A stretch of 64,000 nt of DNA, from the NCBI RefSeq assembly GCF_002797685.1, contig NZ_PGFH01000001.1:62001-126000 (forward strand), read 5' to 3'. The notes under the pieces are model-generated. The model did no database searches and was not told where the DNA came from. It saw nothing but the letters and a program-made list of their open reading frames with translations. This stretch comes from Salinibacterium amurskyense. Lineage in GTDB: Bacteria; Actinomycetota; Actinomycetes; Actinomycetales; Microbacteriaceae. Positions 1 through 64,000 of the stretch are shown piece after piece (position 1 is the stretch's first letter; every line of letters starts with the position of its first letter). Both the position numbers and the translations under genes were made by a program.

Positions 1-42
1 ATGTGAGTCGATGACTGTGACACCGACACTGGTGCGGGAAAC

Positions 43-1086
43 TCAACCGGTCGCGGTCGGTGAGCTGCCTTTGGTTCCTCCGGGTCGACCGCGCTTACTG
101 CGCAGCCAAGCCAAGAAGCTTGTTCCCACCACAGACGCGATCAGCAGCGTTCCTGTGATGACGTTGATGACGTCGGACGTGACGTTGGCGAGTCGAAGAG
201 CACTCGCGAGGGTTCCGATGAGCAGCACCCCAGCGAGCACTCCGGGGAGAGCTCCACGGCCGCCGAAGATCGAGACACCACCGAGGAGCACTGCCGCGAT
301 GACGGAGAGCTCCAGGCCGGTGGCGTTGTCGCCGCGGGCGCTGCCGAATCGAAGCGTGTAGTAGATGCCGGCAAGCGCCGACACAATTCCACTGAGCATG
401 AAGAGGATGAATTTAGTGCGCTCTACGTTCACACCCGAGAAGCGTGCCGCCTCGGGGCTGAGTCCGATCGCGAAGATGCCGCGGCCGAAAGTGGTGAAGT
501 GCAACAGGATGCCGAACACTAGGGCCAGCACCACAATCAGAATCACGACACTCGGGATCGCCGTGTCGCCGATTTTTGACTTCGCAAGGTCGGTCCAGAA
601 CTTGTTGAACTCGGTGACCGCTGTAGTTCCCAATAGGCCGACAGCGAGCCCGCGGTACAGTGCGAGGGTTCCAATGGTCACCGCCAGGGACGGAAGGCCG
701 ACGATCGTGATGAGCGCCCCGTTGATTGCTCCAGCGATCAGACCAACCAGCAGAGCAACCAGAGCAGCGGCCGGAATCGGCATCCCGTTTTGGTGAAGCA
801 CTCCGACGGTCACGCTCGACAGACCGACGATGCTGGCCACTGACAGGTCAATCTCGCCGGTGATAATCACAAGCGTCATCGGCAGGGCGATCAAAAGAAT
901 GGGCGCAATGTCAAGGAAGAGGTAGGTAATCGTGATCGGCTGTGCGAAGGCGCGAACAGACATCATTGAGACGATGATGACGAGGGCGAGGGCGCCAATG
1001 ACGGCGGCTTCCCGCGAGATGAGAAGGCGGCGCCAGAGGGGCTGAGAGTAGTCGCGGTACGTGCGTGCCGCTGTGGTGCCGGTCAT
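43..1086 (-). CDS. rhaQ: Rhamnose ABC importer, permease (second)
   Basis: This 347-residue integral membrane protein is a permease of the ribose/xylose/rhamnose (BPD_transp_2, RbsC-like) family. About eight to ten hydrophobic segments run from residue 30 to 335, and the family motif GEIDLSVASIVGL follows the third segment. Its ATG overlaps the stop of the preceding permease gene by 4 bases, so it is translationally coupled to rhaP and rhaT. Rhamnose specificity is inferred from the divergent rhaM and nearby rhaI, rhaEW and rhaB. In Rhizobium the order is rhaS-T-P-Q; here the binding-protein gene rhaS would be expected beyond position 1. The 42 bases before the window edge hold no start codon for it. 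Confidence 0.85.
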   Translation of the reverse strand: MTGTTAARTYRDYSQPLWRRLLISREAAVIGALALVIIVSMMSVRAFAQPITITYLFLDIAPILLIALPMTLVIITGEIDLSVASIVGLSSVTVGVLHQNGMPIPAAALVALLVGLIAGAINGALITIVGLPSLAVTIGTLALYRGLAVGLLGTTAVTEFNKFWTDLAKSKIGDTAIPSVVILIVVLALVFGILLHFTTFGRGIFAIGLSPEAARFSGVNVERTKFILFMLSGIVSALAGIYYTLRFGSARGDNATGLELSVIAAVLLGGVSIFGGRGALPGVLAGVLLIGTLASALRLANVTSDVINVITGTLLIASVVGTSFLAWLRSKRGRPGGTKGSSPTATG

Positions 1087-2072
1087 GACTCGTCCCTCAT
1101 TTCCAGTAGTTTGCGAGATTGTCGAACGGCGAGAACACGGTCAAGCACAATCGCGCCGATGATGAGCACGCCGACCACCGCCCGTTGCCAGAAGTCCTGC
1201 ACGCCCAGAATGGGCAGCGCACGGTTGATCGTGAGCAACAAGAACGCGCCAATGGCCGCACCCCACACTGTTCCGCTGCCGCCGAAGATGGCGACACCAC
1301 CGATCACGGCCGCACCGACTGCTTGCAGCTCTAAGTTCACACCCGCCTGCGAGCTCACCGTGCCGTAGCGGGCTGCGTAGAGAACACCGGCGAGTCCGGC
1401 AAGAGCTCCCGAGAAAATGAATGCGACGAGAACACGCTGCGTGACCTTGAGCCCGTAAAGGTTCGCGGCTTCGGGGTCAGACCCGATGGCGTACAACTCG
1501 CGACCGGCGCGCTGCGTGCGCAGGAACCATCCCGCAGCCACCAGCACTACTAGGGCAATGATCGTGAGCCAGGGGATGCCGAACAAGGAACTTGTACCCA
1601 AGCTCAAGAACGCCGAGGGAAGGTCGGAGCCATTGATGCGGTCGCTTCCCGTCCACAACACGTTGATGCCGCGGTAGGCATACAAGGTACCGAGGGTGAT
1701 AACGAGCGCTGGCACTTTAGCGAAAGCGACTAATGCGCCATTGATGAGACCCAGCAGTCCACCAAAGACGATTCCAATCACAAACACCGCAATGATCGGG
1801 ATGCCGGGGAGATCAATAAAGAGACGGCCAGTCAAGTACGCCGTGAGTCCCAACACCGAACCGACCGACAGGTCGACGCTGCGGGTAATGATCACGATCG
1901 CTTGGCCGACCGCAAGCAACAGCAGAATCGACGGCGTCAGCAGCAGGTCACGAAAACCATCCGGGCTAAAGAGGAAGGTGGGGTTACGTGCTGTCGCGAC
2001 AACCACGACGAGCACGAGCGCGATCATGATTCCGGTCTCGCGCGCCTTGATCAGTTTGCTGAGCATTTTCAT
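1083..2072 (-). CDS. rhaP: Rhamnose ABC importer, permease (first)
   Basis: This is a 329-residue RbsC-like permease that partners the downstream permease in a heteromeric membrane channel. It shows the motif [15 protein letters not shown] near residues 62-76 and a C-terminal [19 protein letters not shown] stretch, both typical of the BPD_transp_2 family. Start and stop overlap the neighbouring genes by 4 bases (ATGA) on both sides, which indicates a tight operon. The family assignment is firm. Rhamnose as substrate follows only from context. Confidence 0.85.
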
Positions 2073-3586
2073 GAGGCCACCTCCGCGTGGGTTGCGGCGA
2101 ACATGACGGACTCAGCCGTGGCGTCCGCTCGATCAATTTCTGCAGTGATGCGGCCTTCATGCACCACGAGAACTCGGTCGGCCATGCCCAGGACTTCGGG
2201 CAGTTCGCTCGAGATCATGATGATGGCGAGGCCTTCCACGGCGAGCTCCGAGAGCAAGCGGTGAACTTCGGCCTTGGTGCCGACGTCGATGCCTCGCGTT
2301 GGTTCATCGACGATGAGCAGGCTCGGGTTGGTGGCGAGCCATTTGGCGAGCACCACCTTCTGCTGGTTGCCACCGCTGAGGGTGCCGACTTCGGTATCGA
2401 GTGCCGAGGCCTTCACTTCGAGCTTGTTTGCCCAGGTACGAGCGCTGGCATTCTCGACTGCACTCGTGATGAAACCGAACTTGGCGAGCGCCGAGCGGAT
2501 AGCAAGCGTGGCGTTCTTAGCAACGGATGACTCGAGCACCAGTCCTTGGCGACGTCGATCTTCGGGCACCAAGGCCAGCCCGAGGTTCATCGCAGCGGCC
2601 GGGTTGCGCTTGGGAATGCGAGTGCCGTTGATCGTCACCGTTCCCGTCTTATAAGGATCGACGCCAAAGATAGCGCGGGCGATCTCACTCCGGCCGGCAC
2701 CTACAAGACCGGCGAGCGCCACAATCTCCCCAGCACGGACCGAGAAGTTGATGTCGTGAAACTCACCAGGTTCGGTCAGGCCCGAGACTACGAGGACTTC
2801 GTCACCGATAGGCGCATCGATCTTAGGGAACAGCGAGGCCACATCGCGGCCGACCATCTGGCGAACGATTTCGTCGACAGTCGTCTCGGCGATCGGGCTC
2901 GTAGAAATGTAAGCACCATCGCGCATGATGGTGACGGTGTCGCAGAGGTCGAAGACTTCTTCGAAGCGGTGAGAGATGAAGAGAAGTGCACGACCTTCAT
3001 CGCGAAGGCTGCGGGCGACAGCGAAGAGACGCTCTACCTCAACCCCGCTCAGGGCAGCGGTTGGCTCATCCATCACAAGCACTTTGGCGTCGAGCGAGAT
3101 GGCCTTCGCGATTTCGATGATCTGCTGGTCGGCGATCGAGAGCCCCTGCGTCGGGCGGTCGGGGTCGATGCGAACGCCAAGACGCTCGAAGAGGCCGAGC
3201 GCTTCGGTGTGCATCTTCTTGCGATCGATGCGACCGAGCGACTTGATGGGCTGGCGGCCCATAAAAATGTTCTCCGTAACCGACAGGTCAGGAAAGAGCG
3301 TCGGCTCTTGGTAGATAACCGCGATGCCCGCGCTCTTGGACTGAGCGGTCGACGTGAAATCAACGGTCGTGCCTTCGAGAGTGAAGTCGCCGCCATCGCG
3401 CTGGTACAGCCCGGCGATGATCTTCACGAGTGTGGACTTGCCTGCACCGTTCTCGCCAACGAGGGCGTGGATCGAACCGGGGTGCAGGGCGAGTGTGCCG
3501 TTGGTTAGCGCGACCACCGAGCCAAAAGTCTTCGCGATGCGCGAGAGCTCAAGCGTGGGTGCGCTTGGCTGCGTGCTGTTCGACAT
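2069..3586 (-). CDS. rhaT: Rhamnose ABC importer, fused ATP-binding protein
   Basis: This 505-residue protein has the tandem nucleotide-binding domains of the RbsA/XylG/RhaT family. The first domain has a full Walker [10 protein letters not shown], at residues 44-52 and the Walker [12 protein letters not shown]. The second domain has the family's degenerate P-loop (LVGAGRSE) but keeps LSGGNQQK and [11 protein letters not shown]. It energises sugar import with the two downstream permeases. A GAGGT ribosome binding site lies 9 bases before the ATG. It is transcribed divergently from rhaM. The shared 225-bp spacer carries two LacI-type operators, so rhamnose-dependent derepression is the likely control. 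Confidence 0.88.
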
Positions 3587-3620
3587 CGTTGTCTACCTCG
3601 TCGTATTTGATGAACTCGAA

Positions 3621-3634
3621 CTGAATCGATTCAG
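3621..3634. promoter_or_regulatory. LacI-family operator, rhaT/rhaM spacer (site 1)
   Basis: CTGAATCGATTCAG is a perfect 14-bp palindrome with the central CG typical of LacI-family operators. It lies 35 bases upstream of rhaT. It matches sites at 3786-3799, 5262-5274 and 5340-5353, all next to rhamnose genes, so the LacI regulator at 4180-5202 is the obvious candidate binder. Confidence 0.75.
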
Positions 3635-3785
3635 TCGATGTTCAGAAACGATAGGTGGGATGCACCGCTCTCGTCAACCCCAGCAACCGAATCGACACCC
3701 GGCCCCCCTCAAAATCCGAGTAAACACAAGGAAACGTACAGATGTTGACGGACGAAGATTGATCGCTCTAGTCTCGGCACACACT

Positions 3786-3799
3786 CTAAAACGTTTCAG
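3786..3799. promoter_or_regulatory. LacI-family operator, rhaT/rhaM spacer (site 2)
   Basis: CTAAAACGTTTCAG (reverse complement CTGAAACGTTTTAG) is an imperfect palindrome of the same class as 3621-3634. It ends 12 bases before the rhaM start codon, so a bound repressor would block rhaM expression directly. Confidence 0.7.
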
Positions 3800-3811
3800 C
3801 GAAAGGCCATC

Positions 3812-4150
3812 ATGACCCGCGTGTGCTTCCAACTGCAGGTGCGACCCGAACGACTCGAGGAGTACCTCGCGCGCCACACTCCCGTCTGGCCCCGCATGCT
3901 CGAGGAGATCGAAGCATCCGGTCGCCGCAACTACTCCCTCTTCGTTCGCCCCGATGGAATGCTCATCGGCTACTACGAGACAGACTCGGTCGAAGCATCC
4001 CAGGCCTACCTCGACCGCAGCGCGATCGCCGCCGAGTGGGAAGCGGAAATGGCAGAGTTCTTTGTTGCCCTCGATGGTCGCCCCGATCAGGTCGCAACAA
4101 CGCTCCCCGAGGTGTTCAACCTCGCCGACCAGCTCGCCGCCGCACACTAG
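3812..4150 (+). CDS. rhaM: L-rhamnose mutarotase
   Basis: This 112-residue protein belongs to the RhaM/YiiL family, which interconverts the alpha and beta anomers of L-rhamnose in the cytoplasm before isomerisation. Recognisable family features are the N-terminal RVCFQLQVRPERLEEY strand-helix, HTPVWPRMLEEI near residues 22-33, and the RRNYSLFVRPDGMLIGYYE core, which contains the conserved Tyr. The length is normal (about 104-115 residues). The ATG is preceded by GAAAGG at good spacing. It is divergent from the importer operon and convergent with the LacI gene, 29 bases away. Confidence 0.92.
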   Translation: MTRVCFQLQVRPERLEEYLARHTPVWPRMLEEIEASGRRNYSLFVRPDGMLIGYYETDSVEASQAYLDRSAIAAEWEAEMAEFFVALDGRPDQVATTLPEVFNLADQLAAAH

Positions 4151-4179
4151 CAACAGCGCGTCAGACAGCGAGCGCCGCG

Positions 4180-5202
4180 TCAAACAGCGTCGACGGCGCT
4201 AGCCGACGTCGAGCGCCTCACGACTAGCTCAGGCTGGAACTCCACGTGGCGCGGAGACGCATCCGGATTCGCCACTTCTTCCAGCAGAATCTCCAATGCC
4301 GTGTGGCCGATCATCCCTGCCGGCTGGCGGATCGACGAGAGCGGAACCACCGCGGCGGCGGCGAAGTCGATGTCGTCATAGCCGATAAGGGCTATGTCTT
4401 CGGGCACCCGAACATTCGAGCCCTGCAGCATGAGCGCTTGCAGCACTCCCATCGCGACCAGATCGTTCGCCGCAAAAATCGCATCGGGCAGTTCGGCGCG
4501 CGCGGCAATTTCAGCGCCCGCTTTGCGGCCAGCGATCACACTGAGCGAATCGAGAGTCACGAGCTCGAGGGAGACCTCCGGGTGAGCCCGTGCGGCGAGC
4601 TCTGCACCTTCGAGGCGGTCGGCAACCTGGCGAATCGAGAGCGGCCCCCCGACAAAGACCAAGCGTGTGCGTCCTTCGGAGATCAAGTGCTCTACGGCCA
4701 TTCGCCCGCCGGCCACATCATCCACCGTCACGGAGCTGAAAGTGCGGTCGGGGCTCGCCCGGTCAACGAGCACGGCAGGGATGCCCCGCGCCCGAAGCGC
4801 GCCAAGCCGGGCAGTAATATCACCGATCGGCGAGATCAATACCCCGTGCGAGCGCTGTTGCTCAAATAGTTCGAGGTAGGCCCGCTCGCGCGCAGGGTCT
4901 TCGTCACTGTTTCCGAGAATGACCGAAAGCCCCTCTTGGGCCGCGCGGGTTTCGGCGCCACGGGCGACATCGGTGAAGAAAGGATTTCGTACGTCAAGAA
5001 CGACAAGACCGACCGTCTTACTGTGACCATCCCGCAGCTGACGGGCAGCATCATTACGCACGAAACCGAGATCATTGATCGACTGCTGAACTTTAGTAAC
5101 CGTTGCCGGCGCAACCTTTGACGGATGGTTCATAACGTTAGAAACGGTGCCCACTGAAACGCCCGCATGGCGAGCAACATCTTTAACGCTGACCCCACTC
5201 AT
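4180..5202 (-). CDS. LacI-family regulator, probable rhamnose repressor
   Basis: This is a 340-residue LacI/GalR-type repressor. Residues 4-50 form the helix-turn-helix (VKDVARHAGVSVGTVSNVMN), followed by a hinge helix and a type I periplasmic-binding-protein fold that should bind the inducer. I start at 5202 (MSGVSVKDV), with AGGAAAG upstream, and not at the longer open frame from 5337, which would place the operators inside the coding region. It is divergent from rhaI and sits between rhaM and rhaI. The four YTGAAWCGWTTNAR-like sites beside the rha promoters, including its own, suggest it represses transporter, mutarotase, isomerase and itself. The inducer is presumably L-rhamnose or a pathway product. 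Confidence 0.85.
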   Translation of the reverse strand: MSGVSVKDVARHAGVSVGTVSNVMNHPSKVAPATVTKVQQSINDLGFVRNDAARQLRDGHSKTVGLVVLDVRNPFFTDVARGAETRAAQEGLSVILGNSDEDPARERAYLELFEQQRSHGVLISPIGDITARLGALRARGIPAVLVDRASPDRTFSSVTVDDVAGGRMAVEHLISEGRTRLVFVGGPLSIRQVADRLEGAELAARAHPEVSLELVTLDSLSVIAGRKAGAEIAARAELPDAIFAANDLVAMGVLQALMLQGSNVRVPEDIALIGYDDIDFAAAAVVPLSSIRQPAGMIGHTALEILLEEVANPDASPRHVEFQPELVVRRSTSASAVDAV

Positions 5203-5261
5203 GCTTTCCTGCTTTCTCAGCCACGTCGCTGCCCAGTTATTGTCTGATCGCTGGTTAGATT

Positions 5262-5274
5262 TTGAATCGTTCAA
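5262..5274. promoter_or_regulatory. LacI-family operator, lacI/rhaI spacer (site 3)
   Basis: TTGAATCGTTCAA has perfectly inverted TTGAA/TTCAA arms around TCG. It is one base shorter than the other three sites of this class. It lies 60 bases upstream of the lacI start and probably serves autoregulation. Confidence 0.65.
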
Positions 5275-5339
5275 TAGTGGCACGGAATCGCTGCACCTTG
5301 ACGAAAACCCGCACAAGACCTTATTCTCGACCTGCATAG

Positions 5340-5353
5340 TTAAAACGATTCAA
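5340..5353. promoter_or_regulatory. LacI-family operator, lacI/rhaI spacer (site 4)
   Basis: TTAAAACGATTCAA (reverse complement TTGAATCGTTTTAA) fits the rhamnose operator class. It lies 80 bases before the chosen rhaI start, where it would control rhaI. Confidence 0.65.
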
Positions 5354-5432
5354 TGAAGAGTTGATGAGTGAGACACCGCACACTCGACGTCCGAGCGTTG
5401 CCCGTCATCACCCGCAGAACAAAGGAACAGCA

Positions 5433-6599
5433 GTGACCAGCTTCAGCTCCATCGCAGCCCGCCTCGAAGAGCAGGCCATCGAACTTCCCTCCTGGGCATT
5501 CGGCAACTCCGGCACCCGTTTCAAGGTTTTCGGCACTCCCGGAACGCCTCGCACCCCCGAAGAGAAGATTGCGGACGCTGCTCAGGTCAACAAGTACACG
5601 GCACTCTCGCCGACAGTTGCCCTCCACATCCCATGGGACAAGGTTGACGATTACACCGCCCTGCGCACCTTCGCCAACGACCACGGCGTTGACCTCGGTA
5701 CGGTGAACTCGAACACCTTCCAAGACGATGACTACAAGTTCGGTTCGCTCACTCACGTCGATCCCACGATTCGCCAGAAGGCGATCGACCACCACTTCGA
5801 GTGCATCGATGTGATGGATCAGACGGGTTCGCGCGACCTCAAGATCTGGCTCGCTGACGGTTCCAACTACCCCGGCCAGGCCGACATCCGTGGTCGCCAA
5901 GATCGCCTTGCCGACTCCCTGCAAAAGATCTACGACTGCCTCGGCGACGAGCAGCGCATGGTGCTCGAGTACAAGTTCTTCGAGCCCGCTTTCTACCACA
6001 TGGATGTCCCGGACTGGGGAACCAGCTACGCGCAAGTAGCCGCGCTCGGCGAGCGCGCTCTCGTGTGCCTCGACACGGGCCACCACGCCCCCGGCACCAA
6101 CATCGAGTTCATCGTGATGCAGTTGCTACGCCTCGGCAAGCTCGGTTCCTTCGACTTCAACTCGCGCTTCTACGCCGATGACGACCTCATCGTGGGTGCC
6201 GCCGACCCCTTCCAGCTGTTCCGTATCCTCTACGAGGTCGTTCGCGGCGGCGGCTACGGTGCCGACAGCGGCGTGGCTTTCATGCTCGATCAGTGCCACA
6301 ACGTTGAAGACAAGGTTCCCGGTCAGATGCGTTCGGTGCTCAACGTGCAGGAGATGACCGCTCGTGCACTGCTCGTCGATTCGGATGCTCTCACCGCTGC
6401 GCAAGACGCCGGTGATGTTCTCGGTGCCAACGGCATTCTGATGGATGCCTTCTACACCGACGTGCGCGCTGACCTTGCTGCTTGGCGCGAGTCGCGCGGC
6501 CTGCCCGCCGACCCGATGGCGGCGTACGCAGCATCCGGTTACCAGCAGAAGATCGCCGAAGAGCGCGTTGGTGGCGTTCAGGCTGGATGGGGAGCCTAG
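5433..6599 (+). CDS. rhaI: L-rhamnose isomerase
   Basis: This enzyme converts L-rhamnose to L-rhamnulose. The 388-residue product is of the RhaI (Pseudomonas stutzeri-like) type with a xylose-isomerase-like TIM barrel, not the E. coli RhaA type. Probable metal-binding segments are EYKFFEPAFYHMD, CLDTGHHAPGTNIE and DFNSRFYADDD. I chose the GTG at 5433 because AAAGGA lies 6 bases upstream. The open frame extends to an ATG at 5361, but those 24 residues (MMSETPHTRRP...) do not look like the family and would follow the operator almost directly. It is followed after 87 bases by a second lacI gene. Confidence 0.9.
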   Translation: MTSFSSIAARLEEQAIELPSWAFGNSGTRFKVFGTPGTPRTPEEKIADAAQVNKYTALSPTVALHIPWDKVDDYTALRTFANDHGVDLGTVNSNTFQDDDYKFGSLTHVDPTIRQKAIDHHFECIDVMDQTGSRDLKIWLADGSNYPGQADIRGRQDRLADSLQKIYDCLGDEQRMVLEYKFFEPAFYHMDVPDWGTSYAQVAALGERALVCLDTGHHAPGTNIEFIVMQLLRLGKLGSFDFNSRFYADDDLIVGAADPFQLFRILYEVVRGGGYGADSGVAFMLDQCHNVEDKVPGQMRSVLNVQEMTARALLVDSDALTAAQDAGDVLGANGILMDAFYTDVRADLAAWRESRGLPADPMAAYAASGYQQKIAEERVGGVQAGWGA

Positions 6600-6651
6600 G
6601 CGGCTTAAGTAGCCTGCGGCCAGCATTAATGGGGTGTACGCTTACTCTGGG

Positions 6652-6670
6652 TTTGGTTCATTGAATCAAA
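6652..6670. promoter_or_regulatory. Operator of the second LacI class (autoregulatory site)
   Basis: TTTGGTTCATTGAATCAAA is a 19-bp inverted repeat around a central T with one mismatched pair. Its core GGTTCA-T-TGAATC matches the tandem sites at 15782-15808. It ends 16 bases before the start of the lacI gene at 6687, which suggests autoregulation. Confidence 0.7.
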
Positions 6671-6686
6671 GGCAGCGGAAGGCACA

Positions 6687-7736
6687 ATGGCGAACATTCG
6701 GGACGTGGCGCGGCACGCGGGAGTGTCCGCGGGCACTGTCAGCAACGTACTCAATCGCCCGAGCTACGTCAACGCTGCGACACGCGAAAAGGTGCTGAAC
6801 TCGATCAAAGAGCTCGAGTTTGTTCCCGTCGCCAACGCCCGCCAGTATCGCCCCGGACGCGAACGAACGCTGGGCTTCGCTCTCGCCGACATGGGCAACC
6901 CCTTCTTCGTCGATGTCGCCCTCGGCGCTGAAGCCGCCGCTAAGGAATTCGGCGTTGGAGTGGTAATCGTTCACAACGGCGAAGACCCCGCCCGTGAACA
7001 ACAGAACCTCGACCTGCTCGTGCAACAACGCGTGCACGGCATCATGATCACCCCGGTCGATGAACGCAACCCTCGCCTCGAGGAACTCATTGCACGCGGC
7101 GTGCCCGTGGTCTACGTGGACCGCATCTCGGGTGACCACCCCTGCTGCTCGCTCGCCACCGACGACTTTGCCGGTGGAAAGATCGCCGGAGAACATCTGC
7201 TCGACCTCGGCCACACCCGGATCGCTTTTGTGGGCGGATCTGCCATCTCTCGCCAGGTCGACGAGCGCTTCAACGGTCTCACCGCCGCCGCTACGAAAGC
7301 GGGGCTCGCCCCATCCGACATTGAACGCATCGACGTTCCCTCATGGAAGTTTGCCGAAGGCCGTCACGCCGGCAGGCTCATCGCTGAACGCCCCCGCGAC
7401 GAGCGCCCGACCGCAGTCTTCTGCGCCAACGACATGCTCGCCCTCGGTGTGCTTCAAGAGTTTGTGCTCGACGGCATCTCAGTGCCCGACGAGATCTCCA
7501 TCATCGGCTTTGACGACCTCGATTGGGCCAGCGCCGCCACGGTTCCCCTCACGACTGTTCGTCAGCCGCGAGAGGAACTCGGCCGCACCGCGGTGCGGAT
7601 GATTCTCGACGAGATCGAGCAGGGTGCATCCCATGAGCACGAGCACGTCATCTTCGAGCCCGAACTCATTGTGCGAGCATCCACGGGCCCGTCGCCGAAG
7701 CTACGAGACAGCGCACCAAGCGCGCTGCTGGTCTGA
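6687..7736 (+). CDS. LacI-family regulator of the second sugar operon
   Basis: This is a 349-residue LacI/GalR repressor. The N-terminal HTH (NIRDVARHAGVSAGTVSNVLN) is followed by a sugar-binding core with the conserved IIGFDDLDWASAATVPLTTVRQP segment near residues 270-290. It is a clear paralogue of the regulator at 4180-5202, but the hinge and operator differ. GGTTCAnTGAACC-like sites occur before this gene and before the operon starting at 15703, so it likely controls that operon and itself. GGAAGG precedes the ATG. Its 3' end overlaps the end of the convergent oxidoreductase gene by 36 bases. Confidence 0.85.
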   Translation: MANIRDVARHAGVSAGTVSNVLNRPSYVNAATREKVLNSIKELEFVPVANARQYRPGRERTLGFALADMGNPFFVDVALGAEAAAKEFGVGVVIVHNGEDPAREQQNLDLLVQQRVHGIMITPVDERNPRLEELIARGVPVVYVDRISGDHPCCSLATDDFAGGKIAGEHLLDLGHTRIAFVGGSAISRQVDERFNGLTAAATKAGLAPSDIERIDVPSWKFAEGRHAGRLIAERPRDERPTAVFCANDMLALGVLQEFVLDGISVPDEISIIGFDDLDWASAATVPLTTVRQPREELGRTAVRMILDEIEQGASHEHEHVIFEPELIVRASTGPSPKLRDSAPSALLV

Positions 7737-8834
7737 TTTTTCGACAGCGTCGATTACCTTCTGAATCTCCCACGCCTCACGGAAATCGGGCGACGACGAA
7801 GTGCCCGCAACGATGGCATCGATAAACTTCTTGACCTCAAAAATCTTGAGTTCGTGCAGCCCGATGTTGATTCCCGACATCGGCCACAGCGCTGCGTAGT
7901 CGCCATGCCTCGGCCCCAGTTCAATCGTGCGGAAGCCGTGCGAGTCGAGTCCATCAGAGTCGAGCGAAACCTCGAGTTTGTGGCTGTCTTGCTGACTGAA
8001 GCGGATGGCGCCGCGGGTGCCGGTGAGCGTAAACGACACTTCAAAGGCACGCCCCACGGCTACGCGGCTTGCCTGCATTGAGCCAATAGCCCCATTCGCA
8101 AATTCGAGCAGCGACAACGAGTAGTCGTCGTTGTCAACGGTGTGCCGGATGCCGTCAGCGTCATTGCGCTCCGGGACAACGATCTTCGTCATGCCGCTCA
8201 CCCGGGCAACATCGCCAACAAGGTGACGCGCGAGAGAGATCATGTGCGACCCGAGATCGCCGAGCGCTCCGCCACCGGCCCGCGCCCGGTCAGTGCGCCA
8301 CGTGAATGGCACGTCGGGGTCGATCATGGTGTCAGCGCTGAAGAAGCCGGTAAAGGAGATGAGTTCGCCCAGCTCTCCCGCATCGATGAGTTGTCGAGCA
8401 AGGGTGATACCGGGGTTCTGCAGGTAGGTGAAACCGACCTGAGTGGTGACTCCCGCTGCTTCGGCTGCTTCGGTCATGGCCAAAGCGCCCTCAACGGTGA
8501 GCGCCAAAGGCTTCTCGCACCAGATGTGTTTGCCGGCGCGTGCCGCCGCAATCGCCACTTCTTCGTGGAAGGCATTGGGGGTAACGATGTTGATGATGTC
8601 GATCTCGGGATCGTTCACGATGTCCTGCCATGAATCGGATGCCCGTTCGAAACCGTACTGCTCGGCCGCAGCCTGAGCACGTTCGAGAGTGGGATGAACA
8701 AGCGCTACGAGCCGTGGCTCCAGCCCCACATCCCCAAAAACAGCACGGACATTTCGCCACGCCATTGAATGCTCTTTTGCCATGAGGCCGTCACCGATGA
8801 GTCCGATTCCCACGGTCTTAGTCGTCTTATTCAT
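7701..8834 (-). CDS. Gfo/Idh/MocA-family sugar dehydrogenase
   Basis: This 377-residue NAD(P)-dependent oxidoreductase has an N-terminal Rossmann fold (GIGLIGDGLMAKEHSMAW, residues 9-26). The family signature CEKPLALT follows, with GGGALGDLGSH in the C-terminal domain; the conserved Lys of EKP and the His of GSH are present. Family members oxidise or reduce sugars, inositols and sugar acids. It is the last gene of the second sugar operon, after the binding-protein gene and an intercistronic hairpin. It probably catalyses the first redox step on the imported sugar, but the substrate cannot be read from the sequence. Confidence 0.82.
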   Translation of the reverse strand: MNKTTKTVGIGLIGDGLMAKEHSMAWRNVRAVFGDVGLEPRLVALVHPTLERAQAAAEQYGFERASDSWQDIVNDPEIDIINIVTPNAFHEEVAIAAARAGKHIWCEKPLALTVEGALAMTEAAEAAGVTTQVGFTYLQNPGITLARQLIDAGELGELISFTGFFSADTMIDPDVPFTWRTDRARAGGGALGDLGSHMISLARHLVGDVARVSGMTKIVVPERNDADGIRHTVDNDDYSLSLLEFANGAIGSMQASRVAVGRAFEVSFTLTGTRGAIRFSQQDSHKLEVSLDSDGLDSHGFRTIELGPRHGDYAALWPMSGINIGLHELKIFEVKKFIDAIVAGTSSSPDFREAWEIQKVIDAVEKSDQQRAWCAVS

Positions 8835-8878
8835 GCGCTTGCTCTCTCCTCGTCGTTAAGGATGGGGGTGTTAAGAAC

Positions 8879-8908
8879 GTGGGGCCACGCTTCTCAGCGT
8901 GGCCCCAC
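8879..8908. terminator. Strong intercistronic hairpin between binding protein and dehydrogenase genes
   Basis: A perfect 13-bp stem (GTGGGGCCACGCT and its complement) closes a 4-base loop. It lies 21 bases after the binding-protein stop. There is no T run on the minus strand after it. It may act as a partial terminator or as a 3' end stabiliser that sets a high level of binding protein relative to the dehydrogenase. Confidence 0.65.
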
Positions 8909-8929
8909 AGAATCTTGCTCGCTCTCGAC

Positions 8930-9916
8930 TTAGAGGGCGGGCTCCAGGTCGTCAACGTTGTCGATGTCGACGATGGTGTTCTCCAGCGGGACCATCTCGG
9001 GAACCGTCTCACCCTTCATCACGGAGATGAGGGTTTCGATGGCGAGTTCACCGTTGCGGAACGGAGGCTGCAGGATGGTGCTGAACTGCTTGCCTTCGCG
9101 GATGTTGTCGAAGGCTCCAGCCTCACCGTTGATGCCAACAACGACCGGAACGAAGTCGAGTCCGCTCTCTTCGAGTGCCTGCAGGAAGCCCTTGGCCATC
9201 GTGTCGTCCTGAGCGTAAACGCCCTTGATCTGGTCACCGAACTTGGTGATGAGGTCGCGCGAAGCTACGAGAGCCTTCTGCTGGTCGAAGTCAGCGTTGA
9301 CCGTGGCGAGAATCTCGAGCCCTGAACCCATGCTTTCGAGTTCGTCGAGGAAGCCACCACTGCGGGCGATCTCAGTACCGTTTCCGGCCTGGCCCGCAAT
9401 AACAACGATGCCGCCAGTGCTGTCGAGGGCACCGTCGAGCTGCTGAGCGCTGATCTTGCCCTGGTCGTACTTGTCGGCGCCTGCGAAGGACTGAATGAGC
9501 TCCATCGACTCGTCACCGGCACGGGTGTCGATGGCGACAACGGGGATGCCAGCCTGCTCTGCCTTGAGCAGTCCAGGCAGGTAGCTGTTCTCGTCTGCTG
9601 GCCAGAGCAGGATGCCGTCAACACCGCGCGAGACGCAGGAGTTGAGCTGTTCTGCGCCGGTCTGAGCCGAGAACTCTTCGCTGACGATGGTGAGCTCTAC
9701 GCCGGCTGCATCTGCAGCGGCCTGAGCGCCCTCGTTAGCCGGGGTGACGTAGGGGTGTGAGTTGGCGAGCGTGACATAGCAAATGCTCTTGCCTTCGACA
9801 CTGCCTGCGTCGCCGGATGCTGAGTCCGTGCCTGAATCGGCGGCGGTGCAGCCTGCTACTGCGAACAGAAGCGTGGCAGCAGCCGAGGCGACGAGGATAT
9901 TACGACGTGCAATCAT
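8930..9916 (-). CDS. Sugar ABC importer, substrate-binding lipoprotein
   Basis: This 328-residue protein starts with a lipoprotein signal peptide whose lipobox is VAGC, lipidated Cys at about residue 23. A type I periplasmic-binding-protein fold (Peripla_BP_4, RbsB-like) follows, with segments such as DGILLWPADENSYLPGLLKAEQAGIPVVAIDT. It captures the sugar outside the membrane for the two permeases encoded upstream in the same operon. Its start overlaps the upstream permease gene by 4 bases. Sugar specificity is unknown. Confidence 0.88.
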   Translation of the reverse strand: MIARRNILVASAAATLLFAVAGCTAADSGTDSASGDAGSVEGKSICYVTLANSHPYVTPANEGAQAAADAAGVELTIVSEEFSAQTGAEQLNSCVSRGVDGILLWPADENSYLPGLLKAEQAGIPVVAIDTRAGDESMELIQSFAGADKYDQGKISAQQLDGALDSTGGIVVIAGQAGNGTEIARSGGFLDELESMGSGLEILATVNADFDQQKALVASRDLITKFGDQIKGVYAQDDTMAKGFLQALEESGLDFVPVVVGINGEAGAFDNIREGKQFSTILQPPFRNGELAIETLISVMKGETVPEMVPLENTIVDIDNVDDLEPAL

Positions 9917-10935
9917 GCGTTCCTCCTAGGAAGTGGTGTGTTTCTTGGTGCGACCCTCACGCTTCTCTGCGCGCGGGAAGATGCGCCGCCATGTCCGGAG
10001 ACAATGCGGTCGAGGCTGATCAGAAGGATCAGCAGAAGGCCGGTGTAGATGGCCTGGGTGTACGACGGAACGCCGTTGTATTCAAGGGCTGTCGTGAGGG
10101 CGCCGAGGGCGAGCACTCCGCCGAGGGTGGCGAGCGACGAGCCGCGGCCACCTTCGAGTCGCGTGCCACCGATGACCACAGCGGTAATCGCGGGGATCAA
10201 CATGACGGCACCGGCAACAGGTGACCCTGCGGCGGTACTCAGCGACTGCATCATCCCTGCTAACCCGGCAAAGAAGCCCGACAGAATGAAGGACGTTGCA
10301 ATGTACCCGTTGGCGTTGATGCCGCTTGAGGTGGCTGCCGGAGCATCGCTGCCGACCGCGTAGAGGTTGCGCCCGGTGGGGGTGAGCTTCAGCCACACGA
10401 ACATCAGCACGGCAGCGGTCAAGAAGATCGCCGATCGTGGTGTGAGTATCCAAAGGAAGTCAGCTGTCAACGGAAGACCGAAGATCGGGTCTTCTGAACT
10501 CAACGGGTACGAGTTCGTGAGCAGCAGGGCAAGTGACGCGAAGATCAACAGCGTGGCCAAGGTCGCGACGAGCGAGTTGATCTTGAACACCACCACCATC
10601 AACGCATTGACCGCACCGATCAGAATGCCGACGGCGACACCCGCGGCGGCGGCCGGAACGTTGCCGATGACCGGCTGCATGAAGATCGTGGTGATGCCCG
10701 CCATCGACATCATCGATCCAATAGAGAGGTCGATCTGGCCCGCGATCAGCACTGGCGTAAGGCCGAGTGCCAAGAAGCCGACGACCGTTGCTCTGTCGAG
10801 CACCGACTGGAGCGTGTTGACGGTGAGGAAGTCGTCGAGGCTCAGGCCGCCAAAAACGGCGACCGCAACGAGCATGATGACCAGTCGGTACTGAACCGCA
10901 CGGGTACCGAGTAGAGCGAAGTCGAAGTTTTTCAC
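9913..10935 (-). CDS. Sugar ABC importer, permease
   Basis: This 340-residue RbsC-like permease has about nine membrane segments and the family motif GQIDLSIGSMMSM near residue 66. It is fourth of the five genes that overlap stop-to-start from DUF4432 to the binding protein. It differs clearly from the rhamnose permeases, so this is a separate transporter and not a recent duplication. The C terminus is basic and cytoplasmic. Confidence 0.85.
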   Translation of the reverse strand: MKNFDFALLGTRAVQYRLVIMLVAVAVFGGLSLDDFLTVNTLQSVLDRATVVGFLALGLTPVLIAGQIDLSIGSMMSMAGITTIFMQPVIGNVPAAAAGVAVGILIGAVNALMVVVFKINSLVATLATLLIFASLALLLTNSYPLSSEDPIFGLPLTADFLWILTPRSAIFLTAAVLMFVWLKLTPTGRNLYAVGSDAPAATSSGINANGYIATSFILSGFFAGLAGMMQSLSTAAGSPVAGAVMLIPAITAVVIGGTRLEGGRGSSLATLGGVLALGALTTALEYNGVPSYTQAIYTGLLLILLISLDRIVSGHGGASSRAQRSVRVAPRNTPLPRRNA

Positions 10936-11915
10936 AGTCTTCCTGCCTTCCGACGAAAGTACGCGTCGATGCCGACGGCTCCGAGCACAATGGCGCCCGT
11001 GATGAGTCCGGTTGCTTGGCTGGGGAAGCCGAGCAAGATGATCAGGTTGCCGATGAGGGCGGTGATGAGCACGCCGCCGACGGTGCGCAGCACGCTACCG
11101 TTGCCGCCGAAGACGCTCGTTCCGCCGATCACCACTGCGGTGATCGCCACGAACTCGTAGCCGGTACCGATGATGGGGCGCGCTTGGCCGTTGCTCAGAG
11201 CAAGAAGCACTCCGCACAGTCCGGCGAGAAAGCCCGTCATTGCAAACGCGGCGGCCTTCGTGAATCGCACGGGAACCGCGCTGGCCTGAGCTGCTTGGTA
11301 GTTGCCACCGACCGCAAGGCTCCAGCGACCAAACGAGGTGCGGGCGAGCAGCGGATGCAGAATCAAGGCCACGAAGATGAAGATCCAGATGAACACCGGG
11401 ATGCCCAGGATGCTGCTCTTCACGAACGTGGAGAGAGCGCTCGGCTGGGCGTACACAATGCCACCACCGACGAGCAGCTGGCTCAGGCCGAGGAGCACCG
11501 AGCCGGTGCCCAGAGTCGCGATGATCGGGTTGATGCGCAGGTAGCCGATCAGGATGCCGTTGACGACACCACCCATACTCGCGACGAGCAAGCCCATCAG
11601 CGCAGCGAGGCCGGTGCCCATCGATTCTTGAGCACCGAGGGTGACGAGGGCGCCCATGGCGACGTTGGCCGGAACAGAGAGGTCGGCGAGACCTCCCGAG
11701 ACCATCACGAAGGTCATACCGAGGGCGATGAGGCCCACCGCCGAGTTGGCGTTGAGCACGTTGGTCAGGTTGTTTACCGTCAGAAATGACGGTGAGGCAA
11801 CTGACCCAATAACGACGAGCACCAGAATTGCAATGGGGATGCTCAGCGTACTGAACAGTGCGCCGGGCGTTTTGCTCTTGTCGAGGCTTTTCGCGGGTGC
11901 GACGAGCTGATTCAT
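10932..11915 (-). CDS. Sugar ABC importer, permease
   Basis: This 327-residue RbsC-like permease is the second channel subunit of the importer. It contains SGGLADLSVPANVAMG in place of the usual GxIDLSVGS motif, and the C-terminal TAVVIGGTSVFGGNGSVLRT segment. It overlaps both neighbours by 4 bases. The altered motif (ADLSVPA) may reflect divergence of one half of a heterodimeric channel. Confidence 0.85.
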   Translation of the reverse strand: MNQLVAPAKSLDKSKTPGALFSTLSIPIAILVLVVIGSVASPSFLTVNNLTNVLNANSAVGLIALGMTFVMVSGGLADLSVPANVAMGALVTLGAQESMGTGLAALMGLLVASMGGVVNGILIGYLRINPIIATLGTGSVLLGLSQLLVGGGIVYAQPSALSTFVKSSILGIPVFIWIFIFVALILHPLLARTSFGRWSLAVGGNYQAAQASAVPVRFTKAAAFAMTGFLAGLCGVLLALSNGQARPIIGTGYEFVAITAVVIGGTSVFGGNGSVLRTVGGVLITALIGNLIILLGFPSQATGLITGAIVLGAVGIDAYFRRKAGRL

Positions 11916-13423
11916 GCGGCCACCTCCTGACCTGTTGCGGCGCGCATGACCGACTCTTCGGTTGCATCCGCGCGGGAAATTTCTGCCGAGATCACGCCTT
12001 CGTGCAACACGAAGATGCGATCGCAGACTGCGAGCAGTTCGGGCAGCTCGGAGCTGATCATGAGTACTCCGCCGCCGTCTTGGGCGAATTCGCCAATGAT
12101 GTGATGGATGTCAGCTTTAGCGCCCACATCGACACCTCGGGTTGGCTCGTCGAGAATGAGCAGCTTCGGTTCGGAGAGCAGCCACTTGCCGAGAACGACC
12201 TTCTGCTGGTTTCCCCCACTGAAGACGTTGAGCGGACGCTCGACCTGGGGCGGGTTGACCTTGAGACGGTCGGCAAGCTCCGTGACGATCTTGCGTTCCT
12301 TGCCCAAGAAGATGAGCAGGGCATTTGTGATGCGCGTGATCACCGGCAGGGTGAAGTTTTCGCGAACCGACAACCCCGGAATGATTCCTTGGCCCTTTCG
12401 GTCTTCGGGAACAAGAGCGACCCCGGCGGCAACCCCCTGACGAGGCGAGCGGATCTTCACCGTCTTGCCCGCGAGGGTGATGGTGCCTTCTTCGAGCGGA
12501 TCGAGCCCAAACAGTGCGCGAGCAACTTCGGTGCGGCCTGAGCCGACGAGGCCTGCTAGCCCGACGATCTCGTGCTTGCGAACATCCAGAGTCACATTGT
12601 CGAACTGACCGGCACGCGATGCGCCGACAACCGACAAGACTTGCTCGCCGAGCTCGAGATCAAATTTGGGGAACATCTCGTTGAGGTCGCGACCGACCAT
12701 GAGGCTGACCATCTCATCGGGAGTGATTCCCGCGACGTCCCGAGTTTCGATGTGGCGGCCGTCGCGAAGAACGGTTACCCGGTCGCCGATTTCCATGACC
12801 TCTTGAAGGCGGTGACTGATGTAGATGATCGCGATGCCGCGGTCACGCATCTTGGTGATGACATCGAAGAGAACGCGAGTCTCTTTGTCTCCCAGCGACG
12901 ATGTCGGTTCATCGAACACCACAATGTTCGGCTGGCGCGCGACAACCTTGGCGATCTCGACCAGCTGTTGCTGGCTAATAGAGAGGTCGCCCAAACGCGT
13001 GCCCGGATCGATGTCGGTGTCGAGTTCGTCGAGCACCGCAGCAGCTTTCGCGTTCATCGCGCGGTAGTCCACGAAAGGACCACGCTTGGGCATCGCGCCC
13101 AAGCTGATGTTCTCGGCCACCGAAAGATCGGGAACGAGGTTGAGCTCTTGGTAGATCATGCCGATACCTCGGCTGCGGGCTTCGCGCGGGGTCCAGTGGG
13201 TCGCTTTGCGACCACCGACCTCGATCTCGCCCTTATCGGGCTGGTAGAAACCGGCCAAAATCTTCATCAGCGTGGACTTGCCAGCGCCGTTCTCTCCGAC
13301 GATGGCATGCACTTCGCCCTCGTTGATCTCAAGATCAACGTCTTGAAGCGCCATCACGCCGGGAAAGGATTTGGTGATCCCGGTCATCCGAAGAGCGACT
13401 GCGGGTGTCGACTCGGTTGTCAT
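11912..13423 (-). CDS. Sugar ABC importer, fused ATP-binding protein
   Basis: This is a 503-residue RbsA/MglA-type double ATPase. Walker [10 protein letters not shown] is at residues 43-51 and Walker B is VVFDEPTSSL. The degenerate second P-loop is LVGSGRTE, followed by FSGGNQQKV and LILDEPTRGVD. It is similar in plan to RhaT at 2069-3586 but clearly diverged. The start overlaps the DUF4432 stop by 4 bases, and GAGGGGAG inside that gene serves as ribosome binding site. Confidence 0.88.
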   Translation of the reverse strand: MTTESTPAVALRMTGITKSFPGVMALQDVDLEINEGEVHAIVGENGAGKSTLMKILAGFYQPDKGEIEVGGRKATHWTPREARSRGIGMIYQELNLVPDLSVAENISLGAMPKRGPFVDYRAMNAKAAAVLDELDTDIDPGTRLGDLSISQQQLVEIAKVVARQPNIVVFDEPTSSLGDKETRVLFDVITKMRDRGIAIIYISHRLQEVMEIGDRVTVLRDGRHIETRDVAGITPDEMVSLMVGRDLNEMFPKFDLELGEQVLSVVGASRAGQFDNVTLDVRKHEIVGLAGLVGSGRTEVARALFGLDPLEEGTITLAGKTVKIRSPRQGVAAGVALVPEDRKGQGIIPGLSVRENFTLPVITRITNALLIFLGKERKIVTELADRLKVNPPQVERPLNVFSGGNQQKVVLGKWLLSEPKLLILDEPTRGVDVGAKADIHHIIGEFAQDGGGVLMISSELPELLAVCDRIFVLHEGVISAEISRADATEESVMRAATGQEVAA

Positions 13424-14466
13424 TCTGAACTCCCCTCATCGCGAACACTGTCTGATCCATTGGTTCGCTGAAGTGTGAATCGCACACTGTAGCTGACGCT
13501 CTGCCCGGCAGGGATCGAGGTGAGCTCGCCGGCCTCGCGTGCTGCATTGCGTCCGAAAACGTTGGCGGTGTTAGTTGGTTCGATGCCTAAGGCGTAATGC
13601 CCCTGACCGACCATCTTCCACTGGAAGAGCCACGGGAGCTCCAGCCCGGAGAACTCGACAATCAGTTCAAGACCGAGATCGGGGTTCGTTACACGTACCT
13701 GTGCCGCCGGCTCGTCGCCGATCGTGTGGCGGAAAACCTGTTCGGCGAATCCGGGAGTGGGCGCGGCGCCTGTCTGCCAGGTATCGATTCCCTTCTCTCC
13801 CTCGGCGTCGCGGGCGACGGTTTCGCGGGAGGGAATATCGACAATGGTGTTTTCTGACAGCAGCGGCCAGCCGAGGTTGATGTGGTACAGAATCATGTGC
13901 GGCTGCTCGGCGAATGACTCGTTGGTCACGGTGTCTTCGAGCAGGAACGACGTCGCGCCGACCTCAGCCGAAATCGTGCGCTGCAGCGTCAGGTTCTCGC
14001 CAAAGACAGCGGCCTGACGAGTAACGGCCTTGACCACTACTTCGCGGGCGTTGGCTTCGGCTCGGATGACGCGAGCTTTCTGCGCACCGATGCGGCCGTG
14101 CAATCCCAAAGTCTGCCCCGCGTCGTCACCAGCCGGCCCGAACGTGTCGAGACCACAGGTGGCGAGCAGTCCGCCGCCGAAGGTCCGCAACCAACCAGCG
14201 CCCTCGGGTTCAAATGCTTCAGGGGCGGTGATCTCGGTCGGCGAGATCCACGCGATGGGGATGCCGTCGAACGTGACCTGCCCGATGTCGAGCGCCCGGT
14301 CCGGATGAAGTTCGACCTCCATACCGCTGCCGTTCACCATCCGCAGACGGCGCGCACCCCGCGCAGGCCCTTCGGCCTCCACGAAGCTGTCGAGTCGAAC
14401 GACCTGAGAGAGCGAACCTACGCGTTCTCTCAGGGCCGTTCCCTCGCGACCAAAAACGTTAGACAT
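13420..14466 (-). CDS. DUF4432 family, aldose-epimerase-like protein
   Basis: The 348-residue product resembles the DUF4432 branch of the galactose-mutarotase fold. Characteristic stretches are MEVELHPDRALDIGQVTFDGIPIAWISP, GLHGRIG and YHINLGWPLL, and the C terminus carries GIEPTN. Such proteins are thought to equilibrate sugar anomers or act on sugar ketones, but few have been characterised. I start at 14466 (MSNVFGREG). The 74 residues further upstream are read antiparallel to nothing recognisable and overlap the previous gene. This start overlaps the cupin stop by 8 bases. It probably prepares the imported sugar for the neighbouring isomerase or dehydrogenase. Confidence 0.78.
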   Translation of the reverse strand: MSNVFGREGTALRERVGSLSQVVRLDSFVEAEGPARGARRLRMVNGSGMEVELHPDRALDIGQVTFDGIPIAWISPTEITAPEAFEPEGAGWLRTFGGGLLATCGLDTFGPAGDDAGQTLGLHGRIGAQKARVIRAEANAREVVVKAVTRQAAVFGENLTLQRTISAEVGATSFLLEDTVTNESFAEQPHMILYHINLGWPLLSENTIVDIPSRETVARDAEGEKGIDTWQTGAAPTPGFAEQVFRHTIGDEPAAQVRVTNPDLGLELIVEFSGLELPWLFQWKMVGQGHYALGIEPTNTANVFGRNAAREAGELTSIPAGQSVSYSVRFTLQRTNGSDSVRDEGSSE

Positions 14467-15703
14467 GGAGTCCCAATTCGGCGTTCTCGGGACCGAAGTG
14501 CTTGAGAATAACGAGGTCCTGGGTAGCGGAGCGGTTAGTAACGGTAACTCCGGCGCGAGCTGCCGACTCGGTGACGAAGAACTCGTCTTGGCTGAGCTGT
14601 CCGAAGCGGATGAGCGTGGCGGCGGCGATGTCGTGGGTGCCGAGCGTTCCGGTTCCCTGCACGGCAATGAGACCGTACGCATCAGCATCCGTCACCGTCA
14701 CCGACTGGCCCGGGCGAACAGTGAGCTCCTTCGCGCTGAAGTGAGGCGAGCGGTACACGATCCACTTTTCAACGTACGCGGTCTCGCCATCAGCCAGCGA
14801 CTGCGCGGTCGAGTACGGCGCCATGAAGCGGTTCGTCACGAAGTTGGGGTCGGTGTTCTTCTCCCAGTCGAGCAAGGAAATGATGAAGTCGAAGTCTCCG
14901 TGGTGCTCCGGCGGAACGTCCTTCCACAGGAGTTCCTCGGGAACCTCGCGGTTATTGCTCCACGACTCACACATGCAGAAGACGTCGCAGGCGGCTTGGG
15001 GTTCGTAGGTGCAGATACTGGCGGGAGCGTGCAGAACGCCCGACGGGATGTCCCACCCGGTGCCGAGCTGAGTGCGGTAGCCGCGCGAAAGATCGGTGAT
15101 GCGGTTGTCGCCACCGTCGCCGAAACGCATGAGGCGGGCTTTCACCTGATCAGTGGTGACCTCGGGCTGGAAGCCGAGGAACGAGATCGGCTGGTCGCCC
15201 AAGTGGTTGTTCATGTGAGGCGAGTAGTAGTAGGCCTCGGGCTTGCCGGGCTTGTCTACGAGCGCAGCTTTCTCATCCGTGTGGTGCACGTGAAAAGGCA
15301 GCGCCTGCTGGTTGTCGAAGAACTTCGAGTACATCGGCCACTTCTCGTGCTGCGTCCAGAGACGCTCACCAATCGCTTCGCCCTTGTGGTGTCCGACGAA
15401 TTCGTCGAAGGGAAGCAGTGCGCCACCATCGGGGTCAACGACGAGGCTGAGGCCTTCGTTTGCTCCCGTGAGAGGCCCGTTGTCGGCGCGAACGGCGGAA
15501 GAGAGCCAGCGCTCATCGATGCCGCCCCGGCCCTGGGCGAAGGGGAAGTAGTCATCCGGGTGAAGGCGGATACGGCGACCGGGAGTGCAGAATGCGCGGG
15601 GAACCCAGGTGGGGGCGAGCTGAACGATGCCCTGCCCAGCTTCGAGAGCGCGATCCATGCCGGATGCGCTGCTTGCGACGTTTTCGTACGCTCCATCGAC
15701 CAT
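14459..15703 (-). CDS. MPI-like cupin sugar isomerase (type I phosphomannose isomerase fold)
   Basis: The 414-residue protein shows the layout of zinc-dependent type I phosphomannose isomerases. A HVH pair at residues 138-140 sits in PFHVHHTDEKA, a KPE at 154-156 in GKPEAYYY, and a later metal His at about 225 in IPSGVLHAPAS. It could therefore interconvert an aldose (or aldose phosphate) and a ketose. I start at 15703 with AAGGAGA upstream; the frame reaches 15751. It is the promoter-proximal gene of the second sugar operon, behind tandem GGTTCAnTGAACC sites. The substrate is unknown and a non-phosphorylated pentose or hexose is possible. Confidence 0.68.
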   Translation of the reverse strand: MVDGAYENVASSASGMDRALEAGQGIVQLAPTWVPRAFCTPGRRIRLHPDDYFPFAQGRGGIDERWLSSAVRADNGPLTGANEGLSLVVDPDGGALLPFDEFVGHHKGEAIGERLWTQHEKWPMYSKFFDNQQALPFHVHHTDEKAALVDKPGKPEAYYYSPHMNNHLGDQPISFLGFQPEVTTDQVKARLMRFGDGGDNRITDLSRGYRTQLGTGWDIPSGVLHAPASICTYEPQAACDVFCMCESWSNNREVPEELLWKDVPPEHHGDFDFIISLLDWEKNTDPNFVTNRFMAPYSTAQSLADGETAYVEKWIVYRSPHFSAKELTVRPGQSVTVTDADAYGLIAVQGTGTLGTHDIAAATLIRFGQLSQDEFFVTESAARAGVTVTNRSATQDLVILKHFGPENAELGLHV

Positions 15704-15781
15704 GTGCGATTCTCCTTCTTCAAGCCGGTGCGGCAGCTTGGCGAATCGCACAGGCTGCTCTGCCGTGTCTAGTTCAGTTCT

Positions 15782-15808
15782 GGTTCAATGAACCGGTGTT
15801 CAGTGAAC
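15782..15808. promoter_or_regulatory. Tandem LacI-type operators of the second sugar operon
   Basis: Two palindromes lie 15 bases apart centre to centre: GGTTCAATGAACC at 15782-15794 and GTTCAGTGAAC at 15798-15808. Both match the core of the site at 6652-6670 upstream of the second lacI gene. They sit about 80-105 bases before the cupin gene start, in the promoter region. Confidence 0.72.
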
Positions 15809-15880
15809 CTATCACTCGTGACGGGAAAGTGTCAACGCTCAACCACATTGGTGCAGATGCGGGGGCGCCCCTCGAACGTT

Positions 15881-15920
15881 TGTGTGAAATTTCGTGGGTT
15901 GTAACATGAAATCTCACACA
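15881..15920. promoter_or_regulatory. DeoR-type inverted repeat upstream of deoR-like gene
   Basis: Arms TGTGTGAAATTTC (15881-15893) and GAAATCTCACACA (15908-15920) are inverted with one mismatch and a 14-base spacer. The right arm ends just before the GAGGA ribosome binding site of the gene at 15936. It is probably the autoregulatory site. A related half-site occurs before rhaEW (16732-16747). Confidence 0.68.
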
Positions 15921-15935
15921 CCACCGAGGAGCACG

Positions 15936-16697
15936 ATGGCGACGATTGGCACTCTGGGCGCACAGCAACGGCGAGCGATGTTGCAGGAGCGCCTCAATCG
16001 CGACGGCGCTCTGCGCCTCGACGACATCGCTGCCGAGCTCGCCGTCTCGGCGATGACCGTGCGCCGCGATCTCGATGAGATGGAAGCCGAAGGGCTGCTG
16101 CGGCGGGTACGCGGCGGAGCGATCTCGATCTCGGGGCCGCGCCCCTTCGATGAACGCCGTGCCGTGCGTGCCCGCGCCAAGCAAGTGATCGCCACGAAAG
16201 CGTTGGCGCTCATTCCGCAATCGGGAGCGATCGCGCTCGACGCTTCCACCACGACCGGCACGATAGCTACGACGATCGGCCAGCGTGATGGGCTTTCTGT
16301 CGTCACCAACTCGTTCGAGAACTTCATTTGCCTGCGCTCGATTCCGGGGGTGACCGGGGTGCTCACAGGCGGCGAGTCCGAGCCGAAGACCGAGAGTCTG
16401 GTGGGGCTTCTCGCCTGCCAGGGGGCGGCATCCGTGCTGTACTCGCGCTTCTTCTCCTCGGCGAGCGCCGTCGACCCGAGTCTCGGCAGCTCTGAGGTAT
16501 CGCTCGATGAGAGTCAGGTCAAGCAGGCCTTTGCCGGCGCCGCTCGCGAGACGATTCTCTGCGTCGATTCGTCGAAGCTGGACGACCAGTCGATCGCGGT
16601 GAGCTTCAACCTGCGTGACGTGAGCTTGCTGATCACCGAACTCGACCCGCGGGATTCCCGGCTGGATGCTTACCGGGAGCACGTCGAGCTTCTCTAA
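15936..16697 (+). CDS. DeoR/GlpR-family regulator
   Basis: The product is 253 residues. The N-terminal DeoR helix-turn-helix covers QQRRAMLQERLNRDG to MTVRRDLDEMEAEGLL, and the C-terminal DeoRC effector domain contains the phosphosugar-binding DASTTTGTIA motif and CVDSSKLDDQS. Such regulators usually respond to phosphorylated sugars, which would fit rhamnulose 1-phosphate or another intermediate. I chose the ATG at 15936 because GAGGA lies 5 bases before it; the open frame begins further upstream, inside the operator. It is followed by rhaEW and rhaB in the same direction. Confidence 0.83.
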   Translation: MATIGTLGAQQRRAMLQERLNRDGALRLDDIAAELAVSAMTVRRDLDEMEAEGLLRRVRGGAISISGPRPFDERRAVRARAKQVIATKALALIPQSGAIALDASTTTGTIATTIGQRDGLSVVTNSFENFICLRSIPGVTGVLTGGESEPKTESLVGLLACQGAASVLYSRFFSSASAVDPSLGSSEVSLDESQVKQAFAGAARETILCVDSSKLDDQSIAVSFNLRDVSLLITELDPRDSRLDAYREHVELL

Positions 16698-16731
16698 CAT
16701 GCACGCTCCCTTGCACCTTCTGGTAATTTAT

Positions 16732-16747
16732 TGTTAGATTTCACAAA
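16732..16747. promoter_or_regulatory. Possible DeoR half-site before rhaEW
   Basis: TGTTAGATTTCACAAA resembles the arms of the inverted repeat at 15881-15920 (common core ATTTCACA). It lies 32 bases before rhaEW. TGTTAGATT also occurs at 21438-21446 before the gntR gene. The evidence is similarity only. Confidence 0.45.
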
Positions 16748-16779
16748 TACTTACAAACCTGACGATACGGGATACCTCC

Positions 16780-18816
16780 ATGACGAACCCCACTGCCGCT
16801 GAACTCATCGCTCGGTCGAACCGCCTCGGTTCTGACCCACGCGTCACCAACTACGCCGGCGGCAACACGTCGGCCAAGGGCACCGAAACGGATCCGGTTA
16901 CCGGCGAGCCCATCGAACTCATGTGGGTGAAGGGCTCCGGCGGAGACCTCGGGACGCTCACCGAGTCAGGCCTCGCCGTACTGCGCCTCGACCGCCTGCG
17001 CGCCATGACCAACGTCTACCCCGGCGTTGACCGCGAAGATGAAATGGTGGCGGCGTTCGACTACACGCTGCACGGCAAGGGTGGCGCCGCGCCATCCATC
17101 GACACCGCCATGCACGGACTCGTGGATGCTGCGCACGTCGACCACTTACACCCCGACTCGGGAATTGCTTTCGCCACCGCCAAGGACGGCAAGAAGCTCA
17201 CCAAGAAGGCATTCGGCGACCAAGTTGTGTGGGTTGGCTGGCGTCGCCCCGGCTTCCAGCTCGGACTCGACATCGCCGAGATCAAGGCGAAGAACCCGAA
17301 GGCGATCGGCTGCATCCTCGGTGGCCACGGCATCACCGCGTGGGGCGACACGAGCGACGAAGCAGAAGCCAACAGCCTCTGGATCGTCACGACCGCCGAA
17401 GAGTACATCGCCGCGAAGGGCAAGAAGGCACCGTTCGGTCGCAACGTTGCCAAGAACGCTGCACTTCCCGAGGCCGAGCGCCGCGAGAAGGCCGCCGCGC
17501 TTGCCGCAACCATTCGCGGCATCGCGAGCCACGATCGCCCCATGGTCGGTCACTTCACCGACTCTGACGTCGTTCTCGACTTCCTCGCTTCGGCGAACGC
17601 CCCCAAGCTCGCCGCTCTCGGCACGAGCTGCCCCGACCACTTCTTGCGCACCAAGGTCAAGCCGCTGCTGCTCGACCTGCCCGCTAACGCGTCGGTCGAG
17701 AAGAGCATCGAGCGTCTGAAGGAACTCCATGAGGAGTACCGCAAGGACTACACCGCGTACTACGACAAGTTCGCCACCGACGACTCCCCCGAGATCCGCG
17801 GCGCAGACCCGCTCATCGTTCTCGTTCCCGGCGTCGGAATGTTCAGCTACGGAGCGAACAAGCAGACCGCCCGCGTTGCCGGCGAGTTCTACGTGAACGC
17901 CATCAACGTCATGCGTGGCGCCGAAGCAATCTCGAGCTACGCCCCCATCAGCGACGCCGAGAAGTTCAACATCGAATACTGGGCACTCGAAGAAGCCAAG
18001 CTGCAGCGGATGCCCAAGCCCAAGTCGCACGCCACGCGCGTTGCTCTCGTCACTGGCGCAGCATCCGGAATCGGTAAGGCCATCGCTACCCGCCTCGCAG
18101 CGGACGGCGCCTGCGTCGTTATCGCCGACCTCGACCTTGAGAAGGCTCAGGCCGCCGCCGCCGAAATCGGAAACACTGATGTCGCCATCGGCCTCAAGGT
18201 CAACGTGACCGACGCCGAAGCGATCGACCGCATGGTTCAGGATGCCGTCCTCGCCTTCGGTGGCATCGACATCGTGGTGAACAATGCCGGAGTTTCACTC
18301 TCGAAGCCGCTGCTGGAGACCACCGAGAAGGATTGGGACTTCCAGCACGACATCATGGCCAAGGGTTCGTTCCTTGTCTCCAAGGCGACCGCGCCGGTAC
18401 TGATCGATCAGGGAATGGGTGGCGACGTCATCTACATCTCGTCGAAGAACTCGGTCTTCGCTGGCCCGAACAACATTGCGTACTCGGCCACCAAGGCCGA
18501 CCAGGCTCACCAGGTGCGACTCCTCGCAGTCGAGCTGGGCGAGCACGGCGTGAAGGTCAACGGCATCAACCCCGACGGCGTCGTACGCGGTTCGGGAATC
18601 TTTGCCGCCGGCTGGGGTGCCAACCGCGCCAAGACCTACGGCATCGAAGAGGACGACCTCGGCAAGTTCTACGCTCAGCGCACGATCCTCAAGCGTGAGG
18701 TTCTGCCGGAGAACGTGGCGAACGCGGTATCGGTGCTCACGGGCCCCGACCTCAGCCACACCACTGGTCTCCACATCCCCGTTGATGCTGGTGTTGCGGC
18801 GGCCTTCCTCCGATGA
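16780..18816 (+). CDS. rhaEW: Bifunctional rhamnulose-1-phosphate aldolase / lactaldehyde dehydrogenase
   Basis: This 678-residue fusion carries out the last two steps of rhamnose breakdown. L-rhamnulose 1-phosphate is split to dihydroxyacetone phosphate and L-lactaldehyde, and lactaldehyde is oxidised to L-lactate. Residues 1 to about 410 are a class II aldolase/adducin domain with zinc-ligand candidates in VDHLHPDSG and GGHGITAWGD. Residues about 423-678 are a short-chain dehydrogenase with TGAASGIG, NNAG, a catalytic-type Ser in YISSKNS and Tyr-x3-Lys in YSATKADQ. The architecture matches RhaEW of comparative-genomic work on rhamnose regulons (B. subtilis YuxG type). It overlaps rhaB by 4 bases. 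Confidence 0.92.
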   Translation: MTNPTAAELIARSNRLGSDPRVTNYAGGNTSAKGTETDPVTGEPIELMWVKGSGGDLGTLTESGLAVLRLDRLRAMTNVYPGVDREDEMVAAFDYTLHGKGGAAPSIDTAMHGLVDAAHVDHLHPDSGIAFATAKDGKKLTKKAFGDQVVWVGWRRPGFQLGLDIAEIKAKNPKAIGCILGGHGITAWGDTSDEAEANSLWIVTTAEEYIAAKGKKAPFGRNVAKNAALPEAERREKAAALAATIRGIASHDRPMVGHFTDSDVVLDFLASANAPKLAALGTSCPDHFLRTKVKPLLLDLPANASVEKSIERLKELHEEYRKDYTAYYDKFATDDSPEIRGADPLIVLVPGVGMFSYGANKQTARVAGEFYVNAINVMRGAEAISSYAPISDAEKFNIEYWALEEAKLQRMPKPKSHATRVALVTGAASGIGKAIATRLAADGACVVIADLDLEKAQAAAAEIGNTDVAIGLKVNVTDAEAIDRMVQDAVLAFGGIDIVVNNAGVSLSKPLLETTEKDWDFQHDIMAKGSFLVSKATAPVLIDQGMGGDVIYISSKNSVFAGPNNIAYSATKADQAHQVRLLAVELGEHGVKVNGINPDGVVRGSGIFAAGWGANRAKTYGIEEDDLGKFYAQRTILKREVLPENVANAVSVLTGPDLSHTTGLHIPVDAGVAAAFLR

Positions 18817-20210
18817 ACGCACAAGTTATCGCCGCGGTCGATCTGGGTGCGACCAGTGGCCGAGTCATGCTCGGCCACGTGGGTCACAACGAGCTCTCGG
18901 TTCGCCCCGTTGCACGTTTTCCCAACGGGCCAGTTCGCCGCGCCGATGGCTTGCACTGGGACATTGATGCGCTCTACTCGAGTGTTCTCGCTGGCTTGGC
19001 GGCTGCTGTTCGTGAAGAGCCGCAGCTGTCGAGCATCGGCGTGGACTCGTGGGCGGTTGACTACGCGCTGATGGCGGGCGGGCAGATGGTTGCCCCTCCG
19101 TTCCACTACCGCGATGATCGTACGGCGGCGGGCGTGGAGCGCGTCCACGCGATCGCCGATCATGCTGAGTTGTATGCGTCGAACGGTCTGCAGTTTCTTC
19201 CCTTTAATACGCTGTACCAGTTCGCTGCCGAGCAGAACCTTGCCGAGGTGGACGGCTTCCTTCTCGTCCCCGACCTCATCAACTACTGGTTGACGGGGCG
19301 TCAGGTTGCCGAGCAGACCAACGCCTCGACAACCGGGTTGCTGAATCTGGCGACCGGCCAGTGGGATGATGCGCTCATCGAGAAGCTCGGGTTCTCCCGC
19401 AGCCTCTTCCCCGAGCTGGTTACTCCCGGCACGACGCTGGGGCCGGTGCGCGACGAGCTCGGCATCCGTGCCGACGTGGTCGCTGTTGGATCGCATGACA
19501 CGGCATCCGCTGTCGTCGCGGTTCCGGCCACGAACGACGACTTCGCGTACATCTCCTGTGGCACCTGGGGGCTAGTGGGTGTTGAGCTCAACTCCCCCGT
19601 GCTCACCGAAGCCAGCCGGGCCGCGAACTTCACCAACGAGGGCGGTGTGGACGGACGGGTGCGTTACCTGCACAACGTCATGGGCCTCTGGCTGCTGAGC
19701 GAATGCGTGCGCGACTGGCAGAAGGAAGACGCCAGCGTCGACTTGCTCGACCTGCTGGCGGCGGCATCCGCTCTCACGACGACGGTGCCGATCTTCGACG
19801 CCAACGACGCCCGCTTTCTCGCCCCCGACGGCATGCCCGAACGCATCGCCGCCTGGTGCACCGAACACGATGTGCCAGCGCCGCAATCGCGCGTGGAGTT
19901 TGTGCGCAGCATCATCGAAAGCCTCAGCGTTGCTTTCGTGGATGCCGTACGCACGGCTTCAGACCTCTCCGGAAAGTCGGTGTCGGTCATCCATATCGTC
20001 GGCGGTGGTTCGCAGAACGAGTTGCTCTGCCAGCTGATCGCGGACCGCAGTGGAATGCCGGTGCTCGCCGGCCCCGTGGAGGCCACGGCTATTGGCAACG
20101 TGCTCGTTCAGGCGCGCGCCCAAGGCTTCGTCGAGGGTTCGTTGGAGAGTTTGCGCAGCCTCGTCGCTGCCGCGTTTTCGCCGAAGCGCTACTTGCCGCG
20201 TTCGCAGTAG
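18813..20210 (+). CDS. rhaB: L-rhamnulokinase
   Basis: This 465-residue FGGY-family kinase phosphorylates L-rhamnulose at O1 using ATP. The N-terminal phosphate-binding stretch AAVDLGATSGRVMLG, the central GSHDTASAV and AYISCGTWGLVGVEL, and the C-terminal HIVGGGSQNELLCQLIAD with the GPVEATAIGN adenosine region are all typical of RhaB. It is cytoplasmic and translationally coupled to rhaEW through an ATGA overlap. A G+C-rich hairpin follows the stop. Confidence 0.92.
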   Translation: MNAQVIAAVDLGATSGRVMLGHVGHNELSVRPVARFPNGPVRRADGLHWDIDALYSSVLAGLAAAVREEPQLSSIGVDSWAVDYALMAGGQMVAPPFHYRDDRTAAGVERVHAIADHAELYASNGLQFLPFNTLYQFAAEQNLAEVDGFLLVPDLINYWLTGRQVAEQTNASTTGLLNLATGQWDDALIEKLGFSRSLFPELVTPGTTLGPVRDELGIRADVVAVGSHDTASAVVAVPATNDDFAYISCGTWGLVGVELNSPVLTEASRAANFTNEGGVDGRVRYLHNVMGLWLLSECVRDWQKEDASVDLLDLLAAASALTTTVPIFDANDARFLAPDGMPERIAAWCTEHDVPAPQSRVEFVRSIIESLSVAFVDAVRTASDLSGKSVSVIHIVGGGSQNELLCQLIADRSGMPVLAGPVEATAIGNVLVQARAQGFVEGSLESLRSLVAAAFSPKRYLPRSQ

Positions 20211-20218
20211 ACCGCCGG

Positions 20219-20260
20219 GGCGCTGTGCACGCCGGAGTTACCCGCGGCATGCACAGCGCC
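20219..20260 (+). terminator. Hairpin after rhaB
   Basis: Arms GGCGCTGTGCA and TGCACAGCGCC (11 bp, perfect) enclose a 20-base loop, 8 bases after the rhaB stop. It is probably a terminator without a strong T tract. Confidence 0.6.
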
Positions 20261-20281
20261 TTCGTGTGCGCTTAACGAACA

Positions 20282-20318
20282 CAGCGCCAGCCACCGATCA
20301 ATTCGGTAGCTGGCGCTG
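20282..20318. terminator. Second hairpin in the rhaB/oxidoreductase convergent spacer
   Basis: CAGCGCCAGC and GCTGGCGCTG (10 bp) extend through one mismatch into ACCGA/TCGGT, giving a 16-position stem around a 5-base loop. It probably terminates the convergent gene that ends at 20371, and may work bidirectionally. Confidence 0.6.
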
Positions 20319-20370
20319 AGGTGATTAACACGCGAAGGCTAGGCAGCCCGCGCTGGCGCGAGTGAGCTCG

Positions 20371-21363
20371 TTAGCCTTCGTCGAGCATCGGGTAGGTCAA
20401 CCCGATCTGACGACGGATCTCGTCGAGCGTGTGCATGATTTCGATGCTCTCGCTCGGCGACAGGATGTCGTTGGCGATCTCACCTTCAGTGACGAGGCGC
20501 TCGAGCTCGGCGGCCTGAAACTGCATGCCGCGACCCGTAACGGTGCCGTCGAATTCTTCAACAACGTTGCCCTTGCCATCGAAGCGCGTGTAGGTCGTGG
20601 GCGCGTACCAGGTCTCGGCGATTTCGATGCGGCCTTCAGTGCCGACGATCACGGCGCGCGTGGGGCCGGCGAGGTCGAGCGTCGTCTGCAGCACTGCTTG
20701 AGCTTCGGTGCCGTAGCTGAAGATCATCGAGGTCTGGCGGTCGACATCCGTGCCGGTCTTGGTGGCGACGGCCACGATGCTCGACGGCGCCCCCAGAATG
20801 TCGTGCGCGAACGACACCGGGTAAATGCCGAGGTCGAGCAGTGCACCGCCGCCCAGCAGGGGGTTGTTGATGCGGTGCAGCGGGTCGCTGGGCAGGTTCT
20901 GGTTGTGATCGGCGATCACGCTGCGGATCGTTCCGAGAGCCCCGTCGGCGATGAGCTGACGAATACGCACCATGTGCGGCAGGTAGCGCGTCCACATGGC
21001 TTCGAGCACGACAAGGTTCAGTTCGGATGCCCGGGAGACGACGGTCTCGGCCTGCGCCGCGTTCATCGTGAACACCTTTTCCACGAGCACATGCTTGCCC
21101 GCGTTGAGCGCGAGGAGCGCGTGCTCTTCGTGGAAGGGGTGAGGCGAAGCAACATAGATCGCGTCAACATTCGGGTCAGCAACGAGGTCTTCGTAGCTGC
21201 CGTGCGCGGTCGGGATGCCGTACTCGGCAGCAAACGTGGTGGCCGATTCCGCGGTGCGGGATCCGACCGCAACGACGTTGTGGCCGTGCTCGATGAGGTC
21301 GCTGGCTTGTAGGCCCGCGATCCACCCGGTGCCCAGAATTCCCCAGGCCACTTGCTTCGTCAT
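20371..21363 (-). CDS. Gfo/Idh/MocA-family oxidoreductase
   Basis: This 330-residue NAD(P)-dependent dehydrogenase has a Rossmann motif GILGTGWIAG (residues 7-16), VEKVF in the EKP position and GGGALLDLGIYPVSFA in the substrate domain. It resembles the trans-1,2-dihydrodiol/xylose dehydrogenase branch. I start at 21363 (MTKQVAWGI), where AAAGGAGAT is well placed, and not at 21402. The EKP proline is replaced by Val, which is common in this branch. It is divergent from gntR-lldD, so it may share that regulator. The substrate is unknown. Confidence 0.8.
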   Translation of the reverse strand: MTKQVAWGILGTGWIAGLQASDLIEHGHNVVAVGSRTAESATTFAAEYGIPTAHGSYEDLVADPNVDAIYVASPHPFHEEHALLALNAGKHVLVEKVFTMNAAQAETVVSRASELNLVVLEAMWTRYLPHMVRIRQLIADGALGTIRSVIADHNQNLPSDPLHRINNPLLGGGALLDLGIYPVSFAHDILGAPSSIVAVATKTGTDVDRQTSMIFSYGTEAQAVLQTTLDLAGPTRAVIVGTEGRIEIAETWYAPTTYTRFDGKGNVVEEFDGTVTGRGMQFQAAELERLVTEGEIANDILSPSESIEIMHTLDEIRRQIGLTYPMLDEG

Positions 21364-21442
21364 GCCATCTCCTTTGTTGCGCACGAAAACATACGTCGCC
21401 AATGTAACAGGTGTCTATTTTGCTTTGTCTTACATTCTGTTA

Positions 21443-21457
21443 GATTGTTTGACAATC
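21443..21457. promoter_or_regulatory. Probable GntR/FadR-type operator
   Basis: GATTGT-TTG-ACAATC is a perfect 6-bp inverted repeat with a 3-base spacer, 26 bases before the gntR start and between the divergent oxidoreductase and gntR-lldD. Operators of lactate-responsive GntR regulators (LldR) have a comparable short-palindrome form. Confidence 0.6.
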
Positions 21458-21482
21458 CGAGTCAACGAAGAGGGAGCGCACG

Positions 21483-22133
21483 ATGATTGAGAACGCTGCA
21501 GTGCTCCCCGAGACCGTCGCTCAGAAGCTTCGCGCGGACATCATCGCCCAGCGCGATGCCCCCGGATCGGCCATCACCGAGTCGGCCGTCGCCCTGCGGT
21601 TCGGCGTTGCCCGCCCCACCGCGCGCATCGCCATTGACCGCCTCGTCGCTGACGGCATCCTGCGTCGCGAAGCCCACCGGGCCGCGCGCGTGCCCGAGCT
21701 CAGCTACGACGACGTGCTGGATCTCTTTGACACCCGCTCCATCGTGGAGACCGCCGCGATGGCGGCGCTAGCCGAGGCCGGCGCGATTCCGGCGGAGGCG
21801 CTGGCAGCCCACCGGGCGCTCACCGCCACCGATGATTTCGCGCACCACGACATCCAGTCCCACCGCGCGCTCGTCGCCGGTCAGCCCAGCTCACGCCTCA
21901 CCCGCCTGCACGAACTGCTCATGGGTGAAGTCGAGCTGTGCATTGGGCAGGTTCAGTCTGCCCAACTCATTACCGCCCACGAGGTGGCCGAACAGCACCA
22001 GGGCATCCTCGATGCCATCACCGCCGGGGATGCCGCGACAGCAGAGCGCCTTACCCGCGACCACATTTTGGGGGCGCGCGATCGCCTCCTCACCCACCTC
22101 GACACCGACACCGATCTCGACACCGACAGCTAA
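21483..22133 (+). CDS. GntR/FadR-family regulator, probable lactate-operon regulator
   Basis: This 216-residue protein has an N-terminal winged HTH ([30 protein letters not shown]..., residues 10-60) and a C-terminal all-helical FCD ligand-binding domain. The FCD metal-ligand type residues are represented by DIQSHRALV and [14 protein letters not shown]. It is followed after 8 bases by lldD, so it is probably a lactate-responsive regulator of LldR type. The C-terminal tail is a short Asp-Thr repeat ([10 protein letters not shown]). GAGGGAG precedes the ATG. Confidence 0.82.
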
Positions 22134-22141
22134 GGCACCTC

Positions 22142-23500
22142 ATGGTTAAGCGTCAATTTCCGAACCCCGTAGAGCTCGCGAAGCTCATGAAGTTCAAGGC
22201 CCCCGAGCTCAACGGCAAGAAACGCCGTCTCGACAGCGCCCTCACGATCTACGACCTCAAAGACATCGCCAAGCGTCGCACGCCCAAGGCTGCCTACGAC
22301 TACACGGATGGCTCGGCCGAAGGCGAAATCTCGTTGAGCCGTGCGCGCCAGGCCTTCGAAGACATCGAGTTTCACCCCTCGATCCTTCGCGACGCTTCAA
22401 ACGTCTCCACCACCACCCAGATTCTCGGCGGCACCTCCGCGATGCCCTTCGGTATCGCCCCCACGGGATTCACTCGTCTCATGCAGACCGAGGGCGAGAT
22501 CGCGGGCGCGGGCGCGGCAGCGGCAGCAGGCATCCCGTTCACGCTGTCGACGCTCGGCACGACATCCATTGAAGATGTGAAGGCCGCAAACCCGAACGGT
22601 CGCAACTGGTTCCAGCTGTACGTGATGCGCGAGCGAGAGATCTCGTACGGTCTTGTCGAACGCGCGGCCGCCGCTGGCTACGACACCCTCATGTTCACCG
22701 TCGACACCCCGGTTGCCGGGGCGCGACTGCGGGATAAGCGCAATGGCTTCTCGATTCCGCCGCAGCTGACGGCCGGCACGATACTCAACGCGATCCCCCG
22801 CCCGTGGTGGTGGTTCGACTTCCTCACGACTCCCCCGCTCGAGTTTGCGTCGCTCGCAACCACCGGCGGCACCGTGGGCGAACTGCTCGACTCCGCCATG
22901 GACCCGTCAATCAACTACGACGACCTCAAGATCATCCGCGCCATGTGGCCAGGCAAGATCGTAATTAAGGGAGTGCAGAACCTTGAAGACTCGAAGCGCC
23001 TTGCCGACCTAGGCGTCGACGGCATCCTGCTCTCGAACCACGGTGGCCGCCAGCTCGACCGCGCGCCCATCCCCTTCCACTTGCTGCCCGAGGTCGCCCG
23101 CGAAGTCGGTAACGACGTTGAGGTGATGGTCGACACCGGCATCATGAACGGTGCGGATGTCGTGGCTTCGATGGCGCTCGGTGCCAAGTTCACACTCATC
23201 GGCCGTGCCTACCTGTACGGCCTTATGGCCGGAGGTCGCGAGGGCGTCGACCGCACGATCGAGATCCTGTCGGACCAGATCGTGCGCACCATGAAGCTGC
23301 TCGAAGTCACGAGCATCGAAGAGCTTGAACCCAAGCACGTCACTCAGCTGCAGCGACTGGCACCCCGTGCCGTCGCGCCGAGCGCCGCCGCTGCGGTTCC
23401 CGCTAAGCGTGCTGCGCCGCGCAAGGCAGCCGCGTCGACTCCGGCCGCGACGAAGGCCGTCACCAAGAAGGCTGCCACCAAGACTGCTGCAAAGAAGTAA
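22142..23500 (+). CDS. lldD: FMN-dependent L-lactate dehydrogenase with Lys/Ala-rich tail
   Basis: This 452-residue FMN-dependent alpha-hydroxy-acid dehydrogenase oxidises L-lactate to pyruvate, passing electrons to the respiratory chain. [10 protein letters not shown] (101-110) and FQLY near 157-160 belong to the flavin site. The catalytic His and substrate-binding Arg are in SNHGGRQLD (298-306), and [10 protein letters not shown] (331-340) binds the flavin phosphate. I start at 22142, not at the long upstream frame that overlaps gntR. Residues 410-452 form an extra Ala/Lys/Pro tail like histone H1, which is unusual for the family. In this locus it would consume the L-lactate made by RhaEW. 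Confidence 0.88.
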
Positions 23501-23547
23501 GACCACTCGTGCCGCAGGTTGTGGTGGGCTGCCGCGCGAGTTCTCTA

Positions 23548-23596
23548 CCCCGCCGGGTTTCGGCTTCTGACCTCGGTCAGTTGAGACCCGGCGGGG
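23548..23596. terminator. Nested double hairpin after lldD
   Basis: Outer arms CCCCGCCGGGT and ACCCGGCGGGG (11 bp) enclose an inner perfect hairpin CTGACC-TC-GGTCAG (23567-23580). It sits between lldD and the MFS gene and probably terminates the lldD transcript. Confidence 0.7.
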
Positions 23597-23612
23597 CATA
23601 GGGTTAAGCATC

Positions 23613-24839
23613 GTGACTCAGAACTCTGTCGATGCCCCTCCTCCCGTCTGGCGGGCACCCGGAATACCAGCTCTGTTGGTGCTCACGGCCGCAGGTTTCG
23701 GAGGCTTCGTTGCGCTGATTCCGGTCGTTCCGCTGTGGGCGGTTCAAGGTGGGGCAACCGAAGCTGGCTCGGGGTTGGTGAACGGACTCCTGCTGATCGT
23801 GACGGTCATGACGCAACCCTTCGTGCCGCGCCTGCTCGATCATTTCGGCACCGGCCGCGTACTGGCGGTGGGGCTTGCCCTCCTCGGCGCCCCCGCGCTC
23901 TTGCTCTTCATCTCGGATCAACTCGCGTGGATTCTCGCGATCTCGGCGGTGCGCGGAATTGGCTTCGGCATCCTGACCGTTACCGGTTCCACGGTGGTAG
24001 CGAACCTCGTCGATCGCACCCAGCATGGTGCCGCCGTCGGAATCTACGGCGCTGCGATTGCTGTTCCGCAGATCATCCTCGTACCAACCGCATCCTTCCT
24101 CGCCGACACCGTCGGGTTCTGGGCAGTCTTCGTGATTGGCGCCCTTCCCCTGCTCGGCATTAGTTCTGCCCCGCGCCTTGCGCGAGTGCTTCGCGAGCAG
24201 GCTGCCGCTCGCGACCTTCTCCCCTACACCGACGCGACACCGATCGTCTCCGTGGATGGCGGAAAGTCAGAACGCCGCTCGCTTGCGATCAGCCTTCTGC
24301 GACCGATGATGCTGCTCAGCGGCGTCACCCTCGCCGGTGGTGCCCTGCTTACCTTCGCCCCGCAAATGAGTTCCTCGCCCGGCGCTACTGCCGCGGCTCT
24401 CGCGCTCCTCACCTTGAGCGCAGCTATCACTCGCTGGTCCATCGGCGGGCTCTCCGACCGTTTCGGTGCCGAGCGATTCCTCTGGCCCCTCGTCGTGATC
24501 TCGGTGGTCGGACTAGTGGCGATTGCCGCCGCCGTTCAGAATCCCGACGCCACCGGCATCCTGCTGTTCCTGGTCGGCATGACGCTCCTCGGTATCGCCT
24601 ACGGGGGTCTGCAAAACCTGACGCTCGTGATCTCCTTGGCAGCCGTGCGGCGCAAGCAGTACGGCACGGCCAGCGCCGCCTGGAACATTGGTTTCGACCT
24701 CGGCACCGCTCTCGGTTCGGTTCTCATCGGAACCCTCGCGACCGCGTTCTCGTTCCCGCCCGCCGTCTTGGTCGCCGCCGCAATCTCGTTGCTCACGCTG
24801 CCGCTCGCGTTCTTGCGTGGGCCGAAAGTCACCGACTAG
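23613..24839 (+). CDS. MFS transporter
   Basis: This 408-residue protein of the major facilitator superfamily has about 12 hydrophobic segments. The conserved loop 2-3 region reads DHFGTGRVLAVG, and the second-half equivalent is GGLSDRFGAERFLW. The central cytoplasmic loop lies near residues 190-225. It starts with GTG. The substrate cannot be inferred. The neighbours (lldD, a lipoprotein) do not form an obvious operon with it, because a strong hairpin precedes it. Confidence 0.75.
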   Translation: MTQNSVDAPPPVWRAPGIPALLVLTAAGFGGFVALIPVVPLWAVQGGATEAGSGLVNGLLLIVTVMTQPFVPRLLDHFGTGRVLAVGLALLGAPALLLFISDQLAWILAISAVRGIGFGILTVTGSTVVANLVDRTQHGAAVGIYGAAIAVPQIILVPTASFLADTVGFWAVFVIGALPLLGISSAPRLARVLREQAAARDLLPYTDATPIVSVDGGKSERRSLAISLLRPMMLLSGVTLAGGALLTFAPQMSSSPGATAAALALLTLSAAITRWSIGGLSDRFGAERFLWPLVVISVVGLVAIAAAVQNPDATGILLFLVGMTLLGIAYGGLQNLTLVISLAAVRRKQYGTASAAWNIGFDLGTALGSVLIGTLATAFSFPPAVLVAAAISLLTLPLAFLRGPKVTD

Positions 24840-24927
24840 CTCACGCGCGGGCTAGTCGGCCGGCGAGTTCGCTGCCCGGCACGTTGGCCGACTGTTGGCG
24901 GCCAGTGGCGCCCTCGCGCGAGCACAA

Positions 24928-25776
24928 TCAGCAGTGTTCGAAGGTGTGCTCGGCTGAGCCGGGCGGCGTGAGATCGCGATCCCGCAGCATCGTGATGGGC
25001 GGTGTCGCAGCATCCGCACACACCTCAGTGAACGGGCGTCGCAGCTCATCGGTGTACTCGACGTCGATAACGGCATCACCATAAAAGTCGGTGAAGTCGC
25101 CGCACTCTGAGTACTGGTCGCACTCCTCCACAATCGCGAAGTCGAACCCGATGGCGGATGCCGCCTCCCCCAGCAACTCCGCCGAATTCTTCTGGGCTAC
25201 CGCGAGTCCGCTACTGTGGCCGAGCTGCACGAACAGCGTCGCCATTGCTACCGCCTGCTCGCGCTCAAGAATCCCCTCGGAGCGCGTGTAGCTGTCGAGG
25301 TTATCGAACTCCACCGCCACGAACCCCTTGCCTGCGCAGTCCTCGATCAGCGGCGCGAGTCGCTCGGCGATCGCCTCACGATTGCTCGCGGTACGGATGT
25401 CGAGAAGCGTCTCGTCTGGCCAGTTCGCATCGATAACCGGATCGCCTTCGGCATCGCGCAGCAGCAGCTCGCTCGGCCACGACTCCCCCGGCTGCGATTG
25501 AAAGCCGTTGAGGTAGCAAATGGAATAGGCACCGGCGAGAGGTTCTTCGCTGGCGTCGCGCACCACGACAGTGACGGCAGCGTCGGGCTCGTACGCTGCG
25601 CCGAGCTGGTAATCCGCGACGGCGCCGGCGGCGAAGAGGCTCGGGGAGGCGGTAGCGGTGGAAGGGTCGCGCGGCTCAGTTGTTGGCGGGGCAGCGGCGG
25701 AGCATCCGGCGAGCACAGTAAGCGCGACCGCGACACACAACGCCGCCCACGGGGCTCGTCGTGGGCGTGCTGTCAT
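24928..25776 (-). CDS. Secreted lipoprotein with GH114 (polygalactosaminidase-like) domain
   Basis: The 282-residue product begins with a lipoprotein signal (hydrophobic core and LAGC lipobox, Cys at about residue 25). The following TIM-barrel-like domain resembles glycoside hydrolase family 114, known for endo-alpha-1,4-polygalactosaminidase. Diagnostic segments are AYSICYLNGFQSQPGESWPS, TLLDIRTASN, FVAVEFDNLDSYTRS, NSAEL and IVEECDQYSECGDF. The carboxylates in these segments are likely catalytic. I start at 25776; the open frame runs further upstream without a signal sequence. The role may be cell-wall or exopolysaccharide turnover. Confidence 0.72.
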   Translation of the reverse strand: MTARPRRAPWAALCVAVALTVLAGCSAAAPPTTEPRDPSTATASPSLFAAGAVADYQLGAAYEPDAAVTVVVRDASEEPLAGAYSICYLNGFQSQPGESWPSELLLRDAEGDPVIDANWPDETLLDIRTASNREAIAERLAPLIEDCAGKGFVAVEFDNLDSYTRSEGILEREQAVAMATLFVQLGHSSGLAVAQKNSAELLGEAASAIGFDFAIVEECDQYSECGDFTDFYGDAVIDVEYTDELRRPFTEVCADAATPPITMLRDRDLTPPGSAEHTFEHC

Positions 25777-25786
25777 GCAGTCGAGC

Positions 25787-26044
25787 CTAGGCTGCTCCGG
25801 CCCGGCGCGAGATGTAGGTCGCGCGCATGTGGGAGCGGTGCGGTGGCAGCTCGGCCCGAATGAGCGCGAAGCTCGCAACGATCGCCAGCAGAGCCGAAAT
25901 GCCCAACACCACGGCGGGAAGCGGCGGGATGCCCGCGGCTAAGTCAAGGCCGGTGCCGGCCACGATCAGCCAGACGGTGGCTGCCGCAGCGGCGGTAAGG
26001 CTCGCCAGAAGAACGACTACCCACCCGAATATTTTCCTGTTCAT
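25787..26044 (-). CDS. Small two-segment membrane protein
   Basis: This 85-residue hypothetical protein has two hydrophobic segments (about residues 7-29 and 42-63) and a short Arg/His-rich C terminus. It lies 10 bases upstream of the GH114-like lipoprotein gene on the same strand and may be co-transcribed with it. I do not recognise a family. Confidence 0.55.
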   Translation of the reverse strand: MNRKIFGWVVVLLASLTAAAAATVWLIVAGTGLDLAAGIPPLPAVVLGISALLAIVASFALIRAELPPHRSHMRATYISRRAGAA

Positions 26045-26186
26045 GATTGCCCCCGTGCTTTCAGTTCTGCTGGTTAGTGCGACTGTGTAGCGCGAGAAAA
26101 AGCCTGAGACTTTCTCTCTACTTGAACGCTAGACCCCAAATGGGGGCCAATCTAGTCGTCATTAAGGCGGACTAGCTCAGTGAGGT

Positions 26187-27023
26187 CTAGGCGAGACGAA
26201 GCAGCCGAGCACGCAGTTCTTTTGGGGTCGATTCAGGCATAGCGGCGGAGAGCTCGCTGCGCTGCGGGAGGGCTCCGCCTTCAGCCACTACGGTGATGGC
26301 GCGCGCGAGACTGCCGCGGCTGACGTCTTTCAGGGCGTTGTCATCCGCGTGCATTTCGAGCAGGAGAGCGACTTCGCGGGAAGCGTTGCGGGCTGTGGGC
26401 AGCCACGGCAACGAGGCTTTCCACGCGGTGAAGAAGATCAGCACGATGTCGTGACGCAGGCGCACGTGGGCGCGTTCGTGTTCGACAACCGCACGCAGCT
26501 CTTCTTCGTCGAGCAATGCAATCAGGCCAGCGGACAGTACCGTGACGGAGGTCAAGGCGCCCGGCAGGCAGTAGGCAACGGGCGCGGGGGTATCGATGAG
26601 GCGCGTGCCGGGCCGGTCGGTCATTGGCTCACTCAGCAGGGTGATGAGTTGGGAGTGCCGGGCACGCTCGCGCTCGGCATAGACGAACGTGACAAGCAGG
26701 TTCAGCAGCAAGTGCACAGTGAGGAACAATGCTCCCGAGAGTGCGAGCAGCGACCACACCGAGGAGCCCTCAGGGAGTTCATTGTGGGTGACGAAACGCC
26801 ACATGCCCGTGGCGGCATCCGGAAGATCGCTAGCGAAGGTCGCGGCCCCGAGCAGTACGAGCGAACCGATCATGCTGAAGCCACCTACGAGTGCGACAAG
26901 TTGCCAGACGAGCAGCCCGAGAGTCGGGCGCTTGTACGCCCAACGCGCCCCCGGAAGGATCGCCGGCACGGGCCAGGCCAAGAGAATGGCGATGGCACCG
27001 AGGATGATCGCGGCGGCGACCAC
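26187..27023 (-). CDS. M56-family membrane metallopeptidase (BlaR1-like, no sensor domain)
   Basis: The 278-residue protein has about three to four membrane segments and a zinc-peptidase motif HERAH at residues 182-186 (HExxH type). It starts with GTG two bases after the blaI stop. In BlaR1/MecR1 such a peptidase inactivates the BlaI/MecI repressor after sensing beta-lactam. Here the extracellular penicillin-binding domain is absent, as in many actinobacterial homologues, so the signal must be something else. The C-terminal segment is cytoplasmic and basic. Confidence 0.82.
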   Translation of the reverse strand: MVAAAIILGAIAILLAWPVPAILPGARWAYKRPTLGLLVWQLVALVGGFSMIGSLVLLGAATFASDLPDAATGMWRFVTHNELPEGSSVWSLLALSGALFLTVHLLLNLLVTFVYAERERARHSQLITLLSEPMTDRPGTRLIDTPAPVAYCLPGALTSVTVLSAGLIALLDEEELRAVVEHERAHVRLRHDIVLIFFTAWKASLPWLPTARNASREVALLLEMHADDNALKDVSRGSLARAITVVAEGGALPQRSELSAAMPESTPKELRARLLRLA

Positions 27024-27025
27024 GG

Positions 27026-27388
27026 TTAGCGTCCGGCGAGAATACGGCGGAGGGTCTCAGCTTCTTCGTTCGAAACCTGGCCGACGAACCGCTCGAGCAC
27101 GGCAGTACGGTCGCTCGCTCCGCCCAACACCTCGTGCATGAGGTCGGCCATGTGCTCAGCACGAACTGAGGCGGCACGGTAACGGTGCGGACGCACATCC
27201 CGTTCGCGCACTACATAGTTCTTCTTCTCGAGGCGAGAGAGCACGGTGAGAACGGTCGTGGCGGCCAGTTCACGGCCCGACGCCTCCGACGACGCGAGGG
27301 CAGCCTGAAGGTCATAGGCCGAGAGGCTTTCGGCGCTCGCCCACAGCAGGTCCATGACACTGCGTTCGAGTTCACCTAGGGAGTTCAT
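27026..27388 (-). CDS. blaI: BlaI/MecI-family repressor
   Basis: The 120-residue protein has the BlaI winged helix: residues 5-75 include ELERSVMDLLWASAESLSAYDLQAAL and TTVLTVLSRLEKKNYVVRERD. A C-terminal dimerisation helix pair contains VSNEEAETLRRILAG. It is probably inactivated by cleavage by the adjacent M56 peptidase. Palindromes containing TGTAGAA/TTCTACA lie between it and cydA, so it may repress both its own operon and cydAB-DC. No beta-lactamase gene is nearby. Confidence 0.85.
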   Translation of the reverse strand: MNSLGELERSVMDLLWASAESLSAYDLQAALASSEASGRELAATTVLTVLSRLEKKNYVVRERDVRPHRYRAASVRAEHMADLMHEVLGGASDRTAVLERFVGQVSNEEAETLRRILAGR

Positions 27389-27406
27389 GAAGCAATTCTA
27401 CCCTAA

Positions 27407-27423
27407 GTAGAAATAATTTCTAC
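27407..27423. promoter_or_regulatory. BlaI-type operator next to blaI
   Basis: GTAGAAAT-A-ATTTCTAC is a perfect 17-bp palindrome located 18 bases before the blaI start. A weaker element with GTGTA/TACAC arms at 27428-27445 follows. Confidence 0.7.
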
Positions 27424-27449
27424 GAAGGTGTAGAAATGTATACACAGCG

Positions 27450-27468
27450 GTTCTACAGGATGTAGAAC
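27450..27468. promoter_or_regulatory. BlaI-type operator next to cydA
   Basis: GTTCTACA-GGA-TGTAGAAC is a perfect 8-bp inverted repeat with a 3-base spacer, 31 bases before the cydA start. It shares the TGTAGAA half-site with the blaI-proximal palindrome. Confidence 0.68.
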
Positions 27469-27499
27469 TAGCGCGAAACCCGCCACCGAAAGGCCAGGA

Positions 27500-29104
27500 G
27501 TGGACCCCCTAGAAATCGCCAGATGGCAATTTGGAATCACCACCGTCTACCACTTCATCATGGTTCCACTCACGTTGGGCCTCGGCCCCATCGTGGCGCT
27601 CATGCAAACCCAATGGGTGCGCACGGGTGACGAAAAGTGGCTGCGCATGACCAAGTTTTGGGGCAAGTTGTACCTCATCAACTTCATCATGGGTGTGGCC
27701 ACTGGCCTCGTTCAGGAGTTCCAGTTCGGAATGGCGTGGAGCGAATACTCCCGCTTCGTCGGCGACGTCTTCGGAGCACCGCTGGCCATGGAAGGCTTGC
27801 TCGCCTTCTTCTTTGAGTCAGTCTTCCTCGGCCTCTGGATCTTCGGTTGGGATCGCCTCGGCAAGAAGCTGCACCTCGCAACCCTGTGGATTGCTGTCGC
27901 CGGCTCCGTCGTCTCGGCTTTCTTCATCATCGTCGCCAACTCGTGGATGCAGCACCCGGTCGGTGTTGAACTCATCGACGGTCGCCCCGTCATGACCGAC
28001 ATCTGGGCCGTGCTCACCAACAACACCGCCCTCTCGGCTTACTCCCACACCATCACCGGTGCCATCGCCGTCGGCGCGGGCTTCGTGGTCGGCATCTCGT
28101 GGTACCAGCTGTGGCAGCGCCGTCGCGATGGAATCGACACCGTGGATGCCACGGGTCGCGTCGTCGTCGGCGAGAACCTCAGCATCCCCGGTCGCGATCG
28201 CAAGGACCACGCCGTCTGGATCAAGAGCATCCGCATCGGCGCTGTAATCGCCGTTCTCGGATTCGGCGCGCTCTCGATCACGGGTGACCTGCAGGCCAAG
28301 CTTATGTTCGAGCAGCAGCCGCTCAAGATGGCCGCCGCCGAGGCTGCGTGCCACGACGGCACGAGCTTCTCCGTGCTCTCGATTGGCCCACTCGGCGGCC
28401 AGAACTGTGACGACGTCGTGGGCATCATCGAGATTCCCGGGCTGCTCTCCTTCTTGGCCCACGGGGACTTCGATACCGAGATCAAGGGCGTGAACACGCT
28501 CATCCCTGAATACCAGGCGCTCTATGGAACCAACCTGCCGGATGACCCGCTGTACGGTGAGCGCGCCGGTCAAGAAATCGAGTATCTGCCTCTCATGGAA
28601 GTTACTTACTGGGGCTTCCGCCTCATGATCGGTTTCGGTGCTCTCGCTGCCGGCTTCGCGCTCCTCACTCTGTGGATCGTTCGCAAGGGCACGGTGCCGC
28701 GCTCGAAGTTCCTCATGGGAACGGCATTGCTCAGCATCGCTGCCCCGTTCGGCGCCAACATCGCCGGTTGGGTCTTCACCGAGATGGGTCGCCAGCCCTT
28801 CGTGGTCGCCCCGAACCCTAACCCCAGTGGCGTTGACGGTGTCTTCATGTTCACTGCCGCCGCGGTCTCCCCCGGCGTGAGTGGAGAAGAGATGATCTTC
28901 TCGCTCGCCTCTCTGGCTCTCGTCTACGGCTTCCTGCTTGTCTTCGAGATCAAGCTGCTCGTCAAGTACGTGCGCGGTGGCGTTGCCTCGGCAATGCCCG
29001 AGCTCGCGCATCCGGATGGCGAAGGCCACGACGGCACGGGCAGCGACCCTGACGACCCCAACAAACCAGACAAGCGCGACGACGTTCTCGCGTTCGCCTA
29101 CTAA
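27500..29104 (+). CDS. cydA: Cytochrome bd ubiquinol oxidase subunit I
   Basis: The 534-residue product is the haem-bearing subunit of the high-affinity, cyanide-insensitive bd oxidase. It carries the N-terminal LEIARWQFGITTVYHF with the His ligand, the GVATGLVQEFQFGMAWSEYSRFVGDVFG quinol/haem region, and the C-terminal GWVFTEMGRQPFVV motif. The Q-loop between helices 6 and 7 appears short, as usual outside proteobacteria. It starts with GTG, with AAAGG nearby. It opens the cydA-cydB-cydDC operon behind a BlaI-type palindrome. Confidence 0.95.
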   Translation: MDPLEIARWQFGITTVYHFIMVPLTLGLGPIVALMQTQWVRTGDEKWLRMTKFWGKLYLINFIMGVATGLVQEFQFGMAWSEYSRFVGDVFGAPLAMEGLLAFFFESVFLGLWIFGWDRLGKKLHLATLWIAVAGSVVSAFFIIVANSWMQHPVGVELIDGRPVMTDIWAVLTNNTALSAYSHTITGAIAVGAGFVVGISWYQLWQRRRDGIDTVDATGRVVVGENLSIPGRDRKDHAVWIKSIRIGAVIAVLGFGALSITGDLQAKLMFEQQPLKMAAAEAACHDGTSFSVLSIGPLGGQNCDDVVGIIEIPGLLSFLAHGDFDTEIKGVNTLIPEYQALYGTNLPDDPLYGERAGQEIEYLPLMEVTYWGFRLMIGFGALAAGFALLTLWIVRKGTVPRSKFLMGTALLSIAAPFGANIAGWVFTEMGRQPFVVAPNPNPSGVDGVFMFTAAAVSPGVSGEEMIFSLASLALVYGFLLVFEIKLLVKYVRGGVASAMPELAHPDGEGHDGTGSDPDDPNKPDKRDDVLAFAY

Positions 29105-29122
29105 GCAGAAGGGCAGCTACTC

Positions 29123-30187
29123 ATGGAACTTCTTCCCACTATCTGGTTTATCGCGATCGCGGCATTGTGGATCGGCTACCTCCTTCTCGAAGGCTTCGAC
29201 CTTGGTGTCGGGATGCTGCTGCTCTTCAGCACCCGCAAAGACCGTGAGCGTCGCCTCATGCTCAATGCCATCGGCCCGGTCTGGGACGGCAACGAGGTCT
29301 GGCTGATCACAGCCGGAGCCGCCACCTTCGCTGCATTCCCGTTTTGGTATGCATCGCTCTTTTCGGCGCTCTACATCCCGCTGACGATTGTGCTCGTGAG
29401 CCTGATCTTCCGCGCGGTTGCGATTGAGTACCGCGGCAAGGGCTCCACCGACAAGTGGCGTATGTGGTGGGATCGCGCTCTCGGGCTCGGCTCGCTCGGT
29501 TCCGCTTTCGGTATCGGTGCAGCCCTCGCGCTCACCACCACCGGTCTCCCGATTGACGCAAACGGTGACCGCGTTGGCGGCGCCTTCGCCTGGTTCACGC
29601 CGTACGCCGTCCTCGGTGGCCTCGCGGTCGTCGGTTTCTCGCTGGTTCACGCCTCCGTCTTCCTCGGCCTCAAGACCGATGGTGACGTGCGCGTTCGAGC
29701 CCGCAACTTCGTCGTGCGTTGGAGCCCCGTAGCCCTGCTGCCCATCGTGGCGTGGGTGCTCGTCATCCAGTTCCAGAACGGAACGCTCATCACCTGGGCG
29801 CTCGTTGTGGTCGCGGTGATCGCGGTGGTCTTCGGTTGGATCAGTGCTCGTGCCGGACGCGAAGGCTGGGCCTTTGTGGGGATCGCAGCATTCTTGGTCG
29901 CGGGGGCGTCATCCATCTTCGCCGCCGTCTACCCGGTTGTACTGCCCTCGACGCTCGACCCCGCGTTCAACCTCACGATCTCCAACGCGGCGAGCGGGGA
30001 ATATACCCTCAGCGTTATGAGCATCGTCACCGCCTTCGGTTTGCCACTGGTGTTCGTGTATCAGGGCTGGACCTACTGGGTCTTCCGCAACCGTCTGAGC
30101 GAACACCACATCCCGGAGGCCCACCTCGTGAAGCCTGCGGTCGCCCCCGCTTCGTCAGCGAGCGCCTCCGCTTCCTCAGCGAGCTAG
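29123..30187 (+). CDS. cydB: Cytochrome bd ubiquinol oxidase subunit II
   Basis: This 354-residue membrane protein has about nine helices and is the second core subunit of the bd oxidase. Family segments include the N-terminal WFIAIAALWIGYLLLEGFDLGVGML, GPVWDGNEVWLITAGAATFAAFP and the C-terminal YTLSVMSIVTAFGLPLVFVYQGWTYWVF. The last 15 residues are a low-complexity Ala/Ser repeat. It follows cydA by 18 bases and precedes cydDC by 6. Confidence 0.95.
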   Translation: MELLPTIWFIAIAALWIGYLLLEGFDLGVGMLLLFSTRKDRERRLMLNAIGPVWDGNEVWLITAGAATFAAFPFWYASLFSALYIPLTIVLVSLIFRAVAIEYRGKGSTDKWRMWWDRALGLGSLGSAFGIGAALALTTTGLPIDANGDRVGGAFAWFTPYAVLGGLAVVGFSLVHASVFLGLKTDGDVRVRARNFVVRWSPVALLPIVAWVLVIQFQNGTLITWALVVVAVIAVVFGWISARAGREGWAFVGIAAFLVAGASSIFAAVYPVVLPSTLDPAFNLTISNAASGEYTLSVMSIVTAFGLPLVFVYQGWTYWVFRNRLSEHHIPEAHLVKPAVAPASSASASASSAS

Positions 30188-30193
30188 GGCACG

Positions 30194-33100
30194 ATGGAGG
30201 GCATGAGAGCCAAACTCCACGAACGACTCGCAGCAGGCTTCGGCCCGGGCGGTGTGCACACACTGTTCGGGCTGGGGTTGCTGTCGTCCCTCAAGGGACT
30301 GGCGCTCGTACTCATGGCCGAAGCGGTCGCTCGTGGCGTCGTCGGCGTCATTGAAGCGGATGCGGCAGCCTGGCAGTTCGCCATCGTTCTCGGTATCGCG
30401 GCCGGTCTCCTCCGCGCGGCTACCGCGTGGGCTACGGAGAGTTTCGCGACCCGCGCCGCCTTAGGGGCCAAGGAGTCTCTGCGCCACGAACTCGCGGAGC
30501 GAGTGCTCACCGGCTCCGACGCTCGCTCGGGCGCAAGTACCGCGATTGCGACCGTGGGGCTCGACGAGCTCGACAATTACTTCCGCGTCGTGCTGCCTGC
30601 GATTGTGACGACCGCGACGGTTCCGTTGCTAATTGGCGCCCGCATCCTGTCGGTCGACTGGGTGAGCGCGCTCATCATTGTGCTGACCGTTCCGCTCGTG
30701 CCGGTGTTCATGATTCTTGTGGGCGGTCACACGCGTGAGCGTGCCGAGGCCGCCAGCGCGAGCCTCGAACGACTCTCCGATCACCTCGTTGAGTTGGCCC
30801 GTGGCCTTCCCGTTCTCGTCGGCCTTGGCCGCGTTGCGGAGCAGTCGAAAGCGTTGCGGTCGATCTCCGCCGAGAACCGCACGAAGACGATGGAAACCTT
30901 GCGCACCGCTTTTCTTTCGGCGCTCGTGCTCGAACTCATCGCCACGATTTCGGTGGCGGTCGTCGCCGTCTTCGTCGGTGTGCGGCTCGTGGATGACCAG
31001 CTCTCGCTTACCGTCGGCCTCATCGCTCTCGTGCTCGCGCCCGAGTGTTTCGCGCCCTTCCGCGAACTGGGTGCCGCGTTCCACTCCTCCGAGAACGGGC
31101 TCACCGCTCTGCGTCGTGCCCGCGCGATCATCGACGCACCGCGCGCTCGGGAACACCGCCAGAGTGCCGGTGGATTCCGCGTCATCGACCTCACCATTTC
31201 TTATGAGGGGCGCGGGCGGCCTGCGGTCGACAAACTCAACTTCCGCGCAACGCCCGGCACCATCACTGCTCTGGATGGGCCAAGCGGCAGTGGAAAATCC
31301 AGTGTTCTCGAGGTGCTCGCGGGCAATCGCGAGCCGAGCGGCGGCAGCGTGTGGGGCATCGACGTCTCCCGCGTGGCCTGGGTTCCGCAGCATCCACACA
31401 CCGTTGCTGACACTGTGATCGACGAACTTCGCCTCTACAGCAGCGACGAAAAAGCCATCAAGTCGGTGCTGCTTGACCTCGGTCTCACCGCCGTTGCCGA
31501 GGCTGATCCGCGCCAAGTGAGCCCGGGCGAGCTGCGCCGCATCGCCGTCGCGCGCGGACTGCTACGCGTCGAAGCGGGCGCCACCCTCTTGCTGCTCGAT
31601 GAGCCGACCGCCCATCTCGACCCGGCATCCGCCGCTCGCGTTGAAGCCGCGATCGCTGACCTGCGTGGTCGCCCCGTCACGGTTCTTGTTGCCTCGCACG
31701 AATCAGGAATCGCAGCACTGGCCGATCAGGTTGTGGCCGTGGGCGCTTCGGGCGGCACCCGCGCTGTCGAAGCTCGCGTTGATCCGCTGACGGTCGACGG
31801 TGACGTGGATGTTGACGCTCTCGACGCGCCCCGCACAACCCGCGCGACTCTCGCCAGCCTGCTCGAGTTTGTGCGCCCCTCCCTCGGAACTCTCGTCGGA
31901 GCAATTGCTCTCGGCGTCGGCGCGAGCCTCTTCGCGATCTCGCTGACCGCGATCTCGGGCTGGCTGATTGTGCGGGCGAGCGAGCATCCGCCCATCATGT
32001 TCTTGCTCGTCGCCATCGTGGGTGTGCGCTTCTTCGGCATCGGTCGTGCGGCTCTGCGCTACGCGGAACGTCTCGCCACCCACCGCGCTGTGCTCGGTTC
32101 CGTGATCGAGTTGCGGGTCGCCCTGTGGAATGGTCTTGGCGCTCGGGCACTCGGTTCGCGCGCGCTCGCCAATGGCGGGGTCGCGCTCGACTACCTCGTG
32201 GCTGCCTCCGACCGGGTGCGCGATCTTGTTCCCCGCGTCGTGCTGCCTCCCGCCGTCGCTCTGGGCACGTCGCTCGCTGCGCTCATCGCGGTCGGGATGC
32301 TGCACGCTCCCGCCGTTCCCGTGTTGCTCGCAGGTCTCGCGGTCGGGCTCATTGCGGCGCCCATCATCGCCGTGATCGTGGACCGCTCGGCCGCCAACGG
32401 CATTGCCGAAGTGCAGTCCCGCGTCGTGCGCGCCTTCGCCGCCATGACCGGTGCTGCCAGCGACCTGCGCGCCAACGGTGTTGGGGAGCGGATGCTCGCC
32501 CGCCTCGATCACATCGACGCCGAAGCCGGCGCACTCTCCCGCCGCAGCGCCCGCGCCCTCGGAATCGGCAACGCGGTTGTCGTGCTCGCCTGCTCGGTGA
32601 CCGCCGTCGCGATGCTGCCCATCGCCGCTCCCGCCGTCGTCGCCGGAACCCTGCCCATCGGCATCGTCGCCGTACTTGTACTCATCCCCATCGGCCTCGT
32701 TGACTCGCTCATCGCCTTCGTCGACTCCGTGCAGCAGTGGCCGGCGCTGAGCGCGGCGCTGGCGAAGGTGCGCGGGGTTACTGCGGGGGTTGAGCGTGCT
32801 GGTAGTGCTGGCGGTGCTGTCTCGCGCGATGCTGCTGCCGCGAGCGCAGACCAGCCCCTCGGTGACGTGACCGTTCTGGAATTGCGAGAGCTCGGCATCC
32901 GCTGGCCTTCGAGCCCGACGCTGGCATTCTCGAGCGCGACCGCTCGGGTTGAGCGTGGCGAGTGGCTTGTCGTGGAGGGTCCGTCGGGCGCGGGTAAGTC
33001 GACGTTGTTGGCCGCTCTGCTCGGGTATCTTCCAGCGGCCGCTGGCTCGTGGCGCCTTAATGGTGTGGATGCCCGCGAGCTGTTGCCTGAACAATTGCGT

Positions 33101-33541
33101 GCGGCGGTGACGTGGTGCCCGCAGGAGTCGCACCTCTTCGATTCGACGATCCGCGCGAACCTGCTGCTGGGCCGTGCGCACGATGATCAGCCGACCGAGC
33201 AGGAGCTCGTCGCGGTGCTGCGTCAGGTAGGTCTTGGCCCGCTCTTCGATTCGCTCGACCGCGGGCTCGACACTCGCGTTGGGTCGGCGGGCGAAAGCCT
33301 GTCGGGCGGCGAGCGCCAGCGCCTCGCGGTTGCCCGAACTCTTCTCACGCGGGCGGATGTTGTGCTCCTCGATGAGCCGACCGCCCACTTGGATGCCGCG
33401 AGCGCCGAGCAACTCATCACCGACCTGCGCACGGCTCTCGCCGACAAGATCGTGGTGCTTGTCAGCCATCACGATGATGAGCGTCGCGATGACGATGTGA
33501 GCCTGCGGCTCGGGGCGCGCGAGCAGGTCGCTGCGGTCTAG
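30194..33541 (+). CDS. cydDC: Fused CydDC thiol-reductant ABC exporter
   Basis: The 1115-residue protein joins two complete half-transporters. CydD-like residues 1 to about 530 have membrane segments, Walker A GPSGSGKSS near 356 and Walker B LLLLDEPTAHLD; the signature is degenerate (VSPGELRR). CydC-like residues about 545-1115 have Walker A GPSGAGKST, LSGGERQR and VVLLDEPTAHLD. CydDC exports glutathione or cysteine, or other reductant, across the membrane and is needed to assemble the bd oxidase. Fusion fixes the heterodimer stoichiometry. A long reading frame on the opposite strand (31703-33721) is only a GC-rich shadow. Confidence 0.92.
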   Translation: MEGMRAKLHERLAAGFGPGGVHTLFGLGLLSSLKGLALVLMAEAVARGVVGVIEADAAAWQFAIVLGIAAGLLRAATAWATESFATRAALGAKESLRHELAERVLTGSDARSGASTAIATVGLDELDNYFRVVLPAIVTTATVPLLIGARILSVDWVSALIIVLTVPLVPVFMILVGGHTRERAEAASASLERLSDHLVELARGLPVLVGLGRVAEQSKALRSISAENRTKTMETLRTAFLSALVLELIATISVAVVAVFVGVRLVDDQLSLTVGLIALVLAPECFAPFRELGAAFHSSENGLTALRRARAIIDAPRAREHRQSAGGFRVIDLTISYEGRGRPAVDKLNFRATPGTITALDGPSGSGKSSVLEVLAGNREPSGGSVWGIDVSRVAWVPQHPHTVADTVIDELRLYSSDEKAIKSVLLDLGLTAVAEADPRQVSPGELRRIAVARGLLRVEAGATLLLLDEPTAHLDPASAARVEAAIADLRGRPVTVLVASHESGIAALADQVVAVGASGGTRAVEARVDPLTVDGDVDVDALDAPRTTRATLASLLEFVRPSLGTLVGAIALGVGASLFAISLTAISGWLIVRASEHPPIMFLLVAIVGVRFFGIGRAALRYAERLATHRAVLGSVIELRVALWNGLGARALGSRALANGGVALDYLVAASDRVRDLVPRVVLPPAVALGTSLAALIAVGMLHAPAVPVLLAGLAVGLIAAPIIAVIVDRSAANGIAEVQSRVVRAFAAMTGAASDLRANGVGERMLARLDHIDAEAGALSRRSARALGIGNAVVVLACSVTAVAMLPIAAPAVVAGTLPIGIVAVLVLIPIGLVDSLIAFVDSVQQWPALSAALAKVRGVTAGVERAGSAGGAVSRDAAAASADQPLGDVTVLELRELGIRWPSSPTLAFSSATARVERGEWLVVEGPSGAGKSTLLAALLGYLPAAAGSWRLNGVDARELLPEQLRAAVTWCPQESHLFDSTIRANLLLGRAHDDQPTEQELVAVLRQVGLGPLFDSLDRGLDTRVGSAGESLSGGERQRLAVARTLLTRADVVLLDEPTAHLDAASAEQLITDLRTALADKIVVLVSHHDDERRDDDVSLRLGAREQVAAV

Positions 33542-33626
33542 CTCGGTTACGCGCACAGGTGGTGAGCGGCTTCGATAGTTACCATTGAGGCAACGTCGTT
33601 TTTCAGAACGGCTGCCGGAGGATGCG

Positions 33627-33821
33627 ATGACGAACAATACGAGAAGCACGGCAGCCCTCTTCTGGAGCGGCGTGATTGTCGCTGCTGGCTCGCTGATCCT
33701 TCTTCTCCTGCGAGCGCTCACGGACAGCCTGACGACGTTGGGGGTTCTTGCTCATCTCGCTACCTTCACCGTGGGGTTAGTACTTATCTGGCAGCATCGA
33801 CGCGCGACGAAGAAGTCTTAG
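33627..33821 (+). CDS. Small membrane protein
   Basis: This 64-residue product has two hydrophobic segments (about residues 9-28 and 36-54) and a basic C terminus (HRRATKKS). I start at 33627 because GGAGG is correctly placed; the open frame extends upstream to 33585. It lies between cydDC and another membrane-protein gene that begins 4 bases after its stop. Function is unknown. Confidence 0.55.
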   Translation: MTNNTRSTAALFWSGVIVAAGSLILLLLRALTDSLTTLGVLAHLATFTVGLVLIWQHRRATKKS

Positions 33822-33824
33822 ATC

Positions 33825-34322
33825 GTGCATCCGCAGCGAAGCGTCAAGGACATCGCCGCCGTTCTCGGCTGCGTCGCGGTGGCATTGACTCTGGGCACTG
33901 TGCTCGTAGTGCTGGGAACTCCCTATTACGGCTCGACAGGCACGGAGCTGCTGCACGCTTTCGCCCGCGCAACCGCACTGGGCCTCCCGGTAGCAGCCCT
34001 GTTCGGCGTGCCAACGTGGTTGTGGCTGAGCGCACGAGTTCCCGCTCGAGCGCTCCCCATCGCACTATTCATCGCGCTGAGTCCACTCTTCGGGATCGTG
34101 CCTGGTCTCGCAGTCTTTGTTACGGGGCTCATCACCCACCTAGACACTCCCGTGTTCCTGGGCATGTTCATGATCGCGGCGGGAGCGTGGACCGCACCTA
34201 TCGCGACTGCGCTCTACTACTTGGTTCTGGGCAAGCGACCGCGTATCGCGATCTCGCTCGGCGGTGTCGCTGTTGTTCTCGCGCTGTTGGGCTGGGTGAG
34301 CATCGCCATCAACGGCGGCTAG
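33825..34322 (+). CDS. Membrane protein of unknown function
   Basis: This 165-residue protein starts with GTG and has about four to five hydrophobic segments spread over its length. It follows the 64-residue membrane-protein gene by 3 bases, so the pair is probably translated together. Its last 4 bases overlap the convergent acyl-CoA dehydrogenase-like gene. I see no family motif. Confidence 0.6.
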   Translation: MHPQRSVKDIAAVLGCVAVALTLGTVLVVLGTPYYGSTGTELLHAFARATALGLPVAALFGVPTWLWLSARVPARALPIALFIALSPLFGIVPGLAVFVTGLITHLDTPVFLGMFMIAAGAWTAPIATALYYLVLGKRPRIAISLGGVAVVLALLGWVSIAINGG

Positions 34323-35422
34323 CCCCCGAACAGGTCGCTCGCGACAGTCTTGTACACCGACTCCGGGTTCGAGGGGTGGTAGATGCCGGCGAGCACATCG
34401 CGTTGCAGCCGCGAGAGTTCGCTCGTGCTGCGGAAGGCTCCTCCCCCGGCTGAGCGCATCACCTGGTCGACAACGTGGCGTGCGGTTTCGATGCTGCGGT
34501 GCTTCACACCGGTCAGTTTGCGGAACCACCCAGCCCCGTGATCCACGAGCCCATCAACGTCATCGACGATGCTGTGCAACTGGGGTTCAATCGCGTCGAG
34601 CGCAAGGGCGGCATCCGCCATGCGCCACCGCAGATCCGGATGCTCGGAGTACGCCTCACCATTGATGGCCGAGCTGCGCTGCTGCAGTGCTTCGACCCCG
34701 AGCTCGAGGGCGCGGTCTGCGAGCCCCGCATAGACGGAGGCGATGAGCGGCAAGAAGTTGGCGAACACGGCGAAGATGAACGGATCGGCGTTGGGGCCGA
34801 CAGGCAGCACGCGGGCGACCCGGTTCGCGGGAACGAAGGCGCCATCCAGCACTGTTGTGTGGCTTTGGGTGGCGCGCATGCCGAGGGTGTCCCAGTCGCC
34901 GAGGGAACGCCAGCCGGGTTCATCGCGAGAGATGAAACCATGCACGAGGGTTTCGGTGCCATCGTCGGCGGTGTGCTTACCGAAAAGTCCGAGCTGGGTC
35001 CACGCGGGTGACAGCGACGTGAAGATCTTGGTGCCGGTAAACGCGTAACCGCCCTCGACGGTTTCGGCGGTGGTGAGCGAGTCCCACATGACGAGATCAT
35101 TGCCGGGTTCGCTCAAACCGAAAGCGAAGATTTCGCCGGCTTCGGCATCCGCCAACAACCAGTCGAGGCTCGAGTCACCGCGCTCGCGCAGAGCCCACGC
35201 AACACCGATCCACACGAGGTGCATGTTGATGGCGAGCGCCGTGGCCGGAGCATATGCGGCAAGCAGGCGCTGATCATCCGCAAGCTCACGCAAACTGCGC
35301 GGCTTCAAGTAGCCAACGGCACGCAGCTCTTGCAGGTCTTCGGTGAAGAAGATGTTCTCGCGGTCGTAGCGCGCGGCCCGCGACCGGATGCGATCAAGCA
35401 GTGCTGGGGTGAGTACCGTCAT
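34319..35422 (-). CDS. Acyl-CoA dehydrogenase family protein
   Basis: The 367-residue protein has the FAD-dependent acyl-CoA dehydrogenase fold. A helical N domain comes first, then FAFGLSEPGNDLVMWDSLTTAE and GGYAFTGTKIFTSLSPAW in the middle beta domain, then GDWDTLGMRATQSHTTVLDGAFVP, and a C-terminal four-helix domain containing RSAGGGAFRSTSELSRLQRD. The usual catalytic Glu is not obvious, so it may belong to the DszC/monooxygenase or aberrant dehydrogenase branch. It may be co-transcribed with nothing else, since VOC lies upstream with 28 bases between. Confidence 0.75.
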   Translation of the reverse strand: MTVLTPALLDRIRSRAARYDRENIFFTEDLQELRAVGYLKPRSLRELADDQRLLAAYAPATALAINMHLVWIGVAWALRERGDSSLDWLLADAEAGEIFAFGLSEPGNDLVMWDSLTTAETVEGGYAFTGTKIFTSLSPAWTQLGLFGKHTADDGTETLVHGFISRDEPGWRSLGDWDTLGMRATQSHTTVLDGAFVPANRVARVLPVGPNADPFIFAVFANFLPLIASVYAGLADRALELGVEALQQRSSAINGEAYSEHPDLRWRMADAALALDAIEPQLHSIVDDVDGLVDHGAGWFRKLTGVKHRSIETARHVVDQVMRSAGGGAFRSTSELSRLQRDVLAGIYHPSNPESVYKTVASDLFGG

Positions 35423-35450
35423 GGGTCAACGCTACTGTGCGCGCGTGGCC

Positions 35451-35840
35451 TCAGGCTGAGATAAGGGAAAGCACATTCCCCGCCGGGTCTTTGAACCACG
35501 CGATCTCGGGGCCGTGCCCGCGCATGATGCCCTTCGCGTCCGTGCCGAGGTCGCCCATGAGGTCGCCGTCGTTATAGATCTTGGTGACCACACCCCGCTC
35601 GTTGAGCGCATCGACGGCGGCTTCGACATCCTCCACCGCAAAGTTCAGGATGGTGAAGCTCGCCGGCTCGTGGGTCTCCTTGGGGTAGATGGTCACTTCG
35701 GCACCGCCGGGAAGCGTGAGGCGCAGAGTGCCCATGCCGCCATCGGAGGCTGTGAGCCCCAGCGTCTCGGAGTAAAAGGTTCGAGCCGCGTCGAGGTCGT
35801 TGACGCTGAAGCCAGAAAAAGCGGTGATGGGGGAAAACAT
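35451..35840 (-). CDS. VOC-family (glyoxalase/bleomycin resistance-like) protein
   Basis: The 129-residue protein has two beta-alpha-beta-beta-beta modules: [25 protein letters not shown] in the first, and [23 protein letters not shown] in the second. The C-terminal [17 protein letters not shown] is the usual metal-binding end of the fold. Its function could be glyoxalase-like, dioxygenase-like or drug binding; nothing in the context decides. Length is normal for a single-domain VOC protein. Confidence 0.82.
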
Positions 35841-35954
35841 GATGCTCCTTCTCTATCCCTCGCGGGTGGCCGAGGCGCGGCCTGCCTGAGTCGCGCGATG
35901 CGAGGTGACTCGACGCTACGCCGCTGCGCCGCGAACCGCTACAGACAAACAGAC

Positions 35955-36014
35955 CCGCAGCCGCAGCCGCAGCCGCAGCCGCACAGGCTCGCAGGATCGC
36001 AGGATCGCAGGATC
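35955..36014. repeat. Two short tandem repeats
   Basis: CCGCAG is repeated four times plus a partial copy at 35955-35983, and GCAGGATC is repeated three times at 35991-36014. Both lie in the 286-base spacer between the VOC and DoxX genes, outside coding sequence. They look like slippage-prone microsatellites; copy number may vary between strains. Confidence 0.85.
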
Positions 36015-36041
36015 GGCGAACAAACAGCCCCACGCACACAA

Positions 36042-36081
36042 ATGCGGCGTGGGCCTCGGGTAACCCCGGTCCACGCCGCAT
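36042..36081 (-). terminator. Hairpin after DoxX gene
   Basis: ATGCGGCGTGG and CCACGCCGCAT (11 bp, perfect) enclose an 18-base loop that itself contains a CCTCGGG/CCCCGG stem. It lies 46 bases after the DoxX stop and is likely its terminator. Confidence 0.65.
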
Positions 36082-36126
36082 CCGCTGGTGAGCGCTAGGT
36101 GCTCAACTCTGTGTGCTGGTCTCGCT

Positions 36127-36492
36127 TTAGAAACCGGCGAAACGAGCGATTGCTACGAAGAGGGCAAGCAGCAGCAGTACTGCGTTCACGGGGAGCGCCT
36201 TGAACTCGCCGCGACGGGCGTGAATGATCATGGCGACTGCCTGCACGAGCACGAGGCCTACGGCGGCGATCGGGGTGAGGATCGGGAGGATGCCAGTCAG
36301 CACCGGCACGATAAGGCCGATGGCTCCGAGCACTTCGAGAACGCCGACCACCCGCAGGATGGGGATACCAGCGCCTTCAGCCCAGGGGAAGGTCGTGAAG
36401 GCCTTGTCCTTGGCAACGGTGATTTTCTGTCCGCCGGCGGCGAGGTAAGCGAGGGCGAGGAGTCCGGAGACGATCCATACGGCAATAGTCAT
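36127..36492 (-). CDS. DoxX-family membrane protein
   Basis: The 121-residue protein has four hydrophobic segments and the DoxX/DoxD-like segment LAYLAAGGQKITVAK near residues 13-27, followed by FTTFPWAEG. Actinobacterial DoxX proteins have been linked to membrane redox and oxidative-stress functions. It is divergent from the HxlR regulator gene, with a GGTTACT/AGTAACC inverted repeat between them. Confidence 0.8.
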   Translation of the reverse strand: MTIAVWIVSGLLALAYLAAGGQKITVAKDKAFTTFPWAEGAGIPILRVVGVLEVLGAIGLIVPVLTGILPILTPIAAVGLVLVQAVAMIIHARRGEFKALPVNAVLLLLALFVAIARFAGF

Positions 36493-36570
36493 TGGTTTTC
36501 TTTCTTTTCAGTACGAGTTGTGGTCAAGATCTGGGCCCGGTTACCTAACGGAACTGTGACAGTTACCATT

Positions 36571-36595
36571 GGTTACTCAGGCAGTATTAGTAACC
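36571..36595. promoter_or_regulatory. Probable HxlR operator
   Basis: GGTTACT (36571-36577) and AGTAACC (36589-36595) form a 7-bp inverted repeat with an 11-base spacer. A further GGTAACC is at 36632-36638, close to the hxlR start. Between divergent doxX and hxlR genes this is the expected place for an HxlR-binding site. Confidence 0.65.
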
Positions 36596-36650
36596 TAGAC
36601 TGGTTCGAGAGGCCTTACAAAAGGCACACAGAGGTAACCAAGGAGCCACC

Positions 36651-37049
36651 ATGGCCATGCGTGAGATGCAAGAGATGTGTGAAGCCCAGCGCGGAACCAT
36701 CGTTCGCGAAGCCCTAGAACGCATCGGCGACAAGTGGACGCTGCTGGTCGTCGGCATGCTCGAGACCGGGCCGCAGCGGTTCACCGTGCTCCGCCAGCGC
36801 GTACCGGGCATCTCGCAGCGCATGCTCACGCGCACCGTGCGCCACCTCGAGCGCGACGGCCTCGTCTCCCGCACCGTCTACTCCGAAATCCCTCCGCGCG
36901 TTGAATATGAGCTCACGGATGTCGGCCGCGAACTTCTGCCGCCGATTCTGGCGATGGCCGATTGGGCCCTCGCCAACTCCGACAGGGTCGAAGAGAGCCG
37001 CCGCGCGTACGACGAGTCCGCCGCTCAATTGGCGGCAGCGAAGCAGTAA
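36651..37049 (+). CDS. HxlR-family regulator
   Basis: The 132-residue protein has the HxlR winged helix: IGDKWTLLVVGMLETGPQRFTVLRQRVPGISQRMLTRTVRHLERDGLVSR spans residues 25-74. A Cys at position 10 lies near the N terminus (EMCEAQ), which in related redox-sensing HxlR proteins is the sensor. AAGGAG sits 5 bases before the ATG. It probably represses the divergent doxX gene. Confidence 0.87.
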   Translation: MAMREMQEMCEAQRGTIVREALERIGDKWTLLVVGMLETGPQRFTVLRQRVPGISQRMLTRTVRHLERDGLVSRTVYSEIPPRVEYELTDVGRELLPPILAMADWALANSDRVEESRRAYDESAAQLAAAKQ

Positions 37050-37144
37050 CCCCCTCGCCCAGCGGGCTAGTACGATTTTGTCTATTAGTTGCGGCAGGAG
37101 TCGCAACACCAAACGCTGGCCCGACGGTGGGTACGAAGGGTTGA

Positions 37145-38422
37145 GTGGTTGTGGTTTCCTCTGACGTGAACGTGGTGCAGACGGGCCGACGCTCTCCAGC
37201 ACAGCGATCACCGGTGAAGTGGCTGCCGTGGGTGAGCCTGGTCGCCGCCGCCGGCGTCATCTCGGTGATGACTGCTCCGGGTCAGACCGCCGGAATCTCC
37301 GTCTTCACCGACCCCCTCATCGCTGAACTCGACGTCTCTCGCACCGGCATTTCCGTCAGCTACTTCTTCGGCACGATCGTCGGCGCCGCCGCCCAACCGT
37401 TCATCGGCCGCGCCCTCGACCGCTTCGGCGCCCGCTACGTCACCATCGTCATCGGCGCCCTGTTCGCGAGCGTGCTGCTCACCCTCAGTTTCGTCGACGG
37501 CATCGCTGGCCTCACCGCCGGGTTCGTTGGTGTGCGGATGCTCGGCCAGGGTGCCCTCAGCCTCGCCGCCACCACGGCGGTCGCCCGCGCCATCACCCAT
37601 CGCCGCGGTCTGGCGCTGGGCATCACGGCCGCCATTGGATCCGCCGGAATCTCCCTCGCCCCCGTCGGCCTCGAACGACTCATCTCGGCCGTCGGCATCC
37701 ACGCTGCCTGGCGCTGGGAAGCCGCGATTGTGCTCGCCGTCGTCGTGCCCCTCGCGTTCATCCTGCCGAAGCGCAGCCGGGCGGCCGCCCAGGCCGAAGA
37801 TCTCTCGACGGCGCAGATCGTCATCCAGAAAGAATCGTGGATGCTCGGCGAAGCCGCCCGCACCGGTATGTTCTGGGTCATCGCGGCCTCTCTCGCCGCC
37901 TCCGGCATGCTGAGCACCGGCCTCGCCTTCCACCAGATCGCGATCCTCGGCGAGCGCGGCCTCACCCCGTTCGAAGCGGCCGCCAACTTTCTCCCGCAAA
38001 CCGTCACAGGCATTGCGGCGACCCTCATCGTCGGCGCTTTCGTCGACCGCGTAAGCCCCAAGCTGTTCGTCATCTTCTCGATGCTCACGCTCGCCGGCTC
38101 ACTGCTGTTGCTCTCCGTCGTCGGCCCCAATGGCACCGCCGTTCTCTACGGTCTCGTGCTCGGCGCGGCCGGCGGAAGCCTGCGCGGGATGGAGGCGGCA
38201 GCCTACGTGCGCTACTACGGCACCGCGCACATCGGCTCCATTCGCGGTGTCACAACCGCGATCGCCCTGGGCTCCACGGCTCTCGGCCCGATCGCCCTCT
38301 CGCTGGCCGTCGACGTGAGCGGCAACTTCACCGAGCCGGCCGTGTGGTTCTCGAGCATCCCGATTGCGGTCGCCGCGCTCGCACTCTTCGTGCGCCCGCC
38401 GCAGCGCCGCGCGGCTGTCTGA
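37145..38422 (+). CDS. MFS transporter
   Basis: This 425-residue major facilitator has about 12 membrane segments. The loop 2-3 motif reads GRALDRFGARYV, and the loop between the halves (about residues 205-235) is charged. It resembles the monocarboxylate/oxalate-formate antiporter-like branch (N-terminal PGQTAGISVFTDPLIAELDVSRTGIS). It starts with GTG, with GAAGGG upstream. The substrate is not evident. Confidence 0.75.
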   Translation: MVVVSSDVNVVQTGRRSPAQRSPVKWLPWVSLVAAAGVISVMTAPGQTAGISVFTDPLIAELDVSRTGISVSYFFGTIVGAAAQPFIGRALDRFGARYVTIVIGALFASVLLTLSFVDGIAGLTAGFVGVRMLGQGALSLAATTAVARAITHRRGLALGITAAIGSAGISLAPVGLERLISAVGIHAAWRWEAAIVLAVVVPLAFILPKRSRAAAQAEDLSTAQIVIQKESWMLGEAARTGMFWVIAASLAASGMLSTGLAFHQIAILGERGLTPFEAAANFLPQTVTGIAATLIVGAFVDRVSPKLFVIFSMLTLAGSLLLLSVVGPNGTAVLYGLVLGAAGGSLRGMEAAAYVRYYGTAHIGSIRGVTTAIALGSTALGPIALSLAVDVSGNFTEPAVWFSSIPIAVAALALFVRPPQRRAAV

Positions 38423-38472
38423 ACGTCTGAACGCTCTCAACCCCCACCCAGCAGAAGCGCGAGAATAGACCC

Positions 38473-38913
38473 ATGAGCACCAACAACCGTCTCAGCGACC
38501 TCGGCATGAAACTCATGAACGGGGTGCACCGCGCGATCCTTGCCGTCTCTGGCGGTCGCCTCGGCTGGACTCTGGGCGGCATGCCCTCACTCGAGCTTCA
38601 CACCACCGGGCGGGTGTCGGGCATCCGCCGCTCAACGATGCTGACGGCGCCCGTGCACAGCAAGGGCCGTTGGGTGATTGTGGCGTCAAAGGGCGGCGAC
38701 GACCGCGACCCGCTTTGGTACCGCAATCTGCAGGCGAATCCGGATGCCGAAATCACCGTTCGCGGACGTACCGTGCCCGTGCGCACTCACACCGCCAGCC
38801 CCGCCGAGAAGGCAGAACTGTGGCCCCAGATTGTGGCCGTGAATTCGCGCTACGCGGAGTACCAGACCAAGACCACGCGCGACATCCCGGTCGTCATTTG
38901 CGAAGAGCGCTAA
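38473..38913 (+). CDS. Deazaflavin (F420)-dependent nitroreductase-family protein
   Basis: The 146-residue protein matches the Ddn-like flavin/deazaflavin split-barrel family. Diagnostic stretches are LELHTTGRVSGIRRSTMLTAPV, WVIVASKGGDDRDPLWYRNLQANPDAEITVRG and the C-terminal YAEYQTKTTRDIPVVI. Such enzymes in actinobacteria use reduced F420 to reduce quinones or nitro compounds. It lies 50 bases after the MFS gene; co-transcription is possible. Confidence 0.85.
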   Translation: MSTNNRLSDLGMKLMNGVHRAILAVSGGRLGWTLGGMPSLELHTTGRVSGIRRSTMLTAPVHSKGRWVIVASKGGDDRDPLWYRNLQANPDAEITVRGRTVPVRTHTASPAEKAELWPQIVAVNSRYAEYQTKTTRDIPVVICEER

Positions 38914-38946
38914 GCGCGCGAACACTGCACCTCAGCGAAAACACGA

Positions 38947-38973
38947 ATGGCCCGCGCTCGTGGCGCAGGCCAT
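38947..38973. terminator. Hairpin after Ddn-like gene
   Basis: ATGGCCCGCGC and GCGCAGGCCAT pair over 11 positions with one mismatch around a 5-base loop, 34 bases after the stop. It is probably a terminator for the plus-strand gene. Confidence 0.6.
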
Positions 38974-39098
38974 CCGTTCTGTTCATTGCGCCATGCGCAT
39001 CTTCGCCGGTGAGCAGCGAAATCTAGGTATCGCGCCGCTCATCGGTGAAATCGAGGCACCCCACGACGCGTAGCGACGAAGCCGAGGTGCCGTGCCGA

Positions 39099-39935
39099 CT
39101 AGCGGCGAAGTTCCAAAGTGCAGCACTTCACGCCGCCGCCGCCGAGCAGCAGCTCGGAGAGGTCGACGCCGATGGGGTTGTAGCCGCGTTCCTTGAGCTG
39201 ACGCTCGAAGTCCTTGGCACGGGCAGCGATAACGACGTTGTAGCCGTCGCTGTAGGAGTTGAGTCCGAGCACTGCCGCATCCTCTTCACTAGCGAGAATG
39301 GCGTCGGGATACAGCGCACGGAGTTTCTCAAGCGAGGGCTCATCGAAGGCGCTCTCGAGGTAGGCAATGTTGGTTTCGTCGAGCTTCGCGATGGCGGTGT
39401 CGACGTGGTAGAAACTCGGGTTAATGAGGTTGAGGGAGACAACGTTGCGACCCGAAAGCTCTGCCAGCTCCCGGTGGCTTTCGACTGAAGTACGGAAGCC
39501 CATGCCTGCAAGGATGTCGTCGCCGACAAGGAGGAAGTCGCCCTCACCCTCATTAACGTTCTGGGGGGAGGCCACGTCGAAGCCGTTGGCGCCGAACCAG
39601 TCCATGTAGGCGGGGCCTTCCGCTTTGCGCTCGTCGTACGTGAAGAGGGCGCCGTAGGCCTTGCCGTCAATTACAAAACCACCGTTGGCGGCGTAGACCA
39701 TGTCGGGCAGGCCGTCGATGGGGTCGATGAGCTCGACGGTGAAACCGAGGTCAATGTAGGTGTCGTACAGCGTCTGCCACTGCTTCACAGCGAGGCTAGT
39801 GTCGGTGGGGTCGTTGGGGTTCATCCACGGGTTGATGCTGTACGTGACCGTAAAGAAGTCAGGACGGCACATCAGCACGGTCTTCGCGGTGGCCTGGCGT
39901 GCAGGCGTGGTCGATTCGGTGTCAGTGATCGTCAT
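39099..39935 (-). CDS. Dimethylarginine dimethylaminohydrolase-like protein
   Basis: The 278-residue protein belongs to the guanidine-modifying (pentein) superfamily. It shows INPWMNP near residue 34, DMVYAANGGFV near residues 77-87, NEGEGDFLLVGDD, the catalytic His region NPSFYHVDTAIA and the nucleophilic Cys in GGGGVKCCTLEL at the C terminus. Family members hydrolyse dimethylarginine or arginine to citrulline; actinobacterial homologues often sit beside an Lrp regulator, as here. Product annotation to a single substrate is not certain; arginine deiminase-like or amidinotransferase activity remain possible. Confidence 0.8.
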   Translation of the reverse strand: MTITDTESTTPARQATAKTVLMCRPDFFTVTYSINPWMNPNDPTDTSLAVKQWQTLYDTYIDLGFTVELIDPIDGLPDMVYAANGGFVIDGKAYGALFTYDERKAEGPAYMDWFGANGFDVASPQNVNEGEGDFLLVGDDILAGMGFRTSVESHRELAELSGRNVVSLNLINPSFYHVDTAIAKLDETNIAYLESAFDEPSLEKLRALYPDAILASEEDAAVLGLNSYSDGYNVVIAARAKDFERQLKERGYNPIGVDLSELLLGGGGVKCCTLELRR

Positions 39936-40038
39936 AGCCCCAGTGTTTCACGCACCTATCCGCAATGTCTCCGCAATCTGCGCACTATTTACGCGCATAC
40001 CCTAGCCAGCGCACAACAATCCGCCGTACGCTGGGTAA

Positions 40039-40476
40039 ATGGACAAGCTGGACGCAGGAATCATCGACATGCTCCGCCTCAATGCCCGCGCAGGCTATGG
40101 AGATATCGGAGAAGCGGTGGGGCTCTCGGCCTCCGCAGTTAAACGGCGCGTCGATCGTCTCGTCGCGAATGGCACCATCCGCGGCTTCACGGTGCAGGTC
40201 GATCCGGCCATCGACGGCATGGGCACCGAGGCGTATGTCGAGCTCTTTTGCCGCGGAAACGTGGCTCCGCACGAACTCAAGCGCATCTTGAGTGCCATTC
40301 CCGAAGTGGTGGATGCCGGAACAGTCAGCGGGTCTGCTGACGCCGTCGTCCACATGCGCTCGCGCGACATCCACTCGCTAGAAGTCGCCCTCGAGCGGCT
40401 GCGCACCGCCACCAACATCGACAACACGCGCAGTTCTATTGTGTTGTCTCGCCTCATTCACCGCCGCTACGAGTGA
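40039..40476 (+). CDS. Lrp/AsnC-family regulator
   Basis: The 145-residue protein has the AsnC-type HTH (LDAGIIDMLRLNARAGYGDIGEAVGLSASAVKRRVDRLVANGTIRGF, residues 3-49) and a C-terminal RAM effector domain. It is divergent from the dimethylargininase gene and likely controls it in response to an amino acid such as arginine or citrulline. The start follows the divergent spacer without a strong ribosome binding site. Confidence 0.87.
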   Translation: MDKLDAGIIDMLRLNARAGYGDIGEAVGLSASAVKRRVDRLVANGTIRGFTVQVDPAIDGMGTEAYVELFCRGNVAPHELKRILSAIPEVVDAGTVSGSADAVVHMRSRDIHSLEVALERLRTATNIDNTRSSIVLSRLIHRRYE

Positions 40477-40568
40477 CTAGCCCGTGTGACGCCATTGCGA
40501 TTTCTTAGATTTGCACCGTGAAATCATCAAAAAACAACGAAATCCGTTCCGTAACACGATCTTAACCA

Positions 40569-40635
40569 TGCAAACCGTTGCACTTCGCTCTGTTTTCCGA
40601 TTGACTACGAGTCACTCGCGAATCAGTTTTCGCGA
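40569..40635. promoter_or_regulatory. Inverted repeats upstream of polyamine importer operon
   Basis: TGCAA-ACCG-TTGCA (40569-40582) and TCGCGAA-TCAGTT-TTCGCGA (40616-40635) are two perfect inverted repeats in the 179-base spacer before the ATPase gene. The second ends just before its ribosome binding site. They may be operator sites; no regulator gene is adjacent in this direction except the Lrp gene. Confidence 0.5.
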
Positions 40636-40655
40636 ACTCGGAGGTGCGCAAGAAC

Positions 40656-41900
40656 GTGACGGTTTCAGCCCAAAACACCATGCCCGCAGGCTCAGCCGCG
40701 GACCATGCGAACGCAGACGCGGCGAACACAAGCGAACCTGAAGGTTCCGTTGTCATTGAGGGCGTGACCAAGAAGTTCGGTGGCGCCGTTGCTGTCGACA
40801 ACATCAGCTTGCACGTGCGCCCCGGTGAGTTCCTCTCTCTGCTCGGCCCCTCGGGCTGCGGCAAGACGACAACACTGCGCATGCTCGCCGGCTTCGAAGA
40901 GCCGACCTCGGGCAGCATCCACATTTCTGGTCAGGATGTCGTGGGCGTTCCTCCCCACAAGCGCAACGTCAACACGGTTTTCCAGGCCTACGCTCTCTTC
41001 CCGCACATGAGCGTGGCGGAGAACGTGGCTTACGGCCTTCGCCAAAAGGGCACGCCTAAGTCGGAGATTCGCGAGCGGGTTAGTGAATCGCTCGATCTCG
41101 TGCAGATGCGCTCGTTCGCCGACCGCAAGCCCACGCAGTTGTCCGGCGGCCAGCAGCAGCGCATCGCGCTCGCCCGGGCCCTCATCAACCGCCCTGCCGT
41201 TCTTCTCCTTGACGAGCCGCTGGGTGCGCTTGACCGCCAACTGCGCGAGGAAATGCAGATCGAGCTCAAGCTTCTGCAGTCACGCCTCGGCATCACCTTC
41301 ATCTTCGTGACGCACGATCAGGGTGAGGCGCTCTCGATGAGCGACCGCATCGCCATCATGCGCAAGGGCCGCATTGAGCAGCTGGATGACGCTGACTCGA
41401 TCTACGACTCCCCCGCGAGCGCCTACGTCGCCGGCTTCATTGGCCAGCAGAACTTCTTGCCGGGCATGATGACGAGCGACCTGAACGTGATGGAATCACC
41501 GTTCGGTGTTCTGCGTTCGGTGATCCCGCATCCAGAACTCGAAGCTGGCGTAGATGCTCAAGCCGCTGTTCGCCCGGAGGCCGTCACGGTCACGGCGACC
41601 GCTGGCACCAGCGCAGCCACCGCCCCCACCGCAGAGAACCGGATCGCGGGCGAAGTGCTCGGAGTTTCTCACCAGGGTGAGACGCTGCAGTTCTTGGTCT
41701 CCATCGGCGACGGCCAGACGCTGCTGTCGCGTGTTCCGCGCCCGACCGCCCCGCGCCTTGCCGTGGGTGACGCGGTGGTGTGCACCTGGGATGCCACCTC
41801 GGTTCATCTCTTCCCCAGCGAGCAAGCAACTCAGGCTCAAGCCGACATTGCCCGCGCCGTTTCTAACCCCGCCCCTCCGACCAGCTCGATCTCGCTTTAA
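40656..41900 (+). CDS. Polyamine-type ABC importer, ATP-binding protein
   Basis: This 414-residue PotA-like ATPase has Walker [28 protein letters not shown] and a H-loop VTHDQ, followed by a C-terminal TOBE domain that reads [15 protein letters not shown]. It energises import of putrescine, spermidine or a similar amine with the three downstream proteins. I chose the GTG at 40656 after GGAGG; the open frame starts at 40644 and an ATG lies at 40680, so the exact start is uncertain. Confidence 0.85.
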
Positions 41901-41912
41901 GGGAGCAACCTG

Positions 41913-43094
41913 ATGTCACACGAAAACCCCGTTCGCATTCTCGCTTCGACCGCCGCGACAAAGGTCATGAAGTCTGAGCTCAACCGCCGCCGCTTCTTGG
42001 CGTTGTCGGGCACGACCGCCGGCGCAGCTTTGCTCGCCGCGTGCTCGCCTCAGTCGGGCACCGGCTCCTCTCCTCAGGCCACGGGTGGTGCGCTTGAGGG
42101 GGGCCTTTCCGTCTACAGCTGGGGAGACTACGACGACCCGGATCTGGTCAACGAGTTCACGGCCGACCTCGGCCCGAACGTGACGTTCGACTCGTTCAAC
42201 TCGAACGAAGAGCTGATCTCCAAGCTCGTTGCCGCTCGCGGCACGAGTGGCTACGACATCGTCGTTCCGACCGGCCCGTTCCTTCCCCAGATGATCGAGA
42301 ACGGCCTACTCAGCCCGTTGAACCTCGACCTCATCCCCAACATCAAGCACGTCGACCCCGCATTCTTGGGCCGCGACTGGGACCCGAACAACGAGTACTC
42401 CATCTCAAAGGCGTGGGGCACCACCGGTTTCGTCTACGACAAGACCAAGATCACCCGCGAACTCACGTCGTGGAAAGACTTCATCGACGCCGCCCAGAAC
42501 GAAGCGAGCGGCAAGACGTCTGTTCTCGATGACCCGGCTCCGCTGCTCGGCATTTACTACTGGGCCAACGGCATCGACTGGAACACCACCGACGAGGCTG
42601 ACCTCGCTGCCGCCGAGGAGTTCCTCACCACGCAGCTCGCTCCGCACCTCTCGGCTTTCGACTCTTACCCCGGTGGCGCCGCCATCCCGCAGGCTCAGCA
42701 AATTCTGATGCAGTGCTGGAACGGCGATGCTCGCCTCGGCATCATGGAAAGCGACGAGCCCGAGCGCTGGCAGTGGGTTCTCGGCTCGCCCGACACTGAG
42801 CTCTGGATGGACAACTGGGCTATCGCTGAGGGTGCCACCAACCCCGAAGCCGCTCACGCTTTCATCAACTACGTGCTCACGCCCGAAGCTGCTGTTCGCC
42901 AGCTCGACTACACCGGCTACCAGACCGGAACCAGTGGAATTGAAGACCTCGCTCGCGATGCAGAACTCGAAATGCTCGACCTCGTGTTCTTCGACGAAGA
43001 GACCATCAAGACCATGCACACCCAGACCATCAGCGAAGCACAGCAGCGCATCGTTGAGATCTGGGACAAGACCAAGGTTGCTGCAGGCTCCTAG
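41913..43094 (+). CDS. Polyamine-type ABC importer, Tat lipoprotein binding protein
   Basis: The 393-residue protein resembles PotD/PotF binding proteins. Its N terminus carries a twin-arginine motif NRRRFLALSG and a lipobox LAAC, so it is likely exported folded by Tat and then anchored by lipid. The mature part includes GLSVYSWGDYDDPDLVNEFTAD, GYDIVVPTGPFLPQMIENGLLSPLN and LGSPDTELWMDNWAIAEGATNPEAAHAFINYVLTPEA, typical of the family. AAGGGAG is 7 bases before the ATG. The ligand could be putrescine, spermidine or another cationic amine. Confidence 0.87.
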   Translation: MSHENPVRILASTAATKVMKSELNRRRFLALSGTTAGAALLAACSPQSGTGSSPQATGGALEGGLSVYSWGDYDDPDLVNEFTADLGPNVTFDSFNSNEELISKLVAARGTSGYDIVVPTGPFLPQMIENGLLSPLNLDLIPNIKHVDPAFLGRDWDPNNEYSISKAWGTTGFVYDKTKITRELTSWKDFIDAAQNEASGKTSVLDDPAPLLGIYYWANGIDWNTTDEADLAAAEEFLTTQLAPHLSAFDSYPGGAAIPQAQQILMQCWNGDARLGIMESDEPERWQWVLGSPDTELWMDNWAIAEGATNPEAAHAFINYVLTPEAAVRQLDYTGYQTGTSGIEDLARDAELEMLDLVFFDEETIKTMHTQTISEAQQRIVEIWDKTKVAAGS

Positions 43095-43120
43095 CCTGCG
43101 CTGTTAATCGAGAAGCCAGG

Positions 43121-44071
43121 ATGACCACTCTCACCGAACGCCAGTCGGCGTCGTCGCCGAAAGCACCACGACGGCGCCCCCGCTGGATGAAGCTGCCGAG
43201 CTTCGCCCTCGCGATCCCCGCGTGGGCGTGGCTGTTCGCCTTCTTCGTCGCGCCCGTCGCGCTCGTGGTGTGGTTCAGCTTCGGCTACAAACCCGGCATT
43301 TTCGGAACCCACGCCAACGACGTGCTGTCTTTCGACCGCTACGCCGAGGCGCTGTCTCCGACGTTCTTTGCCACGTTCCAGAACACGCTGTGGGTGGGAG
43401 TGGTCGGCACGCTTATCTGCCTGGCCATCTCCATCCCATTCGCGTACTGGCTCGCGTTCAAGGCTCCGGTTTCTCGTCGCGGCATCCTGCTCGCAATGGT
43501 CATGATTCCGTTTTGGACGAACTTTTTGGTTCGCACGATCGGTTGGCAGATCATCTTGGCTCCGAGCGGCGTTCTCTCTGAGGCGCTGCAATCAATCGGT
43601 GCGCTCGATGAGCCGCTGGAGATTCTGTTCACCCGCACGGCCGTACTCATCGGTGTGGTGTACAACTACTTGCCGCTCATGATTCTGCCGATGTTCGTTG
43701 CTTTCGACCGCGTCGCGCTGCCGATGCGGGAAGCGAGCAAAGACCTCGGTGCTGGGCGCTGGTCGACTCTCTTCAACGTGACGCTCCCGCTGGCTAAGCC
43801 CGGCATCGTCGTGGGCATCCTGCTTGTGTACATCCCCCTGATGGGCGACTACATCACGGCAACCGTGCTCGGTGGTGCCAAGGGGAACATGGCTGGCCAG
43901 ATGGTCGCCAACCAGTTCCAGACCGCTCAAAACTGGGCACTGGGATCGGCGATGGCTGTTGTTCTCGTGCTGACAATTCTCACCACGGTGGCAATTGCCG
44001 CCCTCATCTCCTGGCTCGCGGCATGGCCGTTGCGCGCCAATCAGAAACTCGTGTTGGGAGACAAGTCATGA
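43121..44071 (+). CDS. Polyamine-type ABC importer, permease B
   Basis: This 316-residue PotB/PotH-like permease has six hydrophobic segments and the EAA-type loop REASKDLGAGRWSTLFNVTLPLAKPGIVVGILLV near residues 205-240. The cytoplasmic N terminus is Arg/Lys/Pro-rich. It overlaps the next permease gene by 4 bases (ATGA). Confidence 0.86.
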   Translation: MTTLTERQSASSPKAPRRRPRWMKLPSFALAIPAWAWLFAFFVAPVALVVWFSFGYKPGIFGTHANDVLSFDRYAEALSPTFFATFQNTLWVGVVGTLICLAISIPFAYWLAFKAPVSRRGILLAMVMIPFWTNFLVRTIGWQIILAPSGVLSEALQSIGALDEPLEILFTRTAVLIGVVYNYLPLMILPMFVAFDRVALPMREASKDLGAGRWSTLFNVTLPLAKPGIVVGILLVYIPLMGDYITATVLGGAKGNMAGQMVANQFQTAQNWALGSAMAVVLVLTILTTVAIAALISWLAAWPLRANQKLVLGDKS

Positions 44072-44910
44072 AGCGACTAGCCCTGACAGACCTTTCGCTC
44101 AAGGTGTGGGCAGTGATCGTGTTCGCGTTCCTCTTTGCGCCGATTGCCGTCATCATCATCTACTCGTTCAACGAGGGGCGCTTGCTGGTCGCGTGGAACG
44201 AATTCGGCTTCGGCTCGTTCGCTGCCATCGTCACCAAGCCAGCGATTACGGATGCCGTGATGGTGTCGATCCAGACCGGTTTTGTTGCCGCTCTCATCGC
44301 TACCGCTCTCGGCACGATGGCGGGCGTTGCGCTCGCCCGTCGCGCTGGCAAGTGGGCAGCACCGTTCTTGCTGCTTCTCGTGCTCGTCACGGTGACCCCC
44401 GAGATTGTGGATGCCGTTTCGCTCTTGCCGTGGATGGTGTTCCTGGGTCAAGACCTGGGTCTCAGCATCTTCGACAACGGCCTCGTTCGCCTCGTCGTCG
44501 GCCACTCACTCTTCGCGACCGCTGTCGTGGCGTACATCGTGCGCTCGCGCCTCGTGGGCATCGACGAAAGCTTGGAGGAGGCCGCGGCAGACCTTTACGC
44601 TCCGCCGTTCAAGCGTTTCACGCAGATCACTCTCCCGCTCGTGATGCCCGCCGTTCTCGCGGGTGGGCTGCTCTCGTTCACTCTCAGCCTCGACAACACA
44701 ATCGTGTCGGCCTTCGTACAGGTTTCCGGTTCAACACCGTGGCCCGTCTACGTGCTGAGTGCCGTGCGCACGGGCTTGCGCCCCGAGATTGCGGCGGTCT
44801 CGACGATCATGCTGCTGCTGACGCTGCTGGCTCTCGGGCTCGTGGCGTACGTCTTGCGTCGTGCTGGCGATTCCGCCACCGACATCGCCAAGACCGTGGG
44901 CGGCGGCTAA
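44068..44910 (+). CDS. Polyamine-type ABC importer, permease C
   Basis: This 280-residue PotC/PotI-like permease has six hydrophobic segments and the loop LEEAAADLYAPPFKRFTQITLPLVMPAVLAGGLLSFTLSLDNTIVSAFV, which includes the EAA motif. I start at 44068, where GGGAG lies 8 bases upstream and ATGA couples it to the previous gene. The longer frame from 44023 overlaps the permease B coding region. Confidence 0.86.
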   Translation: MKRLALTDLSLKVWAVIVFAFLFAPIAVIIIYSFNEGRLLVAWNEFGFGSFAAIVTKPAITDAVMVSIQTGFVAALIATALGTMAGVALARRAGKWAAPFLLLLVLVTVTPEIVDAVSLLPWMVFLGQDLGLSIFDNGLVRLVVGHSLFATAVVAYIVRSRLVGIDESLEEAAADLYAPPFKRFTQITLPLVMPAVLAGGLLSFTLSLDNTIVSAFVQVSGSTPWPVYVLSAVRTGLRPEIAAVSTIMLLLTLLALGLVAYVLRRAGDSATDIAKTVGGG

Positions 44911-44964
44911 ACCACTCGCGCCTCACCTGCCTCGTTTCGAACGAACCAGAAAGTGCACGAAATT

Positions 44965-46635
44965 ATGACGTTTGCTGACCTCGTTTTCACCGGCGGCGCT
45001 GTCTTCACGGCGACCGGCAGCGAGCCGATGCTCGGCAGTGTCGCTGTGGCTGACGGCCGCATCGTTGCCGTCAGTCGCGATGCCGCTGGCTATGCGGCCG
45101 TGCGCGATCTCATCGGCCCCGACACCGAGGTCATCGACCTCGATGGCAAGCTGTTGATCCCCGGATTTCAGGATGCCCACGTGCACGCCGTGTGGGGCGG
45201 GCTCGACCTCATCCGCTGCGATCTCTCCGAGGACTCGACGCGCGATGAGTACGTAGCGCGGCTGTCGAACTATGCCGCGGCGAACCCCGAGCTCGAGTGG
45301 ATTCTGGGCGGTGGCTGGAACATGTCGGCCTTCCCCGGTGGCACGCCAACGGCATCCGATCTCGACCTGGCAGTTGCCGACCGCCCCGCGTTCATCCCGA
45401 ACCGCGACGGCCATGGCGCCTGGGTGAACTCGCGCGCGCTTGAGCTTGCTGGCATCACCGCCGAGACTCCCGACCCTGCCGATGGCCGCATCGAGCGCGA
45501 CGCCGACGGTAACCCCACCGGCACGCTGCACGAGGGCGCGATGTCGCTCGTGAATGCGCTGCTGCCCGAAACCTCGCCCGAAGATTATGCTCGCGCGCTT
45601 CTGATTGGCCAAGAGTATTTGCACTCGCTCGGCATCACCGCGTGGCAAGACGCCATCTTGGGCGGTTACGGGGATGCCGGCGACGCCACTCCCGCGTACA
45701 TGGCTGCGGCCGAGTCGGGCGACCTCACCGCTCGCGTGGTCGGAGCCCTCTGGTGGGATCGCACGCGTGGCCCCGAACAGATTCCCGAACTGGTGATGCG
45801 CCGCGAGAAGAACGCTGCCGGGCGCTTCGCCGCGACGAGCGTGAAGATCATGCAAGACGGCGTTGCCGAGAATTTCACGGCCGCCATGCTGGAGCCCTAC
45901 CTCGACGGCTGTGGCCACCACACCGACAACTCGGGCATCTCCTTCGTCGATGCCGCCCAGCTGATCTCGAACGTCACCGAACTCGATGCGCTCGGCTTCC
46001 AAGTGCACTTTCACGCCATCGGCGACCGCGCGGTTCGCGAGTGCCTCGACGCGGTCGAAGCAGCGCGAGCGATCAACGGGCCCAACGACAACCGTCACCA
46101 CATTGCGCACCTGCAGGTCGTGCATCCGGATGACGTTCACCGCTTCGCCGAGTTGGGCGTCACCGCCAACCTGCAGTCGTACTGGGCTGCGCTCGAACCG
46201 CAGATGGTCGACCTGACCCTGCCGTTCTTGGGTGACCCGCGCAGCTCGTGGCAGTACCCGTGGGCCGACCTGCACCGGGCCGGAACGCACTTGGCCTCGG
46301 GCAGCGACTGGTCAGTATCGAGCCCTGACCCGATGGCGGCCATCCACGTTGCCGTGAATCGCATCGCAGCTCCCGGCCACGAAGAGGGCGAGTACGACGC
46401 GTTCTTGCCCGAGCAAAGCATCGACCTGCTGACCGCCATGACCGCGTACACCGCGGGCTCGGCCTTCACCAATCACTTGGATGAGACGGGAACGATCGAG
46501 GTCGGCAAGCTTGCCGACCTGGTCGTTCTCGATCGCAACCCCTTCGCGGGTGCCAAAGCCGACATCGGCCGCACCCGCACTGAGCAGACGTTCGTCGAAG
46601 GCGAGCGCGTGTACCGCGCGCCCGCGCAACCATAA
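44965..46635 (+). CDS. Amidohydrolase (YtcJ-like)
   Basis: The roughly 556-residue protein is an amidohydrolase-3/YtcJ-type metallohydrolase. The N-terminal metal site is PGFQDAHVHAVWGG, further ligands are expected in QVHFHAIGDRAVRECLD and HLQVVHPDDVHRFAELG, and the closing Asp is in LASGSDWSVSSPDP. Substrates of this broad family include cyclic amides and N-formyl or N-acyl amines. It follows the importer by 54 bases and precedes an amine-oxidase-like gene, so it may process an imported amide. The start may instead be the GTG at 44953. Confidence 0.8.
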   Translation: MTFADLVFTGGAVFTATGSEPMLGSVAVADGRIVAVSRDAAGYAAVRDLIGPDTEVIDLDGKLLIPGFQDAHVHAVWGGLDLIRCDLSEDSTRDEYVARLSNYAAANPELEWILGGGWNMSAFPGGTPTASDLDLAVADRPAFIPNRDGHGAWVNSRALELAGITAETPDPADGRIERDADGNPTGTLHEGAMSLVNALLPETSPEDYARALLIGQEYLHSLGITAWQDAILGGYGDAGDATPAYMAAAESGDLTARVVGALWWDRTRGPEQIPELVMRREKNAAGRFAATSVKIMQDGVAENFTAAMLEPYLDGCGHHTDNSGISFVDAAQLISNVTELDALGFQVHFHAIGDRAVRECLDAVEAARAINGPNDNRHHIAHLQVVHPDDVHRFAELGVTANLQSYWAALEPQMVDLTLPFLGDPRSSWQYPWADLHRAGTHLASGSDWSVSSPDPMAAIHVAVNRIAAPGHEEGEYDAFLPEQSIDLLTAMTAYTAGSAFTNHLDETGTIEVGKLADLVVLDRNPFAGAKADIGRTRTEQTFVEGERVYRAPAQP

Positions 46636-46669
46636 AGCTCGCCGCCCCGGCGAGAGAGGAAAGTGCCCC

Positions 46670-48097
46670 ATGGGCAAAGTAGTGTTCGAAAGAAATGTGC
46701 CAGCGGCATCCGTGATCAGCCACTCCCTTGAGGGTTCGATTCACAAGCCGTTCTGGATTGATGATGTCGCCGGCGCGCGCACGTTCAGTGCGCTGCAGGG
46801 TGACGTTAAAGCCGACCTCGCCGTTGTGGGAGGAGGATATCTCGGCCTCTGGACTGCGGTGCTCGCCAAGCAGCGCAATCCTGATGCTCGCGTTGTGCTG
46901 CTCGAAGCCCGCGAACTCGGCTGGGCCGCCTCGGGCCGCAACGGTGGTTTCTGCGAAGCTAGCCTCACCCACGGCGAAGAGAACGGTCTGAGCCGTTGGC
47001 CGACCGAGTACAACCAGCTCGAACGCCTCGGCCTGCAGAACCTCGATGAGATCGAGGAGACCGTCACGACCCTCAACCTCGATGTCGACTTCGAGCGTAC
47101 CGGTTCCCTCGACCTCGCTATTGAAGAGCACGAAATCGAGTGGCTCACCGAGACCGAGACCAACGACGACACCGTCTTTCTCGACGAGGCCGCCGTGCGC
47201 GCCGAAGTGAACTCGCCCACCTACCTCGCTGCCATCTGGAACAAGCGCATCAACGCGATCATTCACCCCGCCAAGCTCGTTCATGAGCTGGCGCGAGTCG
47301 CGAGCGAACTCGGCGTGGAGATCTTTGAGAACTCGCCCGTTCGTGAAGTGGAGACATCCGGTGGACCCACGGATGCCGCAGTCGTGCACAGCAAGCATGG
47401 TCGCGTTCACGCCGCCAAGGTTGCGCTCGCGACTAACGCTTTCCCGTCGTTGCTGAAGCGCACGCGCCTGCACACGGTGCCCGTCTATGACTATGTGCTC
47501 ATGACGGAACCCTTGAGCCCCGAGCAGCTTGCCTCGATCGGGTGGTCGAACCGCCAGGGCCTCGCGGATATGGCGAACCAGTTCCACTACTACCGTTTGA
47601 GTGCTGACAACCGCATTCTGTTCGGTGGCTATGACGCGATTTACCACTACGGCCGCAAGGTTCGCGACGAGTATGAGAACCGTCCCGAGAGCTTTGAGAA
47701 GCTCGCGAGTCACTTCTTTACGACGTTCCCGCAATTGGAAGGTCTCAAGTTCAGCCACCGCTGGGCAGGCGCGATTGACGCGTCGACTCAGTTCAGTGCG
47801 TTCTTCGGTCTGGCTCGCAAGGGCCGTGTCGCGTACTCGGCCGGTTTCACCGGACTGGGTGTTGGCGCGACACGCTTTGCCGCTCAGGTCATGCTCGACA
47901 AGCTCGACGGCCTCACGACCGAGCGTACCGAGCTGGAGATGGTGAAGAAGCTGCCGCTGCCGTTCCCGCCCGAGCCGATCGCTTCGATGGGTATCAATGC
48001 CACGCGCTGGTCCCTCGATCGCGCCGACCACAACAAGGGTCGCCGCAACGTGATTCTGAAGACGCTGGATGCTCTAGGCCTTGGCTTCGATTCGTAA
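46670..48097 (+). CDS. FAD-dependent amine oxidase-like protein
   Basis: The 475-residue protein has a dinucleotide-binding motif VVGGGYLGLWTAVLAK near residues 44-59 and the DAO-fold segments GWAASGRNGGFCEASL and FTGLGVGATRFAAQVMLDKL. It resembles gamma-glutamylputrescine oxidase (PuuB) and other D-amino-acid-oxidase-fold enzymes. It would oxidise the amine brought in by the importer. I start at 46670 with GAGAGGAAAG upstream; the open frame begins inside the previous gene. Confidence 0.82.
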   Translation: MGKVVFERNVPAASVISHSLEGSIHKPFWIDDVAGARTFSALQGDVKADLAVVGGGYLGLWTAVLAKQRNPDARVVLLEARELGWAASGRNGGFCEASLTHGEENGLSRWPTEYNQLERLGLQNLDEIEETVTTLNLDVDFERTGSLDLAIEEHEIEWLTETETNDDTVFLDEAAVRAEVNSPTYLAAIWNKRINAIIHPAKLVHELARVASELGVEIFENSPVREVETSGGPTDAAVVHSKHGRVHAAKVALATNAFPSLLKRTRLHTVPVYDYVLMTEPLSPEQLASIGWSNRQGLADMANQFHYYRLSADNRILFGGYDAIYHYGRKVRDEYENRPESFEKLASHFFTTFPQLEGLKFSHRWAGAIDASTQFSAFFGLARKGRVAYSAGFTGLGVGATRFAAQVMLDKLDGLTTERTELEMVKKLPLPFPPEPIASMGINATRWSLDRADHNKGRRNVILKTLDALGLGFDS

Positions 48098-48158
48098 GCG
48101 TTTCAGTTCGTAGCTTCTGACGCTGTAGCGGGGGTGCCGTTCGGCACCTGAAAGTCAC

Positions 48159-48196
48159 CTGTAATAACTTGCACAGTACTGTGCAAGTTATTACAG
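48159..48196. promoter_or_regulatory. Perfect 38-bp palindrome before TetR gene
   Basis: Left arm CTGTAATAACTTGCACAGT (48159-48177) is followed at once by its exact complement (48178-48196), with no loop. It ends 7 bases before the TetR start and covers any promoter there, so it is probably the TetR operator and autoregulatory. Confidence 0.85.
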
Positions 48197-48203
48197 TGAG
48201 GGC

Positions 48204-48860
48204 ATGACCACCCCCGCTCCTCGTCGCCCACGCCAGGACGCCGTCGATAACCGCGCCGGCATTCTGAGCGCTGCGACCACCGCGATTGCGCACGACCCTC
48301 AAGCCTCGATCGACACCATTGCCCGCAGCGCTGGCCTCTCGCGCCGCGCTCTCTACGGCCACTTCGCCGACCGCAACGCACTCGTCACCGAGATCATCGA
48401 CGCGGGCGCCGAACGCTTCAACCGCATCGCCCTCAGCGTCACCGACCCCGATGCCCAGCTCGCCCTTGCGCGACTCACCTCGTTGCTCTGGCAAGAGGCC
48501 GCGCACGTTCAGGTTGCGGCATCCATCGCCCTCGACGACGCTCACCTCGCCTCCACCGGCAAGGCTCTCGCGCCGCTGCGGGCCGCCGTCGCCGCGATTC
48601 TGCAGCGCGGGCAAGACGACAACACTCTGCGCACCGATGTGGATGTTGCCACGCTCGCCCGCCTCGTCGAAGAGGCCGCCCGTGCCGCCATCACTCGCGT
48701 TGATGCCGCCCTGCCCGAAGCGCGTTCGCTCGCCGTGCGCACCACGCTCAGCATGGCTGGCCTCTCGTGGCGTGAAACCGTCGCGCTGCTCGAGCAGCAT
48801 CCCGAGATCCTCGGCGACCCTGCCGCGGATGCCGCACCAGCAACCGACGTCGAACGCTGA
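48204..48860 (+). CDS. TetR-family regulator
   Basis: The 218-residue protein has the TetR HTH (ILSAATTAIAHDPQASIDTIARSAGLSRRALYGHFADRNALVTEI, residues about 20-64) and a helical ligand-binding domain. The ATG is only 7 bases from the palindrome and its apparent GAGGG is too close for a normal ribosome binding site; the transcript may be leaderless. It is translationally coupled to the ATPase-like gene (ATG overlaps TGA) and so forms an operon with it and the YhgE-like gene. Confidence 0.85.
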   Translation: MTTPAPRRPRQDAVDNRAGILSAATTAIAHDPQASIDTIARSAGLSRRALYGHFADRNALVTEIIDAGAERFNRIALSVTDPDAQLALARLTSLLWQEAAHVQVAASIALDDAHLASTGKALAPLRAAVAAILQRGQDDNTLRTDVDVATLARLVEEAARAAITRVDAALPEARSLAVRTTLSMAGLSWRETVALLEQHPEILGDPAADAAPATDVER

Positions 48861-49567
48861 TGCGGGCCGAACTCAGCGGCGTCACTCAGGGTCGCAACGC
48901 CGAAGACTTGCCCGCGACATCCACGAACTTCGCCAGCGGCAGCGTGACGCTGGCCGTCGCTGAAACCGAGCAGCGCCCTACCGTTCTTGGCCTTATCGCG
49001 TCTGGTCGCATGCGCCCCTCGACTGGCACCGTCACGATCGACGGGCGAGCGGATGCCCGAGCGCTCCGTCGTCGTGTTGCTCTTGTTGACGCTCCCGGCG
49101 TCTCTGACCCGGATGCCGGAGTACCGCTCGTGGGCGTCGTCGCCGAAGAGCTGATGTTCGCTGGCCAGCGCGCCGACCCGCTCGCCGCGCGCCGCTGGCT
49201 GGATGAGCGGGGCCTTCGCCACCTCACCTCCACCGCCATTGCGGACATCGAGCCCACGACGCGCTTGCGGGTGCTGTGTGAGCTTGCTGTGCTGCGCCCG
49301 CACGTCGAGGGTCTGGTCGTGACGGCACCCGATCGTCACGGCGGCCAGCCACTCGACTGGTGGACACTGTTTGGCGAGTTCGCCGACCGTGGCTTTGCCG
49401 TGCTGGCGGTTGCCGGTCGCGCTTCGGAGTGGGCGATCACGCACGCCGATGTGATCCTGCGAGCTGAAGCCGCCGAGCAAACCCTGCGCAACAGCCTCGG
49501 AGCATTTGATGAACGTACCGCCGCCTGGGCCCAAAGTGGCGGCGGCGTAGGAGTAGAAAACGCATGA
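48860..49567 (+). CDS. Degenerate ABC-type ATPase-like protein
   Basis: The 235-residue protein follows the length and strand order of an ABC ATPase but has lost its motifs. The Walker A position (residues 31-45) reads LAVAETEQRPTVLGL instead of GxxGxGKS/T. The signature region is EPTTRLRV in place of LSGGQ, and the Walker B position is GLVVTAPD without DE. It overlaps the YhgE-like gene by 4 bases. It is probably a non-hydrolysing partner of that membrane protein. Confidence 0.6.
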   Translation: MRAELSGVTQGRNAEDLPATSTNFASGSVTLAVAETEQRPTVLGLIASGRMRPSTGTVTIDGRADARALRRRVALVDAPGVSDPDAGVPLVGVVAEELMFAGQRADPLAARRWLDERGLRHLTSTAIADIEPTTRLRVLCELAVLRPHVEGLVVTAPDRHGGQPLDWWTLFGEFADRGFAVLAVAGRASEWAITHADVILRAEAAEQTLRNSLGAFDERTAAWAQSGGGVGVENA

Positions 49568-51423
49568 AGGTTCCCTCCATGATCGCCGCTGAACTGCGGC
49601 GACTCACCTCGTCACGCATGGCCATGCTGGCCTTGCTCGCGCTCATGCTCGTGCCGGTGCTCTACGGCGGCGTGTATCTCTGGGCAAACCAAGACCCGTA
49701 CGGCAGCTTCGCAGAAGTTCCCGTCGGGCTTGTCGTCACCGACGATGGGGTGCCCGCCGATGGCGATACCGAGGCCGTGAACTACGGCCACGAAGTCGCC
49801 AATGATCTCCTCAAGGGCAACGACTTTGAGTGGCACGTGCTCACTCCCGGCGAAGCTGAAACGGCCCTCGCCGAGGGTAGCGTCGACTTCACCGTCACGA
49901 TCCCCCACGACTTCTCGGATGCCCTCACTTCCATCGGGGGCACCGACCCGCATCAAGCTGAGATCGACCTCGAAACCAACGACGCCAATAACTACCTCGC
50001 GTCCACGATTGGCAAGCAGGCTGTGGAACAGATTCGGCGCTCGGTAGCGGAACTCGTGGGAGAAGAAGCGGCCGGCACTTTGCTCACGGCTATCTCTGAC
50101 ATCCGCTCTGAACTGTCGGATGCCACCGATGGCGCTTCGCAGTTGCTCGACGGCTCGCGCGACGCCGTTTCGGGCGCCGATGAACTATCGGATGGCGCGA
50201 GCACGCTCGCCTCGGGATTGACCGAACTCAGCGCCGCGACCAGCAGCCTCGCCAGCGGAGCCGACCAGCTTTCTGCCGGAGCCGCCCAGGTCGCTGGCGG
50301 CAACACCGAGCTTGCCGGTTACGCCGATCGTGCGGGCACAGCCGCCCAAACCATTGCGGATGCTCTGCCCACCGCTCGCGCCGACCTCGTCACCGCGCTC
50401 ACCGAGCAGGGCCTCGACGCCACTCAGATCGACGAGGTGCTCTCTGCCCTCGCCCCCCTCAGTGATCGCATCGCGGAGGGCAACGGCACCGTGCAGTCCG
50501 CGGTGGCTCAGGTCGATGAACTCGCCGCGGGCGCGAACACGCTCGCGAGTAGCGCGGCTGAGCTCGCCTCGGGGGCGCAGCAGATTGCCACAGCGACCGG
50601 CAGCGCGACATCCGGAGCATCGCAACTCAGCGCTGGCGTCAGCACTCTCGAAAGCGGACTCTCCACGCTCTCCGACGGCACCGCCGAATTGCGCGACGGC
50701 CTCGCGAGCGGCGTGGAGGCACTGCCCGATTCCAGCGCCGACCTTCGCGCCCTGCAAGCCGAAGCCATCGCTGATCCGGTCGCCGTCGAGTCAAGTTCCG
50801 TGACCGCTGCCGGCAACTATGGCGCCGGGCTCGCACCGTTCTTCAGCGCCCTAGCCGGCTGGATTGGAATCTACGCGCTGTTCCTCATCGTGAAGCCCGT
50901 CTCCAAGCGCGCCGTGACGGCCCTGCGGTCGCCGATCCGGGTCACCTTGGCTGGGTGGCTCACGCCCGCCATCCTGGGCGCGCTTCAAATGGTCGCCCTG
51001 TTCGGCATTCTCGCAATCGCGCTCGGCTTCAGCTTCACGCACCCCGTCGGCACCCTCGGCGTGATGGTGGCGGCGAGCTTCACCTACGCGGCGATCATCC
51101 TTGCCCTCAACATTTGGTTCGGCTCCGTCGGCCAGTTCTTGGGCCTCGTGCTCATGGTGCTGCAACTCGTGACCGCCGGCGGCACCTTCCCGTGGCAAAC
51201 TCTGCCTGCACCGCTGGCCGCCCTGCACCACATTCTGCCGATGGGCTACGTCGTGGATGCCATGCGCCAGCTCATGTACGGCGGCGACCTTGCGCGGGTC
51301 GGCACCGACGCTCTCGTGCTCGGCGCTTGGCTCGGTGGTGCCCTCATCTTCGCCGCGATCGGAGTGACCCGCATGACCCACCGCCGCACCCTGCGCGATC
51401 TGCAGCCCAGTCTCATAGGCTGA
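49564..51423 (+). CDS. YhgE/Pip-family membrane protein
   Basis: The 619-residue protein has one N-terminal membrane segment (residues 19-40), an extracytoplasmic domain beginning PYGSFAEVPVGLVVTDDG, and a long Ser/Ala/Gly-rich stretch of repeated LxxGAxxLxxG heptads (about residues 190-410). Five or six C-terminal segments of ABC-2 permease type follow. YhgE/Pip proteins relate to phage-infection proteins and to ESX/type VII-like or MmpL-like export systems. A TetR gene and a degenerate ATPase gene sit directly upstream. Confidence 0.82.
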   Translation: MKVPSMIAAELRRLTSSRMAMLALLALMLVPVLYGGVYLWANQDPYGSFAEVPVGLVVTDDGVPADGDTEAVNYGHEVANDLLKGNDFEWHVLTPGEAETALAEGSVDFTVTIPHDFSDALTSIGGTDPHQAEIDLETNDANNYLASTIGKQAVEQIRRSVAELVGEEAAGTLLTAISDIRSELSDATDGASQLLDGSRDAVSGADELSDGASTLASGLTELSAATSSLASGADQLSAGAAQVAGGNTELAGYADRAGTAAQTIADALPTARADLVTALTEQGLDATQIDEVLSALAPLSDRIAEGNGTVQSAVAQVDELAAGANTLASSAAELASGAQQIATATGSATSGASQLSAGVSTLESGLSTLSDGTAELRDGLASGVEALPDSSADLRALQAEAIADPVAVESSSVTAAGNYGAGLAPFFSALAGWIGIYALFLIVKPVSKRAVTALRSPIRVTLAGWLTPAILGALQMVALFGILAIALGFSFTHPVGTLGVMVAASFTYAAIILALNIWFGSVGQFLGLVLMVLQLVTAGGTFPWQTLPAPLAALHHILPMGYVVDAMRQLMYGGDLARVGTDALVLGAWLGGALIFAAIGVTRMTHRRTLRDLQPSLIG

Positions 51424-51427
51424 GCCC

Positions 51428-51784
51428 ATGACTGAACCCGCAGCGCTTCTCACCCCCGGCACGCCCCTCGCGGCGAGCGCCGTCCCCGTCGCCCACGAAG
51501 CCCTTGCGGCCGACGAGGTGGTGGAGGGCACTCCCACCGCGGGCTACGCCGTGCTCGACACCCTCGGCGACAGCGAGATCGGCGTCTGGGAGATGAGCGT
51601 GGGCACCGCAACAGACACCGAGGTCGATGAGGTCTTTGTCGTGATTAGCGGGCGCGCCAGCATCCATTACGCTGCGGATGATCGCACCGTCGTTGTCGGC
51701 CCCGGCGATGTTGTGCGGCTCACCGACGGCATGCAGACCACCTGGACCATCACCGAAACGCTGCGCAAGATCTACATCAGCTAG
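51428..51784 (+). CDS. Small cupin-fold protein
   Basis: The 118-residue protein has a cupin-like core DEVFVVISGRASIHYAADDRTVVVGPGDVVRLTDGMQTTWTITETLRKIYI. It lacks the usual HxH metal ligands. It resembles the (S)-ureidoglycine aminohydrolase-type or DUF861 cupins (WEMSVGTATDTEVDEVFVVISG and TWTITETLRKIYI). It follows the YhgE-like gene by 4 bases. Function is unknown. Confidence 0.72.
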   Translation: MTEPAALLTPGTPLAASAVPVAHEALAADEVVEGTPTAGYAVLDTLGDSEIGVWEMSVGTATDTEVDEVFVVISGRASIHYAADDRTVVVGPGDVVRLTDGMQTTWTITETLRKIYIS

Positions 51785-51838
51785 CGCGTAGGCCCGCTTG
51801 AGGCTGCTGCTGCGGCCCGGGTCGCGTACCGTAGAAGC

Positions 51839-52207
51839 ATGATTACGAAACGGGAAGCTGCGCTTCGCCTCGACATCCCTCTGGAGATGGCCACGAGGCA
51901 CGGCATTCCGTCGCGGATGTCGGATGCCGAGTTCGAAGAACTTGAAACCAACCCGCCAGCGTGGCTGGTTCAGTCGCGCGCCAACCGCACCGGCAAGCGC
52001 CCTGTGTGGATGCAGCTGACCTGCACGGTCTGCGGCTTCACGGAGGCGGCTCGCCCCAAGAAGTGGTGGCCCGCGTTCACGTACCTCTCGTGCGACTGGC
52101 ACTCCCCCACGGAGCTCCCCGAGCCTGCTGAGGGCGTGTACCGCTCAGAGATCGACGGCATCGGTAGTCGCTTCGTGGGCATCGTCGACGAAGCCGTTAA
52201 GTCCTGA
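51839..52207 (+). CDS. Hypothetical protein with Cys motif
   Basis: This 122-residue protein starts with a short HTH-like helix (KREAALRLDIPLEMATRHGI). It then shows LETNPPAWLVQSRANRTGKRPVW, slightly like DUF5997, and CTVCGF and SCDWH stretches that could bind zinc. A weak similarity to DUF5997 is all I can offer. Confidence 0.5.
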   Translation: MITKREAALRLDIPLEMATRHGIPSRMSDAEFEELETNPPAWLVQSRANRTGKRPVWMQLTCTVCGFTEAARPKKWWPAFTYLSCDWHSPTELPEPAEGVYRSEIDGIGSRFVGIVDEAVKS

Positions 52208-52269
52208 GCTGACTCCCCGGCGGCTAAGCCCTGAGCTGGCTCCCCGGCGGCGTTCGCACGGGCGCTGAG

Positions 52270-53457
52270 CTACTTCTTCGGCAGCGGTTTCGCTGCGCCG
52301 GCGAGCACGAGTGCCACCAGAATCGGAAGCCCGATCGCGAGCAGAGCGCCCCTGATTCCGACGGCGTCGCCGAGGAATCCCAGCAGTGGCGGTCCGGCAA
52401 GGAAGGCCACGTAGCCGATAGTGGCAACGACAGACACTCTGGCCGCAGCGTGCTTCGGGTCATCGGCTGCCGCCGACATCCCCATCGGGAAGGCGAGCGC
52501 AGCCCCAACTCCCCAGAGTGCGACACCGATCAGGGCGAGCCAGAGGGTGGGGGCGACCACGAAAACGGTGAGGCCGATGGCGGCTGCGGCCATGCTTCCC
52601 CGCAGCACGACGACGCGACCGAACGCATCAATCGCTCGGCCGCCGAAGAAGCGCATAGCCGTCATCGCCAGCACGAAGGTGGCGAACATGAAGGCACCGT
52701 TGGCTTCGGTGACCTCGAGTCCGTCGACCGCAGCCTTGGCGATCCAGTCATTCCCGGCGCCTTCGGTGAGCGTCGCCCCGAGCACCACAACACCAATGAG
52801 CAGGGTGCGGCGGTCACTCCACGCGCTGCGCGCCTGGGGCGAAGCAACGTCGCCTGTGGGCTGAGTCGGCTCCGGGATGCGCGGCACAAAGTAACGCGGA
52901 AGCCATTGCGTCGCCACCGCAACAACAGCAGCGATGACGAAGAGGTGAGCCGGTAGCCCGATACCGATGTTGGCAAGACCCGCACCGATGATGGCTCCGA
53001 GGAACGCTCCCCCGCTGAAAGCGGCGTGCAACTGCGGCATGATGGTGCGCCCCAGCCTGTGTTCGACGTGGGCACCTTCGATATTGATCGCGACATCCCA
53101 GAGCCCGATTCCGATACCGAAGATGAAGAGCGATACGGCGGTGCCCATGGTGGTGGCAGCAGAAAGCGAGAGCGCGACGCCTGCCGCGGCGAGCGCCGCG
53201 ATGAGGCCGGCGACTCGTACTGTGTTGGCGGCACCGATTCGCTCAGTGATGAAACCCGCCGTCGGGAGCGCGATAAGAGAGCCCACGGCGAGGCACAACA
53301 GCAGTCCGCCCATCTGCCCCGGCGTGAGGCTCAGGGTTTCTGTGACGGCGGGGATGCGGGCCGCCCAGCTGGCGAACACCAGGCCGTTGATTCCGAAAAC
53401 GAGAAACGTCGCAATCGCAGCAGCGCGAAGGCGGGCCGGCGTGGCAGTGGCGGTCAT
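52270..53457 (-). CDS. MFS transporter
   Basis: The 395-residue major facilitator has about 12 membrane segments. The loop 2-3 region is TAGFITERIGAANTVR, and the second-half equivalent is GRAIDAFGRVVVLRG. It resembles the FucP/inner-membrane YbjJ-like branch of MFS (GQMGGLLLCLAVGSLIALP). The substrate is unknown. It is convergent with the hypothetical gene at 51839. Confidence 0.75.
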   Translation of the reverse strand: MTATATPARLRAAAIATFLVFGINGLVFASWAARIPAVTETLSLTPGQMGGLLLCLAVGSLIALPTAGFITERIGAANTVRVAGLIAALAAAGVALSLSAATTMGTAVSLFIFGIGIGLWDVAINIEGAHVEHRLGRTIMPQLHAAFSGGAFLGAIIGAGLANIGIGLPAHLFVIAAVVAVATQWLPRYFVPRIPEPTQPTGDVASPQARSAWSDRRTLLIGVVVLGATLTEGAGNDWIAKAAVDGLEVTEANGAFMFATFVLAMTAMRFFGGRAIDAFGRVVVLRGSMAAAAIGLTVFVVAPTLWLALIGVALWGVGAALAFPMGMSAAADDPKHAAARVSVVATIGYVAFLAGPPLLGFLGDAVGIRGALLAIGLPILVALVLAGAAKPLPKK

Positions 53458-53491
53458 GGGATCAATTCTCCCAGCTAACCGCGCACTCGGC

Positions 53492-54001
53492 TTACTGCGA
53501 CTGCATCGGTGAAATGTCGACCTCTACTGCACCGAAGGGGAACGGGAAGAAGAATGTTCCACTGCCATTCCAGTCGGTAATCGGAATTTGCCAGAACCAG
53601 ACGTGACTGATGACCAAGGATGCAACTACAAGAATCACGATGCCGGCAGCGGCACGGTCGAGATAGCGCATGGCCGCCGCCACCGTACTTGCCCGGCGCT
53701 GCACGGCGCGGATCGCAAGAATCGCGATGACAGCGATCGCAATGTAGATGACACCACTCGGTCCGAGAGTGAGGGAGATGCACTGCGGCACACTCTCGGT
53801 GACGTTGCCATCCGCATCGATAAAGTCACCGTCGCCGCTGAATCCGCCCGGGCAATACGACCTACCGGCCATGAGAAAGGCGCCGTAGCCGAACGCTGCG
53901 AGCGCTGCCGTGATGATCAGTCGCTGGATGCGCGCCACGATCTCTTTGGCCTGAGTCAGGCCCGTGGAATTCGCCGTCTCGGTCATCGACTCCTGGGACA
54001 T
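53492..54001 (-). CDS. Membrane protein, paralogue A of a tandem pair
   Basis: The 169-residue protein has three hydrophobic segments (about residues 30-45, 79-96 and 115-135). It is clearly a paralogue of the product at 54150-54623: both start MSQxSMT, both contain QRLIxTAALAxxGYGAFL, SVPQCIS, GxIYxxIAVxxILAIRxVQRRA and RAAAGI. It has a longer C terminus ending DISPMQSQ. The ribosome binding site GAGGAGA precedes the ATG. No family known to me. Confidence 0.62.
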   Translation of the reverse strand: MSQESMTETANSTGLTQAKEIVARIQRLIITAALAAFGYGAFLMAGRSYCPGGFSGDGDFIDADGNVTESVPQCISLTLGPSGVIYIAIAVIAILAIRAVQRRASTVAAAMRYLDRAAAGIVILVVASLVISHVWFWQIPITDWNGSGTFFFPFPFGAVEVDISPMQSQ

Positions 54002-54048
54002 GGGAATCTCCTCGCGTTAATTCGTGGTCCCCCTAGGCTACGGCGAAA

Positions 54049-54065
54049 GTCGAGAAAATATCGAG
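54049..54065 (-). promoter_or_regulatory. Conserved promoter element of paralogue A
   Basis: GTCGAGAAAATATCGAG on the plus strand is repeated almost exactly at 54681-54697 before paralogue B. On the minus strand it contains CTCGAY-ATTTT-CTCGAC, a direct repeat with 11-bp period. A TCGATA...TAGCCT pair with an 18-base spacer could be the -35/-10 elements. Confidence 0.55.
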
Positions 54066-54149
54066 CCCGTCGACCAACTAACCCTCCTCGCGCAGCGCGG
54101 AGGTTCATTGGGACGAGCCCGACGTCACGATGAGGAGAAGGATCCAGGC

Positions 54150-54623
54150 CTACCGCGCCAAGGGCAAGAAGAGGAGCGTGCCCCCGCCATCCCAATCGGT
54201 GCTCGGAATAGGTGAGAACCAGGCATAACTGATGATCACGGCTGCCACGGCCAGAATGATAATGCCGGCGGCCGCACGGTCGATATAGCGCAGAACCTCT
54301 GCAGCCGTGCCCGCCCGGCGCTGCACTGTACGGATCGCAAGAATCGTGGTGACAGCGATCACGACGTAGATGAGGCCGCTGGGCGCTTGAGCCAAAGAGA
54401 TGCACTGCGGAACGCTGACAACGATGTTGCGACCCGCGTCGAGAAAGCCGCCTCCGCTATTGAGCACGCCCGCACAAATTCCCTTGCCCGCCAGAAGGAA
54501 CGCGCCGTAGCCGACCGTCGCGAGCGCCGCCGTGACAATCAGGCGTTGGGTGCCCGCCACGATCACCTTGGCCCGCGACAGGTCGTCCGACTCCATCACC
54601 TTGGTCATCGAGTCTTGCGACAT
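54150..54623 (-). CDS. Membrane protein, paralogue B of a tandem pair
   Basis: The 157-residue protein is the upstream copy of the duplicated pair, with three hydrophobic segments and the same SVPQCIS and AIRTVQRRAG motifs as paralogue A. I start at 54623 (MSQDSMTK) with GAGGA upstream; the open frame extends to 54731 through the promoter motif. It differs from A mainly in the middle loop (CAGVLNSGGGFLDAGRNIV against CPGGFSGDGDFIDADGNVT). Both loops contain Cys and could be external. Confidence 0.62.
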   Translation of the reverse strand: MSQDSMTKVMESDDLSRAKVIVAGTQRLIVTAALATVGYGAFLLAGKGICAGVLNSGGGFLDAGRNIVVSVPQCISLAQAPSGLIYVVIAVTTILAIRTVQRRAGTAAEVLRYIDRAAAGIIILAVAAVIISYAWFSPIPSTDWDGGGTLLFLPLAR

Positions 54624-54680
54624 GAGAAAATCCTCGCGATCGTGCGTAAGCCCCTTCCCCACCCATAGGCTAGGCCAGAA

Positions 54681-54697
54681 GTCGAGAAAATGTCGAG
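54681..54697 (-). promoter_or_regulatory. Conserved promoter element of paralogue B
   Basis: GTCGAGAAAATGTCGAG on the plus strand matches 54049-54065 with one change (A to G). On the minus strand TCGACA and TAGCCT lie 18 bases apart, as for paralogue A. The 11-bp-period direct repeat CTCGAC is of the form bound by OmpR/PhoB-type regulators. Confidence 0.55.
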
Positions 54698-54798
54698 CGA
54701 CTAATGGGCAAGCGACAATTAATCGCCGCAAACGTGGACAGCCATAGTGAAGTCGGACATGTACTGAGTAGGAGCAACCCTACAAAGCGGAGAACGTG

Positions 54799-54864
54799 AT
54801 GGACCGAATAACAGAACTGCTCGACGCGAGCGCGGGGCCCGTGTCAACCCGGAGGCACAGGTGA
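54799..54864 (+). other. Very short open reading frame, uncertain
   Basis: A 21-codon frame starts at ATG 54799 after GGAG and ends with TGA at 54862-54864. Another short frame starts at 54864, overlapping it by an A, and runs to 54911 (15 codons). They may be leader peptides, a decayed gene or chance. No homology is visible. Confidence 0.25.
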
Positions 54865-54919
54865 TGGCTCGCGTCAGAGCCCAATGGAGGTGGACGGGCT
54901 CAAGGCGTTGACCGTTTCG

Positions 54920-55123
54920 CTACTCGGTGTATTCGATCGCGGCGAGTAGCTGGATGTTTTGCGAAAAGATGCCAGCCCACATGCTGGTCGAACGCTGCGT
55001 CAGGGCCGTGACGCGAGCGTCGGGATACTTGGCCAGCTTCTCCCGCAGCGCCGCCGCCGCGGCCTCCATGTCAGTGCCGGGGACGGTGACGGTGATTAAC
55101 TGGCGACCCACATAATCAGACAT
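54920..55123 (-). CDS. Small hypothetical protein downstream of Fic gene
   Basis: The 67-residue protein (begins MSDYVGRQLITVTVPGTDME, ends LLAAIEYTE) is read 42 bases after the Fic stop on the same strand. It is probably a single alpha/beta domain. It does not show the (S/T)xxxE(G/N) inhibitor motif of known Fic antitoxins. Function unknown; co-transcription with Fic is plausible. Confidence 0.5.
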   Translation of the reverse strand: MSDYVGRQLITVTVPGTDMEAAAAALREKLAKYPDARVTALTQRSTSMWAGIFSQNIQLLAAIEYTE

Positions 55124-55165
55124 ACGCTCAGGTTACGCGCGCGACCACCTCGGCGCTAGCGACGC

Positions 55166-56404
55166 TCATACCCCGCGACGAATCCGGGCTGCATAGGAAT
55201 CAAGCACGCCAAGAATTCCGGGGTGCTCCCACACTCGGTTGCGTGAGAATCCAGTTCGTTCGACAATCACTCCGCGGTCGACGAGCACGTCGAGCGCTCG
55301 AACTACGGTTGCGTCAGTGAGCGCCAGCGCCTCGACGAGATACCGAGCGTTGACAACGGGTTGCCCGATCAGGCGCGGTAAGACTCTCCAGGCTGCCGAG
55401 TCAGAACGGATGCCGCTTAGCGCCTCGCGAGATCGCTGCAGCTCGGCCGCGAGGCTGTCCACCAGTTCGCGCCCGGTCACGGCTGCGTAGCGGGCGGCAT
55501 CCGCGAAACGTCGCACGATGGGCCCGGCGTCGCCTGCGCGGTATGCGGTCAACGCCGAAAAATAGCTCTCGGTATCCACGAGCAGACCTGCCGAGAGGGG
55601 CACTGTCGTGTGGGTTGTCAGCCCCTTGTTCCGCAACATCGCCTGAGCGATTGCTCTACCGGTGCGACCGTTTCCGTCCACGAACGGATGAATGGTCTCG
55701 AACTGAGCGTGCGCCACGGCGACCTGCACAAGTGCTGGCACATCTACTCGACGCATGAAGTGAACAACATCGCTCACCGCAGCCGCCACCTGCCGATGCT
55801 GAGGAGCGATGAAGGTTGCTCCCCGCGGCCCAGCATTGTCTCGATTTCCAATCCACACGAGTTCCTCGCGATAGCGTCCCGCTTCGTGCTCAACCCCAGG
55901 TTGACGACTGAGCAACTCGTAATGCATCGCGAGGATGCTTGGTTCGTCGAGGGTGGCCGAGAGTCGAATTGCGGCTTCCATAGCGCGAACGTTTCCCACC
56001 ACAGTGAGTGCGTTGTGCTTGCGGCCTTCGTCAAGCTCGGCAAGCGCAAGTTGCTTTGCGGATGTCGTCAGTTGTTCTATCTGGCTGCTTGACGCAGACT
56101 CCGTTCGCAAAAGTATGGCCGACATCGGTGCAAGTGTTGGATCTGCTGACCCGAAAAGCGTGAGCGAGTGAAGGTCAAACTCTCGGAGCGCGAGGGCGGC
56201 CTCTTCGACATCTGCCATCGTTTCGCCCCCGAGCCGCGGTACCCATTGCGCGAGCGCGGGGGTGAGCGCTGCCGCGTATTCACCCGTTTGGCGCTCCACT
56301 TCGGCTTTGGAGTACATCTGCGGATGCCGGGGAACCCACTGAAGAGTCTCGTGGCGCAGCGGCGGCACGGGGATCATCCCCACTGCTAAGTCATCTGATT
56401 CCAC
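55166..56404 (-). CDS. Fic-family protein with C-terminal winged helix
   Basis: The 412-residue protein contains the Fic motif HPFVDGNGRTGRA at residues 239-251 with the catalytic His and the nucleotide-binding residues intact. It is likely an AMP-transferase or related nucleotidyl/phospho-transferase acting on a target protein. An N-terminal segment SSSQIEQ (105-111) resembles the autoinhibitory (S/T)xxxE(G/N) motif, with Gln in place of Gly/Asn. The C terminus (about 340-412, LTDATVVRALDVLVDRGVIVER) forms a winged-helix DNA-binding domain. A 30-bp palindrome sits right before the start, so self-control is likely. Confidence 0.85.
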   Translation of the reverse strand: MESDDLAVGMIPVPPLRHETLQWVPRHPQMYSKAEVERQTGEYAAALTPALAQWVPRLGGETMADVEEAALALREFDLHSLTLFGSADPTLAPMSAILLRTESASSSQIEQLTTSAKQLALAELDEGRKHNALTVVGNVRAMEAAIRLSATLDEPSILAMHYELLSRQPGVEHEAGRYREELVWIGNRDNAGPRGATFIAPQHRQVAAAVSDVVHFMRRVDVPALVQVAVAHAQFETIHPFVDGNGRTGRAIAQAMLRNKGLTTHTTVPLSAGLLVDTESYFSALTAYRAGDAGPIVRRFADAARYAAVTGRELVDSLAAELQRSREALSGIRSDSAAWRVLPRLIGQPVVNARYLVEALALTDATVVRALDVLVDRGVIVERTGFSRNRVWEHPGILGVLDSYAARIRRGV

Positions 56405-56414
56405 GGCTCGACTG

Positions 56415-56444
56415 TACCATCACTTAATGCACTAAATGATGGTA
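56415..56444. promoter_or_regulatory. 30-bp near-palindrome before Fic gene
   Basis: Outer arms TACCATCA and TGATGGTA (8 bp, perfect) enclose a TTA...TAA core around TGCA; only two base pairs of the 15 differ. It lies 10 bases upstream of the Fic ATG and covers the probable promoter. Confidence 0.75.
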
Positions 56445-56556
56445 AAGGACTGCCCGACCCGCGGTTAGCCCCCAGTGGGATGATCAAGCACCAGAACCAG
56501 AAAGATAAGGTTGCCACCATTGTGGGCTCGCGATTGCTCCGAGCAGAATAGAGCCA

Positions 56557-57057
56557 ATGCCTCACACGACAACGCAGCCCGCGATCCAGCTCCGCACCTT
56601 CCTAACCGCGGATGCTCACGCCACCCTGGCCGTGTTTCTCGACGCGATCACCGTCACTGCCGCGGTCGATTACTCGCCAGAGCAGATCGCCGCATGGGCC
56701 CGACCACAGGAACGCGAGCTCAGCGCGTGGGCGCAGGCAATGGTCAATCGCAACAGTGTCGTAGCCCTCGTGGATAACGAAATCGCCGGCTTCTCCGATG
56801 TCGACGACAGCGGCTTCATCGACATGATGTTCGTCTCCCCGCAATACTCACGCAAAGGTGTGGCCTCGGCACTTCTCAAGCACAACGAACTAGCCGCCCG
56901 CGAGCACGGAGCCATCGCACTCACTGCCAACGTCAGCATCACCGCTCGCCCGCTCTTCGCATCACGCGGGTTTTCGACCGACGCTGAGCAGCACCTGCTT
57001 ATCCACGGCATCCGGATGACGAACTACCGGATGAGCAAACAGCTCGACAGCGCGTAA
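56557..57057 (+). CDS. GNAT-family N-acetyltransferase
   Basis: The 166-residue protein has the GNAT fold: IQLRTFLTADAHATLAVFLDAI at the N terminus, the DDSGFIDMMFVSPQYSRKGVASALLKHNELAAREHG stretch that binds acetyl-CoA (R/Q-x-x-G-x-A) and the C-terminal ARPLFASRGF. It resembles the YafP/RimI-like single-domain acetyltransferases. The acceptor is unknown. It is divergent from the Fic gene. Confidence 0.85.
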   Translation: MPHTTTQPAIQLRTFLTADAHATLAVFLDAITVTAAVDYSPEQIAAWARPQERELSAWAQAMVNRNSVVALVDNEIAGFSDVDDSGFIDMMFVSPQYSRKGVASALLKHNELAAREHGAIALTANVSITARPLFASRGFSTDAEQHLLIHGIRMTNYRMSKQLDSA

Positions 57058-57124
57058 AGCGTCGCACCACCCGGTCGACTTTCGCGAGCGCGAACCCACC
57101 GCAGCACAACCGCAGCGCCGTAAA

Positions 57125-58108
57125 ATGAGGATCATGGCATCCGCTACTTTTCCGCTGCCCACGAGGGCACGGCCGATCGTGACGCTCACGGTGAACCCTG
57201 CGCTCGACATCAGCACGTCGACAGCGCAGGTCATCAAGGATCACAAGATGCGCTGCGGCCCCAGCCGGATCGACCCGGGGGGCGGCGGCGTGAATGTGGC
57301 GCGCACCATCCAGAGTCTCGGCGGAGATGCGCTCGCCATCTACGCTGCGGGCGGCCTGACCGGTGCGACCTACCGTCAGCTGCTTGAGGCCGAGAACGTG
57401 CCGAGTGTGGTCGTGCCGATTGACGGCACCACCCGAGAGAGTTTCACGGTGGACGAGGGCGGCTCGGGCGAACAGTTTCGCTTCGTGCTGCAGGGCCCCG
57501 AGTTCTCCGAGGCCGAGTGGCGCAGTTGCCTCGCGGCGCTCGAGGCCGCGATCGTTCCCGGCGGCTACGTCGTGGCCAGCGGCAGTCTGCCACCCGGAGT
57601 GCCCACCAACTTTTATGCCCAAGTCGCGCGCTTGGCGCACCAACGCGGAGCACGCTCGATCATCGACACCTCGGGCGATGCGCTGGCCGCCGCTCTCGCC
57701 GAGGGCGTCTATCTCGTGAAACCCAGCCTGCGTGAACTCAGCGAGCTCGTCGGTCGAGAACTCTCCACCGAGCAGGCCGAAGTGGATGCCGCCGCCGAAC
57801 TTGTCGCGCGCGGCTCCGCCCAACTCGTGGCCCTCACTCTAGGCGACCAGGGTGCCGTGCTCGCCTCGGCTGCAGGCGTCATCCGTTTGCCGGTGCCTCA
57901 CGTGCAAGTGCAGAGCGCGGTGGGAGCGGGCGACGCTTTCCTCGGAGCGTTCGTGTGGCGGCTGTCGCAGGGGCGCGATCCCGAGGCCGCGTTCCGTTCC
58001 GCCGTGTGCGCCGGCAGCGCCACCGCGGCGAAACCGGCTACCGAGATGTGCGCGATTGCCGAAGTGGAAGCGCTCGAAAAACTGCTCCCCGAGGCCACTC
58101 GTTACTAG
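57125..58108 (+). CDS. PfkB-family hexose kinase (1-phosphofructokinase-like)
   Basis: This roughly 327-residue sugar kinase has the PfkB signatures PGGGGVNVARTIQSLGG (residues 51-67) and SAVGAGDAFLGAF with the catalytic Asp. It fits the 1-phosphofructokinase/tagatose-6-phosphate kinase branch, and probably phosphorylates a sugar phosphate such as fructose 1- or 6-phosphate. The start is uncertain between 57125 and 57134. It is followed after 48 bases by a YtrA-type GntR regulator. Confidence 0.84.
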   Translation: MRIMASATFPLPTRARPIVTLTVNPALDISTSTAQVIKDHKMRCGPSRIDPGGGGVNVARTIQSLGGDALAIYAAGGLTGATYRQLLEAENVPSVVVPIDGTTRESFTVDEGGSGEQFRFVLQGPEFSEAEWRSCLAALEAAIVPGGYVVASGSLPPGVPTNFYAQVARLAHQRGARSIIDTSGDALAAALAEGVYLVKPSLRELSELVGRELSTEQAEVDAAAELVARGSAQLVALTLGDQGAVLASAAGVIRLPVPHVQVQSAVGAGDAFLGAFVWRLSQGRDPEAAFRSAVCAGSATAAKPATEMCAIAEVEALEKLLPEATRY

Positions 58109-58156
58109 TTGTGAATAGCCTCGGATGCCGCAAAAGGGCGTGTGAGACAATCAACC

Positions 58157-58552
58157 ATGGCTGAATCATGGCGTCGCACCCCGACCGAAAGTCCCGTTAC
58201 TTTCGAGATCGATACCTCGGCGTCGATCCCGCCTTTTGAGCAGATTAAGGCTCAAGCTATTGCTCAGATCACGAGCGGTGAGCTGCTCGCTGGCACCAAG
58301 CTCGCCACGGTGCGCCAACTCGCGAGCGACCTCGGCATTGCGCCCAACACTGTGGCCCGCGCCTACCGCGAGCTCGAAGCCGATGGCTTTCTGCACTCGC
58401 GCGGCCGCAACGGCACCGTCGTCAAAGCCCAGCCCGGCGATGCCGCCGCCCTACTTCAACTCGAGGCCAAGGCGTACGCCAGTCGCGCTGCCGAACTCGG
58501 CATCAGCGACGACGAAGCGCTGCGCTTCATCACCATCGCGCTCAAGAAATAG
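58157..58552 (+). CDS. GntR-family regulator, YtrA type
   Basis: The 131-residue protein has a GntR winged helix (IPPFEQIKAQAIAQITSGELLAGTKLATVRQLASDLGIAPNTVARAYRELEADGFLHSRGRNGTVV) and a short C-terminal helical stretch, as in the YtrA subfamily. Those regulators have no large ligand domain and often control ABC transporter operons. Its neighbours are the PfkB gene upstream and a two-component/ABC system downstream. I start at the ATG at 58157; a GTG lies at 58142. Confidence 0.84.
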   Translation: MAESWRRTPTESPVTFEIDTSASIPPFEQIKAQAIAQITSGELLAGTKLATVRQLASDLGIAPNTVARAYRELEADGFLHSRGRNGTVVKAQPGDAAALLQLEAKAYASRAAELGISDDEALRFITIALKK

Positions 58553-58567
58553 CAGCGCAGCTGCGAG

Positions 58568-59188
58568 CTACCGCAGCACTCCCAGTTCGCGCGCCTTCGA
58601 CACCGCAGCCGTGCGCGATGACACGTTCAGCTTCGAGAAGATGTGCACGAGATGCGACTTCACGGTGGTCTGCGACACGAACATCTCTCCGGCGATGGCC
58701 GCGTTCGACATCCCGGCAGCAACCCGCTCCAGCACTTCGATCTCGCGCTTGCTGAGGCTCACTTGCGGCGCTCGCATCCGATCAAGCAGCCGCCCCGCAA
58801 TGACGGGCGCCAGGGCACTCTCCCCCGCAGCCGCAGCACGCACTGCTGCGATCAACTCGTGCGGCGGAGCGTCCTTGAGCAAGTAGCCACTCGCGCCGGC
58901 TTCGACCGCACCCAGAATGTCACCATCGGTGTCGTAGTTGGTCAGCACCAAAACGTAGGGGGCAGCCTCCAGCGCGCGGATGCGGCGCGTGACATCGGCG
59001 CCGGTCTCCTGCGCCCCAAACTGCAGATCCATCAGCACCACACTCGGGTGCACCGACTGCACGAGCGCGAACGCCTCATCCGGAGTCGCGGCCTCGCCGA
59101 CCACCGTCAGGTCGTCTTCGTGCTCCAGCAGTGCCCGCAGGCCCGCGCGCACCACAGGATGGTCGTCGGCAATCGCTACCCGAATCAT
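58568..59188 (-). CDS. LuxR-type response regulator
   Basis: The 206-residue NarL/LuxR response regulator has a receiver domain with the phosphoacceptor Asp54 (HPSVVLMDLQF) and acidic pocket residues in IADDHPVV. A C-terminal LuxR HTH reads SLSKREIEVLERVAAGMSNAAIAGEMFVSQTTVKSHLVHIFSKLNV. It overlaps the kinase gene by 4 bases, so the pair is a cognate two-component system. A TGTATCG-C-CGATACA palindrome in the divergent spacer is a candidate target. Confidence 0.9.
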   Translation of the reverse strand: MIRVAIADDHPVVRAGLRALLEHEDDLTVVGEAATPDEAFALVQSVHPSVVLMDLQFGAQETGADVTRRIRALEAAPYVLVLTNYDTDGDILGAVEAGASGYLLKDAPPHELIAAVRAAAAGESALAPVIAGRLLDRMRAPQVSLSKREIEVLERVAAGMSNAAIAGEMFVSQTTVKSHLVHIFSKLNVSSRTAAVSKARELGVLR

Positions 59189-60432
59189 GCGCGCTCCTCC
59201 GACTCGGTCGCGTCCGCAGCAGAACCAGCAACCGCCCGCGGAGCCACCGTCAGATCGACCATTACCGTGGTGCCCTCGCCCGCCTGCGACTCGACCGTCA
59301 GCGCGCCATCGAGCTGCTCGACTCGCTCGCGCGTAGCCGTGAGCCCGAACGAATCTGAGAAACCTCGCGCCGATGCATCCTCGACCACGGCGGGGTCAAA
59401 GCCGCGACCGTTATCGGCAATCGTCAGCCGCACGTGCGAACGATCGCGTTCGATCGAGATAGTCGCCTGCGTTGCTTCGGAGTGCTGCACGACGTTCGCC
59501 ATTGCTCCCTGCGCGATTCGCAACAGCGCGGTCTGCACGGGCATCGGCAGGTCGAGCGCATCCGCCACGCGAACGCGCACTTCGCGTTCAGGGCTCTGCC
59601 ACTGAGTGTCTGCAAGGCGGCGCAACGCTGCACCAATCCCCTGGTCCACGAGGGCTGCCGGTGCGAGCTCGCGGATGAAGTTACGAGTGTCGGCCAAGTT
59701 GGCGGCGGCAGTCTCCCGAGCCAGACGCACATGCTCGAGGCCAGCGGCATCCGGGTCAGCGCGCTCCGCAGCATGCAGCAGCATCTGGATGCTCGACAGC
59801 CCTTGAGCCACGGTGTCGTGAATCTCGCGCGCGAGTCGGGCGCGTTCGGCAAGCACCCCGGATTCACGTTCAGTCTGCGCCAGCTGGTCGCGCGTCTCAA
59901 GGAGTTGCTTCACCAACAGTTCGCGTTCCGCCGCCTCGGCCGCGAGTGACTTGTAGCCGAGACCGATCACGATCGCGACGCCCGCACCGACGAGGGGGCC
60001 GACCACTCCGCCGACCGTCCACTCGCTGTGGAGACCGAGGGCGGCAATGGCCAGCAACGTCGATCCCAGCACGGCGAGGGTGCGCCAGCCGCGCGGCAAC
60101 AGGTGCAGATAGAGAAAGAACAGCGGGAACACGAGGTAGGCGGCATCCGGGCTCAACCACACCAGCACCAGCCACTCTGCCGACAGCACGAGCGCCCACA
60201 CGTAGGCGGTGGCTGACTGAGCACTCGCTCCCGAGCTCATGGCATGCCGGGCCAAATACCCGCCGAAACCATAGGTGGCGAGCAGCACTACCGCGAGCAC
60301 GACCACCGCCACGGTGTAGGGGTTGCTTTCCACGAGAGCACGCACGACAACCAGCACGGTTAAAGCAACAAAGAGAATATGCAAACTGGTGCGCAACCCC
60401 ACAAAGACAGGGGTCAACGCAGTGTGGCTCAT
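59185..60432 (-). CDS. Sensor histidine kinase (HisKA_3 type)
   Basis: This 415-residue membrane kinase has about five or six N-terminal hydrophobic segments (residues 8-165), a short coiled linker, and the phosphoacceptor His205 in AREIHDTVAQGLSS. A HATPase domain follows, with NVVQHSEATQATI (N box), DNGRGFDP and GFSDSFGLTATRERV. The membrane input domain without a large external loop resembles intramembrane sensors of envelope stress. It pairs with the response regulator encoded downstream. Confidence 0.9.
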   Translation of the reverse strand: MSHTALTPVFVGLRTSLHILFVALTVLVVVRALVESNPYTVAVVVLAVVLLATYGFGGYLARHAMSSGASAQSATAYVWALVLSAEWLVLVWLSPDAAYLVFPLFFLYLHLLPRGWRTLAVLGSTLLAIAALGLHSEWTVGGVVGPLVGAGVAIVIGLGYKSLAAEAAERELLVKQLLETRDQLAQTERESGVLAERARLAREIHDTVAQGLSSIQMLLHAAERADPDAAGLEHVRLARETAAANLADTRNFIRELAPAALVDQGIGAALRRLADTQWQSPEREVRVRVADALDLPMPVQTALLRIAQGAMANVVQHSEATQATISIERDRSHVRLTIADNGRGFDPAVVEDASARGFSDSFGLTATRERVEQLDGALTVESQAGEGTTVMVDLTVAPRAVAGSAADATESEERA

Positions 60433-60528
60433 TCTTCGACCCTACTGCCGCGCACGACCGCTCCTATCCACCGAAAGGATGATTGTGGGCTCCGCACTTA
60501 GCGTTCGCAAGTGCACCCTCTCGGCCGA

Positions 60529-60543
60529 TGTATCGCCGATACA
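60529..60543. promoter_or_regulatory. Palindrome between histidine kinase and FtsX-like permease genes
   Basis: TGTATCG-C-CGATACA is a perfect 7-bp inverted repeat with a 1-base centre, 52 bases before the permease start. It is the likely binding site of the LuxR-type response regulator. Confidence 0.6.
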
Positions 60544-60595
60544 AACAGAGCAGTCTGGTTACTGTCGCCATTCGTCGACGCCGAAAGGACTCCCC

Positions 60596-61669
60596 ATGTT
60601 TGTTGCGTGGCGCGATCTGCGCTTTGCCCGCGGACGATTTGTGCTCATTGGCACCGTCGTTGCCCTCATCACTTTGCTCGTCGGATTTCTCAGCGGCCTC
60701 ACTGGCGGGCTCGCTGCCCAGAACATCTCGGGCGTTCTCTCACTCCCCGCCGACCAACTTGTGTTTGCAACCCCGAGCAGCAAGGGCGCGGATGAGGCGA
60801 GCTTCTCCGACTCGAACGTCACCGAAAAGCAGGCGACGACCTGGGCTGTCGCCGACGGCGTGGTCTCAGCCAACCCCATCGGAGTTTCGCAAACCAAGGC
60901 GGAATCCCCCGAGTCCAGCACCGCCATCGCCATCTTCGGCGTTGTCGCCGACTTCGACGACACTGCTCCGAGCGGCGACGGCAAGGTCGGACTCTCCGAG
61001 GATGCCGCCACCGGCCTCGACGTCACCACCGGCGACACCATCACGATCGCCGGCACCGACTACACAGTCGAGAAGGTCAGCGGCAACTGGTGGTACAACC
61101 ACACGCCCGTCGTGCAGATGACGCTCGACGACTGGCAGGGTTACTCCGCTACGACCGGCAATCCGGATGCCTACGCCACCGCCATTGCGGTCACCGGCGA
61201 TGCCGACTGGGATGCCATCAACGCCGATGCCGACACCCTCAGCAACTCGGTTTTGCTGTCGCTGACCGCTGTCAGTTCGTTCCGCTCGGAGATCGGTTCG
61301 CTGCTGCTCATGGTCGCGATGCTGTTCGGCATTTCCGCCCTCGTGATAGGTGCGTTCTTCACCGTGTGGACGATGCAGCGCAAGGCAGACATTGCGATGC
61401 TGAAGGCGCTCGGAGCATCCACTTCCTCCCTCGTTCGCGATGCTCTAGGTCAGGCCCTCATCGTGCTGCTGATTGGTGTCGGGATCGGCATCGGGGTAAC
61501 TGCGTTACTCGGCGCGCTCATGGGTGACGCGCTGCCGTTCATCCTGAGCCCGTTCACCACCCTGCTGCCGGGAGTCGTGATGATTGTGCTCGGCCTCGCC
61601 GGCGCCGCCTTCGCCCTGCGTTCCGTCACCACCGCCGATCCACTCACTGCCCTAGGGAGCACCCGATGA
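60596..61669 (+). CDS. FtsX-type ABC transporter permease
   Basis: The 357-residue protein has an N-terminal membrane segment (residues 14-35), an extracellular domain of about 220 residues, and three C-terminal membrane segments. It belongs to the MacB/FtsX (ABC3) permease family. I start at 60596 with AAAGGA upstream; the frame extends back to 60323 across the promoter. Its stop overlaps the ATPase gene start by 4 bases. It is divergent from the two-component system and probably exports a stress-related compound or lipid under its control. Confidence 0.85.
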   Translation: MFVAWRDLRFARGRFVLIGTVVALITLLVGFLSGLTGGLAAQNISGVLSLPADQLVFATPSSKGADEASFSDSNVTEKQATTWAVADGVVSANPIGVSQTKAESPESSTAIAIFGVVADFDDTAPSGDGKVGLSEDAATGLDVTTGDTITIAGTDYTVEKVSGNWWYNHTPVVQMTLDDWQGYSATTGNPDAYATAIAVTGDADWDAINADADTLSNSVLLSLTAVSSFRSEIGSLLLMVAMLFGISALVIGAFFTVWTMQRKADIAMLKALGASTSSLVRDALGQALIVLLIGVGIGIGVTALLGALMGDALPFILSPFTTLLPGVVMIVLGLAGAAFALRSVTTADPLTALGSTR

Positions 61670-62382
61670 TCACTCTCGACAACGTCACTCTCACGTTTCC
61701 CGATGGCGAAGGCCGCGTCACCGCCGTCGACCACGTCACGCTCAGCGCCCGGCCCGGCACGGTCACCGGCATTACGGGGCCAAGTGGGTCCGGCAAGTCG
61801 AGCCTGCTCGCGGTAGCCGCCACCCTCATTCACCCCGACTCTGGTCGCGTCATGATCGACGATGTGGATGCCGCCCAACTGTCTGCGCCAGAAGCGACGG
61901 AGCTGCGCCGCGACAGCATCGGCATCGTGTTTCAGCAGTCGAACCTGCTGCCCTCGCTGACCGCACTGGAACAGCTCGCCGTCATGAACGAACTCGGAGC
62001 CCCGCACAGCCGCGGCAAGCGTGCCGAGGTTGCCGCTCACGCTCGTGAACTGCTGGATGCCGTGGGCCTCGCCGACCAGGCTCACAAGCGACCGCATCAG
62101 CTGTCGGGCGGTCAGCGCCAACGCATCAACATCGCTCGCGCCCTCATGAACGACCCGAAGGTACTGCTCGTTGACGAACCGACGAGTGCTCTCGACCAAG
62201 AGCGCGGTGCGAGCATCATCGAGCTCATCCTGCGCCTCACCGACGAACGCAACACTTCAACGCTGCTCGTGACCCACGACCTCGTGCACCTTCCGCGCAT
62301 GCACGCGGTTGTGAACATGGTGGATGGCGCGCTCGAGTCGGTGCGCGGCGAAGTACGCGGCGAAGTGCCCGTCGCCCTCTAA
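61666..62382 (+). CDS. ABC transporter ATP-binding protein (LolD/MacB type)
   Basis: The 238-residue ATPase has Walker A GPSGSGKSS (near residue 40), LSGGQRQR, VLLVDEPTSALD and the H-loop VTHD. It is paired with the FtsX-like permease immediately upstream (ATGA overlap), as in exporters of antimicrobial peptides and lipids. A four-unit tandem repeat follows the stop. Confidence 0.88.
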   Translation: MITLDNVTLTFPDGEGRVTAVDHVTLSARPGTVTGITGPSGSGKSSLLAVAATLIHPDSGRVMIDDVDAAQLSAPEATELRRDSIGIVFQQSNLLPSLTALEQLAVMNELGAPHSRGKRAEVAAHARELLDAVGLADQAHKRPHQLSGGQRQRINIARALMNDPKVLLVDEPTSALDQERGASIIELILRLTDERNTSTLLVTHDLVHLPRMHAVVNMVDGALESVRGEVRGEVPVAL

Positions 62383-62434
62383 CGAACCGGCCCAGCGAAC
62401 CGGCCCGGCGAACCGGCCGAGCGAACCGCCTCGC
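62383..62434. repeat. Four-unit 13-bp tandem repeat
   Basis: CGAACCGGCCCAG and three close copies fill the gap from the ATPase stop to the end of the convergent aldo/keto reductase gene. The fourth copy is degraded. No stem-loop is evident, so it is not a plain terminator. Confidence 0.8.
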
Positions 62435-62445
62435 TAGCTTGCGCG

Positions 62446-63258
62446 CTAGTGACCGATCTGGTCGGAGTCAGCGCCTGACCCCGGCACGTCGATCGCCGCA
62501 ATGGCTTCGAGGTCGCGCGAGTCGAGTTCGAAGTCGAAGACCGCAATGTTGTCGGCCAGCCTCTCGGGGTTGGCCGACTTCGGAATAGCGACGATGCCGT
62601 TTTGCAGGTGCGAGCGCAGCGCGACTTGAGCGGCCGAACGCTCGTGCTTTTCTGCAATCTCGAGCAGCACAGGCTGATCGAGGATGTCTTTGATGGGGCT
62701 CCACGCTTCCGTAACGATTCCGCGGGAGTCGTGGTACGCCCGCTCCGCGAGGCGAGCGTTGGTCGGCGAGAGGTCGACCTGGTTGACGGCCGGAACGGTG
62801 GCGCCAGCATCCAGCAGCACATCAAGGTGGGCCGGCTTGAAGTTGGAGACACCGATGGAGCGTGTAAAGCCCTCGGCCTGAAGCTTCTCGAAGGTGCGCC
62901 ACGTCGACAGGAATTCACCGCGGTCGGGCAGCGGCCAGTGAATCAGCAGCAGGTCAACGAACTCGAGATCGAGGCGTTCGAGGCTGCCCCGCAGGCCCTC
63001 GATTGCGCGATCCTCACCCTGGTATTGCCCATCCAGCTTGGTCGTGACGAAGAGTTCGTCGCGATCAATACCGCTGCGCCGGATGCCCTCGCCCACGCCC
63101 GCTTCGTTGCCGTACTTGGCTGCCGTGTCGATGTGGCGGTAGCCGAGCTCGATGGCGGTCGGCACAACAACAGCGACTTCAGCATCGCCGAGCGGCCACG
63201 TGCCGAGACCGAGTTGGGGGATGCTGTGGCCGTCGTTGAGCGCAATCGAAGGGATCAT
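62446..63258 (-). CDS. Aldo/keto reductase
   Basis: The 270-residue NADPH-dependent reductase is of the AKR5/2,5-diketo-gluconate reductase type. It has IPQLGLGTWPLGD, the catalytic Asp/Tyr region GYRHIDTAAKYGNEAGVG, the Lys in LFVTTKLDGQ, LIHWPLPD with His, and C-terminal IVAIPKSANPERLADNIAVFDFELDSRDL. It reduces aldehydes or ketones, substrate unknown. It is convergent with the ABC exporter genes. Confidence 0.9.
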   Translation of the reverse strand: MIPSIALNDGHSIPQLGLGTWPLGDAEVAVVVPTAIELGYRHIDTAAKYGNEAGVGEGIRRSGIDRDELFVTTKLDGQYQGEDRAIEGLRGSLERLDLEFVDLLLIHWPLPDRGEFLSTWRTFEKLQAEGFTRSIGVSNFKPAHLDVLLDAGATVPAVNQVDLSPTNARLAERAYHDSRGIVTEAWSPIKDILDQPVLLEIAEKHERSAAQVALRSHLQNGIVAIPKSANPERLADNIAVFDFELDSRDLEAIAAIDVPGSGADSDQIGH

Positions 63259-63286
63259 CGTCTTAGGCTAAGCGACGGATATGACA

Positions 63287-63322
63287 GTGCGCGAGGACTC
63301 GCTGAAGCGAATCCCCGCGCAC
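63287..63322 (-). terminator. Hairpin after putA
   Basis: GTGCGCG and CGCGCAC flank an inner stem GGACTCGCT-GA-AGCGAATCC with one mismatch and bulges on both sides, giving about 15 paired positions. It lies 27 bases after the PutA stop and is likely its terminator. Confidence 0.75.
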
Positions 63323-63348
63323 CATCGTGAGCTGGTTATTGAAAGTCC

Positions 63349-64000
63349 TTAGACCTCGAGGGCAGCCATCGCCGGGTCGGGGTTTCCGAAACGGTGGGCC
63401 GTGATCGAGAGCGACTGCTCCTGCACGAAGATCAGCAGTTCGACGCGACCGGAGGTCGTGACTTCTCCCGACCACACAGCGACGTCGGGGTTACCCTCAA
63501 CGGCTTCAGCGAGGTCAACAGCGGAACCGCCGATGAGACGAACCCGGCTGGTCTTCAACCCACCCTGGGCCGCACGCTCGTTCCAGCGAGCATCCGACTC
63601 CACAAGAACCTCACCGACCGAAACTCCCGTGTTTGCCGACTCGAACGATTCGGTGAGCAGCGACGGCAGCGGGATGGCGGAGCTGATGTGGATGGTCGCA
63701 CCAATGCGCGCGGCACCGGCGATCATCCGCACAAGGTGTCCCATGGGTTCGCCTTCGGAGAGGCGAACGGTGACGGGTACCGGACGGTAACGGAAGACGT
63801 TGCGTTCAACACCGAGGTTGGAGACGTCGCGGCTAACGCCAAACTCTGTCTCCCACGCGCGCTGGTCGCTTTCGGCGGCACGACGTACACGGTCGAACTC
63901 GTCGAATTCCATGCCCGACTGCGCCTTCTTGATAACCGCAGATACCTGGTCGCTGAGACCGCGAACCTGAATGTCGCGAGCAGCGGGCTGTTCGACGGCT
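63349..64000 (-). CDS. putA: C-terminal part of PutA-like proline/pyrroline-5-carboxylate dehydrogenase
   Basis: The reading frame is open from its stop at 63349 to the window edge, giving about 216 residues. Sequence such as GVERNVFRYRPVPVTVRLSEGEPMGHLVRMIAGAARIGATIHISSAIP resembles the C-terminal region of actinobacterial bifunctional PutA (proline dehydrogenase / glutamate-semialdehyde dehydrogenase). The catalytic domains would lie beyond position 64000. The assignment rests on recall of this C-terminal region and is moderately secure. Confidence 0.65.
   Translation of the reverse strand, partial: AVEQPAARDIQVRGLSDQVSAVIKKAQSGMEFDEFDRVRRAAESDQRAWETEFGVSRDVSNLGVERNVFRYRPVPVTVRLSEGEPMGHLVRMIAGAARIGATIHISSAIPLPSLLTESFESANTGVSVGEVLVESDARWNERAAQGGLKTSRVRLIGGSAVDLAEAVEGNPDVAVWSGEVTTSGRVELLIFVQEQSLSITAHRFGNPDPAMAALEV

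Follow-up and report, generated by a model that had tools for sequence, protein, structure and literature searches.

The operon analysed here is a real, separately controlled sugar module of Salinibacterium amurskyense without an assigned pathway. It lies in a window of 64,000 nucleotides (the whole stretch of DNA that was analysed) and comprises seven minus-strand genes for a cupin, a DUF4432 protein, an RbsA-type ATPase, two permeases, a binding protein and a Gfo/Idh dehydrogenase (Table 1).

Layout and control of the operon

The first six genes are joined to their neighbours by overlaps of 4-8 nt. An earlier note on this DNA had counted eight genes, wrongly: seven are on the minus strand, and the LacI gene is convergent with the last of them. 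Its description of a full RbsABC-type importer with a lipoprotein and a Gfo/Idh dehydrogenase, all on the minus strand, was borne out by family matches. The importer is of the CUT2 (RbsABC) type, with a fused ATPase, PF02653 permeases and a Peripla_BP_4 binding protein. As the note had also stated, no kinase or aldolase family match was found among the seven genes with Pfam. The binding protein matched 19 NCBIfam models, each below its cut-off, and scored 48 bits on the RhaS model; it is RbsB-like, not RhaS-like.

Table 1. Positions of the operon genes, control elements and neighbouring rhamnose genes in the window
Feature	Positions	Strand	Basis or remark
Rhamnose importer, neighbour	43..3586	-	binding protein just outside window
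RhaM rhamnose mutarotase, neighbour	3812..4126	+	PF05336, 86 bits, cut-off 23
L-rhamnose isomerase RhaI, neighbour	5433..6599	+	PDB 2hcv, E 9e-92
Operator 3, one mismatch, ~20 bp before LacI start	6655..6667	+	
LacI-family regulator, proposed for operon	6687..7736	+	PF00356 + sensor domain
Gfo/Idh/MocA dehydrogenase, 377 aa, last gene	7701..8834	-	PF01408, PF02894
Intercistronic hairpin, binding protein / Gfo/Idh gap	8879..8908	-	13-bp stem
RbsB-type binding lipoprotein	8930..9916	-	PF13407
Permease 2	9913..10935	-	PF02653
Permease 1	10932..11915	-	PF02653
RbsA-type ATPase, two ABC domains	11912..13423	-	PF00005, two stretches
DUF4432 protein, 348 aa; predicted sugar mutarotase	13420..14466	-	PF14486
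MPI-fold double cupin, 414 aa, first gene; predicted aldose-ketose isomerase	14459..15703	-	fold, conserved site
Operator 1, exact GGTTCATTGAACC	15782..15794	-	
Operator 2, one mismatch	15797..15809	-	
TTGACA, possible -35, just upstream of operators	15830..15835	-	by eye
Rhamnulose-phosphate aldolase / short-chain dehydrogenase, neighbour	16780..18816	+	TIGR02632, 1003 bits, cut-off 568
RhaB-like FGGY kinase, neighbour	18813..20210	+	weak match to FGGY kinase

The regulator possesses a helix-turn-helix, and putative operators were found at its own gene and at its target. With at most one mismatch allowed, the 2.78 Mb genome contains three copies of GGTTCANTGAACC, of which two precede the cupin gene and one precedes the LacI gene. 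The exact form was detected in 6 of 20 relatives, always before the cupin, and 16 of the 20 Microbacteriaceae-type loci have a LacI homologue. The regulon is searchable by the operator pattern alone; the pattern revealed the cupin in two genomes in which it had not been looked for. The CG-centred TGAAWCGWTTCA lies at three sites (0.32 expected), close to the rhamnose importer, RhaM and RhaI. Thus, the proposals of an own LacI regulator, an own operator class and a separate regulon were supported by the distinct operators at the cupin and LacI genes and by their conservation before the cupin in relatives. The TTGACA upstream of the operators was not listed in a consensus scan.

The 96-nt stretch containing the intercistronic hairpin had a minimum free energy of -40.4 kcal/mol (z -4.46), and a stem was seen by eye at the equivalent position in two relatives (L002 and L008). 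Since the hairpin separates the binding protein and Gfo/Idh genes, the expression level of Gfo/Idh may differ from that of the rest of the operon.

The rhamnose neighbourhood is conserved. Of the 20 Microbacteriaceae-type loci, 19 have genes for rhamnose use within 10 kb of the module, and RhaD-ADH was present in all 16 Microbacteriaceae genomes with the cupin versus 202 of 382 without it, which supports the suggested tie to the rhamnose enzymes. The kinase beside the operon is presumably RhaB. The binding protein of the rhamnose importer scored 387 bits on RhaS (cut-off 342). As RhaI and RhaM are present, rhamnose itself needs neither the cupin nor the DUF4432 protein, and the latter was rejected as the rhamnose mutarotase. 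L-rhamnose regulons (RhaI/RhaB/RhaD-RhaEW; PMC3870299) share with this region the neighbouring genes, LacI and DeoR regulators and the lldD link; the term "cupin" does not appear in the main text of that paper.

The cupin and its partners

The cupin had no Pfam or NCBIfam family at E 0.001 and no PDB-sequence match. Its AF2 model (pLDDT 93.5) has the class I phosphomannose isomerase (PMI) fold: Foldseek ranks 1-17 were all PMIs (E to 6e-18), at 9-15% identity only in the structural alignments. Among 47 aligned sequences, K127, H138, H140, K154, E156, H225 and E234 are invariant, and the metal-site pattern is His-x-His...KPE...His, in which the Gln of the PMI pattern Gln-x-His...Glu...His is replaced. 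Global hhalign against 13 MPIs (probability 87.7, E 3.8e-7) paired conserved residues with K86, H99, K132, E134, H255 and E264, with Q97 replaced by His, in E. coli ManA numbering. The cupin shares with ManA the predicted fold, putative His/Glu/His metal ligands, two lysines and a second Glu. In contrast to ManA, it matches no Pfam model and sits in sugar import operons, and the corresponding stretch of its alignment has no conserved Arg at the place of R274 of the Salmonella PMI, a residue with a role in that enzyme; an R274 mutant is named in a PDB title among the structural matches. The label "MPI-like zinc cupin" therefore holds for the fold but not for the family, and the genome encodes a separate MPI/ManA, so housekeeping mannose metabolism was rejected. 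As a prediction from fold and site, the isomerase-like reading is supported.

The DUF4432 protein scored 313 bits on PF14486 (cut-off 32.5) and matched PDB 3ty1, "hypothetical aldose 1-epimerase" (E 4.5e-25), in keeping with its description as mutarotase-like; its start at 14466 differs from that of the longest open reading frame. PF14486 is also present in E. coli, where the yph cluster combines the DUF4432 protein YphB with an RbsABC-type (CUT2) importer, as here, but is not known to include a cupin or a Gfo.

Cupin relatives occur in eight phyla, as judged from record titles and tree labels. Most clostridial and spirochaete members lie beyond a long branch of the tree and may act on another sugar. 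Among 74 cupin loci, the partners were an FGGY kinase within 10 kb (33 loci), DUF4432 (22), the window-type Gfo/Idh (11) and fucosidase-type hydrolases (7). Part of the gene set recurs: cupin, DUF4432 and importer follow one another in this order at 17 of the 20 Microbacteriaceae-type loci, and all three are also present at the Bacillota loci L035, L036 and L044. The grouping is beyond chance. Mutarotase-type neighbours include FucU-like proteins in five loci, L036 having both this type and DUF4432, and, in L038, a RhaM-like gene located between those for GH95 and the cupin.

Outside Microbacteriaceae, the FGGY sugar kinase is the commonest enzyme partner (23/54 loci), which makes a phosphorylative route a frequent destination of the isomerase step. 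With RhaB beside the window operon as well, a wholly non-phosphorylative route, as had been suggested, is unsupported as written. An own FGGY kinase was found in none of the 11 loci with the window-type Gfo/Idh and in 33 of the 63 without it, the loci being counted regardless of kinship. Since the two never occur together, the Gfo-bearing variant is suggested to be a kinase-free branch. It is in this variant only that the own kinase is missing, and in the window it adjoins RhaB.

Hydrolases of the GHL6 group are encoded 18-37 bp away from the cupin in L006, L007, L023, L029 and L074. For the two compared with the PDB, the best match was alpha-L-fucosidase 6tvk (E 4e-18 and 3e-18), with Asp at the counted position of the acid/base Glu. 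No GHL6 match was detected in the window genome at E 1e-15, and five GH29 query proteins (E 1e-6) matched only GHL6 genes within the loci. GH95 was found in L038 and L030. L086 also carries a GH78 rhamnosidase, which fits rhamnose as much as fucose. When 68 of the 148 listed large neighbours were analysed with Pfam, GH95 (1), GH39 (1) and GH18 (2) appeared; the others seemed unrelated among the 25 of 111 families listed. GH29 was present in 26 of 36 genomes (35 non-Microbacteriaceae plus that of L008) versus 3 of 14 unmatched control genomes; as GH-rich taxa dominate, this frequency was rejected as proof of fucose.

Outside Microbacteriaceae, 19 of 35 cupin genomes had FucI (PF07881) above its cut-off, so the cupin is no simple FucI replacement there, and such a replacement everywhere was rejected. 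In Microbacteriaceae, no FucI N-terminal domain passed in 17 cupin genomes, and PF02952 passed weakly in 2 of 16; neither PF07881 nor PF02952 was found in the cupin or the window genome. Compared with the L-fucose pathway (FucI-FucK-FucA, FucU), the type-B relatives similarly have an isomerase candidate, a mutarotase candidate, an FGGY kinase and a class II aldolase, whereas Microbacteriaceae cupin genomes are without a FucI N-terminal domain above cut-off and the window variant without kinase and aldolase. The two type-B binding proteins tested were RhaS-like (253 and 306 bits, cut-off 342).

Candidate pathway and competing readings

From gene content, predicted fold, conserved site, operators and neighbours, we propose, at roughly even chances, LacI-controlled import, mutarotation and isomerisation of a neutral L-deoxyhexose-like sugar whose product enters the adjacent RhaB/RhaD, with Gfo adjusting the redox state. 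The LacI protein would repress the operon and its own gene via GGTTCANTGAACC, with the sugar or a closely related metabolite as its inducer. Together with its binding protein, the two-permease ABC importer would take up a neutral L-rhamnose/L-fucose-type aldose, DUF4432 would accelerate the interchange of its ring forms, and the cupin, with a PMI fold minus one PMI arginine, would convert the free aldose to the ketose. Many relatives encode close by what would be the next steps for the ketose: an FGGY kinase, followed by either an aldolase (class II or LsrF-like) or an epimerase. The window variant lacks those downstream genes; here Gfo/Idh would perform an NAD(P)-linked adjustment, and the product would join the steps of the kinase RhaB and of RhaD, which combines aldolase and dehydrogenase; action of RhaB/RhaD on the cupin/Gfo product is assumed.

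The isomerase role is suggested by the PMI fold and site and the nearby FGGY kinases, and the mutarotase role by the DUF4432, FucU-like and RhaM-like neighbours. We infer that the sugar is an L-6-deoxyhexose from the nearby rha genes, the RhaS-like type-B binding proteins, the fucosidase-type hydrolases and the acidobacterial locus L032, where cupin, barrel and Gfo genes are followed by aldehyde-dehydrogenase-like (by eye) and class II aldolase-like genes, as in PVM-like microcompartment loci. PVM kin of such loci degrade fucose and rhamnose, according to PMC4207490; no shell-protein motif was found in the 74 loci, L032 included. An L-fucose-type sugar is a tentative choice, and a second cluster of the genome, with two enolases, a fuconolactonase-like protein (below cut-off), a RhaM-like mutarotase and a CUT1 importer, may already handle L-fucose.

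It is unlikely that the sugar is L-lyxose (or L-mannose), from which the cupin would make L-xylulose for RhaB and RhaD, with Gfo as an accessory. L-Lyxose has the same C2-C4 configuration as L-rhamnose, and mutants of E. coli process it with rhamnose enzymes; six cupin loci encode a XylB-like kinase and an L-ribulose-5-phosphate 3-epimerase-like protein. However, these loci are unlike that of the window (L034, L037, L041 and L047 lie beyond the long branch, L030 has its epimerase after its second cupin, and L045 is outside the tree), seven cupins adjoin fucosidase-type hydrolases, and Gfo is left unexplained. The module could also be a back-up for rhamnose, with the cupin as an additional isomerase and the importer as an additional transporter of this sugar, in keeping with the rha genes at 19 of 20 loci and RhaD-ADH in every Microbacteriaceae cupin genome; the RhaI, RhaM and RhaS importer already present, the separate operator class and the low RhaS score of the binding protein make such a back-up improbable. 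We give equally little weight to the cupin as an epimerase, lactonase or binding scaffold in a general aldose scavenging system: its low identity to PMIs, the hhalign probability and the sugar-acid dehydratase-like genes in L029, L038 and L075 fit this, but the invariant metal and lysine site and the kinase association argue against it.

Gfo might instead act first, as with levoglucosan or C-glycosides, by oxidising a hydroxyl on the ring of a glycoside or anhydrosugar after its import, the cupin then acting on the keto-sugar without aldose isomerisation. Its best PDB match was levoglucosan dehydrogenase (6a3f, 285 bits), with the scyllo-inositol/L-glucose dehydrogenase 5ya8 close behind (280 bits). 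A PF01261-type barrel and a Gfo accompany the cupin in Planctomycetota, Verrucomicrobiota and Bacteroidota loci and, with a weakly similar barrel, in L032. These loci resemble the LgdA-LgdB1 pairing, which PMC10066097 reports in 253 of 265 LgdA neighbourhoods. The levoglucosan pathway (LgdA-LgdB1-LgdB2-LgdC) likewise has a related Gfo/Idh, a sugar ABC importer and LacI. However, Gfo/Idh scored 353 bits on the LgdA model (equivalog cut-off 650), the seven-gene operon has a cupin and DUF4432 but no PF01261 protein, and 63 of 74 cupin loci are without the window-type Gfo. Levoglucosan catabolism was rejected on the low LgdA-model score and the missing PF01261 protein, and Gfo acting first seems no likelier than L-lyxose.

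Within the proposed deoxysugar pathway, a long shot is a kinase-free bridge formed by a new phosphate-free PMI-fold isomerase and Gfo: the cupin would convert L-fucose to L-fuculose, and Gfo, with bound NAD, would turn this into L-rhamnulose by C4 oxidation and re-reduction, for RhaB/RhaD. If true, this would explain an operon without kinase and aldolase, its location in the rhamnose island, and why the window-type Gfo and an own kinase are not found together. The earlier statement that no characterised pathway has this exact set agrees with a search of mainly open-access literature, which brought up none; a search for apiose likewise gave no paper, and a plasmid search gave a single match (31%). 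An assignment for the cupin would extend to a large number of import operons, among them spirochaete and Bacillota ones, and might yield a new isomerase for rare L-sugars.

Operon structure and candidate operator

The sugar operon on the minus strand consists of seven genes in the order cupin, DUF4432, RbsA-type ATPase, permease, permease, binding lipoprotein and Gfo/Idh. The first six are joined by 4-8 nt overlaps, and a hairpin with a 13-bp stem (z -4.46) lies upstream of the Gfo/Idh gene. By eye, a stem was found at the same position in the compared cupin loci L002 and L008. An earlier note had described an eight-gene operon; seven genes were found and the LacI gene is on the opposite strand, and the sugar-import operon itself stands. 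The cupin is 99% identical to those of near relatives (marine actinobacterium PHSC20C1, Salinibacterium). The neighbours listed in the table are accompanied by a kinase that we take to be RhaB-like. A second Gfo/Idh gene, convergent with this kinase gene, is conserved in L002, L014 and L018 at 86-92%; its top model was D-xylose 1-dehydrogenase (92 bits, far under the cut-off of 350). An lldD-like lactate dehydrogenase gene near rhaDB has matches in 11 of the 20 Microbacteriaceae-type loci. The Rha regulons of Actinomycetales are reported to include lldD (PMC3870299).

Features of the window and of compared loci
Feature	Location	Coordinates (strand)	Remark
LacI	window	6687-7736 (+)	
Gfo/Idh	window	7701-8834 (-)	
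Cupin	window	14459-15703 (-)	414 aa
Second Gfo/Idh	window	20371-21402 (-)	
lldD-like lactate dehydrogenase	window	22133-23500 (+)	
Rhamnose importer	operon neighbour		binding protein RhaS, 387 bits (cut-off 342)
RhaM	operon neighbour		
RhaI	operon neighbour		PDB 2hcv, E 9e-92
RhaD-ADH	operon neighbour		
Second cluster	L121	3789-11743	two enolases, fuconolactonase-like amidohydrolase, RraA-like protein, CUT1 importer, RhaM-like mutarotase
Two cupins	L030 (Robinsoniella)	10001-11191; 15736-16968	
Gene row	L038	6042-14049	LacI, GH95, RhaM-like mutarotase, cupin, Iso_dh-type dehydrogenase, altronate-dehydratase-like protein

With at most one mismatch, GGTTCANTGAACC occurred three times in the genome, twice upstream of the cupin and once some 20 bp upstream of where the LacI gene begins; the reversed control pattern gave one site. 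When two mismatches were allowed, five matches were found in the window versus 1.78 expected, and therefore the weaker sites singly carry little weight. The exact sequence was present upstream of the cupin in 18 of the 20 Microbacteriaceae-type loci; the two exceptions, L006 and L007, have neither the site nor a LacI match. The site is also present in L010, where the available stretch gave no LacI match. In Jiangella (L029), the site precedes a GHL6-cupin-DUF4432 run. Six genomes among 20 relatives contained the exact site. Four were previously known cupin carriers (G000, G082, G197 and G394), and G399 and G404, found through the site before any cupin search, both have a cupin adjoining it. 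Two of the 14 relatives without the exact site were searched for the cupin (G145 and G372), and both lack it. A different class of site, CG-centred, is associated with the rhamnose importer, RhaM and RhaI. We infer that the window LacI binds GGTTCANTGAACC.

Predicted fold and putative active site of the cupin

The cupin had no Pfam or NCBIfam match and no meaningful match among PDB sequences. In a Foldseek search with its AlphaFold model (47-sequence alignment, pLDDT 93.5), every one of the first 17 hits was a phosphomannose isomerase, with E down to 6e-18 and TM scores of 0.57-0.61 when normalised by query length and as high as 0.80 when normalised by target. Profile alignment against 13 MPIs (probability 87.7%, E 3.8e-7) placed H140, E156 and H225 on the zinc ligands, H138 on a Gln, and K127, K154 and E234 on further ManA residues; all seven are invariant across the 47 cupins. 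No conserved Arg was found in the cupin alignment at the R274 place of the phosphate enzyme, and the genome encodes a separate ManA. The cupin is probably a free-sugar isomerase.

Neighbourhoods and distribution of the cupin

Within 10 kb of the cupin in 74 loci, we counted RbsA-like ABC ATPases (38, a loose count that takes in some other ABC ATPases), FGGY kinases (33), LacI (28), DUF4432 (22), LsrF-like proteins (15), type-B class II aldolases (11), TIM barrels (seven, plus a weakly similar barrel in L032), UlaE-like (six) and FucU-like proteins (five), GHL6 (five) and GH95 (one, plus L030 by Pfam). The window-type Gfo is present in 11 loci; the automatic count was 14, from which L014, L018 and L030 were left out because they match a second, different Gfo. 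None of these 11 has its own kinase, whereas 33 of the other 63 do (Fisher 8e-4, with kinship ignored and the 11 in few lineages).

The window, L002, L003 and L008 share the gene order of the operon, and G376 (L087) differs from it in lacking Gfo. Fourteen loci form the other Microbacteriaceae type, whose importer is like the rhamnose importer of the window; 11 of them have a class II aldolase and 10 an FGGY kinase, and the two binding proteins checked were RhaS-like. One of the two L030 cupins lies between GH95 plus LacI and an importer, the other upstream of a kinase and an epimerase. In L052, L069, L072 and other spirochaete loci, the cupin adjoins an LsrF-like protein, an LsrK/XylB-like kinase, a SorC-type regulator or a RhaS/LsrB-like binding protein; these autoinducer-2-like operons may be sugar operons.

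A midpoint-rooted tree of 49 cupins (L006, L007, L073 and L074 left out) is split by a long branch with full support. Of the 22 rows on one side of it (Bacillota, Spirochaetota, Opitutae), 11 are labelled kinase and none Gfo or hydrolase. The window is among the 27 rows on the other, with all nine Gfo rows, six kinase rows and all three hydrolase rows (L023, L029 and L038).

Candidate sugar and pathway

The cupin was found in 16 of 398 Microbacteriaceae genomes, all 16 with RhaD-ADH, versus 202 of the 382 without cupin (p 1e-4). GHL6, a fucosidase-type hydrolase, lies 18-37 bp from the cupin in the near-copies L006 and L007, Jiangella L029, an Armatimonadota MAG and a Clostridia MAG; in L086 it is 4.3 kb away, and a GH78 rhamnosidase is also present. 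Two GHL6 proteins compared with PDB both had as top match the alpha-L-fucosidase 6tvk, which has been assigned to GH151 (PMC10154630). By our own count, L007 GHL6 retains the nucleophile Asp and has Asp in place of the acid/base Glu. GH95 is present in L038 and L030. In L032, a cupin, a barrel and Gfo stand in a row with two further genes, one that by eye resembles an aldehyde dehydrogenase and one like a class II aldolase; no shell gene was found there. PVM compartments carrying an aldolase of this kind are reported to break down fucose and rhamnose, and PVM-like loci are recorded in Solibacter (PMC4207490). The rha-gene link, the GHL6 and GH95 hydrolases and the L032 gene row point to an L-deoxyhexose as the predicted substrate.

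The 2.78-Mb genome, of which the window covers 62-126 kb of the first contig, has a second, oxidative deoxysugar-like cluster at 328.8-336.7 kb; its fuconolactonase-like protein scored 168 bits against a cut-off of 400. L-fucose may therefore be handled there. Among cupin genomes, FucI (PF07881) passed the cut-off in none of the 17 from Microbacteriaceae and in 19 of the 35 others, and PF02952 passed weakly in 2 of 16 Microbacteriaceae ones. No GHL6 was found in the window genome at E 1e-15, and the operon's binding protein is RbsB-like. These points count against a firm choice of sugar, and an L-fucose-type one is a candidate of fairly low probability. In the best account, which we give an even chance, the sugar would be imported, mutarotated, isomerised and subjected to a redox reaction by Gfo, and the product would enter RhaB/RhaD. 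The boldest reading, a bridge at C4 that would lead from fuculose to rhamnulose, is quite improbable.

A literature search on the operon's enzymes and candidate sugars, whose coverage mostly omitted subscription journals, listed no paper naming the gene set. We regard the locus as a deoxysugar island whose isomerase-like family has no name in Pfam or NCBIfam.
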